Below the pieces are notes generated by a model. That model searched no databases. It saw only the letters and a program-made list of their open reading frames with translations, and was not told the DNA's origin. Below are positions 1 through 64,000 of a DNA stretch of 64,000 nucleotides, piece after piece. The position numbers and the translations under genes were made by a program. Within the stretch, counting starts at the first letter, position 1. Each line of letters opens with the position of its first letter. Source of the stretch: Hysterium pulicare CBS 123377 (lineage: Eukaryota > Ascomycota > Dothideomycetes > Hysteriales > Hysteriaceae). The stretch lies in assembly GCA_000467715.1 (NCBI GenBank), contig AJFK01000199.1:62001-126000 (forward strand), given 5' to 3'.

Positions 1-551
1 TCTGTTTTTAGTCCCAGCTAATCATCTTTTAAGCTTAACTACCTGATCATCAGCATCAGTAAGGTTGGTGCGGTAACTGTGCACCGACCCCGGTACCACC
101 CAGCTCGTGAAGGGTACGCCTCCAAAACAACCCGTTTGGGATCGCTCCCTTCCACGACCACTTGTCCAAACAGTTGCTGAATCATGCAGAGCCATCACTG
201 CTTGATCTGCGTTCGTGTGTCTCCGCGCTGCATTTTGCTCCCATGGAGGGCGTTGAAACATGGCTGCCTGAAGAATTGCCGCAGCGTCATTCGGGCCTTC
301 AAGCAAGCCAAAGCTCTCTTCTTGATCGCTGCTGGGATGTGCGATGCTAGCTAAGCTCAACATCTGGCCCATTATACGAGAAGGGGATTTGCTATTCTCC
401 ATAAGCAAATGCAAGATGCCACCCATCGTCGAAGGGATGAGCATAGCCACGTTGAATCGCCGCTTTAGTTCAGCTTGCTCCATTCTGCTTCTCGAAAATG
501 CATGCAACGTGAACCACGACCTGCGAGTCAGGAAGGGACAGCCAAGCAGTA

Positions 552-587
552 TCAGAAGCTTCAGAAGCTTCAGAAGCTTCAGAAGCT
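552..587. repeat. 9-bp tandem repeat, four copies
   Basis: Four perfect head-to-tail copies of TCAGAAGCT. Each junction forms the palindrome AGAAGCTTCT-like core AAGCTT. It is a short minisatellite with no visible gene context. Confidence 0.9.
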
Positions 588-2503
588 TGTCATCGTATAT
601 TGTTGCTTTCGCTAATCTTCCTCGCGAAACCGCACCGCCAAAGCCTGCCTCGATTGAAATCATCCTGGCTTCGATCAGACTGAACGAGTCGAATCTTCCT
701 TTCGATGCATCATGACTTTAATGCTTATCGTTGAAATGTTGGACGACTGTATGACAGATGTTTCCAGCGCTGAATTCCACGGCAGCAGCTGCTGTGAATC
801 GCGTGCAGCAAGACTGGGCCGCTCCCCGTACTACGACAACGAGCGAAAAGCATTTTCCTCTCATGCGAGTCGCCGTATGGATGGGTAACGTCGTGACGCC
901 GGTCCCTATCCATTCAAATTGCGTATTGACGGCGGTTCCGTCCTATACGAGAAAATTCTGCAATGATTCCCAAAACAAGGCGCAGCACTCCAATCCTCCA
1001 TCCACGCGCGTCTGCCCATACGATCACCTTCTTACATTCAACTCGAGCTTGCTACAGACAAGCATCATCGCATCGACCATGCGGCTGACTGCGCGTTTCA
1101 TCCCACGTTCAGCTAACAACATCGGCATTCCTCTTTGGCTATCCAGCGCAGGCATGATCCGATCATGTTGTCCAGAACCGTTTTCTGTGGCTTTTCGATC
1201 CGAACCTTAAGTGGGCTGCATTCACGTGCAGAACGTCCCTCACTTGTCCTGCACCCGACAAAAACTTCGACGTACTGAAAACCGCTGATTGCCGACACAC
1301 GAAAGTAGGGGTCACCATCTGGGTTCCACCCTTCGTACTCGTTACCACTGTCAAAAGCATTTGGATTTATTTGATTAACCTTGCCTAACTAATGTTAAAA
1401 CTCAATGCGCTTGCGCGGCGAAACCGCTCATCTTTCCTCCAGTGCGCCCCTCTCCGCTTCTTGCTACAGAATCTATCAGTTATGGCTTGAGGATTGATGA
1501 TTACATGTAGGATTCGCATGATAAAACGGCATCCCGAGCTATTAGTTCGGACCAATTGGTTGGTGGATCTCAATCCTCTATCTCGTGGAATACGGAATCC
1601 ATGCTACACATCGAACCAATCATCGCGCACAACGGTAGTGAGACATACCCGAAATCTGCACTTATATATCGGACCGTTGAATCAGATCTGCGCGGTTGCC
1701 TTATTGTTCGGGAACGAGGCGGAATCATAAATGTCATATGAGCTATTACGCAACGCAGTGTTGCAGCGGGTTTCCATCAAGAGTGGATACACGGTAGGAT
1801 TCCAATACTACCACGGAGGATAAGAAGTATACGAGGCGTTTTTCTTGTTGTGTGCGTCACTTTCGGGCCTACCTTGATGAAAAGCACCCTTTGAACCGGA
1901 CTCTTCAATGAAGGCGATCTACAGTACGTCGATACTCCAAAAGAAAGAAAAAAGATTGAAACTGCAACATCCAATCCGCAAAATGCTCGTTGACCATTTC
2001 CATTACGGTTGTCCAAGACAAATCCCTCACTGCTTTGTGCCAGAGCTCAGCCGAGGGATACTCCCATTTTCCCACTGGAATGGGAGAGAAAGTCGGTGGC
2101 CGTTCGTCCACAAGCTGTGCATGTTTTTCACTTGCAATCAAGTGATAGGTATGTGTCAGAGCCAGCCTTTGAGTCTGGCTATACTCCTCATTTACTCCAT
2201 ATCGAGATGGCACCCATCCACCTGCTCGTGTTCTCCTATTTCTAAAACCAAAGATGATAAGCAGTTCACACCAGCAAGTTACTTTCTCGAGCTTCGGACG
2301 TAAGAAAAAGAGCGGCGCTGTTGCAGACATCGGTTCTACGTCAGGCACCACCAAATACCTCAAGATTTCAAGTTGGCCGATCGACTTGGGATTTGGTGCG
2401 AGTACACAGGTCTACTTGTACGAAGGCCATCATGTGCTCAACAGCGCATCTCTGAACATTCTTTCCAAGACGCCGCCGATAGGATCATGTACCACAAGCG
2501 TAG

Positions 2504-2725
2504 TCTCGAGGATTATGTCGCATCCAACGGATAACAAAATGGCAGGGCACACATTTCCTTCTCCAGCAGCCGTACGTCAATGTCGACTTCAATCCAGCTA
2601 CGCATCATCAGTGTGGACCTCCCAGCGGCTACTTGAAGAAACATTTCCTTGCTGCATCCTTACTCAAAGACAACACATTGATAGTTTACCACGCGAGAGA
2701 GTTACCCCAGGAGTTCCAAATTTGA
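2504..2725 (+). pseudogene. unidentified coding-like remnant
   Basis: This frame reads like protein sequence (for example VNVDFNPATHHQCGPPSGYL and then LLKDNTLIVYHARELPQEF, before a stop at 2723). It has no start codon or supported upstream exon, and the sequence just upstream (about 2370-2530) reads protein-like only in a different frame. I do not recognise the family. It could be a decayed gene or chance. Judgement rests on amino-acid texture only. Confidence 0.2.
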
Positions 2726-3412
2726 AGCAATTCGCTCGTTGAGTACTCATCCTACTGAGTAGCTTCCACACCCATAGCTCCCACATGTAGCATGTAACAG
2801 CACGACCTTTCCCAGCTTCTATATCAGCTCAGAACCAGCTACGAGCTGCAAACCACTGATGAGAAGGTGTCCTCTCTACCCCTCTTACCAATTCTCTCGG
2901 CACTGGTCGGCTCTATTGTCTGTCAAATGTGCCGGCTATTGTGGCAGCAGTCACTACACGTCTTTACATTCTCGACTCCAAACTACTCGTCTCATACTAC
3001 AATCCTCTGGCACCTACATTCTTCGACAGTCCGACCGGATTGAGTTCCGCATCAGCGTTCGGCATTGCTCACTATAAGGCGAGTAATTGCATTTAGAGAA
3101 GTGAGGGTCTACTACTTCGGGGAGACTAATCGGATATAGATTATTCTGGCATTCCGACATGATCCATAGCACTCCATCTAAAGACTTATTGTTTTAGAGC
3201 TCATCGTCACACTCGTCAATCAAATTCATAAATATCATCAATGTAGACATTTACCCATCCTAAAACCCGTGCACCTAACTCATAAAGAAAACTTCTTTGA
3301 TAAAGGGTATATCTATAACCACCATCCCACCATGCCTGTATAGTGGTGTGCCCTGCACGTACAATCTAGAAAATCCCCAACTCTCTATTACTGAATCCAG
3401 CCCCAGTAAAAA

Positions 3413-4791
3413 TCACGTCAACCTCCCCCACTCAGCCCTCAAATCCACGTCTCCATCCCCATCAACCACCTTCCCCCGATCCCACTCCCTCCCCTCCCCC
3501 TTCTTCGCCCACCTCACATCCTCCTCCGTCTTCTCGCCCCCCTTCTCCCACTTCCTAACCTCCTCATCCGTGAACCCCGCAGCTCGAAGTCGATCCGCGC
3601 CCTGCTGTTTCCAGCGCTGGCGATCTCGCAGCGCTTCCAGGGCTTGGTCCCAGTCGTCTTCGACGTCGGAATGCGGCTGCACGTCGGCTGTGGGGTCGTA
3701 GGTGGCGGAGAAGTGGTCGTCCATTGCGGAGGTGGATTTGAAGGCTCCGCGGCCGCGGGAGCGGACTTTGGGGGCGGGTGGGGGTGGGAGAGGACCTAGG
3801 ATGGCTTCGAGGGGATCGGATGCTGAGCCGGGGGAAGGGGAGCGTACTTTTTTGGTGCTGCCGTTCTGCTTTGATGCTTTCCCTCGAGAACGTTCGGGGA
3901 AAGGTGGCGCCCTGCTAGGAGGTGGTGATTCGTGATGCTTTCGGCGCGATTTATGGTGTCTGCTTGAATGCGCTGGTGAACGTGATCGTGACGGGGATTG
4001 AGAATAAGATCTTTGCCGCTTGTGTCTTCGAGAGGATCGTTCTTTCTCTCGTGCCCTGCTGCCTTCTGAATCATTATTATACTCGTGCTTCCGATCTCGA
4101 TGATGCCTTGAATGTCTTTCTCTCCGCTCATCATCTTCTCCGCCATCATCGTATCTTCTGCTTCTCTGCTCCCTCCTTCTGTCCCGGTCTTTTGAGTCAT
4201 CTCTCCTCGACCTATGAGCCCTTCCCTCACCATGCCTCCGCCTCCTCTCTCTATCCCTCCCCTCATCCTCGCCCTCTTCTAATCTCTTCCGTTTAGTGGA
4301 TTCCCCATACGCCCTGTTCCTCCTCCTACTGCTCCCATCATCCTCATCATACAGTGGTGGGGTCAGCCGTCCATGTCTCTCTTCCTCTTTCTCCTTCTCC
4401 CTCTCTTCCTTCCGACGCATATCCCTTAATCTAGCCTTCGATTCTTCCGCCTCTTTAGCCAGTAAAGCCGCATTATGAGAGTCCGTTTCGCGGAGGATGT
4501 TACGCAGAAAACGGGTATTCGGTTTGGGCGCACTGCTTGAGGGCCTGGGCGTCATTAGCAATAGACATAGAAAACAATGCGGCTTATAAGCAGCAAATAG
4601 AAGTGAAGCTTAAAATACAGGAAAAGAACCAGAGCAGAAAAGAGAAATTGGGGAGGATACCTTGATTGTAAAAACGCTTTAAAACCAACCACGCTATATT
4701 TCTCCGAGACGGTCTTTGCATCTTTCTTGAGGAGACCGGCGACGTAGTCATCGTCGTAGTCCCCTGGATCGAGCGTCTCATTTGGTGGCAT
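3413..4791 (-). CDS. RS-rich nuclear protein, splicing factor 38B-like
   Basis: Two exons (4791-4661 and 4544-3413) joined by a 116-nt intron with a CTAAT branch site and CAG acceptor give about 420 residues. The short N-terminal exon begins MPPNETLDPGDY. The middle (about residues 80-250) is a long Arg/Ser/Asp/Glu-rich region with many RS, RD and RE dipeptides. The C-terminal part holds the conserved-looking block EDDWDQALEALRDRQRWKQQ followed by an AGFTDEEVRKWE segment. This layout matches fungal proteins usually annotated as pre-mRNA-splicing factor 38B, so a nuclear role in splicing is inferred. It has no RNA-recognition motif. It is divergent from the Sos7 gene, with only 218 bp between the two start codons. 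Confidence 0.7.
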
Positions 4792-5009
4792 CCTGTCGGT
4801 GAAACACCCTGGAGAGAGAGTGTGTGAATGTCGCGGGGAAAGCAAAGGCATGGAGAAATGATTCCACACAGGCCAAGAGTTTGATATTGTCCGTGCACTG
4901 CGGCCCCAGTTCAGCCCTATCGGGGATGCCGCCACTCAAGACAAACGTAAACAAACAACATCCACCAAACCGACACTCCAATACGATACCCGCAGAACCA
5001 CCCAATAAA
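4792..5009. promoter_or_regulatory. compact bidirectional promoter
   Basis: 218 bp separate the start codons of the RS-rich splicing-type gene (minus) and the kinetochore gene (plus), so the two must share promoter DNA. I see no clear TATA box. The reading frame of the Sos7 first exon stays open upstream to 4824, but the start at 5010 gives the family-like N-terminus. Confidence 0.6.
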
Positions 5010-5978
5010 ATGGTCATATCTCCGGACACCGCGCTCGCGGAAATCGAGAAAAACCAGGAAATCAAAATCATTGAACTCGCCGATGCGATTCGCCCCAAGG
5101 AAGCCCAGAGCGCGCAGAAGAGGACCTCCGCAGTCTCTGATGATTCTGCCGATGCATTTGAGAATGCGACACCAGCTGGATTAGAGGCAGATCTTATTCA
5201 CTACAAAGTCCGTTTCTCGCTTCTCCGGTCGTGCTCAAGAGCGTTAAACTAACTGGAACTGTGTACAAATAGGAATTATTCTCGAAACTGAGATTCTCGT
5301 ACGTCGAGCAAGTCACGAAAGAGAAGTTTTTGAGGGGAATCACGGATAATCCACCGTTGTTTGTGGAAGGGGAGGAGAATCAGAGATTGGAAGCGCAGTT
5401 GGTGGATGCGAAGACGAGTCTCAAGGCGCAGAAAGTAGAGGTCGCTGAGATGCTCAAGGAGTTGGAGGAGAGAGGAAGGATCTTGAGTCAGCGTATGCAT
5501 CTTCACTTTCATGGAGATTATATGCCTATTATACTGATGAAGTTTTTCAGGACACGAATCAATCACCCTCCACACAACATCCCTCGCCCAACTCCCCGCT
5601 CAGATCTCATCTCTGGAGACCAGAATCGCTACGCTCCAAACCTCTCTCGAGTCTAACACACAATCCAATCCTTCTCTATCTCTACCACTCCCTAAAACCC
5701 TCACTCTCCTTCAAGAGCGACAATCCGAACTCTCGGCTCTGAATTCCCAACTGGCGCAACTGCAGGCCGCGCTACCGAGAAAGCAGAACGAACTTGAGAA
5801 ATTGGAAGCGGAGTTGAGACCGCTGGAGATCAAGAAGAAAGGCGTGGTAAGGGAGGCTTCGGAGGCGAGGAAGAGGAGGGAGGAAGGTGGTGGTTTGGGC
5901 GATGAGCTTGAGGAGAGGGGCAGGTGGTATAGAGCTTCCGAGAAGGGGCTTAGGGAGATGCTTGAGGTGGATGCGTGA
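5010..5978 (+). CDS. sos7: kinetochore protein Sos7
   Basis: Three exons (5010-5207, 5273-5492, 5551-5978) give about 281 residues. Both introns are short (65 and 58 nt) with GT..AG ends, and the first has a CTAAC branch site. Exon 2 opens with ELFSKLRFSYVEQVTKEKFL and continues to DNPPLFVEGEEN, the conserved N-terminal signature of fungal Sos7. After that the protein is almost wholly heptad-rich coiled coil (about residues 90-270). In fission yeast Sos7 pairs with the KNL1 homologue Spc7 at the outer kinetochore (family knowledge), so a role in chromosome segregation and spindle-checkpoint signalling is expected. Assignment rests on this motif and the coiled-coil architecture. Confidence 0.75.
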
Positions 5979-6268
5979 TTTTGTATCGAATATCATGAGA
6001 GGAATTACCCTCAAGTATTATGATCGGTAGGAGCGATGGCGTATCTTTCAGGCAGAGGATTGGGAATCTGGGTTTGTTAGGTGACTATGATACCATGTTG
6101 GGGCTAAGAACTTAAAACTATTTATATTTCTAACTGTCCACTTATTTCCTTGAGTTCATGCTTCTCAGAACTCCACGTTGTATGCGTTCCTATAAGAGCC
6201 TCTCAACGTCATACCGAACATCGGATTCTCCCTAAATACATTCTAGCTGCATCATACCTCAAAGCTAC

Positions 6269-6856
6269 TTAATAGTAAGGATTCCGTCGACGTCCACCTT
6301 GCCTCGGTCCATAACGGCTTCCAGGCTCCATCAAATAAGGATCCACCCTAGGATTCATCAATCCAGGATCTTCCATCATACCCATCATTCTAGGGTCATC
6401 CATCATATCCGGCCCCATCATTCCAGGATCACTATAACCTCTCGGTCTCCCACCGCCAGTCCTGTGCCCTTCCATCATCCTTGGATCATACATCATCCGT
6501 GGATCCCCATTCATTCTCAACTCCCCCATCATAGCCTCCATCCGCATCCTCTCCCTCTCCTCCAACCTCTCTCTCTCCCCCCTCCACGCAAACTCCTCCG
6601 CCCTCCCATACGCTGTAGTGGGCGCACCACCCCTCACCCACTCATCAGGATCCAGCCCTCTACCAGCAATAGCCTCTCGATCTGGGTAACCGTCGTAGCC
6701 GAGAAAATTTCTATATGGTGGCGCAGTGCTGTTGAATCTGCGATAGGCTTCGGGATCGTTGACCATTTGGGCTGCGGAGGCGGGGAGGGCGCCTGAGCGG
6801 ATGAGGGATTGGGTGCCGCGGATGGCGGCGCGGTAGTGGCGGTCTCCGAAGGGCAT
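6269..6856 (-). CDS. small Met/Arg/Pro-rich hypothetical protein
   Basis: A single exon encodes 195 residues. The N-terminal third (MPFGDRHYRAAIRGTQSLIR) looks structured and probably conserved. A charged segment follows at about residues 90-110 (WRGERERLEERERMRMEAMM). The C-terminal half is low complexity, with repeated DPRMM/DPGMM-type motifs, and ends in GRRRNPYY. I do not recognise the family. It lies tail-to-tail with the Sos7 gene, only 290 bp from its stop codon. The antisense frames here are shadows. Confidence 0.6.
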   Translation of the reverse strand: MPFGDRHYRAAIRGTQSLIRSGALPASAAQMVNDPEAYRRFNSTAPPYRNFLGYDGYPDREAIAGRGLDPDEWVRGGAPTTAYGRAEEFAWRGERERLEERERMRMEAMMGELRMNGDPRMMYDPRMMEGHRTGGGRPRGYSDPGMMGPDMMDDPRMMGMMEDPGLMNPRVDPYLMEPGSRYGPRQGGRRRNPYY

Positions 6857-9800
6857 TTTTGGGGCTTTTCTTCTTTGGAGTTTGCGGAGTGAGTGATGTG
6901 GAAAGTGTCCGCGTTATTATTAGGAAGTTAGGTATTGGGGACAAAGAGGTGGAGAGATTGATATCGAGAGCCAGGGGCCTTGGGCGAAGGTAATGTATGT
7001 GTTTGTGAAGGGATGTATAAAATACGTACGTAGCTTGTTCCAAGGTGTGACGTGAACTCTTCAAGGATATGCGATGTCTTTGTAACAATGCATGTGCTGT
7101 ACTTACGTATATAGATAGCATCATGATGAATTTGGAGATTCACAGAAGCTTGTAAAAAACGAAGGACTTCACCCTAGATAGACCTACAAAAAGACTCCGC
7201 TCAACCCTCTTCTTGTAGAATATCATGATCCAAAGTTTTACCTCTATACGCAGCAAACCCAGTACTTACATAGAAAGGAACTTCGTGATACTGACCAAAT
7301 AAGATATTACTTTGATGAGGCAGAAAGGTCTCAAAGTGCTTCTCTAAAATGTTCACTTGGAGAAGTTAATATTTGAGAAGGCGGTGAGAGAATGAAGATA
7401 TACCGAATGCTTGTGTGGTAAGATATGCGTACACTTTCGGAGGAAGACCGGTCGAGCTTAGACTTATCTGATCTGCGGCAATCTTGCCTCTACATGAGAG
7501 AGGACACGGCAGAGGTCATCCTTTAAAGTACGTATACTTCGATCCAATAAAGGAAGGCGGAAGGATGACCGCTATTTTGACGAAATAGCACATGTTGATC
7601 TGATAAGACTGCAGGGACCTGCAAGCCATTCGTGGCCTCGATGATCGGCACTGGAGAAACGGTGAATGTCCGAATCTTGGAACATAGATCTCGGAAAGAG
7701 ATGAAACCGGCATTCCGAACACTTGACAAGCGTCATATTTTGATGTTGTGAATGTGCATGCGTGTTCGGTTACCGAAGCCATGCCGAAGCGAAAACAATG
7801 GAGTGCAAGGATCATCCACTCATTTTCTCACTGCATCCCATCAGCCTCATACCAAGCTTCTGTCTGACAGCATTAAACCCCACGGGGCGGTCCACACCGT
7901 TCTAGCGGTGAGACCTGCTGTGAATGCAACGCAGCACTCTCTGGCACAGCAGAACGTTTTAGCCGCAAAGGCTCGAAGATGGAGAGGTGCAAGAAATGTC
8001 GAGGATCCGGCCAGGCGAGCCCAGGCCATCCAATATGCGCACTAGTTGAGAGAGACATGGGAGACTGGCCACCTGTAGGCGTCTTCATCGCAAGCAGGGA
8101 GTGAAATCGGTAGACCAGTGCTGGTGCCCAGTGCTGGCATACGACGATAGAAGGGCCATGGTGTTGAGGGGCGCTGCAGATGGGCGGCGGCAAAAATGGG
8201 ACAAGTGTGAATGGACCGTGCGGACGCTAAAACATTCGGCTACTCACCGCCCAAGATTCTCCCGAGGCCTGCGAGGTCCGGGCCTGTTGGGCAGATCCAT
8301 TAAAGGAAAGTGGGGCAGAGATTTTGATATCCCCTCAAATCTTGCATCTCGTCGAGTGTACAACCTGAGGATGGCTCCCCTTCGAGAAGAAGGGCTTTGC
8401 TATCTTCTTCTCTCCACCATTGTTTAGAAATCAAGGAGACCCCCGACTGAGATTGACAACTCGGGTCTTTGAAGCCCACGATGGAGCGATGTCAATATGC
8501 ATTGCAAGCTCTACACCAGCAAATCGGAGTCCACGCACCCTACGAGGCTAGTCGGCCCGCTTGGAGAGCATAGTCTGGGAATAATGGGCAGATTCTCTTC
8601 GCTAGTTAGACGGGAGCCAACGTGTGACATTCTTGTGTCACATTCAGATATGTAATCTGGCGGGAAGAAGCCCCGCGATAACCGCATGCTAACTTGCATG
8701 ACAAAGTTTATCAGAGTTTCAACCTTAACTGAAAGTCCTTGGTGAGGACGCTGACATTTGAGAAGAGCAGATACCTGGGTTCTGAAGGATTTTATCATGC
8801 ACCTGCATTCTGATGATGTTGGCCAAGCGTATTTTTAGGGTGGTACGCAGTGAGTGGAGTGCTATCCCCCGGTAAGCGCGCTTAAGGGTCCAACACTCTG
8901 AAGCGGTTGCAAGCCATTATTCGCATGTGACTGCCCGTTGATAGAAGGGACAAAAATGTTCTACCCTCATATGTCGCGCATATCAGGAATACAGACGGGT
9001 GATGGTCCTATCTGTACTTCCGGAAAGGTGCGCTGGAACTGCAAAAGTCCTTGGTGCAGGAGATATGGCGTCAAGTCGTCGAGTCTCGTCCAGAGCGGGG
9101 CCCCAGATGAGGTCGAGGAAAGGCTGGGATCTGTATTCATTGGTCGATTGTCGAGTACGAGAGCGTGTTAGGTGGACTGTGCGTGCTGCAGCATCTGCTA
9201 GGGAACCATGAGCCAAACCGGAATGCTTCTCACGACGACGCCCATTCTATCGGGCGAGAAAGCGCGGCCTCACCATTTCGCGGCTGCTGATTTGAACTTC
9301 TCTGCAGCCTTTGGCGGTGTGGAAAGGTGGCCGTCGCTGGCCTTCCGGTGATAGAACCAGGCAGATGGACCGTCTGCGGGAGGTGTCGAGATGCTGTGTC
9401 GTCCTCTGCACCCAAGGATGGTTGTTTGCGCTCAGCACATCTGCATGATCTAGCGCCTGAGCAACCATGGTGGTGAGGGCCTTCGAAGGCGTGATTGGCT
9501 ATGATCAAAGAGGTTATCATCCCCGGCCCTGCATGCTGCCTCCGAGATGGTCGCCATCATCCGCTATCTTTTGAATCCGCAATGTCGCAGCAGGTCATTG
9601 TTGGCATTCGTCGGATGCATCGAAGCATATCTTCTTCGTGACGCCTCGTCCGTGGTCAGGGTTTTCGCCAGCCTGACGAGAGCGCAAGAGCCCCTCGAGC
9701 CCCTCCAGCTCGCTCTTTGCCTCCCGCTGTGGCTTATTGGAGAAATCGACATCTAATTTCACACGACCGGGGCTCCCCACCAGCCAGCCCAACTTTCTTC

Positions 9801-10449
9801 CTCTTGTTTATCTTCCTCCCCGTGCAACCATCTCAGGCGCGCCATCTCCGCGTCGTCCTCATTTATTCTTTGCATCGTGGTTGTGGGCGCTGACGGCTTG
9901 CGTTGTTCGGGCCTGCATCTTGTTTCGCAGCCTTTGCTAGAGATAGCAACTGCGGCGTCTGCAGCGGCCGGCAGGCCTTCTTGATACACCCTCTAATTGG
10001 TCTCTCCTCTAGACCACTTTGAAGGACGGCTCCACTGACCTCTCGTTACCTTACGCTCTGCTGCATATCATCTCGTCCTTCGCCTTGATTGCATCTTCAC
10101 CTAGGTCCTCACCTGGGGCCCATACTCCGGAGGAGGTAGACCATTGTATGTGATTTCGCGATTGTACCCACCCCACGCAACGGCGACTCGATGAAATTCT
10201 ATGTTTTATTTCCGGTCACTGTTGTTCTTTCGGTTTGGAGAGGATGAAGGATTGTACTGACACAAAGCTGTTCAGGTACTCGTGTTTGGCCGACTCTGTC
10301 CTTTCTCTCCATAATCCTCTTCAGGAACATTAGACTTCCCCACGATCAACCTTCAGCGACGTCTCCATCTTTACTCTTCTTCTTCAATCACAAGTACATA
10401 AACGACTCGATAAGCCCTACATGCATTCGCAGCAAGCGAATATCAAAAG
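6857..10449. other. gene-poor stretch
   Basis: No frame longer than about 110 codons carries a recognisable domain, and none joins into a credible spliced gene. The final 400 bases are pyrimidine-rich and probably hold the promoter and 5' UTR of the LRR gene that starts at 10450. A GTATGT-like donor near 10146 and a TTCAG near 10274 could bound a 5' UTR intron, but this is a guess. Confidence 0.5.
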
Positions 10450-12980
10450 ATGGACACAGAGGATGGGCAGATTTTCATAAAGGTACGCGGAACGAAATGA
10501 AAAAAGCCATGGAACACCTACATGGTCTTCCTGCTTTGGGTAGAACAACGTGGCCAGAAGAGAATACTGATTGACGGCAGAATCTGGCGTACTTTGTGCG
10601 AACTCACGAAAAAGCTCTTGCCAACGCTCTTCAACTCCAACGTCAAGCACCCAAAAATGGTTCAAATGCAGTTGGGTCGGCGACACCGCCATCTGCTGCT
10701 ACGCCAACCTCCTCTGCCTCCACTACTTCTGCAACCTTTGCCGCAGCATTGTCTCTTCCCTATCTCACATTTACCTCTCAAACTATTAAACCTGCGAAGC
10801 TCACCCTTACTCCACACCACTTGTTCTACCTCCTATCACGGTTCGAAGAGCTGGGGATACCAGTGGGTCCTATGAATGTGCGGTTAGAGAATATACACTC
10901 AGATGCCTCCCCAACCAACTACGTGTCTTTCCTAAGCAAGGCACAAAGGAAGAAAAGCCGAACTTCAGATAGGGATTCGATACACTCTGTCTCTAGCGTG
11001 CGCAGTGTCATGTCAGGAATGTCTTCGCTATGGTCAAGTCTAGGTCTCGCCTCAAACAGTGCAGCGAAAGCAGAAAAACAGAAGGCCGCCATCCAAGAGG
11101 ACCTAAAGTACCTGTTCTCCGCCTTCACAAAGATTCCATGTCTGAGGCTTGCGCCAGATCACAAAGCCCGCCTTATTGCAGGCTACGAGGAGTTTCCTTT
11201 TGACACTGCCGTGCCTCTCTTTGCATTTAAGAACCTAAGTGCACTTGAGATATACGACGTAGATTTCCGGCAATTCTATGGCTGGGATCGACTGTCTGAG
11301 CAATTACGCAGCCTGACTGTCAAACGAGCCGGTGTGGACGACCCTGCAGACCTATTGATAAATATTGTTTTAGACGACATGGACAAGCGGCGAAGAAGAT
11401 CTGCTAAGCAGCCGCCGTCTCCTGTACTTCCGTGGGCTGCACCAAATCCAGCCACAAAGGCAACGGAATTGGCTCAGTCGGACTCTCCTCCGACATCACC
11501 CATGACAGCCGACAAATCGAGTAGCAGTCCCCAAAGTGTTCCATTAGCAAGAGCAGGTTCAAGTGGTTCGAAAAGTACGATTCGGCCCAGACAAAGGAGT
11601 GTTTCTCCCACAAGACCGCCTAGCTCTCGGCACGGATCGTCCTACGTTTACGGGAGGAGTAGTGCTCCTAACATCCGCCGGTCATCTGGAAGTTCAGGGT
11701 CAAGTGTTCGATCAGCTACCCCTCGAAACAGCACTTCGAATCTTCTATCTCTCGGATGGTTTCCTTCTACCAAATGGAGATTTCTGAGACATTTAAGTCT
11801 GGCCGACAATGCTTTGACCAATATTTCCACCACTAGTCTCGCTCCTCTGGTTAACACATTACAATCACTTGACCTATCGTCGAATCTTTTCGCAGAAATT
11901 CCAGATAGCCTAGCTTCTCTAACATGTCTGCGTGCGCTCAATCTATCAAACTGTATGATCGAAAGCTTGCATTCCCTAGGAAGAAACCCATTGCCTGCGA
12001 TAACTACTTTGAACCTGCGCTCGAATCGGTTGATCTCTCTTGCTGGGGTCGAGCGTCTTCTGTCACTAGAACGTGTGGATTTCAGGGACAACAAATTGAC
12101 AGATCCTACGGAGGTTGCTCGTCTTACTGGTATACCTGATATCCAGGAGATCTATGTTCATCGCAACCCATTTTGCAAAACCCATAGCAGCTATCGGGTG
12201 ACTATCTTCAATTTGTTCCGGAAAACGCCAGGTTACTCCGAAGACATTATGATTGACTCTACTGGTCCAGGCTACAGCGAGAGAAAGCAGCTAGTGGACA
12301 GAGCACCCGAGCTTCCTGGCGTTCCAATCATGAAGCCGCCACCAGAGGACGACATGCCTCCACCGCCGACACCTCCCCCGAAGCCTCTTCCGGTGGAAAT
12401 TGATGGAGCAACATCTAATGGGATCGATCATCCCATTCGAAAGTCTAACTCTCTTCATCGCTCAAAAAGCGGCCACGGCACTGGCTCCCACAGGCGCAAA
12501 AAGGGCACGAAAAGGAGAATCGTTGAGCTTTCGCAGAACGAACGGTTCCACCACTCAGAGGCGCAGGTCATACCTCCTCCAGCACCTCGGTTTAGCGAGC
12601 CTTCTACAGGAGGTGATGTTTACGGAGATCCCACCAAAAGGCCTCTCTCCAGTCCGCAAGAAACAAGCACAATAGAATCCCCTGTCACAAAAGCACAACA
12701 ACTACCCGTTCTCAATACAGCGATCGTAACTCCCCAAGGTTCGATACCAATCTCAAGTCCTCCTCCTGAGTTCGACATGAGCAGTGAGCTCTACAAGAAG
12801 AAAATAGAGGCACTGCGCCAAGATTTCGGTAATACTTGGTTGAGCGCGCTGGGTGACGAAACTTGGGATTCTCGTTCAGCCACAAGTTTCGGCGAACAGA
12901 ATTATAGCGCTCCTATGAGACCCGACCTGGCCCGGACACCCAGCCAAGGAATTGTCTCTGGAGGCCGCACCCTTGGCTGA
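10450..12980 (+). CDS. leucine-rich repeat protein, nischarin/STK11IP-like
   Basis: A tiny first exon (10450-10482, MDTEDGQIFIK) joins through a 98-nt intron to exon 2 (10581-12980), giving about 810 residues. The join restores IFIKNLAYFVRTHEKALANA, which supports the model. The N-terminal part resembles the segment found ahead of the repeats in fungal LRR proteins related to STK11IP and nischarin. Residues about 285-390 are Ser/Pro-rich and disordered. Leucine-rich repeats lie at about 400-530 (LRHLSLADNALTNI, LQSLDLSSNLFAEIP, LRALNLSNC, ITTLNLRSNRLISL). They are capped by an LRRCT-like NPFCKTHSSYRVTIFNLF. The tail is basic and Pro-rich. A scaffold role is inferred from the family. The substrate and partners are unknown. 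Confidence 0.8.
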
Positions 12981-15064
12981 TCTTCACGTATACTAGTGTT
13001 TCCATGATACCCCACTTCCTTGTTTTCATTCTGCTCCATGCAATTCCTCTTGTGTCGTGTTCCCTTCGAAAAGACGTGTAGTAGAAATATTTCTATGTCT
13101 ATGTTGCAACGCGCTCATTCTTCTTATTCTTATATGGCCTTTGTGTTTATTAGAAGTTTGGCACGGCGTTGGGAGGCAGGTAAGGCTCGAGCGTCAATGC
13201 TTCACATTCGTTGTATTCTTGATTATTCGCCCCTTGCTTCATTCACAAACGGCGGCACTGCTGTTATTAAAACGGTTGTTTGGCTTGCATTTCGGGTGGC
13301 TGCTGGATATTGATACGGCATTTGCATTTTGGTTGCTGCATATGAGCATCTACGTTTCTTCTCCTGATCTCGAGTTCTTGTATCATATGGGTTGGGTTAT
13401 GTGCAACGTCAGAGAATGCTTTCACGACTTTTCGGCAATGAGGATTCTCGAGTTGGCAAATTGTTCTTTGGCTGGCGTAGCGGAAAGAGATTGGCGGTGG
13501 CATATTGAAGGAATGCATAATTAGCGAAGACAGGCAACCGGCTGGCGCGGGTGCATTGCATCGATATATTCACTACTCTTTGTACATGCTTGAAATGAAG
13601 CTAGATGTTCTTTCTCCTGTTCATATGCCAGTCTGGTGCTTCAGGAAGCTGCTTGCACGTGACGATGATCGAAGTCTATACGTGTTCAGCCTGGTAGGGC
13701 ATCGACAGCCTCGATGTCAGCTCATTAGGCATGTTCTGAATAGAGTACACCGGTCACAGAGCCGCATGAGCCAAATCGGGAGAAATGTATGTAATGTTAA
13801 CATGTTGGTGCCTAAGGGGTTCCAGAGGGCCGTGCCGTGATGATCATGAGGGCAAAGCTTACGCAGTAGTCTGTGGCAAAATAGCCGGTTACTTTCGGAG
13901 AGCTTGACTAGCATGGGGAGCTTCGAGAAGACAATTGCGTTGTGGAAGCATTGAGGGCGCGAGAGAAGGTTATTACGCGGTTCAGTCGTAAGGCGTGGAG
14001 AAAATACACGGCTTAGAAACGTTTCTTTGTACCGTACACCTAGGTACCTATAGGGCCCAGTTAGCGCCAGACTCGTTCGGGCTGTCGGCTGGGTCTTTGC
14101 GGCTTGCCTTTGCTCTGCTGCGTCGTCGGCCTTACGATCCCATCCCTTCCTACAGACCTGTCCTGTCTATTCACCCTCCCTGCCTCGTTGACTTGCACTC
14201 TCCCGCCCTCCCGACCCTCGTCACCTCGCAATTACTTGCCCGCATCCTGTGCAGATATTCTTGGGTGCGTCGGTACATTCCAGGCCAGACTCGAAAGCGC
14301 ACACTTCCTAAACGAGCGAGGCTCCAGCCCTTCTCTCTCGCTGAAACACAAACTTAACGGCAACGCCCAACATCAGCCTGCATCCGCCCTCACCACCCAC
14401 CGACATCGCCAAAACATCTCAACCTGCACGGAGTATACTTGGTTTGCACTACTGAGCCTTAGGTCTTTCTGTCCACTGCCACCAACACCGCGAGCAGCAA
14501 CTGCGAAGCTAGCTTTGGCGGTGAAAAACAACACCACCATCCCACTTCACGAAAACCTGGATCCGCTCCAGTCACCACAACAACTCCACCACACGTCACT
14601 ACCAAGCGCTCGCCTCTCCTCGTGAAGCGCCAGCAGCTGTACGCTCTCAGAATATCATAATTGAGCTTTGTCCATCTTAGATTCGGGTGGAGTCGCGTGA
14701 TTCCGGAATTACGGTTGGCCGTCTTCTGAGGGGCTTGAAGCCATTCTCTGCACACAAAACGACTGAAGTCGACACTTAGCTCGATTGTAACCCATCTACT
14801 TTCATCAGAGGTTAGTTTGCATATGATTTCCGTCACCTCCCCGGTTACTTGTCCAGTCACCTCGAAAGCCAGTCATAGCTGTACACTTCACAACTTGCGT
14901 CACCGGGTTTGTCTTTTCCACGATTGCTAACGTAGCGAGCGAAACAGACAAGATACAGTAGACCGTGCAACGCGAAAATTCCCCTTTCTCCCCACCTCTT
15001 TACCCCGCGCGAGGATCCTCCTTGCTTCTTCACACCTATCTAGAGCCACGAGCAAACTCCAGCC
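12981..15064. other. intergenic: LRR 3' flank and PP1 5' flank
   Basis: A 155-codon hydrophobic frame at 13057-13524 lies directly behind the LRR stop codon in T-rich DNA and looks like 3' UTR rather than a gene. From about 14.0 kb the plus strand is strongly C/T-rich, as is common in promoters and 5' leaders of highly expressed fungal genes, here ahead of the phosphatase gene. Confidence 0.5.
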
Positions 15065-16245
<1,181 letters not shown>

Positions 16246-17901
16246 CACACCACACACAGATGAACAATTGCGAACTTCCCGTGCAGCAGGTTTGGGCGAC
16301 GATAGACGAATCCTTCTATTATTAAGCCTCCCCTCGATCGCCGACGCCGAACAATCTTCGAGAAAACGATTCCCACAATACAGCCGATATCGTTCTCCAC
16401 CTTCCTTCCTCAGCAATACCCGAACTAATGAATCGACACTATACACATACCTACACTTGCACTCTTTTCTATGCCCATTTGTTTTACTCGATTATACCCT
16501 CCCATGACTTACGGTCACGACTTTGACACTACATGCGCTTCTTCAAATGGCCTTGGAATGACGTAACGTCCGGGACTGGCTTGATGTACTTGACATTGTC
16601 TTGTTCTCGCCGGCGAAAGAGACAAAACTTAAAGGCATCAAGGCTAGTTCTGCACCGGTTAATTACATTGTAACGTACCCCTCAGGGCGGCATTTTCCCA
16701 TTGCACTACGTGCTTGCGTGTTCTCACCCACTCCCAAACTTCGTCATCCGACTTAACGCAAGTTGGCTGCATGGCTCACCTTTACCACTTATGTATTATT
16801 CATGAAAACGTCGATTTACGGACCCAGGTTTTTGCGAAAGGGGGGAAGTGATGGGAGATCGGACCGGATGGAATGTGGTGGTTTTGTTTCCTTGTCATGC
16901 TTGGCGGATGGTGCTTCTCTTTCTCAAAGAGGGGGGGATGTGCTTCATAATTAGTGTCTGTCGTTTTTCTATCGTTGAGTTATTAGGAATCTCCGGTGGT
17001 GGCCGTGCAACGTCGTGTCGCGGCGAAACCGAAATTCTTGGAGCGTTGTAAGCTATGATGGATGGATGGTGGTGTGTGATTGCGTTCGTGCGGGTTGTTT
17101 GCCGGGACGAGATCCGTTCATGCTTGGGTTTCCTTCGCCGAGATGGCCGTGGGGCGCGGCTTTTCAAGGGGGAGAAATGCAGCATGAATGAGATTTGCGG
17201 ATGGCGGGCTTGTTTTTCCTTTAACTTTACATCTCTTTTTTGATCGGTGTTGTCCCTTCCTTAAACTACTATCGTGTGTTCTTCTCTTATCATGAATTTC
17301 GACTCGGTGTGGGTTCCGCCTGATTTGGTCCCTCCATGTCATGTTAAGGGGACCTGAGATGCATGTGTGTGTTGCCTTTTTTGCGTCGTTATACTTTGAA
17401 AGAACAGATCATTGGTGAAACAAATTCTATGCGGGTTTATTGGGTACGGCTTTGATGTTTGCTTCCGTCCCGTATTGAATGAACTGAGCGTGGCTTTTGG
17501 GATATGATCCTTAGCATCTTCAGCTATAACGGCTTTGCTTACATCGGATCGAAAGTTGACTACCTTCATCTGTCACTTCTTACCACTAACGATAGGTCAT
17601 GCTTCAGTCTCTTTTAGAGTATAAACTCTCATCCATTTCCCTCACCATCCCGAACCAAAGCTCCATCATTCCCCCTATCTTCACATCAACAAAAGACAAC
17701 AAAACAATGTCTCCGCCGTCCACAGAACCCAATTCACTATCTTATCAGTACCTAAATGCTGACGAGGTTAACAGGATTCATCACGTTCTTAGCATTTCTG
17801 CTCACTAAACACCAAGAATTTTACAACTGAAGCTTCTCTACACGAACTAATCCTTCACGATCCCCTCCCCTCCATCCTCAACCCCATCCCCAGCCCGTCC
17901 C
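16246..17901. other. intergenic stretch
   Basis: This holds the 3' flank of PP1 and then about 1.3 kb with only short frames and no recognisable domain. I see no gene. Confidence 0.5.
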
Positions 17902-18702
17902 TCAAGCACTCCACTCAACCCCCCTCTTCCTCCTCCACTTAGCAGGATCCACATCCGCATAAGTCGTCCCAATAGCCACCTCATCAATCCAAACCTGCCT
18001 AGTCCCCTGCCCGCCCTCCAACGTATCATTCTGATCATGCCACCCATTCGCATACAACCCAACCCTAAAACTAAACTCCGCATCACTATCCAGCGTCGTG
18101 GGCGTGTTGTATATCTCCCACACCTTCTTCCCATCCACCCACACCTTATAATACCCCGTGCCATCCGCCTGCCAGCTCGCCTGCACAATCACCGTATACC
18201 ACGTCCCCCCCACGACAGCCATGAGCGCAGGCGACGGCGTCGTTTCCTCGTGGCAGGTATCGGCGCCGTATTTGAGCCGGCTGTAGAGCTGGTTCCCCTT
18301 CACCCAGATCATACTCGACGGCATCCAATCATCACAGGTGCCCGGCACATGGGTGAAATCAGCGATCCACTGCGCGATGTTGTAGCTCTGGTCACCGCTC
18401 GTGTCCCAGTCCTGCTGCAGGCGGAAACTGAAGCCGTAGAAGCGCTCGTCGCCCTTCTTGTAGCCGTTGTTGACGTAGGCTTCGCTGTGGTAGCGGCCGG
18501 TGTAGTGCGGGGTGAAGATTTGCGTCATTTTGAGCGCCGAGGAGGCTTCCAGGTAGACGTTGTTCACTTCTTGCACTGTGCCTTGGTTTTCTTGGTTAAA
18601 GCCGTCCCAGCCGGCTTTTGTGCCGTGGTTGCTGAAGAGCTGGGTTGCGGTTGTGAGGGTGATTAGGCTTAGGAGGGTGGAGGTGATGGCGTGGGTGAGC
18701 AT
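17902..18702 (-). CDS. secreted glucuronan lyase (polysaccharide lyase family 20)
   Basis: A single exon encodes 266 residues. The N-terminus (MLTHAITSTLLSLITLTTAT) is a typical signal peptide. The mature part has the beta-sandwich features of the heparin-lyase-I-like fold seen in PL20: SSALKMTQIFTPHYTGRYHSE, then FYGFSFRLQQDW, SSMIWVKGNQLYSRLKYGAD, GTWYTVIVQASWQADGTGYY, KVWVDGKKVW, and a final RQVWIDEVAIG strand. Length and layout match the Trichoderma glucuronan lyase, which cleaves beta-1,4-polyglucuronate by beta-elimination outside the cell. A related lyase specificity (for example alginate-like polymers) is possible. It stands alone, with long intergenic DNA on both sides. Confidence 0.8.
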   Translation of the reverse strand: MLTHAITSTLLSLITLTTATQLFSNHGTKAGWDGFNQENQGTVQEVNNVYLEASSALKMTQIFTPHYTGRYHSEAYVNNGYKKGDERFYGFSFRLQQDWDTSGDQSYNIAQWIADFTHVPGTCDDWMPSSMIWVKGNQLYSRLKYGADTCHEETTPSPALMAVVGGTWYTVIVQASWQADGTGYYKVWVDGKKVWEIYNTPTTLDSDAEFSFRVGLYANGWHDQNDTLEGGQGTRQVWIDEVAIGTTYADVDPAKWRRKRGVEWSA

Positions 18703-21700
18703 TTTGGGTTGAGGGCGAGACTACTGCGGAGTCTTGGGTTGGATTTTTGTAGGGGTTTTGGATTGTGAAGGAAGGAAATTGCGAATATAAGCTTGGTGGG
18801 TTGTTGTGTTTCTTCTCTGGAATCCTTGAAGAACTGAGGTTTTGAAGAGGATCCAGCTGCCTTTTATACAACTATCTTTTCTCCAGAGTTCCCTGCCCAG
18901 CATGTCAAGCGGGCCGTCCCCATATGCACCGTCATGTTTAGAAGCCCAGTGTCTATTTCGGCCTCCAGTCCGGGGACTTCTTACGAGACCACGTTCTCCA
19001 TCCAATACCAAGGCTCCATTAGATGCCATGGAATATTCGGTGCAGCTGCACCATTGGTACCTGCACCTACTGATCTCGTATTTCTGGCATGGAAATAGAA
19101 AAACCTGGGGTGTAGTAATCCTGACCTTGTACGTGGCTGACAGCCTGGTTCTCAATATAGCCAGTAAAATCCCCGAAGAGACACCTAGTGGAGGTGAATT
19201 GGACGGGGTTTGTAATCGCACGCAGGCACGCTGGCTGAAGGGAAAGGGGAAAGGTAGGTCAGGAAGCACGGACAATATGCTTTCGTGTAGAGAATGCAAG
19301 TGATTACAGAATCTTGCAGGTGGACAAGTAGAGTGCTGGGAGATCGAATGAGGTAAGGGACTGTTACTTGATACTGGCCATACTGGGAATGGAGGCTTGA
19401 AGGAAAGTTGACCGAGATCATCGTGTGAAACTCAATGGTGAGGTTTCTCACGTCAGATCCGGTTTAAGAGGAAACGCGTTGGGTTCGACTTGTAAGTTTA
19501 CTGATCATTGCGGGCATGACCACAAAACCAAGCCGTAATGGTGAGAAACGAGTGAATACTGTATGAAAGAAGCATAATCTTACTCTCTAGAGCCTAAGTC
19601 GATATCATCTCACCTGTCAATTTGCAACCTCCAGCCGCACCATTACCTAAAGTTTCCTTTCCAATCAATCCGAAAATAGCAACTCCAGAAAAAAGTACGT
19701 TAGAGGCGTCCATGAACAGTAGGTGCAGAGATCAAAACGGACTAGTAGTAGCCACATCCGCTTACTGATCCTTTTTGGCAGTGAACGTGCACATGTCGGA
19801 GCAACGTTCTTGCTATGCCACGGCAGCACGGAGTTCAAATATAGATAAGTGGTAATCATCTGTTGGTGTCTTTCAAGGTCCGAAAGGCTTTTGTGTATCG
19901 ATTACGAAAAGTAGTGTAAGCTAGAGGCGTAATGCTTCTGATGGAGAGGCTTAATCTGTGTGATGCTGGAAGGCTTTATGGAGCTTATGAGGCGCTCGAG
20001 AGGCTTCTCGAGTGAAAACTGTGTGTGCATGTAGCATGATAGATAGAAGGTTCTTCAAGCGTGGGGATGCAACAGTATTGACGTTCAAAAATAGAAAAAA
20101 AGATTGAAAAAGAGATGCCACAAGTTCAGAGATAACCATTAGCATTGTTGAGAACTCCGATTAGAATGTAGTACTTATCCCACTTTCTAACTAGTTGATT
20201 GTTCTTTTTAGTGTTGCAATGAAAGGTCATAGTCAATGAAATGATTCGTATCAATAGAACTGCATGAAAAGCGTCCAGTCAAAACTGGCATGAGTCTTGC
20301 ATCTGCCGAATTTGATCTGGATTCATAGAGCATAGAATAATACAATCGAGGCTTCAATCGGGGAAACCCCGCAGCTGGAGGCTATGAATTGTGATCGATA
20401 GCTGTTGGTGGAGAAAGGGTGGAGCTACCTCCTTCAACTCCAGTGCTAGGGGCTTGCATAGTTCATTTGGGCTCAGTGAAGGCCATTAAAGCCAGTTTCC
20501 CTTACCAAGCCTATCTAGAAAGTGCCTGAAGATACAGAGCCTGAGCACGTATCATTGTCGAAGAGGGTTAAGCTTATGAGCAACACACCCGCATCCGGGG
20601 AAGATAATTGCTTTAACTTAGAACAAAGTTCAGACACCGGAGGAGAATATCTACGGCGCCGTGCGAGTTCGTCGGTGGCAGAGGAATATTTGATGAAAAG
20701 AGACACGGTCAGAAAACATAGTTTGTATCAAAGAAAAGCCGAACCATAATCTAAAAGGATCTCCCCAGCCATGGCTTCAAGCTGACACTTGGTGCCGCTA
20801 TACTACCGCCTCCCGCCAAAAGTATCATAGAACCGACGATTCATGAAACAGCGAAAAGGCATTCGTCCAACCACTACCCCAATTGCCGAACAACTTTATC
20901 TGGTACAGATCTACCGAGGCTGCTCGCCTGCACCTGAGGAGCCTCCCGCCGCACTGCATGCGCTTAAAGCAACGAAAAGATAGCAGTAAAAGAACCCGTT
21001 GAACCCTCCATATCTTCTGAAGGCATGCGATTTCGAAGATAGTAGTACATGATTAAGGGCAAGTCAGACCCAATCCTTCTGATTAAACTGCACCAATTGC
21101 CCGAGTTGATGCCGCGTCTCACCGTCGATCCTTCCCACAGCAGCAAAATCAAACGTCCATCACCATCACACTTCCCACGCACGTCCCAACGATCATCCAT
21201 CACCCAGCCTCGTTTCCTTTGGAAAGTCGGTCCTTTCCCCACTGCTGATTCCAACTACCAGAAACTCAATTCACGCACTGCCGGCATGGTGGGTACGACA
21301 CGATGAGGTGCAGTATGCACATCTTGCGATTTAATTTCAATCGTGTGGCGATCTCATCAAGGCCCGGTGGGAGGGGTCGGACAGGGTTTGTGTGATGAGA
21401 TATGTGATGGGATGGGGCATGCTGATCATGACGAGTACATCTATGGTGAGGGGGATGGCGGTTACAGAGCAGCACAAGAGGAGACGACGAGAAAAAAATC
21501 AGGTTGGGGGCGAATTGGGGATCCGAATATCTGAGTTACGGTTAGGGGAGTCGGTTTGTATGCTGTGTGTGTTATTGCTGCGAGACATGTGAGACTTTGT
21601 AAACGATGCTTGTGGTGGTTGGTGGTAGTGACAATCCTTGATATTGATAGATGAGAAGCCCCATGCGACTCCATTACTTGCAGCAGCAGACAGCCGCTGC

Positions 21701-24700
21701 TCGAACATGAAAATACATCCCCCAAGACAATAGTGGTATACTAAAAGATACAGCGATGGCAACAAAGTGCTTGAGAAACAAAAGAAAAAAGTCAGGAAGA
21801 CAGGATGTGCTCCTCCGAATGCGTTTGCCCAAGGAATTCCACTCTATCAGTCAACCCGGCCATGTGGGTATAATGAAAATCAAAACACAAAAGTGCATTG
21901 ACTTGCTCGCAGTGTTGGGTATTTGGGAGCTAGAGAAGCGTGGTGTCGGGTTTGTCCTCGTCTTTCCACCGCCATGCAACTATTCTGGATTCAGGATATC
22001 GTATTCGACCACCAACTCCGTCTTAATCCGCAAGCGAAGAGGTTCTTCAAAACAGCTCATGCATCATGTTCACTGCCCTATCGGTCTATGCTGCAATCTT
22101 CTTCTTCTCGCTCATAGATTTTTTCGGCTTGAACACGGCATCTTGTCCCGTCATTCTCCTTCCCAGCGCTCGTTCCAGCTTGGCGCCTAATGCTAGTTTG
22201 CTCATGTCCTCGTTCTTCTCGGTGCTGACTATATACCGTTGCTGTTGGAGCCTCTTGTCCTCAAGGCGTTCGAAGCCGGCATTCCATGATTTGATGTCTT
22301 GAGCTCGGGGATCGCCAGCTGTGGACGAGGCTGTGGAGATGTGAGACGGAGCAATTGATGGAGTGAGCGTAGGAGTGGCGCTGTAGGTTGAGAGGCGTGT
22401 TGATGCACGGTAGTTGGTCGACTGAAGAGGGATTTGTTAGCACGAGGTCGGTGTTGTAAAATCAAGTGGGAGCCTTGGGACAGATCGGGTTCATGACGTG
22501 AGGGTTCCCGAAGCCCAGGATTTGCAACCTTTGGGAACATTGGAAAGCATAGTAAATAGCAGACGTACATTGGCGAGGATTGGCCTCGATGATTCAATGG
22601 AGTGTGTCATTCTTCCCGATTTTGATTTTAGTTCCTCGTGTGATGTCTGAATGATGAGGTTCAGTCGGTTGACGACAAGCCACAAACCCGAGGAAGATGG
22701 ATGCGGCGAGCGTTGGGTGAGGTTGTGGTTGCAACAGGATAGTGCAGATTGGATGGTGGAGAAGGCGTGGTGAAAAGGGAACCTTGGAAAGTTGTTGTCG
22801 GATAACCCGCTAAGAGGCCTGTCTTTGCACTCGCGTTTCACAGTCGTGGTCTGGTTCAAGATCGGCAAGGGGGTTGAGCGGCTGACCCAATTGGCTTGGT
22901 CTTTTCAGACAGGGTTTCGAAGGATGGACTGTCCTGAGTAACGAAGCCCGAGACACGTCCTGTGTTGTTATTTCTCCAACGGTCGAGAGAGAGACACGGT
23001 CGGGAGTTGGGACGGAAAGCGATGGTTGGAGTTCGTAGGTCTCTGGCGTGGTCTCGCAGCAGGCGGCGGGTCACTCTTTACTTTAATGCGGGGCCCGACA
23101 CATGCTGCCTTGCACGGCGTGAAAACTACACGAACACGAGCGGGATGGGAGGGAGCACCGTCGTAGCACGCGCAGCACCATTCTCCCATGCTGACCTATC
23201 TCACCGCCGCGCAGGCACCTCGACCCCCTGTTCGAGTGCGGATTGTCAGGGGAGCCCTTCACGACAGACGCCTTTGATTCGCAACTGTCGGGCGCTGTCG
23301 CCCAAATCACACCCAGCGCCCCTCTTTGCCACGTTTTTCTTGCGGCTGCCCACGTTCCCAGCCATGCTCGGAATGCTGCTGGGGCCACATTTCCCCAAAA
23401 ACCAGCCATGATGACCTGCTGCTTCCGGCCGGGTGTTTGATTCAGATATGTGAACCTCATCAATTCTCCCTTGCGGTACGCTTCTGCGCACTATATGGCC
23501 CGTCGGAGAGCACCGCCGCCTGGGAGCTTCTCCAGACCGATTCAGCATCAACAGCATCAACAACATCACCAGCAAGAGTAAGCCGGACCTGATACCCGGG
23601 CACGGGGATTTGACTCCGGGATATCCTGCTTCTGTTGTACTATGCATGACGCCCTAGAAAGAGGCAAGAGAATCTAGGCGCTTGGTTAAAAAGCAAGCTC
23701 GGCATTCAGCTCTCCACCTTTCTAAGACTTGCCCAGCTGCTTGAATGCCACAGATGAAACATTCCACCATTTACCACGGCAGATTCAAAGGGCTTGATTG
23801 CCAATTGTTCCTTTCCTGATCGCAGTTTGTTTTGCCGAGATAAGGTTCCACACGATGATTGAGTCTGTAGACCTCAGCAAAATCATGACTGCAGAAGAGT
23901 CTGTAGGTCAGACATGCATCGCAGCTGCACAGCAGAATGAACTAGGCCTCACGCTATGCTAGGTCACACAGCTCAGCGGATGCTGAAACCGATCCATCTT
24001 GACCAAAAGAGGAAAATCCTCGCCCCGGTTACAGGTACAGGAATTTACATGTTGACGGAAGATCTTGATATATCATCACCTAGGTTCCTTCCAGCAGGGG
24101 TTGTGAAGCCGCAATGACGCTCTACAATTAAGCACCCCACATTGCCGTGCATCACACAACTGCCACAATAGACGATTAAGACGCAATTATCAAGCTGAAA
24201 CGTGTTGGCCACGTTGCCGGCACGTGGGATGTGGAGATAATTGCCCGCATGTATTGACGCTCGGACTGATGGATGGGAGCCATGGAAGCCGAGAGGTTGC
24301 CACGGAGTTACTGATTTGATATTCCCACCCCATCTCACTTCCTCGCGCATACAACCTCACGAAGTTTTACCCCTGAGTCGATGTCACCTAGGCTTTCCTG
24401 CAGCTTCGTAAATAGAAATGCACGGAGATAGACGGCGAGCTCTTGAGGTTCAAAGGAACTTGAAGCGGTAGAATAGGCGGATATGCAACCACAATATGGT
24501 ATTTCTGCTTTTGGTACTCCCTCTCCCTCTCCTTGCTGCGGGTTTCCATTTGCGATCAGTCTCTTTACCCTCTGCTGCCATCGTCACTTAGCTGTATTTG
24601 GTACAATAACACCCATGAACATAGATGAGTTCTTGTCTATTGATAGCCCTCTGGGAAATTTCCATCGCTTTCACTCTCCTGCTGAGAAGAAGGGACGCAG

Positions 24701-24743
24701 GACCCGAAATTCATCATTGCCCCTGACTGGAGGAATCCCCTTC
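18703..24743. other. 6-kb gene-poor stretch
   Basis: No supported gene. Frames of up to about 190 codons (for example minus 18721-19299) show no domain, no signal of selection visible to the eye, and no credible splice partners. A short frame at 20522-20749 has a charged, protein-like texture (RRASSSVAEEYLMKRD) but no start context or partner exon. A noticeably GC-rich segment lies at about 22.95-23.6 kb and ends in CAGCATCAACAGCATCAACA, a CATCAACAG-type run. No transposase or reverse-transcriptase motif was seen. Confidence 0.45.
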
Positions 24744-26018
24744 TCAGTCCTCAACCAGTTCCGGGTTCGGCAATAGCCCATCACAGCCACTCGACTGTAG
24801 TACCGTCCCTCTCGTCGTCTCTATGAACATGTAATTGCCTAGCAAGATGGCTACCTCGACCTCGGAAAACTTATCAAAGATTCTTTCAGGCCAGACTCCG
24901 TCACGAGGAAATTGTATGCCACAAAAGATCAATTTCTTCAGATTTGACCAGTCCAGGTCTGGTTCAAGCAGGATGGGTCCTACTAGCTGACGAAAAAGCC
25001 TATCGCGCTCGCTGTCCATAGGTTGGACTGGCTCGTTAGTCGTGATACCATCCAACGCGATCTCATGCACCACGGGTCGGACCTCTAGGGTGAGTTCGAT
25101 CAAGGTCGTGTGCGTGCTCCGAATTATAGCTTCCCACATGGCGTAAGATTCTATGTCGCAGGCTTCATCATAATGCCAGGGAATCATATCATCGGCCTCA
25201 GTATCCTTGCCTGGTTTGCACAGAATGAGATGGGTCAGCGCCGTGAATTGCGAGAAGCGGCTGAGAGGGAACCAAGAGATTCCACGCGGGGATAAAAAGT
25301 GTTGAAGGCTGGGGATTCCAAAAGACTGCCACTCCACGGAATCGGGTGAGCTGGGTGGACTTACAAACGTGGCATTTCGAAGGCCCCCGAGATCAAGATG
25401 TGTTATGGTGTTTTTCGATGCAGAGCACACGTGGAGTGCAAACTCGTCAGGGATATATCCTCGCAACCGGACATTGCGAATCTTCCTTTCCGGGACATCA
25501 TGCACCGGTAAATGGTAATCGGGCACGTCGTCATATTGCGAACACTCCCCGATGACCTCGAGGGCTTCAAGATTAGGAAGGGAAGCGAGCATGTCCCAAC
25601 AATCTGCAGGCGCGTCCCGCGTTATCGTGATGCACATGCTCCGGACAAGAGAGGCGAGCTCATTCCAACGTCTTCGATCTTCACCTCCCAGTGAAAAGAC
25701 TCGAAGAAAAAGTACGGTTGTCTTCTCAGATTTGGAATCGTAGATATGGGCCTCTTGGCGGGACCATTGCTTGCCAGATGAGAGGAGGACGCCCCTGTAC
25801 ACTCGTTCACTGTCTTTTTGATGGGGATACCCACGCTGCAAAGAGTGGAAGCTTGATCGGTGAAGTTCGATGTGGGCCCAAAGTATGGGATTGATAACTC
25901 GATTGAAAGATTTCGACACTCTTGTGAGGCTAGGTATATCTTGCGGTTTTAGTAGATCAATGATGCGGATGAAGAGTTCTGTTGGGAGGTCTTGCAAGGA
26001 CAACATTGATAATAGCAA
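24744..26018 (-). CDS. F-box domain protein
   Basis: A single exon encodes 424 residues. An alternative start five codons in (26003) gives MLSLQDLPTELFIRIIDLL. Residues about 7-50 form an F-box (LPTELFIRIIDLLKPQDIPS, then LTRVSKSFNRVINPILW). The rest contains leucine-rich stretches such as LASLPNLEALEVIG and HLDLGGLRNATF but no regular repeat set, as is usual in fungal F-box proteins. It probably recruits a substrate to an SCF ubiquitin ligase through Skp1, and the target is unknown. A GTAAGT within the frame (minus strand, 25365-25360) is not used in my model, because no acceptor keeps the frame at a normal intron length. The gene ends in gene-poor DNA. Confidence 0.8.
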   Translation of the reverse strand: MLLSMLSLQDLPTELFIRIIDLLKPQDIPSLTRVSKSFNRVINPILWAHIELHRSSFHSLQRGYPHQKDSERVYRGVLLSSGKQWSRQEAHIYDSKSEKTTVLFLRVFSLGGEDRRRWNELASLVRSMCITITRDAPADCWDMLASLPNLEALEVIGECSQYDDVPDYHLPVHDVPERKIRNVRLRGYIPDEFALHVCSASKNTITHLDLGGLRNATFVSPPSSPDSVEWQSFGIPSLQHFLSPRGISWFPLSRFSQFTALTHLILCKPGKDTEADDMIPWHYDEACDIESYAMWEAIIRSTHTTLIELTLEVRPVVHEIALDGITTNEPVQPMDSERDRLFRQLVGPILLEPDLDWSNLKKLIFCGIQFPRDGVWPERIFDKFSEVEVAILLGNYMFIETTRGTVLQSSGCDGLLPNPELVED

Positions 26019-26408
26019 AGCGAATATTAATATTAATCAAAGAGGGTAGGGTGAATACTTCACTACGTAAGCAGTTGGTCCTCGAAAATTGATAATGGTG
26101 GCAGTCGCGTTCCTTTAAGTCTTCAATTTCTCGATGGCACGTGACAAGCTGCATTTCCAGGCAGAAGCCAACGAGAGAGAATGTCGTTCCCGGAAGACAC
26201 AATCACGTAACGCAATTCAATGCATTGTGTAAGCAGGCCATGCAAGGTTATGCATCCAATGGTGAGATGTTACTTCCTTAAAAAGAACTTATCCTGCGAA
26301 TGTCTGGCCGCCATCCATCACTTCTACCCTTCAGCTTCGTATTGAACCCCAATTGACTCATACAGATACCATCAAATGAAGCCACAACTCATTTCGTGGC
26401 CGCAAATA
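26019..26408. other. intergenic, 390 bp
   Basis: Promoter side of the F-box gene and 3' flank of the M20 gene. Nothing else is visible. Confidence 0.5.
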
Positions 26409-27890
26409 CTACTTTTTGACCAAAAAGGTCAAAGCAGCGGCAATATATCCATCCACCGCCACCGTCAAAGTCGGCTGAATAACCGGCGCAAAATACGCAC
26501 TGTGGTTCGCCGGTAGCTCTGCAAGCGTACCCTCTTTCTCTGCCTTGTCGTATATGTCAGGATCCACGCCTCCGTAGATATAGTAACAAGCGGGCTTATC
26601 GATACTCGTAGCTAGAATGCCGAAATCCTCGCTAGCAGCGATTCTAGGCCCATCGGAGTCATATCCATGCGGCGGTGGTGGGAAATGTGCGGAGAAAGAC
26701 TTCTCGATCGCGCTGGTGACTGTTGAGTCGTTGTACAAGAATGGAAATTGCGTTGTGGGTTTGAGATCGGGTGAGCGAGGTGCGTTTGAGGCAGTGGCTT
26801 CTGAATCGATGATACGTCGGATACTTGTGAGAACGCGCTCTCGGACTTCTGGACGTGCCGTGCGCACGTTTAGTTTGACATCGGCTTGCTCTGGAATGAC
26901 GTTCTCGGCCTCTCCAGCATGGATTGCTGAGACCGTCACGACTGCAAAATCTGCAGGGTTAACTTCGCGAGAGACGATGGTTTGTAGTCGAAGTATAGTA
27001 CTTGACGCCTGTACAATCGGATCGATGCTAACATGGGGAGTAGATGCGTGCGCACCACGACCATGAATAGTGAGCCTGCATTCGTGTTAGATTGACAGGT
27101 GTTTTTTAAATGAAAGGGAACTTACTGAAACGAATCAGCCGAGGAAGCCATAAGTCCATGTTTCGTCCCAATCCATCCTAAAATCCAAATGTGAACATTC
27201 GTGACCATGCCGTTTCTAGGATATATAAGTCATACCTGCACGTTGAGGCATAACATGCGCTCCAATAGCCAAATCCGGTTCTGGAACTTTCTTATACAAC
27301 CCATCCTCAACCATCGCCTTCGCACCCCCAGCTCTTTCCTCCGCAGGCTGAAAAACCAATATCAGCGTTCCGCTCCATTCCTCCTTCGCGCTCGCTAGAG
27401 CTTCGGCTCCGGCTAGCAAAGCAGTGATGTGCACATCATGACCTAGCGGATACTTAGAAGATATTTAATTGGTGATGAAGCTTGACGTACCACAAGCGTG
27501 CATGGTTGGCTTTTCAACGCCATCGAGATCTTTCATGCGGTCTTTGCTTGCATACGGTAGACCTGTTTTCTCTTCAACGGGTAAACCATCTATGTCAGCT
27601 CGAAGTAAGATCGTTTTTCCGGGGCCATTCTTGAGAACAGCTGCAATTCCATGGCCTCCAATACCGGGGAATACCTCATAGGCATCCAGTTTAGATAGTT
27701 GGGATGCGATTGCTGCAGCAGTTTCCTTCTCCTGGAATGAGAGCTCAGGATGAGTGTGAAAGTGTTTATCTGACGTTTTGTCAATGCAGGGATAACTTGC
27801 CAATTAAGAGCATTCTTCAAACTTACATAGTTCTTCGTAAGATGCAAGATCTGGTCTGTGCTTTTGAATGATATTGCTGATTGTCGACAT
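26409..27890 (-). CDS. M20 family amidohydrolase (IAA-amino acid/hippurate hydrolase-like)
   Basis: Five exons (27890-27827, 27769-27491, 27442-27236, 27177-27126, 27075-26409) with introns of 46-58 nt encode 422 residues. Every junction restores family sequence: HTHPELSFQEKE, LLRADIDGLPVEEKTG, MHACGHDVHITALL, FQPAEERAGGAKAM, HGRGAHASTPH and LPANHSAYFAP. The Cys/His of CGHD, the Glu pair of PAEE and the late His of ANHS are the metal and catalytic residues of the M20D subgroup, which hydrolyses N-acyl amino acids (auxin conjugates, hippurate). No signal peptide is seen, so it is probably cytosolic. The exact substrate cannot be read from sequence. Its neighbours give no pathway hint. Confidence 0.9.
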
Positions 27891-28305
27891 TGTGATATTA
27901 GGTGATATTGAGCGATGGGATTGCTATGACGTAATCTGGCTCAGGATCGACTCAATACGAGTACAGCAATTGAAAGCGGGAAGACTCAATAAATTGCATT
28001 GAGCTAAAGGCCTGGTACAGGAGAAAATTGATATTGGGAGTGTATCATGAATGGAGGAGTGTTTCACAAAACTAGAGAAGGACTGGATCTTTGCCGTAGT
28101 TTACCTAACCACCGTGCTTTCCAGATCGCTTAGTAACTGAATCCAACCCCAAGAGGAAAAAGGGCTAGCCAAAAAGAAATCTCAACCTCTGCCAGTAACA
28201 AAAGATGATAACCCATGAACGCCTGCTTTGGCATAATCCAAAATCAATCCCTTCCAAAACAATATAGAACTCTGCAAATCAATCAAGATGTCAGCTTTTC
28301 AAATA
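27891..28305. other. intergenic, 415 bp
   Basis: Promoter of the M20 gene and 3' flank of the acidic nuclear protein gene. I see no other feature. Confidence 0.5.
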
Positions 28306-30066
28306 TCATTCCAAGCCGGCCGAAGACTTGCTCTCTTTTTCCAGATGTCTTTCAAGACTGCCCAGCAAGTCTGGTTCACCATCAGAAAAATGGACTTCTT
28401 CAGCGGGCGCAACCGTTGGAGCAGCCTCGGGAGAAATCAGCGGGGGTATTTGGTTCAAGGAGTTTTGTCTGCTGTGGGCGACTGCTGTGGCGAGTGGGAG
28501 CTCTGGGGAACTAGAAATATCCTTGCTGGAACGTTCCTTACGTTCCGGCTTGACTTCGGGCTGGGTACTTATGAGAGGCTCTGAGGTCGGTTCTACGGCG
28601 ATTTCGACTGGGGATTCGACGGCGGGCTCTACGCCTGGTTGTACGGTGGGCTCCACCGGGGGGTCTCCAGTCTCCTTGACGGGTTCCGGCTCAGCTTTCG
28701 TAGGAGAAGCTGCATTGGCCGGCGTCGGTGAAAGCTCACCATCTTCCCGATCATCATCATCATCTGAACCGTCTTCACCTTCTTCGCCATCTTCACCCTC
28801 CTCGCCCTCGTCGTCCTCTCCGTCTTGCGCATCAGCCATTGGAGTGTCAGTTTCAGAAGGCCCTGCAGAGCCACCTTCAGTCTTGATAGAAGTAACACCC
28901 AATGGATCTAAGCCAGCTGCTAGAGTACCTATTTCCCCAGGAGTGGATGCACCAGCCTCAAACACAACCTTCTTCTTGCCCCTACCAGGTCCTTTCTTTG
29001 GCTTTCTCTTGGGCGGAGGCGGCCTTCTGCGGGGCGGCGTCTGCTGCACTACGTCAGCAGCGACAACTACACCCTCAGCATTTACGACGCCAACCCCTTC
29101 AACGATTGTGCCTGGTACCACCGGTGCTGGCACAACTTGCGCAACCACCTCTTCTTCTCGCACTTCGCCGTCCACGGTCTGACCTTCCGGAACGAGGACT
29201 TTGTAGACATTGACATTCCCTTCTGAGTCGACTTTTTTGACCTTGGTTTCTCTCATTGCTCCTGTTTGCGCTAGTGGTCCGACTGCACCGCTGTAAACGG
29301 AATATTGCGACGGGAGGCCTTTTCTCCTTTTCGCAAGATATTCAGGCTCTGTTACTTCGAGATGTCGCGGGACTTTCACATATTTTCGAACTGCGAAGCC
29401 TTTTTGAGTCTCTTTGTGCTCATCCTCCTCTTCGAGGTTTTCCTTCTCCTCATCAACGGGAGCAGGAGGCTTGTAGAGTCGTCCTGCTCGTGCTGCTCGA
29501 AGGAGCTGCTGCGAATGTTCAGGTAGTAAGTGTGAGTCTCGGGGCATTGGAAGCTCCGGCCAAGCATCCTTATTCTCGGGAGGTTTGTCTTGGCTATTTA
29601 AGCCAACTATAACCTCAGTTTCACGATATTGATGTATTGGAAGCCCTTCCAGCACATTATGTTCCACTTGGCCACGCCCGGAACGATTAGAGCGGCCTGA
29701 TGGTCGGAACTAAACGCTGTTAGCCAATTACTTTCCAATTTATGAACGTGAGCTCTAATAAGATAAAAATTGTAAAAGTGATGGGGGTGCTGGGAACTTC
29801 GCAATGCGGATAGGTACTGATCTCGGCGCGATGGTTCGGAACCTTCGTTCCAGCCAAAAAACACCTACCACTTCATCCGCCAAATCAGACGAATCTGAAA
29901 AGCTCATGGTCCCGTTTCCTTCGCTTGCTCAACACCCCAAAATTTCATCAAAACACTGGGAAGTAATGATAAAAATCAAAAGCAAAAGCTCAGAGGAAGA
30001 GAAATGGGCAGTGAAGAAAGCAGGTGAAGAACCGTAAATGAGATGAAACACACGTACCGGTGCCAT
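28306..30066 (-). CDS. acidic, Pro-rich conserved protein, probably nuclear
   Basis: A 9-nt first exon (ATGGCACCG, 30066-30058) joins through a 348-nt intron to exon 2 (29709-28306), giving about 470 residues. The join yields MAPFRPSGRSNRSGRGQVEH followed by NVLEGLPIHQYRETEVIVGL. The first 170 residues look conserved and structured, including KYVKVPRHLEVTEPEYLAKR and YSVYSGAVGPLAQTG. A basic Pro/Lys stretch (RRRPPPPKRKPKKGPGRGKK) at about residues 230-255 could be a nuclear localisation or AT-hook-like signal. A long Asp/Glu run and Pro/Glu/Val-rich repeats follow. I do not recognise the family. Chromatin association is a guess from composition. The 284-codon antisense frame here is a shadow. 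Confidence 0.7.
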
Positions 30067-30691
30067 GGCTATGATGACGACTGCAGCCAGTCAATCGCGC
30101 AGATGTGAATTGCCGCTTCCGTTTGTGGTGATGCGTGGTTACCTATTGGTGATATCACGAGCCCTGTGGTGAAGGTTGGCAGTCGCGGTTCGGCGCGTCA
30201 AATTGAAGTGAGGCTGAGGTGTGAGATGGCGCTAATACCGCTTTTGGCATAGTTGCTTAGGGCTTTTGGTATCGGCTTGTGGGAATTATCTCATCACTAA
30301 CATTCAGATAGCTTAACTGAGGATGTATGATGTATGGTTCTCCTCTACACTTGATTCAGCTCTCTTGGGCACATGCACGTAGTACACCCATAAGAAGTCT
30401 ATCATGTTAGATAAAGAAGAACCATGCGATTAGCGGAAGTCTAGCATCACTTGTATTCCGACCCTTTCAGAGCGAAAATGCTACCGGCAATATTTCTACA
30501 AAGACTTACAAGGCCATGCTAAGCCATTCCAATGAAAGTCTATATTGTACAATACAATCCCAGACTAGTTATGAAGCAGAAAGATGCCGTTTGGAGTGGA
30601 ATCATTCTCCACCCTATTCAAAATGTACAGCGAAAACACCGAAGGAAGTCTTTTTTAGTAGCCATGTCCCGGGTATAAAATCATGATGCAA
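30067..30691. other. intergenic, 625 bp
   Basis: Lies between the start of the acidic protein gene and the last micro-exon of the ISD11 gene, both on the minus strand. No feature beyond promoter and 3' flank. Confidence 0.5.
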
Positions 30692-31324
30692 TCAGTCCCA
30701 GCTGCGAGAGAAGTTAGATCGTGAGTTCAGACAGGACGGAACCATGCTACTCACCCAGTATCCTTCTGCCTCACTATCCCACCCCTTCCACCCGACTGCT
30801 TGCCTGTCTTACCGCCTTCTACTACTAATCGATCAAGTTGGTAGAATTGACTGATTACGGTTTGTCTCTGCAATTGCACGCTATCAGCTAGTGTCCCCTC
30901 TATTGTACATCATCCGCTATGTCCAGTTTGTTTCCAGGAAACCGGTATTATAACCCACCTTCATCATCTGTAGCTCTTTCAATCCTTTCTGCATCAGCTC
31001 CTGTACCTTTCTCTCCTCCGGCTCCTGCTGGTATTCTCTGAAAGCATCGCGCGTCCTTCGTTTTGCATATTCTCGGAAATTGTAGGCGGCGAATTGACGA
31101 CTTTGTCGTAGCAGCGATCGATACTGGCGGTTTCATTCAATTAGCAATGATCTTAGAAGTTCTTAAAGTGCGAATAGATATCTAAACGGAAGAAGACCAG
31201 GGAGCTGCTGGGACGTGGCGCGCATTGCGGAGAAGTGGCGGGATCAGAGGTTCGCCGTATGAATACTTACGAGTGATCGCACTTGATATGGCATATCGCC
31301 TTTGCCAACCTGTGTTAGTGACAT
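30692..31324 (-). CDS. isd11: LYR protein ISD11, mitochondrial iron-sulfur cluster assembly
   Basis: Four exons (31324-31271, 31123-30959, 30867-30755, 30701-30692) encode about 113 residues. The protein starts [20 protein letters not shown], carrying the LYR motif across the first junction. It continues [20 protein letters not shown], then [20 protein letters not shown], and [17 protein letters not shown] near the end. This is the canonical ISD11/LYRM4 architecture. ISD11 binds and stabilises the cysteine desulfurase Nfs1 with acyl carrier protein in the mitochondrial matrix. The last exon is only 10 nt and changes the C-terminus from KDTG to KDTGWD. The donor at 30754 (GTGAGT) contains the TGA that would end translation if the last intron were retained. 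Confidence 0.92.
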
Positions 31325-31962
31325 CTTTGCTTTGAAAGGAAAATGGGAGAACGTCAATTTGTGGAAGATGTTGCGCGCGGAACTAGTGGATGATTATATC
31401 ATAGGCAGGGCTCGGTCGAAATAATTTGGTCGGAGGCGGAGAGCGAGAACTCCGAGCATCTGGTTGCCCGGATTAAGGAAGGAAATCCTCAGATGCTCGT
31501 TCTACCCAGCGAAAAACTAAATGATTTTGTGATTTCTCAATTCCTTCATCCTATCTTGTACTACTCAATTACATACAAATCCATCACGTCTTGATATCTG
31601 CTGAAACCATTGCACCTCATACGCCGCTCGAACTGCCCTTTCCCCTCTCTCTGGGACAAAAGTCAGCCAACGCTTTTTTGAAAAGCATTGAGAGCACGCG
31701 ATCTCATGTGTGTTTGATGAAATCATGAACAAAGTAATCGTACACCAAGACCCTCTGAGTTTGCACTTACTTGCACTGTAACTCCTTAACTCCATTCCAT
31801 GCAGTTGTGGAGCCAAAAATAAAGTACAGCTTCCAATGGGAAACCTATTCTTGGTCGATAATGATTTGCATGATCTCTGAATCTTTTTCCGTCCACCAGC
31901 TGTGCATCTTCATGCACACCGACATCGCAAATGTAAGTCAATGAACCAACGAGAGCCGACTC
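31325..31962. other. intergenic, 638 bp
   Basis: ISD11 promoter and SF3A1 3' flank. A short frame at 31565-31816 has no features. Confidence 0.5.
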
Positions 31963-33570
31963 CTAAGTTGTATACTTTTGCTTGATCTGCCTGAGCTGTT
32001 CCTCCACATTCAAAGTCTGCATCTGCTGCATACGGACAGCATCTTTCCCATCCGGTTGTCCATCGTAATTTGTTGCCGCCTTCTTCCTTCTAGCTGCTTC
32101 CTCCTCAGATATGGGCATACCGGTAACGCCATCGAACACGTCGTCTCTCTGACTGGCAAGACGTTTGAGATTGTTCGCGACGTCGATGGTGGAGAGATTG
32201 GTAGTGGCATAACGGGACTCTGCCTTCGCGCGCTGTTCTTTCCAGTTGGGGTCGAGAAGTTCAACTGTTCGAGGTTAGGATACAGATATAGGGGATCGGA
32301 GAAATGTTGCAAACTTACTTCTCATATGCTGTTCCAGCTCATCATAGGGTACTTGCATCTTGCAGTTAGGACACAGAGCCATTCCTGTGTTTTGCTTCTT
32401 TGCCTGCGCGCGAGGCACGTAATCATTCCTGATACGCATTGGACCTGTTGCACCTTTCGCGGCTGCTTGGGCCTGCTGCGCTCTCTCACGTTCCTCTTGT
32501 CGTTCTCGAATGAGCCGTGTCTCTTCGTCTTCCTGAGCCTGCTGAGCTGACATCGGGTAACCCGCGCCAACGGGTACGGCCGACTGTGGCTGCCAAGCTT
32601 GTTGAGGTGGTGGCATTTGAACTGGCTGCTGTCCTGCAACGTAGTAGGTATCATCACCAGGCATAGCTTCTTCGATGCGCATGTTAGGGTTGATGCTGGA
32701 CATGGCTTTCTGCTCCAACGTTTGGGACTGGATGTCGTTCAGTATTGCTGGTGGTGGAAGGTCAACGTGATTATCTGCTTCCTCGAATGTAATCGTTCCG
32801 ACAATGACGAAGTCGTGCCAATCAATCTGAGCATATTCCAGTTTCTCCTTTTCAAGCTTCTCTTCCTGCTTCTGCTTCTGTTGATCTTGGAACTTGACAT
32901 ATTCTGCTCGCTGTTTCGCTCGATCTAGTACGTGGAATCGATCTCGAACATTGTGTTGTACTTCCGCGATCCTTTGTTTTTCGGATTTGGCACCATCAGC
33001 AGTGCTACCGGTGATTAAGTCTGTGTACTGATCGACGAGCCGACTAAAGAATTGGTAAAAACTATGTTGTGGTCGCAGGAAGTCGAATTGATAGTTCCCA
33101 TTCTCACGTTGTGAAAGTTGTGTCATCCATGCCCTGCCATTCTTCGCGGTGTACCTAGCTGTTAACTTGATGATCTCGAGATCCTGTGCGCTAATATTTG
33201 GCATGCGAGCCGAAAAGTGGAGTTCTGGAGGCGCCGGTGGGCCTTTCGGCTTTTCTGGTGCCTTGGATTGTTCGCCTTGTCCGGGTCCTGCTTCAGAAAT
33301 ATTGCCGGCTTGCACCTCTGACATGTACCAAAGGTAGTATGTATTGTAAGGGTCACCGGGCTCCAAGAATGAGAACTTGGGATTACCAGCTTGCTTCGTC
33401 CTCACTCTTTCTTCAAATGCGGGGCCTCTATCTCCTTGTCGAATGATGTAGCTTGCCGTCTTCTCGATGTTGTCACGCATTCCCTTGGCAGGAACGATGA
33501 CACCGGGCGGCGGTTTGGGCGCTGCATTGTTGCTGGCAGGCTCGGGGCCATTCATCGCTGCGGCTGCCAT
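31963..33570 (-). CDS. splicing factor 3a subunit 1 (SF3A1/Prp21)
   Basis: Two exons (33570-32319 and 32264-31963) with a 54-nt intron encode about 517 residues. Two SURP modules are visible: one at about residues 33-80 (IEKTASYIIRQGDRGPAFEE and NTYYLWYM) and one at about 130-180 (IIKLTARYTAKNGRAWMTQL and FDFLRPQHSFYQFF). A charged coiled segment of KQKQEEKLEKEKLEY type and the SF3A1 core (DWHDFVIVGTITFEE) follow. CPNCKMQVPYDELEQHMR comes next, and the intron-spanning MRIELLDPNWKEQRAK completes the family match. The ubiquitin-like tail of the human protein is absent. It acts in the U2 snRNP at branch-site recognition. I chose MAAAAMNGPEP as the start. The frame is open further upstream but reads as 5' leader. 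Confidence 0.93.
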
Positions 33571-34255
33571 GATGATGATGGCAAAGTCGCTGTAAGTCGA
33601 GTATGTTAGGCAGCGCCTTCGCAGGCGGTCGTTGTATGGGTTGATGAAACTTTGAGGCGGCGGCGATGATTCCGGAAAAGCGGAGTGGAAAAACTCCCCT
33701 CCGACAAACACGCTAAGCTGGATATACGGGCATGACGGGGTGGAGCGGAATGTCTTGGCACCGACCCAATGTGGTATTGCGTGATGATGAAGCTCGAAAA
33801 TGCTCGAATGAGCTTCTCGTCCCTTGAAAGCATCGAAATATCTGTTTGAGTCGAGCATTTGACTGCACTTGCTGGGCGACTCATTCCGTCAGGAGCTGAG
33901 CTACTCCCACCCGGCGAAGCCCTTGCTTGGCCCCGCTAAAATTTAGGGCCACCTAAACACTTTCTCCTCGATCACGAAGTTGCGCGGCTGGCTTGCAAGG
34001 GCGCTCTCTTCTTTCACTGACCCCTGGGGCTCTGCTAATGATACGACACATCTCCTCTAGCTTCAATTGATAAAGACACCTTCTTACGCTCTTTAACTTT
34101 CGTTGCGACTTCATCTTCTACCTTTTGTTCCTGCGCTAAAGTTATTGTTCCATAATTGGAACCGGGTAATACATAGCTGAGAGTCCACCCCCGGGAGCTC
34201 TGCATTTCACCAATTTTGAGCTCGACAACGTAGCAGACCTACAGCGCTTGCCGTC
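33571..34255. promoter_or_regulatory. bidirectional promoter region, SF3A1 and PMT1-type gene
   Basis: 685 bp separate the two divergent start codons. The plus-strand leader before 34256 is C/T-rich. No specific site is recognised. Confidence 0.5.
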
Positions 34256-37200
34256 ATGGCGCAACGGACGGCAAACAGTAACTATCTCCAGGAGAAGGAT
34301 ACGCGAAGATCAAGCAAATCACCCTCTCGTTCAACTGGGCCCAATGGGAGGCAACTAGAAAAACAGAAACGCAATGACTATGGCTCAGACGGGGTTACAG
34401 ATCATGATATCTTCAGTTTGCCTGGATCCGACTGGCAACTTCTGGGTCTATTGACCCTTGTTGCCGCTGTAGTTCGTCTTTTTAGGATATACCAGCCTAG
34501 CAGTGTGGTATTCGATGAAGTCCAGTAAGTCCGAGCAAAAAACCCCCATTGCTCTCACAATACATAGCTCACAACCATTTCTACAGTTTCGGCGGATTTG
34601 CTTCGAAATACATCAAAGGTCGATTCTTCATGGACGTTCATCCCCCCTTGGCTAAACTATTGATTACACTGGCTGGCTTTCTGGCTGGATTCGATGGGGA
34701 GTTTGACTTCAAAGATATTGGGAAGGATTATGTTGAGCCAGGAGTCCCATACGTAGCAATGCGGTTGTTGCCTGCCATTTGTGGCATTGCAACTATCCCT
34801 ACTATGTTCCTCACATTGAAGGCTGCCGGCTGTCGGACGACTACAGCTGCGCTTGGTGCAGGACTCGTCATTTTTGGTACGGCACAACTGATTGAAAAGA
34901 CTTCGTGGGGTTGCTAACCGCTATAGACAATGCCCTCGTAACCCAATCCCGCCTTATTCTCCTTGACTCTCCTTTGGTTATTTTTACCGCGATCACAGCT
35001 CTGGCTTGGACGTCTTTCACAAACCAGCATGAACAGGGCCCTTCGAAGGCATTCCAACCATCTTGGTGGTTCTGGCTTGCTGCTACAGGTGTTGGTCTCG
35101 GTGCTACAGTCAGCGTCAAGTGGGTTGGGTTGTTCACTATCGCATGGGTTGGTAGCTTGACTGTCCTCCAACTTTGGGTACTGCTTGGAGACACGCGGAA
35201 CGTCACACCGGTAAGGCAACTATACATCTTTTGTCGATGTTTGATTCTGACGTAGTATACAGCGACTATGGTTCAAGCATTTCTTTGCGCGTGTTTTTTG
35301 CCTCATTGTCATACCCGTGACATTCTACATGTTCCTCTTTGGGATCCACTTCATCTGCTTAGTGAATCCTGGCGAAGGAGATGGTTTCATGTCCTCGGAA
35401 TTCCAGGCCACATTAAACTCAAAAGGAATGCAAGATGTACCCGCAGATGTTGCGTTTGGTAGCCGGATTTCAATTCGGCATCACAACACGCAAGGTGGTT
35501 ATCTTCATTCCCACGCCCACATGTACCCTACCGGAAGTAAGCAACAGCAAATCACTCTGTACCCGCATAAGGATGAGAATAATATCTGGATCGTCGAGAA
35601 CCAAACCCTTCCAGAAGTCCTCGATGGCCCGAAGCCAGTGGCACCAAAGGCTTGGGACAATATGGGTCCAGTCTTCCTAGAAGATGGTTCCGTCATCAGG
35701 CTGTATCACGTTACTACTGATCGCCGCCTCCATTCTCATGATGTTCGAGCCCCAGTCACAGAAGCTGATTGGCAGAACGAAGTATCCGCATACGGATATG
35801 AGGGATTCGAAGGCGATGCCAATGATCTCTTCCGCGTCGAAATCGTTAAGACCATGTCTGATGGCTCCGAAGCCAAGAAACGTGTTCGCACCATCCAGAC
35901 CAAATTCAGGCTTGTCCACCTGATGACTGGTTGCACGCTCTTTTCACACAAAGTCAAGCTTCCGGACTGGGCTTTTGAGCAACAAGAAGTGAGCTGTGCT
36001 CGTGGTGGAACGCTCCCGAACAGCATCTGGTACATTGAAGCCAATGCCCATCCTCTTCTTAAGGAGGATGCCGAGAAGGTCAACTACCGCAATCCTGGTT
36101 TCTTTGGCAAATTCTGGGAACTCCAAAAGGTCATGTGGCGAACAAATGCTGGGCTGGTCGAATCTCACGCTTGGGACTCAAGACCTCCATCATGGCCTAC
36201 CCTTCGCCGAGGTATCAACTTCTGGGGTAAGGACAACCGTCAAATTTACTTGATCGGCAACCCGGTCATCTGGTGGAGTACTACGGCAATCATTGGTCTC
36301 TACATCGCAATTAAAGGTCTTGCCGTTCTCAGATGGCAACGGGGATATGACGACTATTCCAACGTAACCTTCAAGCGTTTCGATTATGAAATCGGTTCTA
36401 CCATCCTTGGCTGGGCTTTCCACTACTTTCCATTCTATCTGATGGCCCGTCAGCTCTTCCTGCACCACTACCTACCGGCTCTCTACTTCGCCATCATAGC
36501 GTTCTGCCAGATGTACGACTTTGTCAGTCACCGCTTCAGTTCGCTAGGCCTCAAGCAGTATCCTGCAATCGGCCAAGCAGGTGCTGTTGCCTTCCTCGCC
36601 GTTACCATCCTAGTCTTCACGCTCTATGCCCCTCTCGCATACGGTAATACCTGGACCCGAGACCAATGCAACAGCGTAAAGCTGTTCGACACTTGGGATT
36701 GGGACTGCAACTCCTTCCACACTTCTGTAGGCTCCCCCCTCTTCCTCCTCCAATCTTTCAATCACTAACTTGTGACAGTACGACCAATACGACACCGTCC
36801 CCGTCATCGCCACCAACGCTGTCCCCTCCTCCGCAGCCCCCGAAGTCCCCGTCATCCAACAACAACAGAACCCAGCCGACCAAAAAGCCGAAATCTCTGA
36901 AAAACCAAACGTAACCCCTCAATCGCCCCTCATCCAAAAAGACCTCCCCATCCTCTCCAAAGAAGAGAAGATCGAATACAGAGACGAAGACGGCAACGTC
37001 CTCGACCCAGAGCAAGTCTCGGCTCTCGCAGGCAAAGTCTCGTTCAAGACGCGCTACGAGACCAGAACTAGGATCGTGGATGCGCAGGGTAACGAGATCC
37101 ACGAGGGTCTGGTGGATGCGCGGAATGTTGAGGGAGGAGGCGAAGGCGTAGCGCCTCCGCATCCCGATGTCGAGGGTCAGAATCCGGAGACGGGCGATAG

Positions 37201-37330
37201 GAAGGAGGCCGAGGCGAGTGAGCACCCGCCTACTGTTGCTGTGGGAGAGGATAAGAGGAAGGAGAGGAGTGTGGAGGGTCAGAAGGAGAGTCCTAGACCT
37301 GGGAGCGAGGCGCAGGAGGCTACGAAGTAA
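34256..37330 (+). CDS. pmt1: dolichyl-phosphate-mannose protein mannosyltransferase, PMT1 class
   Basis: Five exons (34256-34524, 34587-34876, 34927-35210, 35263-36726, 36779-37330) encode about 952 residues. The catalytic first loop reads DEVHFGGFASKYIKGRFFMD then VHPPLAKLL, with the DE pair conserved. The FGGFASKY form separates the PMT1 class from PMT2 and PMT4. The central ER-lumenal region carries MIR repeats (YLHSHAHMYPTGSKQQQITL, NMGPVFLEDGSVIRLYH, FRLVHLMTGCTLFSHK). Several C-terminal membrane spans follow. The last exon adds a 180-residue hydrophilic tail with LSKEEKIEYRDEDGNVLDPE, typical of filamentous-fungal Pmt1/PmtB. It starts O-mannosylation of secretory proteins in the ER, usually as a heterodimer with a PMT2-class partner. 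Confidence 0.95.
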
Positions 37331-38090
37331 GGTTGAAGGTCATTGAGGTGGTGTGGTGTGGTGTGGTGTTGATCTGTCTTCTCTCCTTCCTTTTGAAGTC
37401 TTTCCCTTTTGTTTACTGTACGATAGCGTACGTAGGGCTTGCTTGGTAGAGACGAGGCGCCTGGTGGGGTCGATGGTTAGGTTTGGTTTGGGTTAGGATA
37501 GCATACAATGGGGTATATCTTAGCTCTACTGTGGCGTTTCCATAAAATAGAATTCAAAGTAAATTGAGTTCAAGTCTGGGTTGCTTTTCTCTAGATGCTC
37601 GCTCGCCAATTGTCAATGTGAAGCTGCTAGTTCGAACTCACATCGGTAAGTAAGCATAAGGCCAGAAAGGATTTCACGAAAGGATTTCTAATTTCCATAT
37701 CGAACTAATGACTTATACCAGACGCATAAAACTCCATAGAAGCCTCTCCGGCACCCACTGACACATAAAATAAAGCACCCCGAAGCCGAACCGCTCTCCT
37801 TCCCACCCACCCACCACAACAATATGCAGGCTGATTTGATAAAGCAGACAAACAGCAGTATAGTAAGTAACCTTCACCCGGCTGAGAGACCCAGCAGAGT
37901 CCCTTAATGAAGTGAGGAGAAATATACTAGCCTAAAGAAAAACCTCGCTCCCACTACGCCTTCCGATGCCGCCCATTATTGCAGAAAAAACACAGGTTTT
38001 GATCCGAAGAAGTTGCATTGGATCACGGAAGACAGAAACAGAAAAAAGAAAGAAGAAAAGCAGAAATAAAGCAGTTAGTGGGAGGCAGAA
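37331..38090. other. intergenic, 760 bp, with GTGGT microsatellite
   Basis: Convergent 3' flanks of the mannosyltransferase and ASH1 genes. A short GTGGT-type microsatellite lies at about 37347-37369. Confidence 0.6.
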
Positions 38091-41000
38091 TCATAGGTCC
38101 TCCCAACTGCTATCAATCAGAGAAATGCCGTGTTGAAATTTCTCCCGATTGCGAGTCAGCTCGTCACAGGAGCTGACCGATGATTTGTATATCAAATGAA
38201 GCCGCCGCTCGTCAACCATGTCGATTGTTCTTGTCCTGGTCGTGCAAGACTTACTCGTCACTACCAGTGACCATACGAATCGTGCTACCGCTAGCACTCT
38301 CGACCAACCCTCCCATGCCCCTTCCATACCCGAGGCCAAGGGCAGTCTTTCCAACAGCCGCGGTGCGCTTCGAAGCCCTCACGCCCCTGCCAACAGAGCC
38401 CTTGATGGTGGCAGCAGTGTTGCGGAGCGAAGATGCGGTTATTGGGCGTCCATTGGCGCGAGACGGAAGAGCAGCGAATTCGCGAACGGCGCCATCAACA
38501 TCATCATCGTCATTCTCAGTGGAAGACATGCGGTCCGACGGTAGAGGAGAAGATGTGATATCAACACTGAGAGGCTTGAATGGGAGCTTTGTTTGGCGGA
38601 GACTGGAAGATCCGGACGAAACTGAAGATGAGGGCGACGAGACAGCTTCGGCAATTGTCTTGTTTGCTAGTGATTTGAAAGTCGGAAGAGATTTACGGCC
38701 CGAGGATCTAATTGCTGCAGAATGCTTCTTGATAGCGGAGGAAATGCGTGACAGCTTAGGGGTTGGCTGACGAAGCGCAGAAGGCGCAGGAGTTGAAGCC
38801 CTACGCCCGATGGTCATGTTGATACGTCGAGTTACTGTCGTCTTCAAAGCCCCCGAAGAGCTCTTGCGGACTGTTTTTGAGCGGGCGGAAGAGAGTGTGA
38901 CGGTGGATGACGACCGACGATTGGCACGCTCCGCCCGAGAAGCACTCTTAGCTGCTGCTTCAGCTGCCACCTTCTCGGCTATGGTTTGCTTCGCGGTCTC
39001 AGGCGCAGCGATGCTCTTCTGGACCCTTGATAATGCGGAACCCACAATGGCAGCAACTTTACGTCGCTTATTCGGTGAGGATTGCCCATTAGTTGAGGAT
39101 TTCCCACCCAGGACCTCTTGAGCTTTACGCTTAATGCCCTGAGCTACGGATTTAGCAGCCGCCAAGGATTGATTAACCTGATCCTTAGAATTCGATGAGA
39201 GCACACCACGGCACGATGCTGTGCCACAACGGCATTGCTCAATCTTTTTGCGGGAATACGGGCTGAAGAGTTGTTAGTCACGACCAAAAACTAGACAAGC
39301 GTAGAGGGCTATATCGACTTACTCAAACTTATAGTCGTAGGTCAACTCTTCGCCAGTCATAATACCTCTCGCTCCAGCAAAGAGAGCCATCCGAGGTTCG
39401 CCGGACACAGTCCATTTCTCCATCGTGCAGTTTGGCTCACAGGAATGGTTCACGAAGCGAGCAATACTACCGCGAGTAGCATCAATTATCGTCTTGTTGT
39501 CAAAAGACATCAAGTAGAAGCACTAATCAAGTCAGCATCGCATACATGAGGATTTGCGACAGACAACGAATAATTTAGCGGCGATGGGAATGAAGATACT
39601 GACCTCGTTCTTCTTGTACTCGTGTTTCACCCTCCGCTCAGCTTCTTGCTGTGTGATAATCTCGCCTGCGTACTCGACAATGATCTGGTAGGGTTCGAAG
39701 GTCCTACTGGCTCGAACACCGAACCCACGATCTTTTGTTTGCAGCACTTCAACTCCATAATTGTAGCGGTTGCCTTTCGCCCGCGCTTTCAGATCGGCAA
39801 AGGCACGGTTGCCACATTGCTCTGGCGTTAGGAAACAATTGGAGCTGTCGCATTCGTAGCACATTGCCCGATTATGGCAGTGCTCATCACAACCGTCCTC
39901 CGGTGTACAAATACACTTATCCGTCGTCTGCTTTTGCTTCTTCCATAATGCAGATGCCTCACCAATGAATTGATCTGTATCAAGGTTAGTGATAAGGAGC
40001 GATGGCCAGAAAGGATTAACATACTTTTTCCGAGTTTCTTCCAGCCTGCAGGCTTGACTTTGTGGGGCAAGGGAGAGAACACATCATATGGAAGCTTGAA
40101 GTCTCTCGTATTTGGTGCCGTGAGCAATCTCTCACCAGCGAACATGGGCATTGGGAGATATTTCCTCTCCTTAGTCTTTATTTGCTGTGCAGACTTCCTC
40201 CGCGCCTTGTTTTTACTCTCCGTGAACCGAGCGTCGAATTCTCGGTCTTGGCCGACATACAAGCCTTGCTCCTCCCATTTCTTGGTCTTAGGCTTCAAGA
40301 AAGTCTTTGGTATCTCCGGTTCTGGTTCATCATCCATATTCTGCATTAGGGATGCAAATAACTTTGACCCCTTTGAGCCCGAGGCTGCTCGGGAAGGAGT
40401 GCCGGACTGTTGCATAAATGATCCACTAGTACTGCTCTTGATTGCCTCGAATGTATCCATTCCACTGTCTAACACTTCCCGGCCCTTTTTGCCCAATGCC
40501 GAGCTTGCAGCCGCCATTTTGTTCAGTGTAGCCTCTTTGAGAAGATTTACGCGGGATGATTTACGCCTCTCAGAGGCTTTTTGTCCTGCCTCTGTCCGCA
40601 GCTGATGGCTAGCTGCATCCTCTGGTTCATCTCCATTCAGTATCTGATCCTTGTCATACTCTCCTCCATCGCCGACCAAAGTAGTAGCGCTACCAGGGCG
40701 ATATACATTTTGGCGGTGCTTTTCGAGGTATTTGGTAGGTGTATGAATTGCTGTGCCAGCAAGGATCTGGACGTTGTAAGTAGGGACACTTTTACGCGAA
40801 TTCCGGCCAGAACGGCGTGAAGGTTTATCGTCGGTTTGCTCTTGCTCGGATTGCTGTTCTGGGGGATGGTCCAGTTGCTGTTCGGTTTGCTCTTCGGAGT
40901 GTGCCGCAGCGTGCTTCCCAATTTCTTGCCCAGAGTGCTGCTCCGGTTGTTGGTCGGTTTGCCTGACAGCTTGGACCTCATCTTGGGCAATTTCTCCAGC

Positions 41001-41213
41001 AGTGGCCTCAGGAAGCTTCAGTGGCGTGTAATTTTTGATCGGGTCGGAAAGGACACTGTTCTCGTCCCCCTGGCTTGTTGGAGGGGTCGAGTGAGAAGAA
41101 GACGCGCCCATTGAGGATCGTGAAGAAAGATCCTGACCAGTGGCTACAGTGATGCAGGAAAGTGTCGATGAGGTTGAGGCAGGAGAAGCGACCCGACGAC
41201 GTCTATCAACCAT
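38091..41213 (-). CDS. ash1: ASH1-type histone H3K36 methyltransferase
   Basis: Exons 41213-40025, 39974-39604, 39522-39323, 39262-38255 and a 16-nt last exon 38106-38091 encode about 927 residues. The N-terminal 400 are disordered and Gln/Glu-rich. An AWS domain follows at about 417-455 (CICTPEDGCDEHCHNRAMCY, then CDSSNCFLTPEQCGNRAF). The SET domain is at about 466-586 (DRGFGVRAS, YAGEIITQQEAE, NHSCEPNC, ELTYDYKFE) and the post-SET CRCGTASCRG at about 597-606. The order AWS-SET-post-SET without a WW or SRI domain points to ASH1 rather than SET2. The C-terminal half is basic and Ser/Ala-rich. The last intron is inferred: its GTAAGT donor (38254-38249) contains a TAA, so retention ends the protein in GSDE, while splicing ends it in DWEDL. 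Confidence 0.9.
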
Positions 41214-43658
41214 GGTTGGGGCTAACCAAAGAGGAGTGTGGGTGTGGTGGAGGTGGGAGCGTTGATGTAAGGCTCAGAACGCGCGCAATTGAAGGTTAAG
41301 TTGAGGAACCACCGCAGTCACGGGGAGGACACTTCAAAAGTGTCGACGCGACAGGAGACTAAAGTAGACACAAGAACTTGGGGAAGGTTTGATAGACTCC
41401 TCCCAAGGAGTGCACCAAAAGTTCAGGTGCGGAGGGGTGTCGTAGAGAAATTGGTGTTTGATATGAAAACGATGGGGGGACCTTGAACCGAGACGATGTA
41501 CAGAAAGTAAACACTAGTCAGCTGAATTACGCTATTCCTAATCAGCTCGCAGACCTACATTCCCGACTTTTTTTGTGACCTTTGCGTTTAGGGAGACTTT
41601 TACATAATAGTCTTTTTGGGACTCGAGCAATAAATCCTTGAGTTTAGTTTTAGGCTCTTCGTAGATTACTGCGCATACGTAGGTCAACCTAATGGATCTA
41701 CGTAGGGTTGATCCCGCAGTGCATTACTAAAGTCACCATTCAGGCCTACTAGTTCATTTTCTTCTTTGACAAAGACATGGAGCATCTGATCATTGAGTGT
41801 ATGTATATGCCGGTTGCTGGTTCTGTTTGCTACGTCGGTTTTCTATTTCCAGGGGTACGATTTTGAAGACGCGACAGGTTACCCGTATACCTCCCCTCTC
41901 AAGCTAACTGATGCAATCACTGAGACCGCCCTGAATCTTGCTCTCAGCCTTAGGTCAGAGGAACTTACAGTGTAAATAGTGAGCCTTTCTTAGATTCAAG
42001 CGTTCTGTTCAATTCGTTTCCAACCTCTCCTGCTTCGGATCAGGCGGCATCAGTTCCTCTGCGAGACCTTCCAGCGAATGCCAGCCCCCTAAAGCAATAA
42101 TCTTCTGTAGCGACGTCTTAGGAGCTACCAGACAAATTTTCCTAGATTTATAATCTTCGTACTGATTGTTTCATACTTCGCTCTTACACGGATGAGTTCT
42201 TAGGCGTCACTTGCGTGTATACAATAAGGAAACGTACTGCTTTTGCTTCTGTCGGGGTCAAGCTCCTCTGGCCGACTGCCCTCGCGCTTTGGCTCTGTTC
42301 TAGCGTGCGAGAGCCCACTAGTAACACTGCACAGATTCGACTTTTGTTTTTATTATTGCATTTTAGTGAAGATATACATTCAACGCTTCAGTGAGTGCGG
42401 CGCCTGTTGAAGGTGTCTTAAAAATAAATAGCCCTGGGCTAGTGTCCAGTGCTGGTCTTGCAATTGTTGTACCTCTTGTAATCCCAAAGCGTATTGAAGC
42501 GTGTTGAAGAAAGTGAAACTACATCTGAACCATATGTTGAGATCTTTAGTTCTTAGGGACTGCTGACGTTGTTCGAGATGCCGACTGAGAAGCCACGGTA
42601 CTTATAATTTAAATTAAGGGATGGCAGCTAATTCGTTTCTCTAATTCAAGAAGCTGGTTCAAATCCAGGAGTGTACAGTACCTAGGTACGCTCCCAATAC
42701 TGTCTCCATGCAAATGGAATTTAGATGGGCTTAAGTGCTACAAGGCTCGTCTTTCCCACTTACCGTTCAGGAAATGTAGCTTTTAGAGATTGGACGCGGA
42801 AGGTCAAGACCGCATAGTTGGTTCAGATGTCTGCGCGAAGCCTTCATTATCTATCTAGACAAATACTATATCACTGTCCGAATTCTGCACTTGGTTCAGT
42901 TCAGTGTTCCAAAGAAACTTTGCCGATCTGCAGTCCCCAAGTTGAGTGAAATTCCAGAGGAGACCTAGAATCGAGGTCAGATTGACTTGAACCCTTCCGA
43001 CTTTGGAAAGCCCACTAGATCACAGGCATATTTCAGCCTACTCCAGTACAGTTCCAGCCGCGGGTTCTCTTGGACAAAGGATGCCCTCTTTAGTGGAAGA
43101 GAAGTGGTATACCTTAGGCTCCATAAGTGAAGGTCTCTAGGAGGCAATGTAGGTTGAAAGAGCCTGGAAAGGCTCATACGGACAGACGCAGATTTCAGAG
43201 GTCTTACAATAGTCACGGGGGTCTCGGGGCGGACGTAAGTTCCTAAAACAAAATTGGTGAGATTTGAGTAGGATATCGTGCTCTCGAGGCCAGTAGCAAT
43301 AGTCCACAGCTTGAGGCTTTTGACTTTGTTTGCACTATGATTATTGCATTCTTTGCATCCAGTCTAATTAATCAAATATAGGAGTCACATTCTCCACTTC
43401 TAGCATCACATCACTCCTATTTAGTATTGCCAGAACGTCTATAAGACACGAGGGACACAGTTGATATCTAAGCTTGGCCGACAGCAACCGTAACACTATA
43501 TTCACACTTCCTTAAGAACTACATGAGCATATATAATATCTACAATCAACCTAGCAAATAACATTCAGAAGGACACACTCCTTGCGAAGATGCTTTCGAT
43601 GATAGATATACACTGAAATCATGAATTAAATATACATTCTCCCCACAGAACTGCAACG
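41214..43658. other. 2.4-kb gene desert
   Basis: AT-richer than its neighbours and without long frames. A protein-like stretch (GYDFEDATGYPYTSPLKLTD, within 41793-41975) follows an intron-like GTATGT..TTTCCAG segment. No upstream coding frame matches its phase, so it may be a gene remnant. A tRNA-like B-box near 42655 has no matching arms. Confidence 0.45.
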
Positions 43659-45783
43659 CTAGGTTGTACCATTACCCCTCGGCGTCCTATTCACAGGTGC
43701 CGCTGCCCTAGCACTAGGGCCCTGGAAGCTCGGCACCGTTCCACCCACATCTTGCATTTCAACACCTCCACCTTGCGCCTCAGGAACGAGCGGTGCAATG
43801 CGTTTACCCCTGCGAGGGCCGAACCTTTGATCTCCCTCCTCATACTCCCTCTTGAAATGCAGGTAGGTTGGTGGGCGTGGTCGGAGTAGGACAACAGCCC
43901 AATTCTTGAAGAAAGAGCCTTGGGTGAAGGGTCTGTGTCTGTCTTTCTTGAGGAACTTGTGAGAATTCAGGTACTCCCTCGTGGTTTCGCCACGTGCCAT
44001 GAGGAATAAGTGATACCCCCAGAGACTTAACGGGTAAGGTGTGATAAGGATACCGTAGATGGACATGGCGAAGGGGACACGCCATTTGTTGATTGCATGT
44101 CCAAACGTCGTATGGTTCTGTGCCCTCCAGACAAGGAGATGAGTGAGACTTGCACCAAGCAAGAAGAGCCCCAATATAGTACCAGAGGAGATGAAAGCGA
44201 AGAAATAACGGTAGTTGCGACGCCCCATGCAATTGTTTAGCCAGACACAATGGTGATCTTGAGTCTCGACACAATTGTCACAGACACGGCAGTGATGAGC
44301 GCGCGGCGGGCGCCAGATATTGCAGCTTTTGCAATACTTGGTTGGTACCTCCATAGCTGAATTGGGTGAAGTAGCCGACATTACCATGGTCCATTCGGTT
44401 GTGGGTGGGCCCAGGTTGAGAGGGTCGTCATTAGGATTAGGAGGTGGAAATGGATGTAAATTGCGGGGAAGAATCTGTCCAATCGTCAGCTTACGAATGA
44501 GATTACCCACGTGCAGGGCAACTTACTCCCGGATCTGTGACTGAAGCATGCACAAGCGAAGATATACATATTAAAAACAAATAACCGAAAAGAATGGGTA
44601 TCGCGGGTGAGACGTTAAGCCATAGCCATGGCGCACTGCGGTCAGCTATGTTAGGTCATTCTCAGACGTTTCGCATGACACATGAAGGGACTTACGAAAA
44701 ACCAAAGAAAAGTCCGGTAGGTATGAGAATCAAAAGTGCTGTTCCAATATTCACGGGTCTATCCCGGGTATTTTGAAGTCTTCCTCCCATACAAAATACT
44801 GTATTTCCTGAAAAATACTGGAAATTCTTCCCCAGTTCCCGCTTCACAGCTTCCTTTGTAGCCTCTTTTCTGGTTAAACGTGGGGATGATTCGGCAGAAG
44901 ACAGCTTTTCGTGTCCCTGTTGTGGTCGCATCTGTGCAGAGACACCTCCCCGGCTCGGTAAAATGAAACTAGAACGAAAGGAGCGCGGTGATTTACTTGG
45001 TGTTGGCAGTTTGCCCGAATCGTTTTTATGCGTTTTGGAGAGATCGAGATGCGTAGGGCGTGTAGGTCGCTGTAATGGTGTGATACTCTCCCCTCTGCTC
45101 CTGACTGTTTCAGCACCGGTGGGCGTCGTGTTTGCCGTAGTTCGATCAGGCATGTCTCGCTCCGTGATGTCGGTCCCCCTTGATGGGGGAGGCTGGTCCA
45201 AGTCGTGATGAAGTCCTATGGGAGCTCCCCTAACAGTTGGATTTGAACCGATGCTGTGCCGGTACGAATTGCTAGCGGACTCGCTCTGCCCCTCATTGTA
45301 GGCCGATGTTGGTCCAAGTATCGAGGTTGGGCGCTGACCACGTTGTGCTTGCAGTCTCTGAGAGCTCATAGGACGAAAGAAGGCGTGGGAAGTAAGGGAA
45401 GGAACATGCGTCTTGCTCGCTGACGTCGTTGGCCGACTTTGACCTCCCATACTTCCTGCCACACTTCCTGGCCCAAAATTCTGGATACCTCCTCCGCGGC
45501 GCGAAGGAGGTGGATGTTGTGACCATCTTCGGTGGTTCCCGGATTGAGCAGTCGAGATGGATGATGGCCGAGAGGGCGGAAGACCCGGTTCTCCCACAGG
45601 ACCAGTCACAGTCTGTACTCTACTGCCTGTTGAATGGCGATTCTGAGTACCAGGTTGCGGTGGCGGTGCTATGGTTGTGTCTAGGCCTTCAGACGCATTT
45701 TCTGCGGTTGCGCGATGATCTTGTGCTACGGGAGTAGGATTCGATGAGGAATTCGGCGGAGATTCAGACGTCGGAGTTGTCAT
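43659..45783 (-). CDS. erf2: palmitoyltransferase Erf2 (DHHC type)
   Basis: Three exons (45783-44696, 44635-44527, 44474-43659) encode about 670 residues. The first 320 are a long Ser/Pro-rich cytosolic region. KNFQYFSGNTVFCMGGRLQN leads into the first membrane spans (NIGTALLILIPTGLFFGFS and the next hydrophobic segment in exon 2). The Cys-rich domain reads KYCKSCNIWRPPRAHHCRVC followed by the catalytic DHHCVWLNNCMGRRNYRYF, fully intact. Two more spans and a TTRE-type motif (GETTREYLNSHKF) follow. In yeast Erf2 works with Erf4/Shr5 at the ER to palmitoylate Ras. The long N-terminal extension is common in filamentous fungi. Confidence 0.93.
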
Positions 45784-46318
45784 AGCGATTGCGATTGCGA
45801 TACTGAAGCTACAGAAAACTCAGGAGACTTTGGGATTATTACGGCCAGATGCATGACATCGAATTTCGTGGGGTTTCAGTGGAGGGTGGTGAGAGTTTCG
45901 TAAGTGGCCAAGTGGTGAGTGATGACAAAAGCGCAAAGGTGAGGCTGTGGAGAATTAAAGAGGCGTAGGGAGCGGCAGTGTAGATTAAGAAGCATGCAAA
46001 AGAAAGCAATCTCAGCTTCTATAAGCCGGCATCTCTCATTGTAACCAGGATAGGGCTGAGAGTGTTAATGAAGCAAAAGGGGGCGGGTTTTGAATGGTTC
46101 TGCTGCAAGGTCCCATCGTCCTGGCCGCAGCTAAATCACAACGGACAAGCCCCTTGGAACTCCTCCGGACGAGACAGTGCGCGGCATCCTCCGCTGTTGC
46201 ACGTGAATTGTCTTGGCTTCGGTAATGATAAATGAAGCATCGAACCACACCACCTCAACACCACAGCCAGCCATCGCCAGTTCTACGAGCTACCCGAAAC
46301 CTACCAATTGACTACACA
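45784..46318. promoter_or_regulatory. bidirectional promoter region, erf2 and small membrane protein gene
   Basis: 535 bp between divergent start codons. No specific site is recognised. Confidence 0.45.
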
Positions 46319-47041
46319 ATGTCTTCCATCATCGGCCGTACAGCTCTTCGGGCTACTCCTCGTCTCCAGACTGCCCTCCGGCCAACGCTACGCCTGCGAA
46401 ATGAAGTTGGCTCCGTTGCCGGCGAGACTGATCAATCCAAGGGAAGACAAGCATTGCAAAAGGGAGCGAAGAGGGATCCTGAGCTCATAGTATGGCGCTT
46501 CTACTGTATATTCTACGAAAGGAAGCTGACTGGATATCTTCTCACAGATTCTGTTCGCTGTCATGTCGGGAGCTTTCGCGCTTGTTGGATGGCACTTCTG
46601 TACGCCTCACTTTCATCCCCCACCACATTTCATCCACGCTTTAACCTATGTGATCGGCACCACCAACATCACCATACATGATATCACATTAGCAGTCTCG
46701 CAGCTTCACAAATTTTGGAAGATCGTTCTGACAATGACATGATAGCTAGTAATCCCACCTCGAGCAACTCCGAAAACCCAGTATCAAAGGTAGAAGGCAG
46801 CGAGCCATGGAACACGGGCTCATCAGGAAAATATCAATACCACCCCGGTGGTGACACCAGTGCTCCGAGGAAAGATGCTCCGTCTGCATTGAACACTGTC
46901 ATCATTCCCAACGTGAACCTACCAAAGGTATATCAAAATCCACCTTCGGAACTGTCGGATGCCTCTTCGAAATGACCTGCTGATGAATCTATACAGTCAC
47001 TCCACGACCAATTCAACAAATGGGGCAAGGACGGTTACTAA
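46319..47041 (+). CDS. small single-span protein, probably mitochondrial
   Basis: Four exons (46319-46489, 46548-46599, 46746-46927, 46997-47041) encode about 149 residues. The N-terminus (MSSIIGRTALRATPRLQTAL, with further Arg and no acidic residue until about 30) looks like a mitochondrial targeting sequence. Exon 2 encodes one membrane span (ILFAVMSGAFALVGWHF). Exon 3 carries GSSGKYQYHPGGDTSAPRKD and LNTVIIPNVNLPK, and exon 4 gives SLHDQFNKWGKDGY. The even spread of conserved-looking motifs suggests a small inner-membrane protein, perhaps an accessory respiratory subunit, but I cannot name it. Exon 3 uses an unremarkable GATAG acceptor, which is the weakest junction. Confidence 0.65.
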
Positions 47042-47408
47042 ATCGATCAAGCCTCAATTCTCTTTGCATGTTAAGTAGACCGACACCGAGACGAGCCTCT
47101 CTGTTTTTCTTTGACGCGGTGGCTACGCGGATACTGTAGATAAGCTGGGTGTAACAAATAGAGCAATTGAAGTCGATATTGAACTATCTAGCTTCTCAAA
47201 ATTTGATGTCCTAACTCTTGTCCTTTTCTGCACTATGTAGACCCTGAACTTTCTCAACCTTGTCACCCTAAGACCCTTGCCACTGCATAGAGCCAGCGCA
47301 CCTCACACTTGCTAGGACATTAGATGATGTACCTCTGTTTCGGATCTTCCCGACCGCTTCATCTTCAACAATATCATTGCTTCCTCGCTTAAGAGCCTGA
47401 ATATCATG

Positions 47409-47923
47409 TTAGATTATCTGAACGGTTTCTTTGGCTTCTGTAGAATCATTTCTTTTTTCATCAATCTTCCCATTTGCCTTTGCTAAAAGCTCCATGGTAT
47501 CACGTCTGCTAGCTTCAAGGCCAATGTTCTTTTCCCCCAACCATCCGAATCTGCAGCCAAGCTCACGAACGCAGGCGATCGTTCTTTCCATGGCTCCTAA
47601 CAGAGTAAGCCAAGCTCCGACAGGCTTTGCAAGAACCTTTCCAAAGTGAGCTGTCTAGTTGAAACTTGGTCGTCTCGCGAGATGGCGGTTTCGCACATTT
47701 TACTCCCACGTCGTCCTGGTTCATCCTTGCATTCTGGCGGTGGCTGGATATTCTGTTAGCGTTGATAGACCGATGAATAGAGCATGGGGGTAGCATTGAA
47801 TACTTGGCCCTCCATCTTAATCACCTGACTGGAGCCATCGGGATCAGCTGCAATAGGTAGTCCCTGCACTGTATCCTGATACAGCGTACCAGTATTGTCC
47901 TTAATAGTGGCCTGTAATGTTAC
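47409..47923 (-). pseudogene. decayed unidentified coding fragments
   Basis: Three protein-like pieces lie in order on the minus strand: 47923-47756 (TIKDNTGTLYQDTVQGLPIA and further), about 47690-47610 (STRQLTLERFLQSLSELGLL), and 47591-47409 (MERTIACVRELGCRFGWLGE, then ASRRDTMELLAKANGKIDEK). Each piece is interrupted by a stop, and no start or full splice model joins them. This looks like one host gene in decay, family unknown. Confidence 0.3.
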
Positions 47924-48111
47924 CTATGGTTGGACAGTTTCCACGACTGGTTGATTGTCTTAGGAAGTTGGGCTGTTTAAGGAGGGGTATTAGGGGGCAT
48001 TGTATCTTCTTCTTCTCTTACTGATTGGCCAACTCAAGTGCTTAAGAGTAGACACCCGTGTTCGAAACATATAGCTAGCTAATACAAGCTGTCTTTAGAT
48101 TGCGTTACAAT

Positions 48112-48250
48112 GCAGCTTTCGTGTGGCATAATGGAGAGTGGCGCTTCAGCATCAGCAGCGGCAACTGAGCTTTCCGTTGACCCTGCTTGGACTGCCGAGT
48201 CCGGCGCCTTAGTGGCCCTTAAGACGCTGAATAAGATTGGATGTAAGTAG
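48112..48250 (+). pseudogene. possible carboxylesterase fragment
   Basis: A short frame reads MQLSCGIMESGASASAAATE and ends LVALKTLNKIGC just before a GTAAGT. The IMESGA string and the following Cys resemble the segment after the catalytic elbow in fungal type-B carboxylesterases. There is no upstream or downstream remainder, so this is at best a fragment. Confidence 0.2.
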
Positions 48251-48401
48251 TGCTGTGAAATGTGCGGAGAACAATGTAGATGAAAGTGTAGGGCGGCAGA
48301 GGAACGTTAAAGTGCACAGCTAAATTATACTACGGTGCGACGCTATAACTTGCCTCGCATCTCTGCGAAGAAAAGTGTATGACATCAGAAAACAGCCAGA
48401 C

Positions 48402-50176
48402 TCATGGATTTAGATCTTTGTTATCAACAGCCCACTTGGATGTGGTATTTCTGATCTTCTTGCCAAAGAAATACACCGGAAGGCCGAAGAAGCTTACCAC
48501 CCCATAGATGATCGCGCAGATATTTAGAGCGCTCGAGTAGCCCTGGCTGGTAACGAATTTCGTCACGCCGAAGGAGATGCCAAACGAGATGAAGCCGCGA
48601 ATAGCGCAGATTAGCACTAAGATGGCACCAGCGCGCTCGGGATAACTATCGAGAGAGTATGTAAACCCCAGGAGAACGACACTAATAAATCCGAAGAACT
48701 CCGCGGTGTAGGTGATGATGATCGTCCAAGATGACCAGTCCTCAGGGTGGGAACCTGCCTTTCCGAACAGTACCGAGGATACAATCACGATGATTACGGG
48801 AATGATGAATGGGATCAACCGGTTCTCTGGTTCAGCAATACCATTTTTCCTCTTTGCAAGCTGCACTGTGAGCCAGTCTCCGCCATTGCCGAGAAGCGGA
48901 ATCAGGAGCATAGCGACCACGATCTGGCCACTTTGTACGAATCCAAGAGTGGTAAATGCGAAGTCGTAAGGCGGTGCTATCAGGATTTGTGCGAATTCTG
49001 TGACCATGACGACGTAGATTCCCAGAACAGTACTGTTCATAAGGACAACCCACAAAATGTTGGGGAAGCAAATACACTGAAACATGTGGATCCAAGTAGT
49101 AGTGAATGCCTTCCAGTCTGCAGGTCCGTGGTATATTTGAAGATCGTGCTTCAGAGTTCTCGGCCCGTATCGTTCCAGATCTATGACGACACCGTGTTCG
49201 TTCGTGACTTGTAAGATGCGATCTTCGTGGGCCTCGTTGTCGTGAATATGAACAGCGCCCTCGAAGGCGTCAGTTGGGCGGTTGTATCGTGATTCCGGTA
49301 CAAAGAGAAAGGAGAGGATTAGGATGACGCCGTTGAGGATGCCAAAAACGCCATACCACCATTTCCATCCCATGGATTGGACTAGGTAGGTGGATGAGAT
49401 GCCAAGTGCGGCCGTCCCAATAGACTGGATAGCAGAGAACCACGCGAGCCTTGAACTTCTCTCATGCAAAAAGTGGATTTCCTTCAGCACATAATGTAAG
49501 AAACACGTCTCTATGTATGATTCAAAGACAGCATACCTGGATAATCATAGGGCACAAAGCTTCAGATTGCCCCGCCGCTAGAGACAGGATGTCTCTGCCT
49601 GCAATATGAGATCCAAGACTCGTGCTTGCAGCACACCATATGGACCCGACGAGAAGAAACAACGCCGACGCTATAAATACCGGACGGCGCCCAATCGCCA
49701 TGGCTAATGGCATTGAGATAAGATTTCCAATCCCCATAAACAAGGTTGGGTAAGTCATCAGGTCGCTGGCACGGGGATCATTGTTGTAGCTAGCGGAGAC
49801 ATTGGTATAGATGGGGCCCATGCCAGAGGTTATGAGAACACTGGTGATGGAAACTACAAACGCCGTTAGACAAGGCTATGGATTTTTTCGCGTATCAGTA
49901 TAGAGCTTACATAGACCGAGGGTGAAGGTAACAAGCCATTTCCGCCATTGTGGTAGGTTCAGAGGATCTGCACGAGTGAGCAAGGCGTAGATGCATAGAG
50001 AACGATGGTCTTGCATGCAGCAGCATACCTTTCGGGTCTGGAGCTGGAGTAGGAATAAGAACTACCTCCTCGTGAGCAAGGAGATGGACTGTGCCAACGA
50101 CTCCGTGGAGCTTGTCTTTTATATGGAGGACCTCATTGTGTATGGTCAAACCACGCTCTTTGGCATCGATGTCCAT
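48402..50176 (-). CDS. MFS transporter
   Basis: Four exons (50176-50029, 49967-49911, 49853-49537, 49481-48402) encode about 533 residues, a normal size for a 12-span major facilitator. A hydrophilic N-terminus (MDIDAKERGLTIHNEVLHIK) leads to DPLNLPQWRKWLVTFTLGL, the usual entry to span 1. The loop after span 2 reads GNLISMPLAMAIGRRPVF, the MFS motif A region. SMGWKWWYGVFGILNGVILI and LSFLFVPESRYNR end the first half. After a central loop of about 75 residues the second half has six more hydrophobic spans. It resembles fungal DHA1/HOL1-like carriers. Direction and substrate are unknown. It is divergent from the Zn2Cys6 regulator and shares its promoter, which suggests cluster-specific transport. 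Confidence 0.88.
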
Positions 50177-50498
50177 GGTGATGATAGTGATGTATTAGTT
50201 GACGATGACGAACGAGTAGATGAAGGTTTGAAAGGTTGAGGATGTGAAAAGCAAGAGTGGATCAGCCCCTGAAGATATAGATTGTGCGCTCGTCCACGAA
50301 GAGGCATCCTGTACTATGTTTGCCCACAGGACGAGATGGTCCTGAAGGGGCTACTAGGCCAAAAAACTGACATCCGAACCCCAACATGTTCCCCACAGCC
50401 GCTTAAAACGCCATGGCGGGGTGCATGATGGAGAGAGAGCAGCTGTGGTCATAGCCAGAGAGGGCTATACAGGACGAACGGCGAAGGGGCTTTTATAT

Positions 50499-50516
50499 CT
50501 CGCCCGAGCTCGGCCG
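50499..50516. promoter_or_regulatory. cluster element copy 1, CCG-N4-CGG palindrome
   Basis: CTCGCCCGAGCTCGGCCG, with the perfect palindrome CCGAGCTCGG at 50504-50513. An identical 18-mer occurs at 54623-54640. Everted CCG/CGG triplets spaced by 4 bp are a known target geometry for Zn2Cys6 dimers (Leu3 type), so the neighbouring regulator is the likely binder. That is inferred, not shown. Confidence 0.6.
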
Positions 50517-50623
50517 TGCCCACTTATTGAGCAGCGAGCGGTCCCGAATAGTCGGAATTGTGGGGGAGAAGCGGAGGATGCTTGCCGCCCACGGCCCCCG
50601 TGCCCGGCAGCACTTCAGCCCCC

Positions 50624-50633
50624 CGTTCTCCGG
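50624..50633 (+). promoter_or_regulatory. cluster motif CGTTCTCCGG, copy 1
   Basis: A 10-bp motif identical to 54671-54680 in the second divergent promoter, in the same orientation relative to the plus-strand gene and downstream of the palindrome in both. Confidence 0.45.
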
Positions 50634-50705
50634 CCCCCAGCGGCTGCCAATTTACGCCTCAGTCGGCAGCAGATCCTTTGTCATCCTGCCGCTGGAGGAC
50701 AAACA

Positions 50706-53061
50706 ATGTCGCAGGCCATCAGAGACTCGCAGCGCGTCCCACGAAGCTGCATCGAATGCTCGCGCCGGAAAATCAAATGCTCCAAGACCATCCCCTGTAC
50801 CGCCTGCGTAAAGAGAGGAGAATCGCTCTCCTGCGCCCGTGAAGTTGTGCGGGTCAATGGAAAGTTCGCCATGTACGCCTTTCGCTCTTCATTGTCATCC
50901 TGGAGCAGCTTTTGATCCCTCAATGCTTATTTCTGTCTTTATCCCGGCTAGCTGTGCAAACTCGCTGATTCGACTGCGGACCTAGCGCTGTAGATGTAGA
51001 CGCTGGCTCATTGCCAGGCAGTGGAGATATAGATCAGATTCACACGCTTGAAAATGAGAATAAGGGCCTCCGGGCTCGCATCCAGCACCTCGAGGCTCTG
51101 TTGCAACAAGAAGAAAGACTTGATCCGACAGATCCCCTCGCTTCTTTCGCCCCAGGTCCAGCTGTTGATGCATCTCCTTCCCCCCATGACATTCTGTCCA
51201 CTTTCCAAGGGCTTTACATAGACTCTCCGCCCAAGGGCTTTCCCCAGACTTCTCCGGATCCAGGCATCTCCCGGACTGACTATGTCTATTCCATTTTGCC
51301 TATACGAGCTTCAAGCGAAAGAGTCGTGCACTTCTCCTTGAGCACGCTAGGGTGGATTCATTGTGCCTTGAACGCGCCGGCTTTCCTAAATCAACACGAT
51401 CGCTTTTGGCATGCGTTACAGACAAGAGATTTTCACATTCTCGACGACTACAGCTGGATGGCTTTGTACTTTAGTGTTCTTTCCGTCAGTGATAGAGCCC
51501 TCATTGCCCTGTATTACTGCTCACAGCGCCTAGGTAGGAATTTATTTCATGAATGCAGACGATGCAAATAGTATACATTTCCTTCACGAAGGTTTGTCGG
51601 GTCATCGTGGCCCTGCAACGACCGCCGGAGGCGACCACCAGAGTCCTCGAGCCGTATCTCGAGCCTGGTACGAAGCAGTCTTCAAGGAACTCAATTACGC
51701 AGACTTTCTGGGGAAGCCAAAGTTGTCCACGGTTCAAACGCTCGCAGTTTTATCATTGGTACATCGAAACTTGGGAGAGAATGAAAGAGAGTATCTCCTC
51801 CTGGGCGTAGCAATCAATGCAGCGAAGGTGCTACAAATGGATCGCTTAGGCGGGGAAAGTTCGTCACCACAGACACTACTCAAGAACCCATTCTGGGAAG
51901 ACCGAACCCTCCGTGAACTAGGCAGAAGACTATGGTGGACATTAGTCATTTGTGATTGGTATGTCTCCTGGTTATCGCTGATCTTCGTGGATACTCATAG
52001 TCATTAGGATGATGATGCCCATCCGCCCATGTTTGGTGGCGCCGGGATCGTTCAACAGTATTCTATCTGTCGAGGAAGACAATAGTCATAGAGATATCAT
52101 CATACTCGACTCGCCACCTGATACCGCTCAGGGAACTTCGTCCATAAGTCCCCTTGCTTATCATCTCTTTGCAGCTAAGATTGCATCCATCGTTCGGCCT
52201 TACAGGAACCGGAGTAGCAGAGTATCTATGTCCAACATCCGCAATACGTTGCAAGCTCTGGACTCGTTGAGCTTGACTTCTCACCTCTTCATATCAGACA
52301 GTGAAACTTCAATGCAAGAGGACAAACAGCTCTCTTGGGTCAAAGTACAGCGGAGATTGGCTGTTCTTAATCTAGCAATTTGTCGCGTCAACGTTTGCCT
52401 TGTTGCTCTGCCTGAGATCCTTGAGACTGGAGATGACCGATTAGATCTGCAAGCATGCGGTCGACGAGCTGCCCTCACTATTGTGCGAGAATCGAAAAAG
52501 GAGATTCCAGAATACTTTGATAAGTTCTGGGGCCCGCAACACTGCATCCTCTCGGCCGGCATCTACCTTACGCTGGAGCTCATATGCTTTCACAGTACCA
52601 AAACCTCTTCTGAGATTGAGGAGCAGCTCCTTGAAATTCATTTTACTCTTCAAGTTTTACAGACAAAGCATAAAGATGCCCACTATGGATCGGAGGTCCT
52701 GAGGCGGCTCCTTCAGCTTTTTCATGAATGGGATACAAGCCAAAGCATTGGGAGACAGACTTTGTTCAGCATTATGGCTTTCGTGGCATCCTCGAGCGGC
52801 CATTTGGACGATCAAGCTCCCGGTTCTATCAGTGATTTTTTCCGGAGCGGTTCAAATGTACAGAACAGTTTCTCGCAGCAAGTACCGCAGTCACTTGATT
52901 TGGGAGCAATCACGCTGGGAACGCCAATGAGCATGGACATGGAGTCTGCAATGGACTTTAATGGGATTACATTTGATCTTCTCCCAAACCTAACTGGAAT
53001 CACCCATGACTGGTCCACTCAGATTATCCCTGATAGTTTCAACTGGCAGGAGCCATTCTAG
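50706..53061 (+). CDS. Zn2Cys6 transcription factor
   Basis: Four exons (50706-50872, 50986-51533, 51592-51958, 52008-53061) encode about 711 residues. The zinc cluster is at residues about 15-43: CIECSRRKIKCSKTIPCTAC then VKRGESLSC, all six cysteines present. A coiled-coil dimerisation segment (IHTLENENKGLRARIQHLEA) lies at about 75-105. The fungal-specific middle domain spans about 150-420 and includes EYLLLGVAINAAKVLQMDR and LGRRLWWTLVICDW. The third-exon acceptor is uncertain: 51592 gives a 58-nt intron, while a nearer AG gives an impossible 25 nt. The gene shares a promoter with the MFS gene and is probably the cluster's own regulator. Confidence 0.88.
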
Positions 53062-53292
53062 TGTTCAGTCTTGGGTTGTCAATAGCCCGGTATTGGGCTA
53101 CCTAAATAGGCGAAGCTCACCGGAGAGAGTTGGTCTTGCGTCCAAACTGGCTGAAGAATGCTCGGTTATCATATTGGAAGCTCGCGCTACTAACTACATG
53201 ATTGAAGAGAAGTCAATATGACAGACGTGCGAATGGAAAATTGTAGAAGTAGCAAACGATACATGGTAAGCCTCGGTGAGTGAATGCTATCG

Positions 53293-54386
53293 TTAATATG
53301 GAAGCACGCCCGCTAATTTCAACAGCTTGTCCGACTCAACCAACTTCGTAACCGGCTCATCCCTCTCCAAAGGATCAGTCACTTCCTTGCCATCAACCTT
53401 AATAGTAGCCTTTCCATGAGTATACAGATTACAATGCGGCCAATGTGTCGTTGTATACCGGTTGTCAAACATCTCCTTCTTCAGCAAACGATCCTCCGGC
53501 GTCATCCACGCTGCCGGGGTGTATGTCGCATACACAATGGTACGAATGAGATCGGAGTCTCCAAATTGAGCCCAATGCATCTGTCTCGAATCCCACAAGA
53601 TCAGATCGCCTGGCTCGGCGCAGACTTTTACTAATTCGCAGCCTTTCGACTTGTACCACTCCAAATTCTCAGGTGTGAAGGGATGGAAATCTTTGTGTTT
53701 GGCTGTGCGCCAGGGTGTGGGGCCGGAAACGGGGTTCTCCTCGAAGAACGTACGGAAAAGAGGTGCAGAATGCTTCATGACGATGAGACCACCGTCGTCA
53801 GGGCCGGCGTTCGAGAGCTGGACGATACCTTGAACGCAACAGAGGTCCTTCTTGACGGGGTCTTGATCGCAGTGCGGCCAAGGCTTGGAGTCGTAGCTGC
53901 CTACAATAGATTGCGGGAGTGTAATGTTGACGGTATCAAAAGACACGATGAGTTCGTCGGTGGCCCAGAGTTTAGCGAAGGGTTCGGTGACACCGGGCTC
54001 GCTGTGAGAGACGAATTAGTGTAACGCACATGTATAAAGTGATCAGGGAGCTGATTTTACCATCGAACATCCCAAACGTATTTCTCGTGCGCGGCTTTGA
54101 AATGCAGATACATGCCGCCTTTCCAGCTCTGTGGCAGGTTCTCTTTCTTCCATGTTGACTTGTCGTTACGGTCGAATCCAAGGTTGAAACCTTCAAGCCA
54201 TGCGAGGGCGTCGTTTTGGTAACTCTCTGCACGATCTTTTGGAATTGCGTTTTTGATCACGACGTATCCGTCACGATAGAAGTCATCCCTCCAGTCGCCA
54301 TACTTGACGGCCGAGAGGTCTGCTGCTACCTGTGATTTGAGAAGAGCCGTGACCAGAGGTGGGGTTGCAACTCTGGACGGTGCCAT
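53293..54386 (-). CDS. PhyH-type Fe(II)/2-oxoglutarate dioxygenase
   Basis: Two exons (54386-54061 and 54001-53293) with a 59-nt intron encode about 344 residues. Early sequence (WRDDFYRDGYVVIKNAIPKD) is the usual phytanoyl-CoA-dioxygenase-like opening. The iron site is visible: HxD as HCDQD after SYDSKPWP, and the distal His in GDLILWDSRQMHWAQFG, followed by DLIRTIVYATY, whose Arg fits the 2-oxoglutarate anchor. No peroxisomal or secretion signal is obvious. Members of this family hydroxylate or desaturate small molecules and are common in fungal biosynthetic and degradative clusters. It is divergent from the S15-type hydrolase and convergent with the regulator (231 bp between stop codons). 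Confidence 0.88.
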
Positions 54387-54622
54387 TCTGACGAAGAGGT
54401 CGACCTTGTGATAATGTAGTGTTACTTTTGTAATGAAGGGGCTGGGTTGTGATGTTGAAGATTAGTACACAAAGAAGCTGGAGATTTATAGAATTGAACC
54501 CCAGAATCTGGGCAGATGCAAGATACGGGGGCGGTAGAGCTCGCCCGTTACAAGATCCCCACATTGTGAGCAAAGTTAGATAGAATTCACAAAGATGCAT
54601 TTCCTGTTCTCGTGGCGCTCAA

Positions 54623-54640
54623 CTCGCCCGAGCTCGGCCG
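54623..54640. promoter_or_regulatory. cluster element copy 2, CCG-N4-CGG palindrome
   Basis: Identical over all 18 bases to 50499-50516, with the palindrome at 54628-54637. The flanks differ, so the identity is not part of a longer duplication. It sits 230 bp before the hydrolase start and 237 bp from the dioxygenase start. Confidence 0.6.
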
Positions 54641-54670
54641 CTGCCCCAGATTTATGCAGTCCGCAGCTGA

Positions 54671-54680
54671 CGTTCTCCGG
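54671..54680 (+). promoter_or_regulatory. cluster motif CGTTCTCCGG, copy 2
   Basis: Second copy of the 10-bp motif at 50624-50633. It is followed by GGCCC here and CCCCC there, so only the core is shared. Confidence 0.45.
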
Positions 54681-54869
54681 GCCCAACATCTTCGGTAGCT
54701 CGGCCCCTTTCCAACATCATGCGCCAGTTCGATGCAGCATGTCGCAAATCTCCGCAAACTCACGAGTAATATGTTGGTGGGTTCCTTTCACTTATGCAGA
54801 GAAAGTATCAATGTGAATCAACGCTCCCTTGAATTGAATCCTCCTCTTCTTTAAAGCCTACGACCCAAA

Positions 54870-56642
54870 ATGCCTCCTCCGGTCCAGGTCGCTTTACAGC
54901 CAATAGATAAACCTAAGGTAGGACGCAACAACTATCAAGGTTTCAACCCCCGGGAAGAGGTTCTGCCAACAGGCTGGAACGGGTACAACTCTCGCCCGCT
55001 GCCCTGTGATATCCACGTCTCCCACGATGTTGCCATCACAGTCCGTGACGGTTGTACAGTCTATTGTGATATTTATCGACCGGCGAACTCGATCAAGCCC
55101 GTGAGTGCCATAGTTGCCTGGAGTCCATATGGGAAAAAGTTCAACGGCTTGACGATACTGAAAAACTTGCCCTGGGGATTAGGCATTCCAAACGGCGTTC
55201 TCAGCGGCTTGGAGAAATTCGAGGGGCCAGACCCGGCTGAATTCTGCTCGCGAGGCTTCGCGGTCGTGAATGTGGACTCCAGGGGATGTGGAGACTCAGA
55301 GGGGACCATTGCGATCATGGGGAGTCAAGAGGCCGAGGACGGCTACGATGTCATTGAAGCTTTGGCGCGGATGCAGTGGTGCAACGGATCCATAGGCTTG
55401 GCCGGCAACTCTCACTTGGCCATAGTTCAGTGGTTCATCGCTGGCCTAAAGCCACCGTCGCTGAAGGCTATCGCGCCGTGGGAGGCATGCGGGGACCTGT
55501 ACAGAGAACAGTTCGTCCGCGGCGGTGTTTTCGATGCCGGTCTCTTCGATTTCATCATCAAAACCAACATTCAGGGCCAGATGGCCATTGAGAACTTCAA
55601 GGCTATGTATGAAAGAAAACAGAAAGCGGACGCGCCGTACTGGGAAGACAAACGAGCGCCCATCGACAAGATCCAGATCCTGACGTTCATTTCCATGTCA
55701 TACACCAGTTTCGTGCACACGATGGGCTCGCTTCGAGGATGGCTCCAGGTTGATACACCTCACAAATGGCTGCGCATATGCCCTTGGCAGGAGTGGTACG
55801 ATCTCTGGAATTGTAAAGAGTCTGTAGAAGAGCTGGCAAACTTCTTCGATCGGTACTTGAACGGCGTCGACAACGACTTCCCCAAAATCCCGCGTGTCCG
55901 AATAACTCGGCTGAAATTCTCGAGTGACCCGGTGTATGACATTGTAGAGGACGATTTCCCCATCCCACGCACCGAATACAAAAAGTTGTTTCTCTCGTCT
56001 GATAGCAAATTGGAGTTTTCAAGCCCCCCAGAGACCGGAATCATCTCATACAACTCGGAAAAGTATCTCGACTGCGCAGCGTTCACACACACCTTCTCAA
56101 CCCCCACTCATCTAGTTGGTCTCCCGAAAGCCGTCCTTTACATGTCTACGCCAGACTCGAACGATATGGATGTCTATGTCATCATCCGAAAGCTCGATCG
56201 AAACGGCAAACGACTACTGAACCTCAATATCCCTTGGTCCTCGATAGCTTCTCAAGGCGCATTCCCAGATAAGATCGACGAAATCCCCAAGCGCTACGTA
56301 AACAATCTGATGTTCCATGGCGGCTCACTCGGTATTCTGCGCGCATCACGCCGCGCTATCGATGTCTCACGGTCAATGCATGAGAATTACCCCTTTCACC
56401 CCCATGATAAAGACGAGTACATAACTCCAGGGGAAGTGGTGAAGCTAGAGATTGGTATTTGGGCGATGGGGGTGGAGTACGAGGCAGGGGAGAGCCTACG
56501 CGTGGAGGTGCATGGCAACAGTCCTACTTTGCGGGGGGAGTTTGCTGAGGCGGACCCATTTCCGCAGTGGCGTTCGAAGGGAACGCATAGAGTGCATGTA
56601 GGGGGTGATACAGCGTCGCATGTCATTCTACCCTTCGTTTAG
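54870..56642 (+). CDS. alpha/beta hydrolase of the S15/CocE family
   Basis: A single intron-free exon encodes 590 residues. It has the two-part layout of CocE/X-Pro dipeptidyl-peptidase-like acyl hydrolases. The catalytic half includes VAITVRDGCTVYCDIYRP, VVNVDSRGCGDSEG and the nucleophile elbow GLAGNSHLA with Ser181. The C-terminal jelly-roll half includes LVGLPKAVLYMSTPDSNDMD, VYVIIRKLDR, GEVVKLEIGIWAMGVEYEAG and ESLRVEVHGN. The usual elbow GxSYxG is GNSHLA here, so the Tyr after Ser is His. The Asp/His part of the triad lies in a region (MSYTSFVHTMGSLRGW to WLRICPWQEWYD) whose residues I cannot assign firmly. Esters or amides are likely substrates. It pairs with the dioxygenase in the cluster. 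Confidence 0.88.
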   Translation: MPPPVQVALQPIDKPKVGRNNYQGFNPREEVLPTGWNGYNSRPLPCDIHVSHDVAITVRDGCTVYCDIYRPANSIKPVSAIVAWSPYGKKFNGLTILKNLPWGLGIPNGVLSGLEKFEGPDPAEFCSRGFAVVNVDSRGCGDSEGTIAIMGSQEAEDGYDVIEALARMQWCNGSIGLAGNSHLAIVQWFIAGLKPPSLKAIAPWEACGDLYREQFVRGGVFDAGLFDFIIKTNIQGQMAIENFKAMYERKQKADAPYWEDKRAPIDKIQILTFISMSYTSFVHTMGSLRGWLQVDTPHKWLRICPWQEWYDLWNCKESVEELANFFDRYLNGVDNDFPKIPRVRITRLKFSSDPVYDIVEDDFPIPRTEYKKLFLSSDSKLEFSSPPETGIISYNSEKYLDCAAFTHTFSTPTHLVGLPKAVLYMSTPDSNDMDVYVIIRKLDRNGKRLLNLNIPWSSIASQGAFPDKIDEIPKRYVNNLMFHGGSLGILRASRRAIDVSRSMHENYPFHPHDKDEYITPGEVVKLEIGIWAMGVEYEAGESLRVEVHGNSPTLRGEFAEADPFPQWRSKGTHRVHVGGDTASHVILPFV

Positions 56643-56714
56643 AGAGAGAAAGTCGAGAATATTCATTCAAACTTCGAGATTGGTAATGAAACATTGAAGC
56701 AAACTTCAACTGTA

Positions 56715-58744
56715 TCACCCCTGCCTCAAAAAAAGAACTCCTAAAGTCCAGCTCAGAGCCCACATCCCTCCCTCCCCACTTTTCACCACGGCGCCATTAG
56801 ATTGTAATTGTGCACTACCCCTTGCCGTGGTATTCGCCATACTCACTAATCCAGATGCTAACGTCTGTCCCCCAACACCAATTCGCGTTGTAGAATCTGC
56901 AGTGAACGTTGACTCACCACTCCTTTCGACTGCTGAATCCGTATGTTGAGGCGAAGAAGGGAGCGGGATCGTGAGGCCATCGACTATAACTTGTGTAGCA
57001 GACGGAGCGAGAGAAATTGTTGTGCCTCCAATCACGGTTGTTTGACCGTTTGGAAGCGTGCTTGTTGTACCGCTGACTGTGATTATGGATCCTGGTGCTA
57101 ACGTCTGTCCTCCAATAACGATCTGTGTTGCAGAATCTGCGGTGAATGTTGATCCGCTGATTGTGATGACGACTGGAATCGTAAGTCGAGCTGGAGAAGC
57201 AGGGAGCGGGATGTTAAGTCCATTGACTTCGATCTGGGTCGCAGAAGGAGCGAGAGAAACTATTGTGCCTCCTGCCACTATTATTTGGCCGTCTAGAAGT
57301 GTGCGTGTTGAGCCGCCGACTGTAATAATAGAACCAGGTGCAAGGGTCTGTGATCCAATTACGACATCAAAAGCGGTGTTTGGTGTTGGTGCGATGTCAA
57401 GTGTGTTCTGCAGTGTCAATTGTTCTTGCTCAGTCGCATGAGTCCCAAAGCTTAGAGCAACTGAAGGTGGAGTAGCTAGAGCGGGCGGAAGGATACCTGT
57501 TATGGATGGCAAAGGGGCAACCTGTGTTTGCCCTGGAACTGGTAGAGAAAAGGGAGAGGAAGAAGCGGGTGGTAAATTCGGAAGACGAGAGAATATGGAT
57601 ACAGGAGGTGGAAGAGCAGAGCCGCCAGTCTGAGTAGCAGGTAAGAGTACCTGCGAGTGAGAAAGCACCGCCTTTGACATGTCTATATCGAAATGTGATA
57701 ACATCTCAGGCGCTACGGTTTGGGCGGATAGGATCGAACTGACCAGTTGACTATAAATAATATCGAGGTATTGGACCGGTGTACCAGATGGTGAAGTCGG
57801 TGGAGCTAAAGTACGTTGCAGAACAGAAGTGCGTGTCGGGAGGATTAGAGCTCTTGATTGAGGATCAGCAGCTGTAGATGACGCTTTCCGATCCGGAAGA
57901 GCCTTGGATGTTGATGAATCAGATACATATTTCGTTGCTGACATCGTGAGAAAGTGTACGCCAGCCAAGGCTACCAGTGGTCCATTGGCATAGCTATCGC
58001 AATTTAACAAGACACCCTGGTTTGGAAAGTTATCGTCAAGAAATCTCCAATCGAGCACGAAGAAATCCAAAATGGCCGAGTGGGAGAGACCTTTGGGATC
58101 ATATGCGTCGGTTGGAAATGTGGGTTGGGGATATGCAGGGTGGCTAGGCAGGGTGAGCACACCACCGGAAGAGCAAACGCCCTCTGTGGAGAGTTTTCCT
58201 TCCCAGGCAATGTAGTCGCTATAATCAGCCCAGCCTGTTGGGTACGCACTATGCGTCATCAGTGAAGTAGAAGGAGGTGGACCGAGTTGAAGCTATCTCA
58301 CAGGCTTATTGTTGAATTAGGAATATATGGGTTGGTTGTCATCACAGTCCGGGTGCCTGCTTCATTAGTAGGCGGGAGGGTATATCCGGAGGGCAAGTCA
58401 TTAAACAAGGTGGTAGTCGTTGTGCTATTTGTTCGATTGTTGATGATAACCTGGACCGTTGCTGCTGTGATAGTTGCCGTTGGAATGAGTGTCACCCATT
58501 TATCTAGAATTCCACTTGGGTAGGCGAAGGTGCAGTTGTTATGACATGACCCATTCGGAGTGACTATCGTCTGGGTTGGTAAGACGGAGTCGTTGCTGAG
58601 TCGTTGCTAAGTCGATCTGAAGGTTGTCACTACTTGGTCAGTTGGTAAAACAACCATCCCTCATCACTTACGTGCGATGTAGCAGTGACCAATATGGAAG
58701 AATACCAATTGGAAGATCGCAAGAATAGTATTCAAGTTCTTCAT
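56715..58744 (-). CDS. cell-surface repeat protein with signal peptide, frame disturbed by an 11-bp duplication
   Basis: Exon 1 (58744-58672) encodes a signal peptide (MKNLNTILAIFQLVFFHIGH). Exon 3 (58248-56715) encodes the bulk. Exon 2 ends at 58302. With the canonical 55-nt intron 1 (acceptor at 58617), the next frame hits a stop because of an 11-bp tandem duplication (58587-58608). Without the extra copy it would read directly into TQTIVTPNGSCHNNC. An alternative ATAG acceptor (exon 2 from 58563) restores the frame and gives about 622 residues. The protein has the fungal surface-protein layout: a Cys-containing N-terminal part, YPTGWADYSDYIAWEGKL, and two 80-residue repeats beginning QTLAPGSIITV plus a partial third. 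A weakly hydrophobic C-terminus could be a GPI signal. Adhesion or wall function is inferred. Confidence 0.65.
58587..58608. repeat. 11-bp tandem duplication in a coding exon
   Basis: Two perfect copies of GAGTCGTTGCT (plus strand), followed by a partial third (AAGTCG). They lie in the first bases of exon 2 of the surface-protein gene. Confidence 0.9.
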
Positions 58745-59604
58745 AATAACCTTTTCACAAAGAGGAGAAATCGGAGTCCGTAATGTGGAATGAACACTGC
58801 ACGTTGAGGAGGTAGCTAGTGGACCATTTATTGGAAGAGCCTCTCGAGGCATTGTTGCTACACTCAATTGGCTTGATCATACTATTTTCAGCCTTTTGCA
58901 GCCTGCAGTCTACAGAATGTCCCAGATGTGTGAGCGAGGCGGAGCCGGAACTAAGATCAGCAGCATGCCGAAAGTGGTTTATTGGTAGAACAGTACCGTC
59001 TCGACGGGGCCATTCAGAATGAACAAGACAATTAAGAATATATCAGTCCTTCGACAGCCCTTCGATCTGCAGCATTGATGAGATTCGAATCACTCTATCG
59101 CCAGAGATCCAAACTGAGCTTTGAAAGCAGTTTCAGAACGAAACGAAAGGCATTGTGGTCCGCATCGTGAAAGAGATGTCACACTGAAGGGAACGACAAC
59201 GAAAACAGATGCATTTACATGCAAGGCGGAACCTTTGTGGGCTTAAAGTCATGGAGACACAACATGGGAAGGTACACTGAGATTTGGCGCAGCACCGAGA
59301 AAGCACCGAAAAAGGGAGCACAACCAGCCATAGCGAAACCAGAAATAATTCACGAAGTTTGAGGGTCATAACATAAATGAGATCGTACTTTGCAGCCAGG
59401 TTATGGTATTAGTAAAAGAGGAGGTCTTCAAAGAGTTATAAACCTTGACGCCTACCAATACTTTCGCAATTCTTACTTATCTGATTATGAATGTGCGCGT
59501 ACTATTCTTAATCGGATGAAACATTGCAAAACCCGCTCTCTGATGGCTTTCGAAGGATCTTCTCCTCCACACCATTTGCCCATTGCATACTTATCCGCCT
59601 CAAC
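58745..59604. other. intergenic, 860 bp
   Basis: Promoter side of the surface-protein gene and 3' flank of the next small gene. No gene seen. Confidence 0.5.
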
Positions 59605-60003
59605 CTAAACTTCGTCTTTCTTCAAGCGACGTGTTTCTTCGGCTTTCTTGAAGTACGTCTCTCCATACACTTGCTCATCATAGTATTTCATCTCGCCATG
59701 ATAAGCCGGTCCACCATCCACCCAAGCCTGCATGCCCATCAATAAGCCATCAATGTCATTATTGTGCCACAAGTCCATCAACCCATTAACGACAGTTAGG
59801 CTACGTTCGATTCTCTTGAGTTTCGGCGGGCCATGACATATATGACGCAAATCCTGTTGGAGAGTTGATAGAGGAAGAATGCTGGCCTTGAAGCCCTTTA
59901 CGGAAAGCATTGTCTGGTAGAGCTATTGAGCTAGCTTTTCTTCGAGCTGATTTGTTTTTGCGAGACGGGCGTCGTACCTAGCAAGAGGTGTTTGAGCGGC
60001 CAT
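59605..60003 (-). CDS. small hypothetical protein with an in-frame TAG or an unusual intron
   Basis: The frame starts MAAQTPLARYDARLAKTNQL, meets TAG at 59925-59923, and continues in the same frame as MLSVKGFKASILPLSTLQQD to a stop at 59605. The later part (about 100 residues) has a conserved-looking core, LTVVNGLMDLWHNNDIDGLL followed by MGMQAWVDGGPAYHGEMKYY. Three readings are possible. The TAG may be a point mutation in a decaying gene. Translation may begin at 59910. Or a 96-nt intron (GTACGA donor at 59977, GGCCAG acceptor at 59882) may remove it and leave about 100 residues. The charged helix before the TAG looks like real protein, which favours a mutation. I do not recognise the family. 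Confidence 0.45.
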
Positions 60004-60400
60004 TTTGATGATAAGGTGTTGGTGAGGACCGCGGATGATGGAAGCTTTTATATAAGAAAGCTTGTATTTATATCCGCTAGCAGTAAGTATAGAAACACTT
60101 TGCCAGCAAATGTTCACCATCAGGTGATTGGAAAGAGCAATCACGTAGAAGTTAGTGGGTTGACCAGAATCTGATGTTCATTAGGTCGTGATTTTTGTGC
60201 AAGCTTTCGGCTTGGTGTTTTCGATGACTTTGGAGATTTGGTGAGACCATATGTCGGTGACAGAGCATGGACCAAACGAGTTTATAGTCCCTCGTGCATG
60301 TGCTGGAAGATCCCATTGACCGCTATCCGGATATATCAAGCATCTAGCTCACTTCAAGGAACTTCCCACACCTGGTTTCAATTCTTGCTCAATATTCAGC
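60004..60400. other. intergenic, 397 bp
   Basis: Divergent 5' flanks of two small genes. No motif recognised. Confidence 0.45.
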
Positions 60401-60986
60401 ATGTCCGCAGATGCCCCGCCGAAGGGTAACTTGTCCGGGCCAGCAAAACCTACGAAGTCTGCCAAGACAGCAAGGGAGAACACCAAATCTGCCAAAGGAA
60501 AGTTAATGGAACCAGACAGGTGCTCTACCTACCAAAGAGGCGGCGAAGGCAAAAACATCCAAATTGGACTTTGAAGTTCGAGTTCCTACTCTTCTTGCCT
60601 CTGTGAAAGACTTGAACAAGGATTTAAGAGACATAGAGCAAAAGCTGTTCAAGATAGCCGAAAAGACCAGGGATACTCTCGGACAAGTGTTTCCTACGAA
60701 GGACATGGACGATCAAGTGCCCATAGAGCTAACAGAATCATGGTCGTCGCTGAAGAAAGAGAAGGGATATCAGAACGTAGCCAGAAGAGCCAAAATATGT
60801 TCACGAATGGCCAAGACGTTGCTTTCAGCGTCGGAAAACGCGGAGAAGGACAAAAGCGCTTTGGATCCGTTTGAGCGTGGACTCTACGGTAGGATCAGGG
60901 AGAAGAAAATTATCGATGGCTCTGAAAATGAAAGCGACGGTCCGGAAGGCTCAGACAAGGAGCCGGAGGGATCCCAGATTGAGTGA
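60401..60986 (+). CDS. small charged hypothetical protein
   Basis: Exon 1 is 25 nt (60401-60425, MSADAPPKG). A 94-nt intron (GTAACT..ACAG) leads to exon 2 (60520-60986), giving about 163 residues. Without this intron the N-terminal frame ends at a stop, whereas the splice gives GALPTKEAAKAKTSKLDFEV. The middle is helical and Lys/Glu-rich (LLASVKDLNKDLRDIEQKLF, ARRAKICSRMAKTLLSASEN) and the last 35 residues are acidic and disordered. I do not recognise it. No signal peptide or membrane span. Confidence 0.5.
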
Positions 60987-62376
60987 TGATGCAAAGCTGA
61001 TCGGATGCGAAGCGAAGTGAAGTTGAAGATGTACTGTACATAGAGCTCTTCGGAAATATGGAGCAGGCATTTCTACTAAGTTAAAGATACTATACTCACC
61101 ATTCGCAGTGATTCTATTGGTGTATAATTGTCCACCAGGCAGCTTGGCAAATTCGGTACACGTGTTAGAGGCCACGCCATTCCCGAGATTCTGAGGTGTT
61201 GGCGAACCAACCTTGTAGAGCAAGAAATGTAGGACATCGTACTTGCCGAACTATGGATACGGTACTTAAGCAATAAGCGAAGGCGGACATGACTTGGCTT
61301 GCAGACAAGCTTTTCTCCGCGTTGATGGAAGAATGTGAGTGCAGGTTATCGGCAGCCTGAAGCGAAATCAGCCTGTTAGAAAAGATCCCTCAACGAGTGC
61401 ATGATTGAGCAGTAAGTAGATGATCAGGTGAGGGGAAGATTCTTGGACTATGTAAGCAACATCTGCATGTAGGTCCAATATACGCATAGAGATACATTTT
61501 ACAGAGACTCTCGAATAGGTTCTGGCCGATGAGACGCGTGTGCATGTGTTTCACAAGTCTGCTTCTGGATGCGGCTATATGTAGAATACCGGGTTGAGGA
61601 TCGGAGAAGGTCGAATCTGGGGAAGATACATAGAGGAAGGCAACTAGCGATGCCGGTGGAAAATTCGAGCAACCAACGGATTACGAATGGCCACCCGGGG
61701 TTCTGGATGGGCCAAAAGTAGATCGTTGCCTCTATCCTTCATTTAATCCGGGGATTGGATATTGCAATCAATTTGCAACCAACATCATCCGGAGGCGATC
61801 CAACTGTCCTCGGGACAGCTGCAAATGCGGAAGAGAACCTTGAGGGAGAGTAATTCATATCGATGATAAGATATTGGTTTATAGTGGAGATGAATTAACG
61901 AAGAACGTCGGCAGTGTTTCAAAGGGCGTGACAAGATTGTCGTGATAGAAGTTTGGTGTTGAGGTGATCGGCAGGTCGGCGTTTCCTGGCTGGCGGAGGT
62001 CTGTGCTCGCAAGCGTCACCATCGCAGCTCTTGCACCGCACCTGGCACGGCAGCGAGGAGAGTACGGCGACGCGCAACCCAGTAGAGCATTCAATCTGGC
62101 TAAATAACTAATTGCGTCTCTTCTTCTGCTCTCTTGCGTTCTCTCGCTTCAGTTTCCGGTGCAATTGTCTCATGAGTCGAGCCTTGTGTGTGGAAATGAC
62201 CCCTGTGGCAGGTTTCCAGCCACGACTTTCTATCCGCTGCCAGCCCTCCATATAATTGGGCTTGACCCCGACCACCAACCACCTTACAATAAAACTGACA
62301 TAGCTGCCGCCCTATATGCTCATCATGCTATTGCTTAACAAAAGTCCACTCGTTTTACCACTCGTTGTTTTGCGAC
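60987..62376. other. gene-poor stretch, 1.4 kb
   Basis: Only short frames without domains. The last 300 bases are probably the promoter of the DUF3433 gene. Confidence 0.5.
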
Positions 62377-64000
62377 ATGAACGTTGAGGAGCCTTTTCAA
62401 TTGAAGCATACTAACGGTACGTGCCCGTCATCGTTCCTTGGTTAACATGTACTGATCTATGCCCCGTCACAGTCAGTCGCCCGCAGCTACAGCATTCAGA
62501 GTCCAAGCAGAGCATTACTGCTTCAGAGGACTATTACTCCCTCTCCGAAAAAGCCTCGAGCACAAGCGATGATCGATCGAAGCTTACAGTCAACCGCTAC
62601 TCTACACCACCGTCTCGTCGCAGGACCCCCGAACAGAGTCATGAACAACTGCAGTCAGAACCTGCACATTCCTCTTTGAAAGGCGTTGGGAAAACAAGAC
62701 AGTACCCCCAGTCTACATCGCAGGCTTCCAACGTCACTCGTACACCAATACCAGAGGAGGACATTATCGAGCAGCGAGATAGCAAATTCTCGCAGCAAAG
62801 AGCTCACATGGACTCCGAATTACTCTCTACAACGCCCGGCATGGATGAGACTCCTTACATACGGTTCGCTATTGACCAGCTCACTCGAGATGAGGAGGTG
62901 CGAGGATCGAGACAATACCCCGAAATCGCCCCCCATGAAGATTATCCTGTCGAGAGGATAGTGTCAGATGATGGGCTTGGATACATGGAGCAAGAACAAG
63001 AAAAGGAGCGGAGACTTGCCCGACCACCTCCTCCACGACCACCTAGGCGCGACCTACCGCAAAGTGCGGATCCAGCAGTTCGACCAGAAACCTTCATTCC
63101 CTTCCGACCCGCACAAGATTCACTACAACACCCTCCACTCGACTTCATACCCGGCATACTTCGGCCTCTTTGGCTGGGTATCTTCACCTTTCTCTGCCTG
63201 CTTATGCTCGCGGCGCTCATCGCCTCTGCTGTATATTCAAAACAACATCAGGGTCTTTGGAACTACATATCCTTTGGCGACAGTCGATACTTCGTATTCG
63301 AATACTTACCACAGATGCTCGGCATCATCCTTCTGTTATGGCTCTTCCAAATCCAGACAGCGCTTCTGCGAATAATACCCTTCATTTCCCTGGCGTCCGA
63401 ATCATCACATAGACGAACTGGAGCCGTCTTCCTCGAACTGTATCCCACGCAATTCATCCTTCCGAAATTCGAGCATTTCCGGGCTGGCCAGCCTCTTATT
63501 GGAACATGCTATATAATATTCTGGCTATTTTTGTGGACGATACCACTTCTTGCATCTTCTTTCAACGTTCGCTACTCCACAGACATGGGCGTCTGGAGGT
63601 GGATTGCAGTCCAGGGCATCATCTGGACTGTGATTGTTCTTTACATACTACTAATACTGGCTATAATTACCCTCGCTGGATTTCTTTTCCGAAAACAAAC
63701 AGGGTTGAAGTGGGATCCAAGGTCTCTGGCTGACATTATTGCGCTTCTTGAACGATCGAACATCATGAACGATTACAGTGGTTCGGAAACATTTGAAAAG
63801 GTCGACTTTCAGCAACGACTGTTCAATCGCACCGATCGGCTTGGCTACTGGCACACCTCCCGCCGCCCGAACGATATCTTCTACGGCATCGGTGAGGAAG
63901 GAGGTGCCACGAGGAGGTATTCCATTGAACAAGGCAGGATCCGCGAGAAAGGCCCCGAGCAAGAGTATCCTGGACCAATGAGCCATTCAGGCAATCAACG
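62377..64000 (+). CDS. DUF3433 family membrane protein, partial (runs off the window)
   Basis: Exon 1 (62377-62416, MNVEEPFQLKHTN) joins through a 56-nt intron to exon 2 (from 62473), which stays open to the window end, giving at least 520 residues. The first 200 are disordered, with a Pro/Arg-rich stretch RLARPPPPRPPRRDLP. Then come LDFIPGILRPLWLGIFTFLC and the first span. Further spans are PQMLGIILLLWLFQIQTALL, LIGTCYIIFWLFLWTIPLLA and a long hydrophobic pair around IIWTVIVLYILLILAIITLA. TGLKWDPRSLADIIALLERS is the most typical DUF3433 block. Family members usually carry two such modules, so about half the protein is probably missing. Function is unknown. Confidence 0.8.

Follow-up and report, generated by a model that had tools for sequence, protein, structure and literature searches.

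Four neighbouring genes of Hysterium pulicare CBS 123377, coding for a transporter, a regulator, an oxygenase and a hydrolase, raise a question of function: do they work as a single unit and, if so, what would this unit do? They lie intact at positions 48402-56642 of the 64-kb stretch of DNA that we have analysed (the window), in the order <-MFS, Zn2Cys6-> <-PhyH, CocE/NonD->. The MFS transporter is encoded on the reverse strand (48402-50176; 533 residues; four exons at 50176-50029, 49967-49911, 49853-49537 and 49481-48402), and a bidirectional promoter of 529 bp, promoter 1 (50177-50705), runs from its start codon to that of the Zn2Cys6 regulator, a protein of 711 residues with a fungal_trans domain encoded on the forward strand (50706-53061; four exons at 50706-50872, 50986-51533, 51592-51958 and 52008-53061). 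A convergent stop-to-stop region (53062-53292) follows, and then the gene for a PhyH-type Fe(II)/2-oxoglutarate dioxygenase on the reverse strand (53293-54386; 344 residues; two exons at 54386-54061 and 54001-53293), which a second bidirectional promoter of 483 bp, promoter 2 (54387-54869, again from start codon to start codon), separates from the intronless gene of a CocE/NonD-type hydrolase on the forward strand (54870-56642; one exon, 590 residues). Exon joins of the three spliced genes were set by hand from the sequence; their seven introns are GT-AG, span 49-113 nt and keep the frame. For intron 2 of the MFS gene, a shorter reading of 35 nt (acceptor CATAG) breaks the frame, and the frameshifted transporter that it implies was rejected because an intron of 57 nt, which has a CTAAC branch site, preserves the frame. 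A tRNA scan returned no genes. Open reading frames, intact spliced models and profile matches all bear out the four genes of the preliminary description, as well as the 231 bp that it had placed between the stop codons of regulator and dioxygenase.

Both divergent promoters have an 18-mer in common, a match well in excess of what chance would produce. This sequence, CTCGCCCGAGCTCGGCCG, lies on the forward strand at 50499-50516 in promoter 1 and at 54623-54640 in promoter 2; it is palindromic at 14 of 16 positions, and its 10-nt core CCGAGCTCGG, a perfect palindrome, forms a CCG-N4-CGG everted repeat, the kind of site that zinc-cluster dimers bind. Elsewhere in the 64 kb it is absent even with up to three mismatches, save for an overlapping reverse-strand reading of the first copy, and the only other exact repeat of at least 16 nt with copies more than 200 bp apart (64 kb, both strands) is a low-complexity pyrimidine tract. 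The promoter pair and the pyrimidine pair are also the only two among 7875 pairs of 506-bp window segments with a match of at least 16 nt, while in 2000 dinucleotide shuffles of both promoters the longest common word was 15 nt, reached in three. Since the window contains 17 matches to the loose pattern CCGN4CGG, the weight falls on the long exact match. Three such sites (50504, 50585 and 50598) lie in promoter 1, which is alone in the window in having three per 529-bp stretch; single-base shuffles of this promoter had three sites in 13 cases out of 5000, both features having been looked for post hoc. The 18-mer is unlikely to be a mobile repeat: the window has two copies, both in promoters, with flanks that are unlike beyond about 23 nt.

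A candidate to bind this element is encoded next to its first copy. The regulator matches the Zn_clus profile (E 7.8e-06, 26.3 bits for a cut-off of 21) and Fungal_trans (E 1.8e-05), and its six cysteines, C15, C18, C25, C31, C34 and C43, are spaced C-x2-C-x6-C-x5-C-x2-C-x8-C, in agreement with the Zn2Cys6 pattern C-x2-C-x6-C-x5..12-C-x2-C-x6..8-C; among solved structures it weakly matches the zinc-cluster domains of CBF3b, LAC9 and CYP1. Given that the same rare palindrome lies in both promoters, the four genes are probably switched on together, and the near-uniqueness of the 18-mer in the 64 kb, combined with the shuffle result, supports one small regulon. The suggestion that the four genes constitute one unit, originally drawn from gene families and arrangement, thus gains support from a palindromic element present in both bidirectional promoters.

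What the unit would do depends on its three other proteins. The hydrolase has an S15 alpha/beta-hydrolase domain (Peptidase_S15, E 6.3e-34, 118.3 bits) followed by a PepX_C domain (E 1.5e-31, 110.4 bits). Its top matches, both by sequence and by fold, are 3ib3 and 3iii, structures of SACOL2612 from Staphylococcus aureus, which agrees with it in two-domain fold along almost the entire length (E 1.5e-66 for the sequence match; Foldseek TMq 0.82 to the predicted model across 583 alignment columns for 3ib3), even if identity in the structure match is 28%. Cocaine esterase CocE (1ju3 and related) shares the fold (TMq 0.69) and the nucleophile elbow at 18% identity, whereas in the fold search solved X-Pro peptidases come in 28th and 29th place, with 14-16% identity. 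The earlier label of S15/CocE hydrolase can therefore be sharpened: by sequence and fold the protein is a CocE/NonD-type acyl hydrolase, not an X-Pro peptidase. By eye no signal peptide is seen, so the protein is probably cytosolic. A search of phage records gave seven matches, in Listeria and Staphylococcus phage-labelled records.

The active site of this hydrolase is atypical. In the predicted model Ser181 sits between a strand (171-180) and a helix (181-192), as in a nucleophile elbow, and both Ser181 and His283 are invariant in all 85 alignable relatives; SACOL2612 likewise has a Ser nucleophile, and a His that aligns with His283. The canonical acid and histidine positions, assigned by strand order and alignment rather than by superposition, are occupied by Ser280 and Cys304, where CocE has the Asp and His of its triad; at the position of Cys304, SACOL2612 too carries His. 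Among the relatives, His is found at position 304 in 77 of 85, while Asp is found at position 280 in two and at 279 in one more. Hydrolase activity is not assured, because the textbook triad acid and histidine are missing; since most relatives also are without the Asp, this weakens the case for canonical catalysis more than that for family membership. With Asp lacking at the presumed canonical acid position in 83 of 85 relatives, the unusual active site of this hydrolase poses a question for the CocE/NonD family as a whole, one that can be tested.

The dioxygenase scores 25.5 bits against PF05721 (cut-off 22). Its residues H152, D154, H251 and R262 are invariant in a five-sequence alignment with four prokaryotic PhyH proteins, so that, judged from its residues, it keeps the HxD...H iron site and the 2-oxoglutarate Arg of the PhyH family, although it is distant from every solved member found. 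For the structure search a five-sequence profile was needed, the best solved match of which is human phytanoyl-CoA dioxygenase (E 2.9e-06, no single stretch being significant alone); this profile weakly matches also the tailoring oxygenases SnoK (E 0.00055) and MysH (E 0.003). The haemoglobin fragments returned by the single-sequence search, about 31 residues long with a best E of 0.0012, were discarded as chance matches. No peroxisomal targeting signal is seen by eye. The MFS protein matches PF07690 (MFS_1; E 3.3e-25, 89.2 bits) and Sugar_tr (E 3.8e-14), and its solved-structure matches are GlcP (9.5e-12), Qdr2 (8.9e-05) and STP6 (5.8e-04); it has 12 hydrophobic peaks, the first of which (residues 23-41) is probably no membrane helix. 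GPxxGG, the antiporter motif C, is not seen by eye in helix 5, and this, together with the sugar carriers as best matches, argues slightly against efflux.

On balance we favour, with somewhat better than even confidence, the reading of the locus as a fungal metabolic cluster of four genes that is governed by its own zinc-cluster regulator and that serves to use or detoxify an acylated compound. The most likely function of carrier, hydrolase and hydroxylase together is that of a module which uses or detoxifies an ester- or amide-like compound. An inducing small molecule would activate the Zn2Cys6 protein, a dimer of which would bind the CCG-N4-CGG palindrome in both promoters and so induce the whole set of four genes, that of the regulator among them. 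Transport of the compound across the membrane, perhaps inward rather than outward, would then fall to the MFS protein; the hydrolase could cut an ester or amide bond by means of Ser181, as the predicted fold and elbow suggest; and the dioxygenase, having the residues for its cofactors, may use Fe(II) and 2-oxoglutarate to hydroxylate either the fragment set free or the intact parent compound. The net outcome would be that the acylated compound is used or detoxified. More tentatively, and with considerable doubt on our part, the locus might be a self-contained and undescribed pathway, in which a hydrolase with a relocated histidine (Ser181-His283) feeds a PhyH hydroxylase under one local regulator and one 18-nt palindrome.

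Could the four genes instead be two independent divergent pairs that lie side by side and serve no common pathway? Divergent and convergent neighbours are frequent in compact fungal genomes, and relatives of the hydrolase in bacteria do not connect the enzyme types from outside: in 86 bacterial hydrolase loci, a tblastn search with the window proteins (E 1e-3, flanks of up to about 6 kb) detected neither a PhyH nor an MFS relative. The test is insensitive, because it missed annotated MFS genes in two of the 86. Among six neighbourhoods that we read, two look catabolic, that of Novosphingobium (ring-hydroxylating dioxygenase, FAD oxidoreductase, aldehyde dehydrogenase and TonB receptor) and that of Rhizorhabdus (3-hydroxyacyl-CoA dehydrogenase, SDR and cyclase-family protein), while two others, of Klebsiella and Burkholderia, contain nothing in favour of catabolism. 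Against mere adjacency stands the identical 18-mer of the two promoters, with no other copy in the window, and we regard chance neighbours as improbable. Equally improbable, in our judgement, is that a general regulator such as LeuB/Leu3 recognises the palindrome, which would bring global input and leave another role to the local Zn2Cys6 protein. PMC6221358 reports in vitro binding of LeuB, a zinc-cluster protein of Aspergillus fumigatus, to CCGN4CGG, a site with the same spacing as the core of our 18-mer, and its presence on promoters that belong to amino-acid, nitrogen and iron genes, including estB and sidJ. However, identity of the two sites extends over 18 nt, beyond what CCGN4CGG needs, the other 15 occurrences of this pattern in the window are outside the 18-mer, and one 18-mer copy lies in the regulator's own promoter.

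A different function for the same genes deserves more weight, even if we hold it to be rather unlikely: they might supply tailoring and export to a secondary-metabolite pathway whose backbone enzyme is encoded at another place, or form a small biosynthetic cluster that is backbone-free, the carrier exporting the product. Regulator, carrier and oxygenase are the usual tailoring partners, the PhyH profile weakly reaches SnoK and MysH, and the solved structures matched by the MFS protein include the drug carrier Qdr2. As a split pathway would allow, a scan of 48 of the 68 window ORFs of at least 130 residues revealed no domain of a polyketide synthase, NRPS or terpene synthase; the absence of a backbone enzyme, asserted beforehand for the whole window, thus holds for these 48, including all 15 of at least 300 residues. 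Yet the scanned ORFs flanking the four genes have no recognised metabolic domain, biosynthetic or other, the 18-mer is confined to these two promoters in the 64 kb, and the slight arguments against efflux given above count against an exporter.

If the reading of a cluster for use or detoxification is right, four genes, two promoters and one element would form a compact regulon that one regulator can switch on, and consequently ordinary genetics could lead to its compound; modules of this kind would be missed by cluster finders based on backbone enzymes. In comparison with known systems, the site has the CCG-N4-CGG spacing of LeuB/Leu3 regulators, as reported in PMC6221358. Nothing marks the regulator of the window as LeuB, however, its solved matches being other zinc-cluster domains. 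The qualification of the cluster as undescribed receives slight support, in that no gene set of this kind was found among the open-licence literature matches listed (titles and abstract openings). Within the same scope no pairing of PhyH and CocE/NonD enzymes was found, and this sets the locus apart from the fungal nutrient-use and detoxification clusters with a local Zn2Cys6 regulator, a class that it otherwise resembles in having carrier, enzymes and regulator adjoining, and divergent promoters with a common CGG-type palindrome.

The preliminary description of this region proposed a cluster of four genes between 48402 and 56642, and that proposal is borne out: all four genes are intact over this span, each has a Pfam match above the cut-off to the family originally named, and the distance of 231 bp between the stop codons of the regulator and the dioxygenase is exact. 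From left to right they encode an MFS transporter of 533 aa and a Zn2Cys6 regulator of 711 aa, each with four exons and read from the minus and the plus strand respectively, then a PhyH dioxygenase of 344 aa with two exons on the minus strand and, on the plus strand, an intronless CocE/NonD hydrolase of 590 aa (54870-56642). The exon joins were set by hand, and the seven introns involved all have GT...AG borders and keep the frame. Short GT-AG introns, together with Zn2Cys6 and fungal_trans domains and with genes for an O-mannosyltransferase and PRP21, give the genes of the window a fungal character.

The arrangement places all four genes under two divergent promoters of 529 bp (50177-50705, transporter and regulator) and 483 bp (54387-54869, dioxygenase and hydrolase), and the same 18-mer, CTCGCCCGAGCTCGGCCG, occurs without a single difference in both. 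The first copy (50499-50516) lies about 330 bp from the start of the transporter and about 200 bp from that of the regulator, the second (54623-54640) about 240 bp from the starts of both dioxygenase and hydrolase. No further copy with up to three mismatches was found in the 64 kb, other than an overlapping reverse-strand reading of the first. In 2000 shuffles of both promoters that preserved dinucleotides, the longest common word reached 15 nt, in three shuffles; among 7875 pairs of 506-bp segments of the window only two have a common word of at least 16 nt, namely the promoter pair and a pair containing a pyrimidine tract, and the same two sequences are the only exact repeats of at least 16 nt lying more than 200 bp apart on either strand of the window. 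Such an element, common to both promoters, strengthens the earlier contention that the four genes form one unit.

The element is palindromic at 14 of 16 positions, with a perfect core, CCGAGCTCGG, of the form CCG-N4-CGG. Since this loose pattern is common in the window (17 occurrences), the weight of the evidence lies on the long exact match. Two additional CCGN4CGG sites (50585-50594 and 50598-50607) accompany the first copy, and within the window only this promoter has three such sites in 529 bp; that number was reached in 13 of 5000 single-base shuffles of it, a feature examined post hoc. Separately, a partial second copy of the right half of the element (AGCTCGGCC, 54697-54717) lies 66 bp downstream in the other promoter, and is possibly a second half-site.

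Which protein would bind this element? The spacing of the core suits a Zn2Cys6 dimer, because LeuB, a zinc-cluster protein of Aspergillus fumigatus, has CCGN4CGG as its site, as gel shift and plasmon resonance demonstrated (PMC6221358). A global regulator such as LeuB could therefore be invoked as the binder; we regard this as improbable, for the identity extends over 18 nt, beyond what a CCGN4CGG site needs, and one copy lies in the promoter of the local regulator itself. For these reasons the local Zn2Cys6 protein, in which the six-cysteine zinc-cluster pattern is complete, is the simplest candidate.

The hydrolase has S15 and PepX_C domains, and structure prediction from 34 sequences yielded a good model of it (mean pLDDT 88.1, pTM 0.90). 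Its best solved relative by both sequence and fold is SACOL2612 (3ib3, 3iii), with E values of 1.5e-66 for the single sequence and 7e-154 for the profile and a Foldseek TMq of 0.82. X-Pro peptidases come only 28th and 29th among the fold matches, so that 'X-Pro dipeptidyl-peptidase' is here a mere domain name and this function was discarded. The nucleophile elbow carries Ser181. Where the catalytic Asp would be expected, after strand 271-277, the protein has Ser280, and where the catalytic His would be expected, at the end of strand 299-304, it has Cys304; both assignments come from strand order and alignments, without superposition. We compared 86 bacterial relatives, the best 80 of 574 confirmed plus six plasmid loci, with close species counted separately; one is gapped at these columns. 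Throughout the remaining 85 of this selection Ser181 and His283 are conserved without exception. Position 280 carries Asn in 80 of them and Asp in two; at position 304, 77 have His, six Asn, one Ser and one Ala, so that the canonical His is replaced in eight, as in the window hydrolase. Judging from these counts, the subfamily has largely lost the Asp, and a minority, including the window hydrolase, also lacks the usual His; His283 may be a reasonable substitute as the working histidine. Among these loci, L003, on an IncN conjugative plasmid of Klebsiella quasipneumoniae, carries a 35%-identical CocE/NonD gene near IS26 and recombinase genes, and five more wastewater enterobacterial plasmids gave tblastn matches at that level of identity.

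Membership of the dioxygenase in the PhyH family is supported at the level of sequence, as H152, D154 and H251 (iron) and Arg262 (2-oxoglutarate) are invariant with respect to four prokaryotic PhyH proteins of 26-31% identity. A profile of these five sequences matches human phytanoyl-CoA dioxygenase (E 2.9e-06, no single stretch being significant alone) and SnoK, ectoine hydroxylase, pentalenic acid hydroxylase and MysH (E 0.0006 to 0.004); the protein is only remotely related to these solved members. Searched alone against solved structures, its sequence matched haemoglobins only, which we dismiss as chance. Of the 12 hydrophobic peaks of the transporter, the first (residues 23-41) probably does not represent a membrane helix. 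At E <=0.01 the transporter matches three carriers of solved structure, namely GlcP for glucose, Qdr2 for drugs and STP6, a sugar carrier from plants. GPxxGG is the antiporter motif; its absence from helix 5, inspected by eye, and the sugar-carrier matches hint faintly at import.

On the left, the cluster is flanked by two ORFs that match no Pfam family, at 44695-45819 and 46232-46972, as well as by a DHHC acyltransferase; on the right follow a repeat-rich protein (56715-58606, minus strand; units like GGQTLAPGSIITVSGTTSTLPNGQTTVIGGTTISLAPSATQ), perhaps secreted or cell-wall bound, two scanned stretches of which likewise match no Pfam family, an ORF with sub-threshold matches only (60507-60983) and a DUF3433 protein. 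Away from the cluster lies a polysaccharide lyase gene (17905-18720, minus strand; PF14099, 9.3e-61), and AWS and SET matches just at the cut-off suggest a histone methyltransferase gene at 39535-40083 (minus strand). The statement that the window contains no backbone enzyme agrees with the ORFs scanned: no PKS, NRPS or terpene synthase domain was found in 48 of its 68 ORFs of at least 130 aa, including all 15 of at least 300 aa.

A cluster combining these four families was not found in the titles and abstract openings listed by searches of open-licence papers, in one case 20 of 19,043 papers, which does not prove its absence from the literature. We consider a small module for use or detoxification the most likely reading, with somewhat better than even confidence; in it a carrier, a hydrolase and a hydroxylase would act under one local regulator. 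When the window proteins served as tblastn queries (E 1e-3), no PhyH or MFS relatives emerged at the 86 bacterial hydrolase loci, a test that is insensitive because it missed annotated MFS genes in two of them. Annotated neighbourhoods were compared for six of these loci, and those of Klebsiella and Burkholderia give no hint of the role of the hydrolase. The 40%-identical hydrolase of Novosphingobium adjoins genes for a ring-hydroxylating dioxygenase, an FAD oxidoreductase, an aldehyde dehydrogenase and a TonB receptor, that of Rhizorhabdus adjoins 3-hydroxyacyl-CoA dehydrogenase and SDR genes, and those of Erwinia and Rahnella have an MFS transporter, an alcohol dehydrogenase and a TetR regulator nearby; these bacterial settings offer mild hints of a catabolic use.
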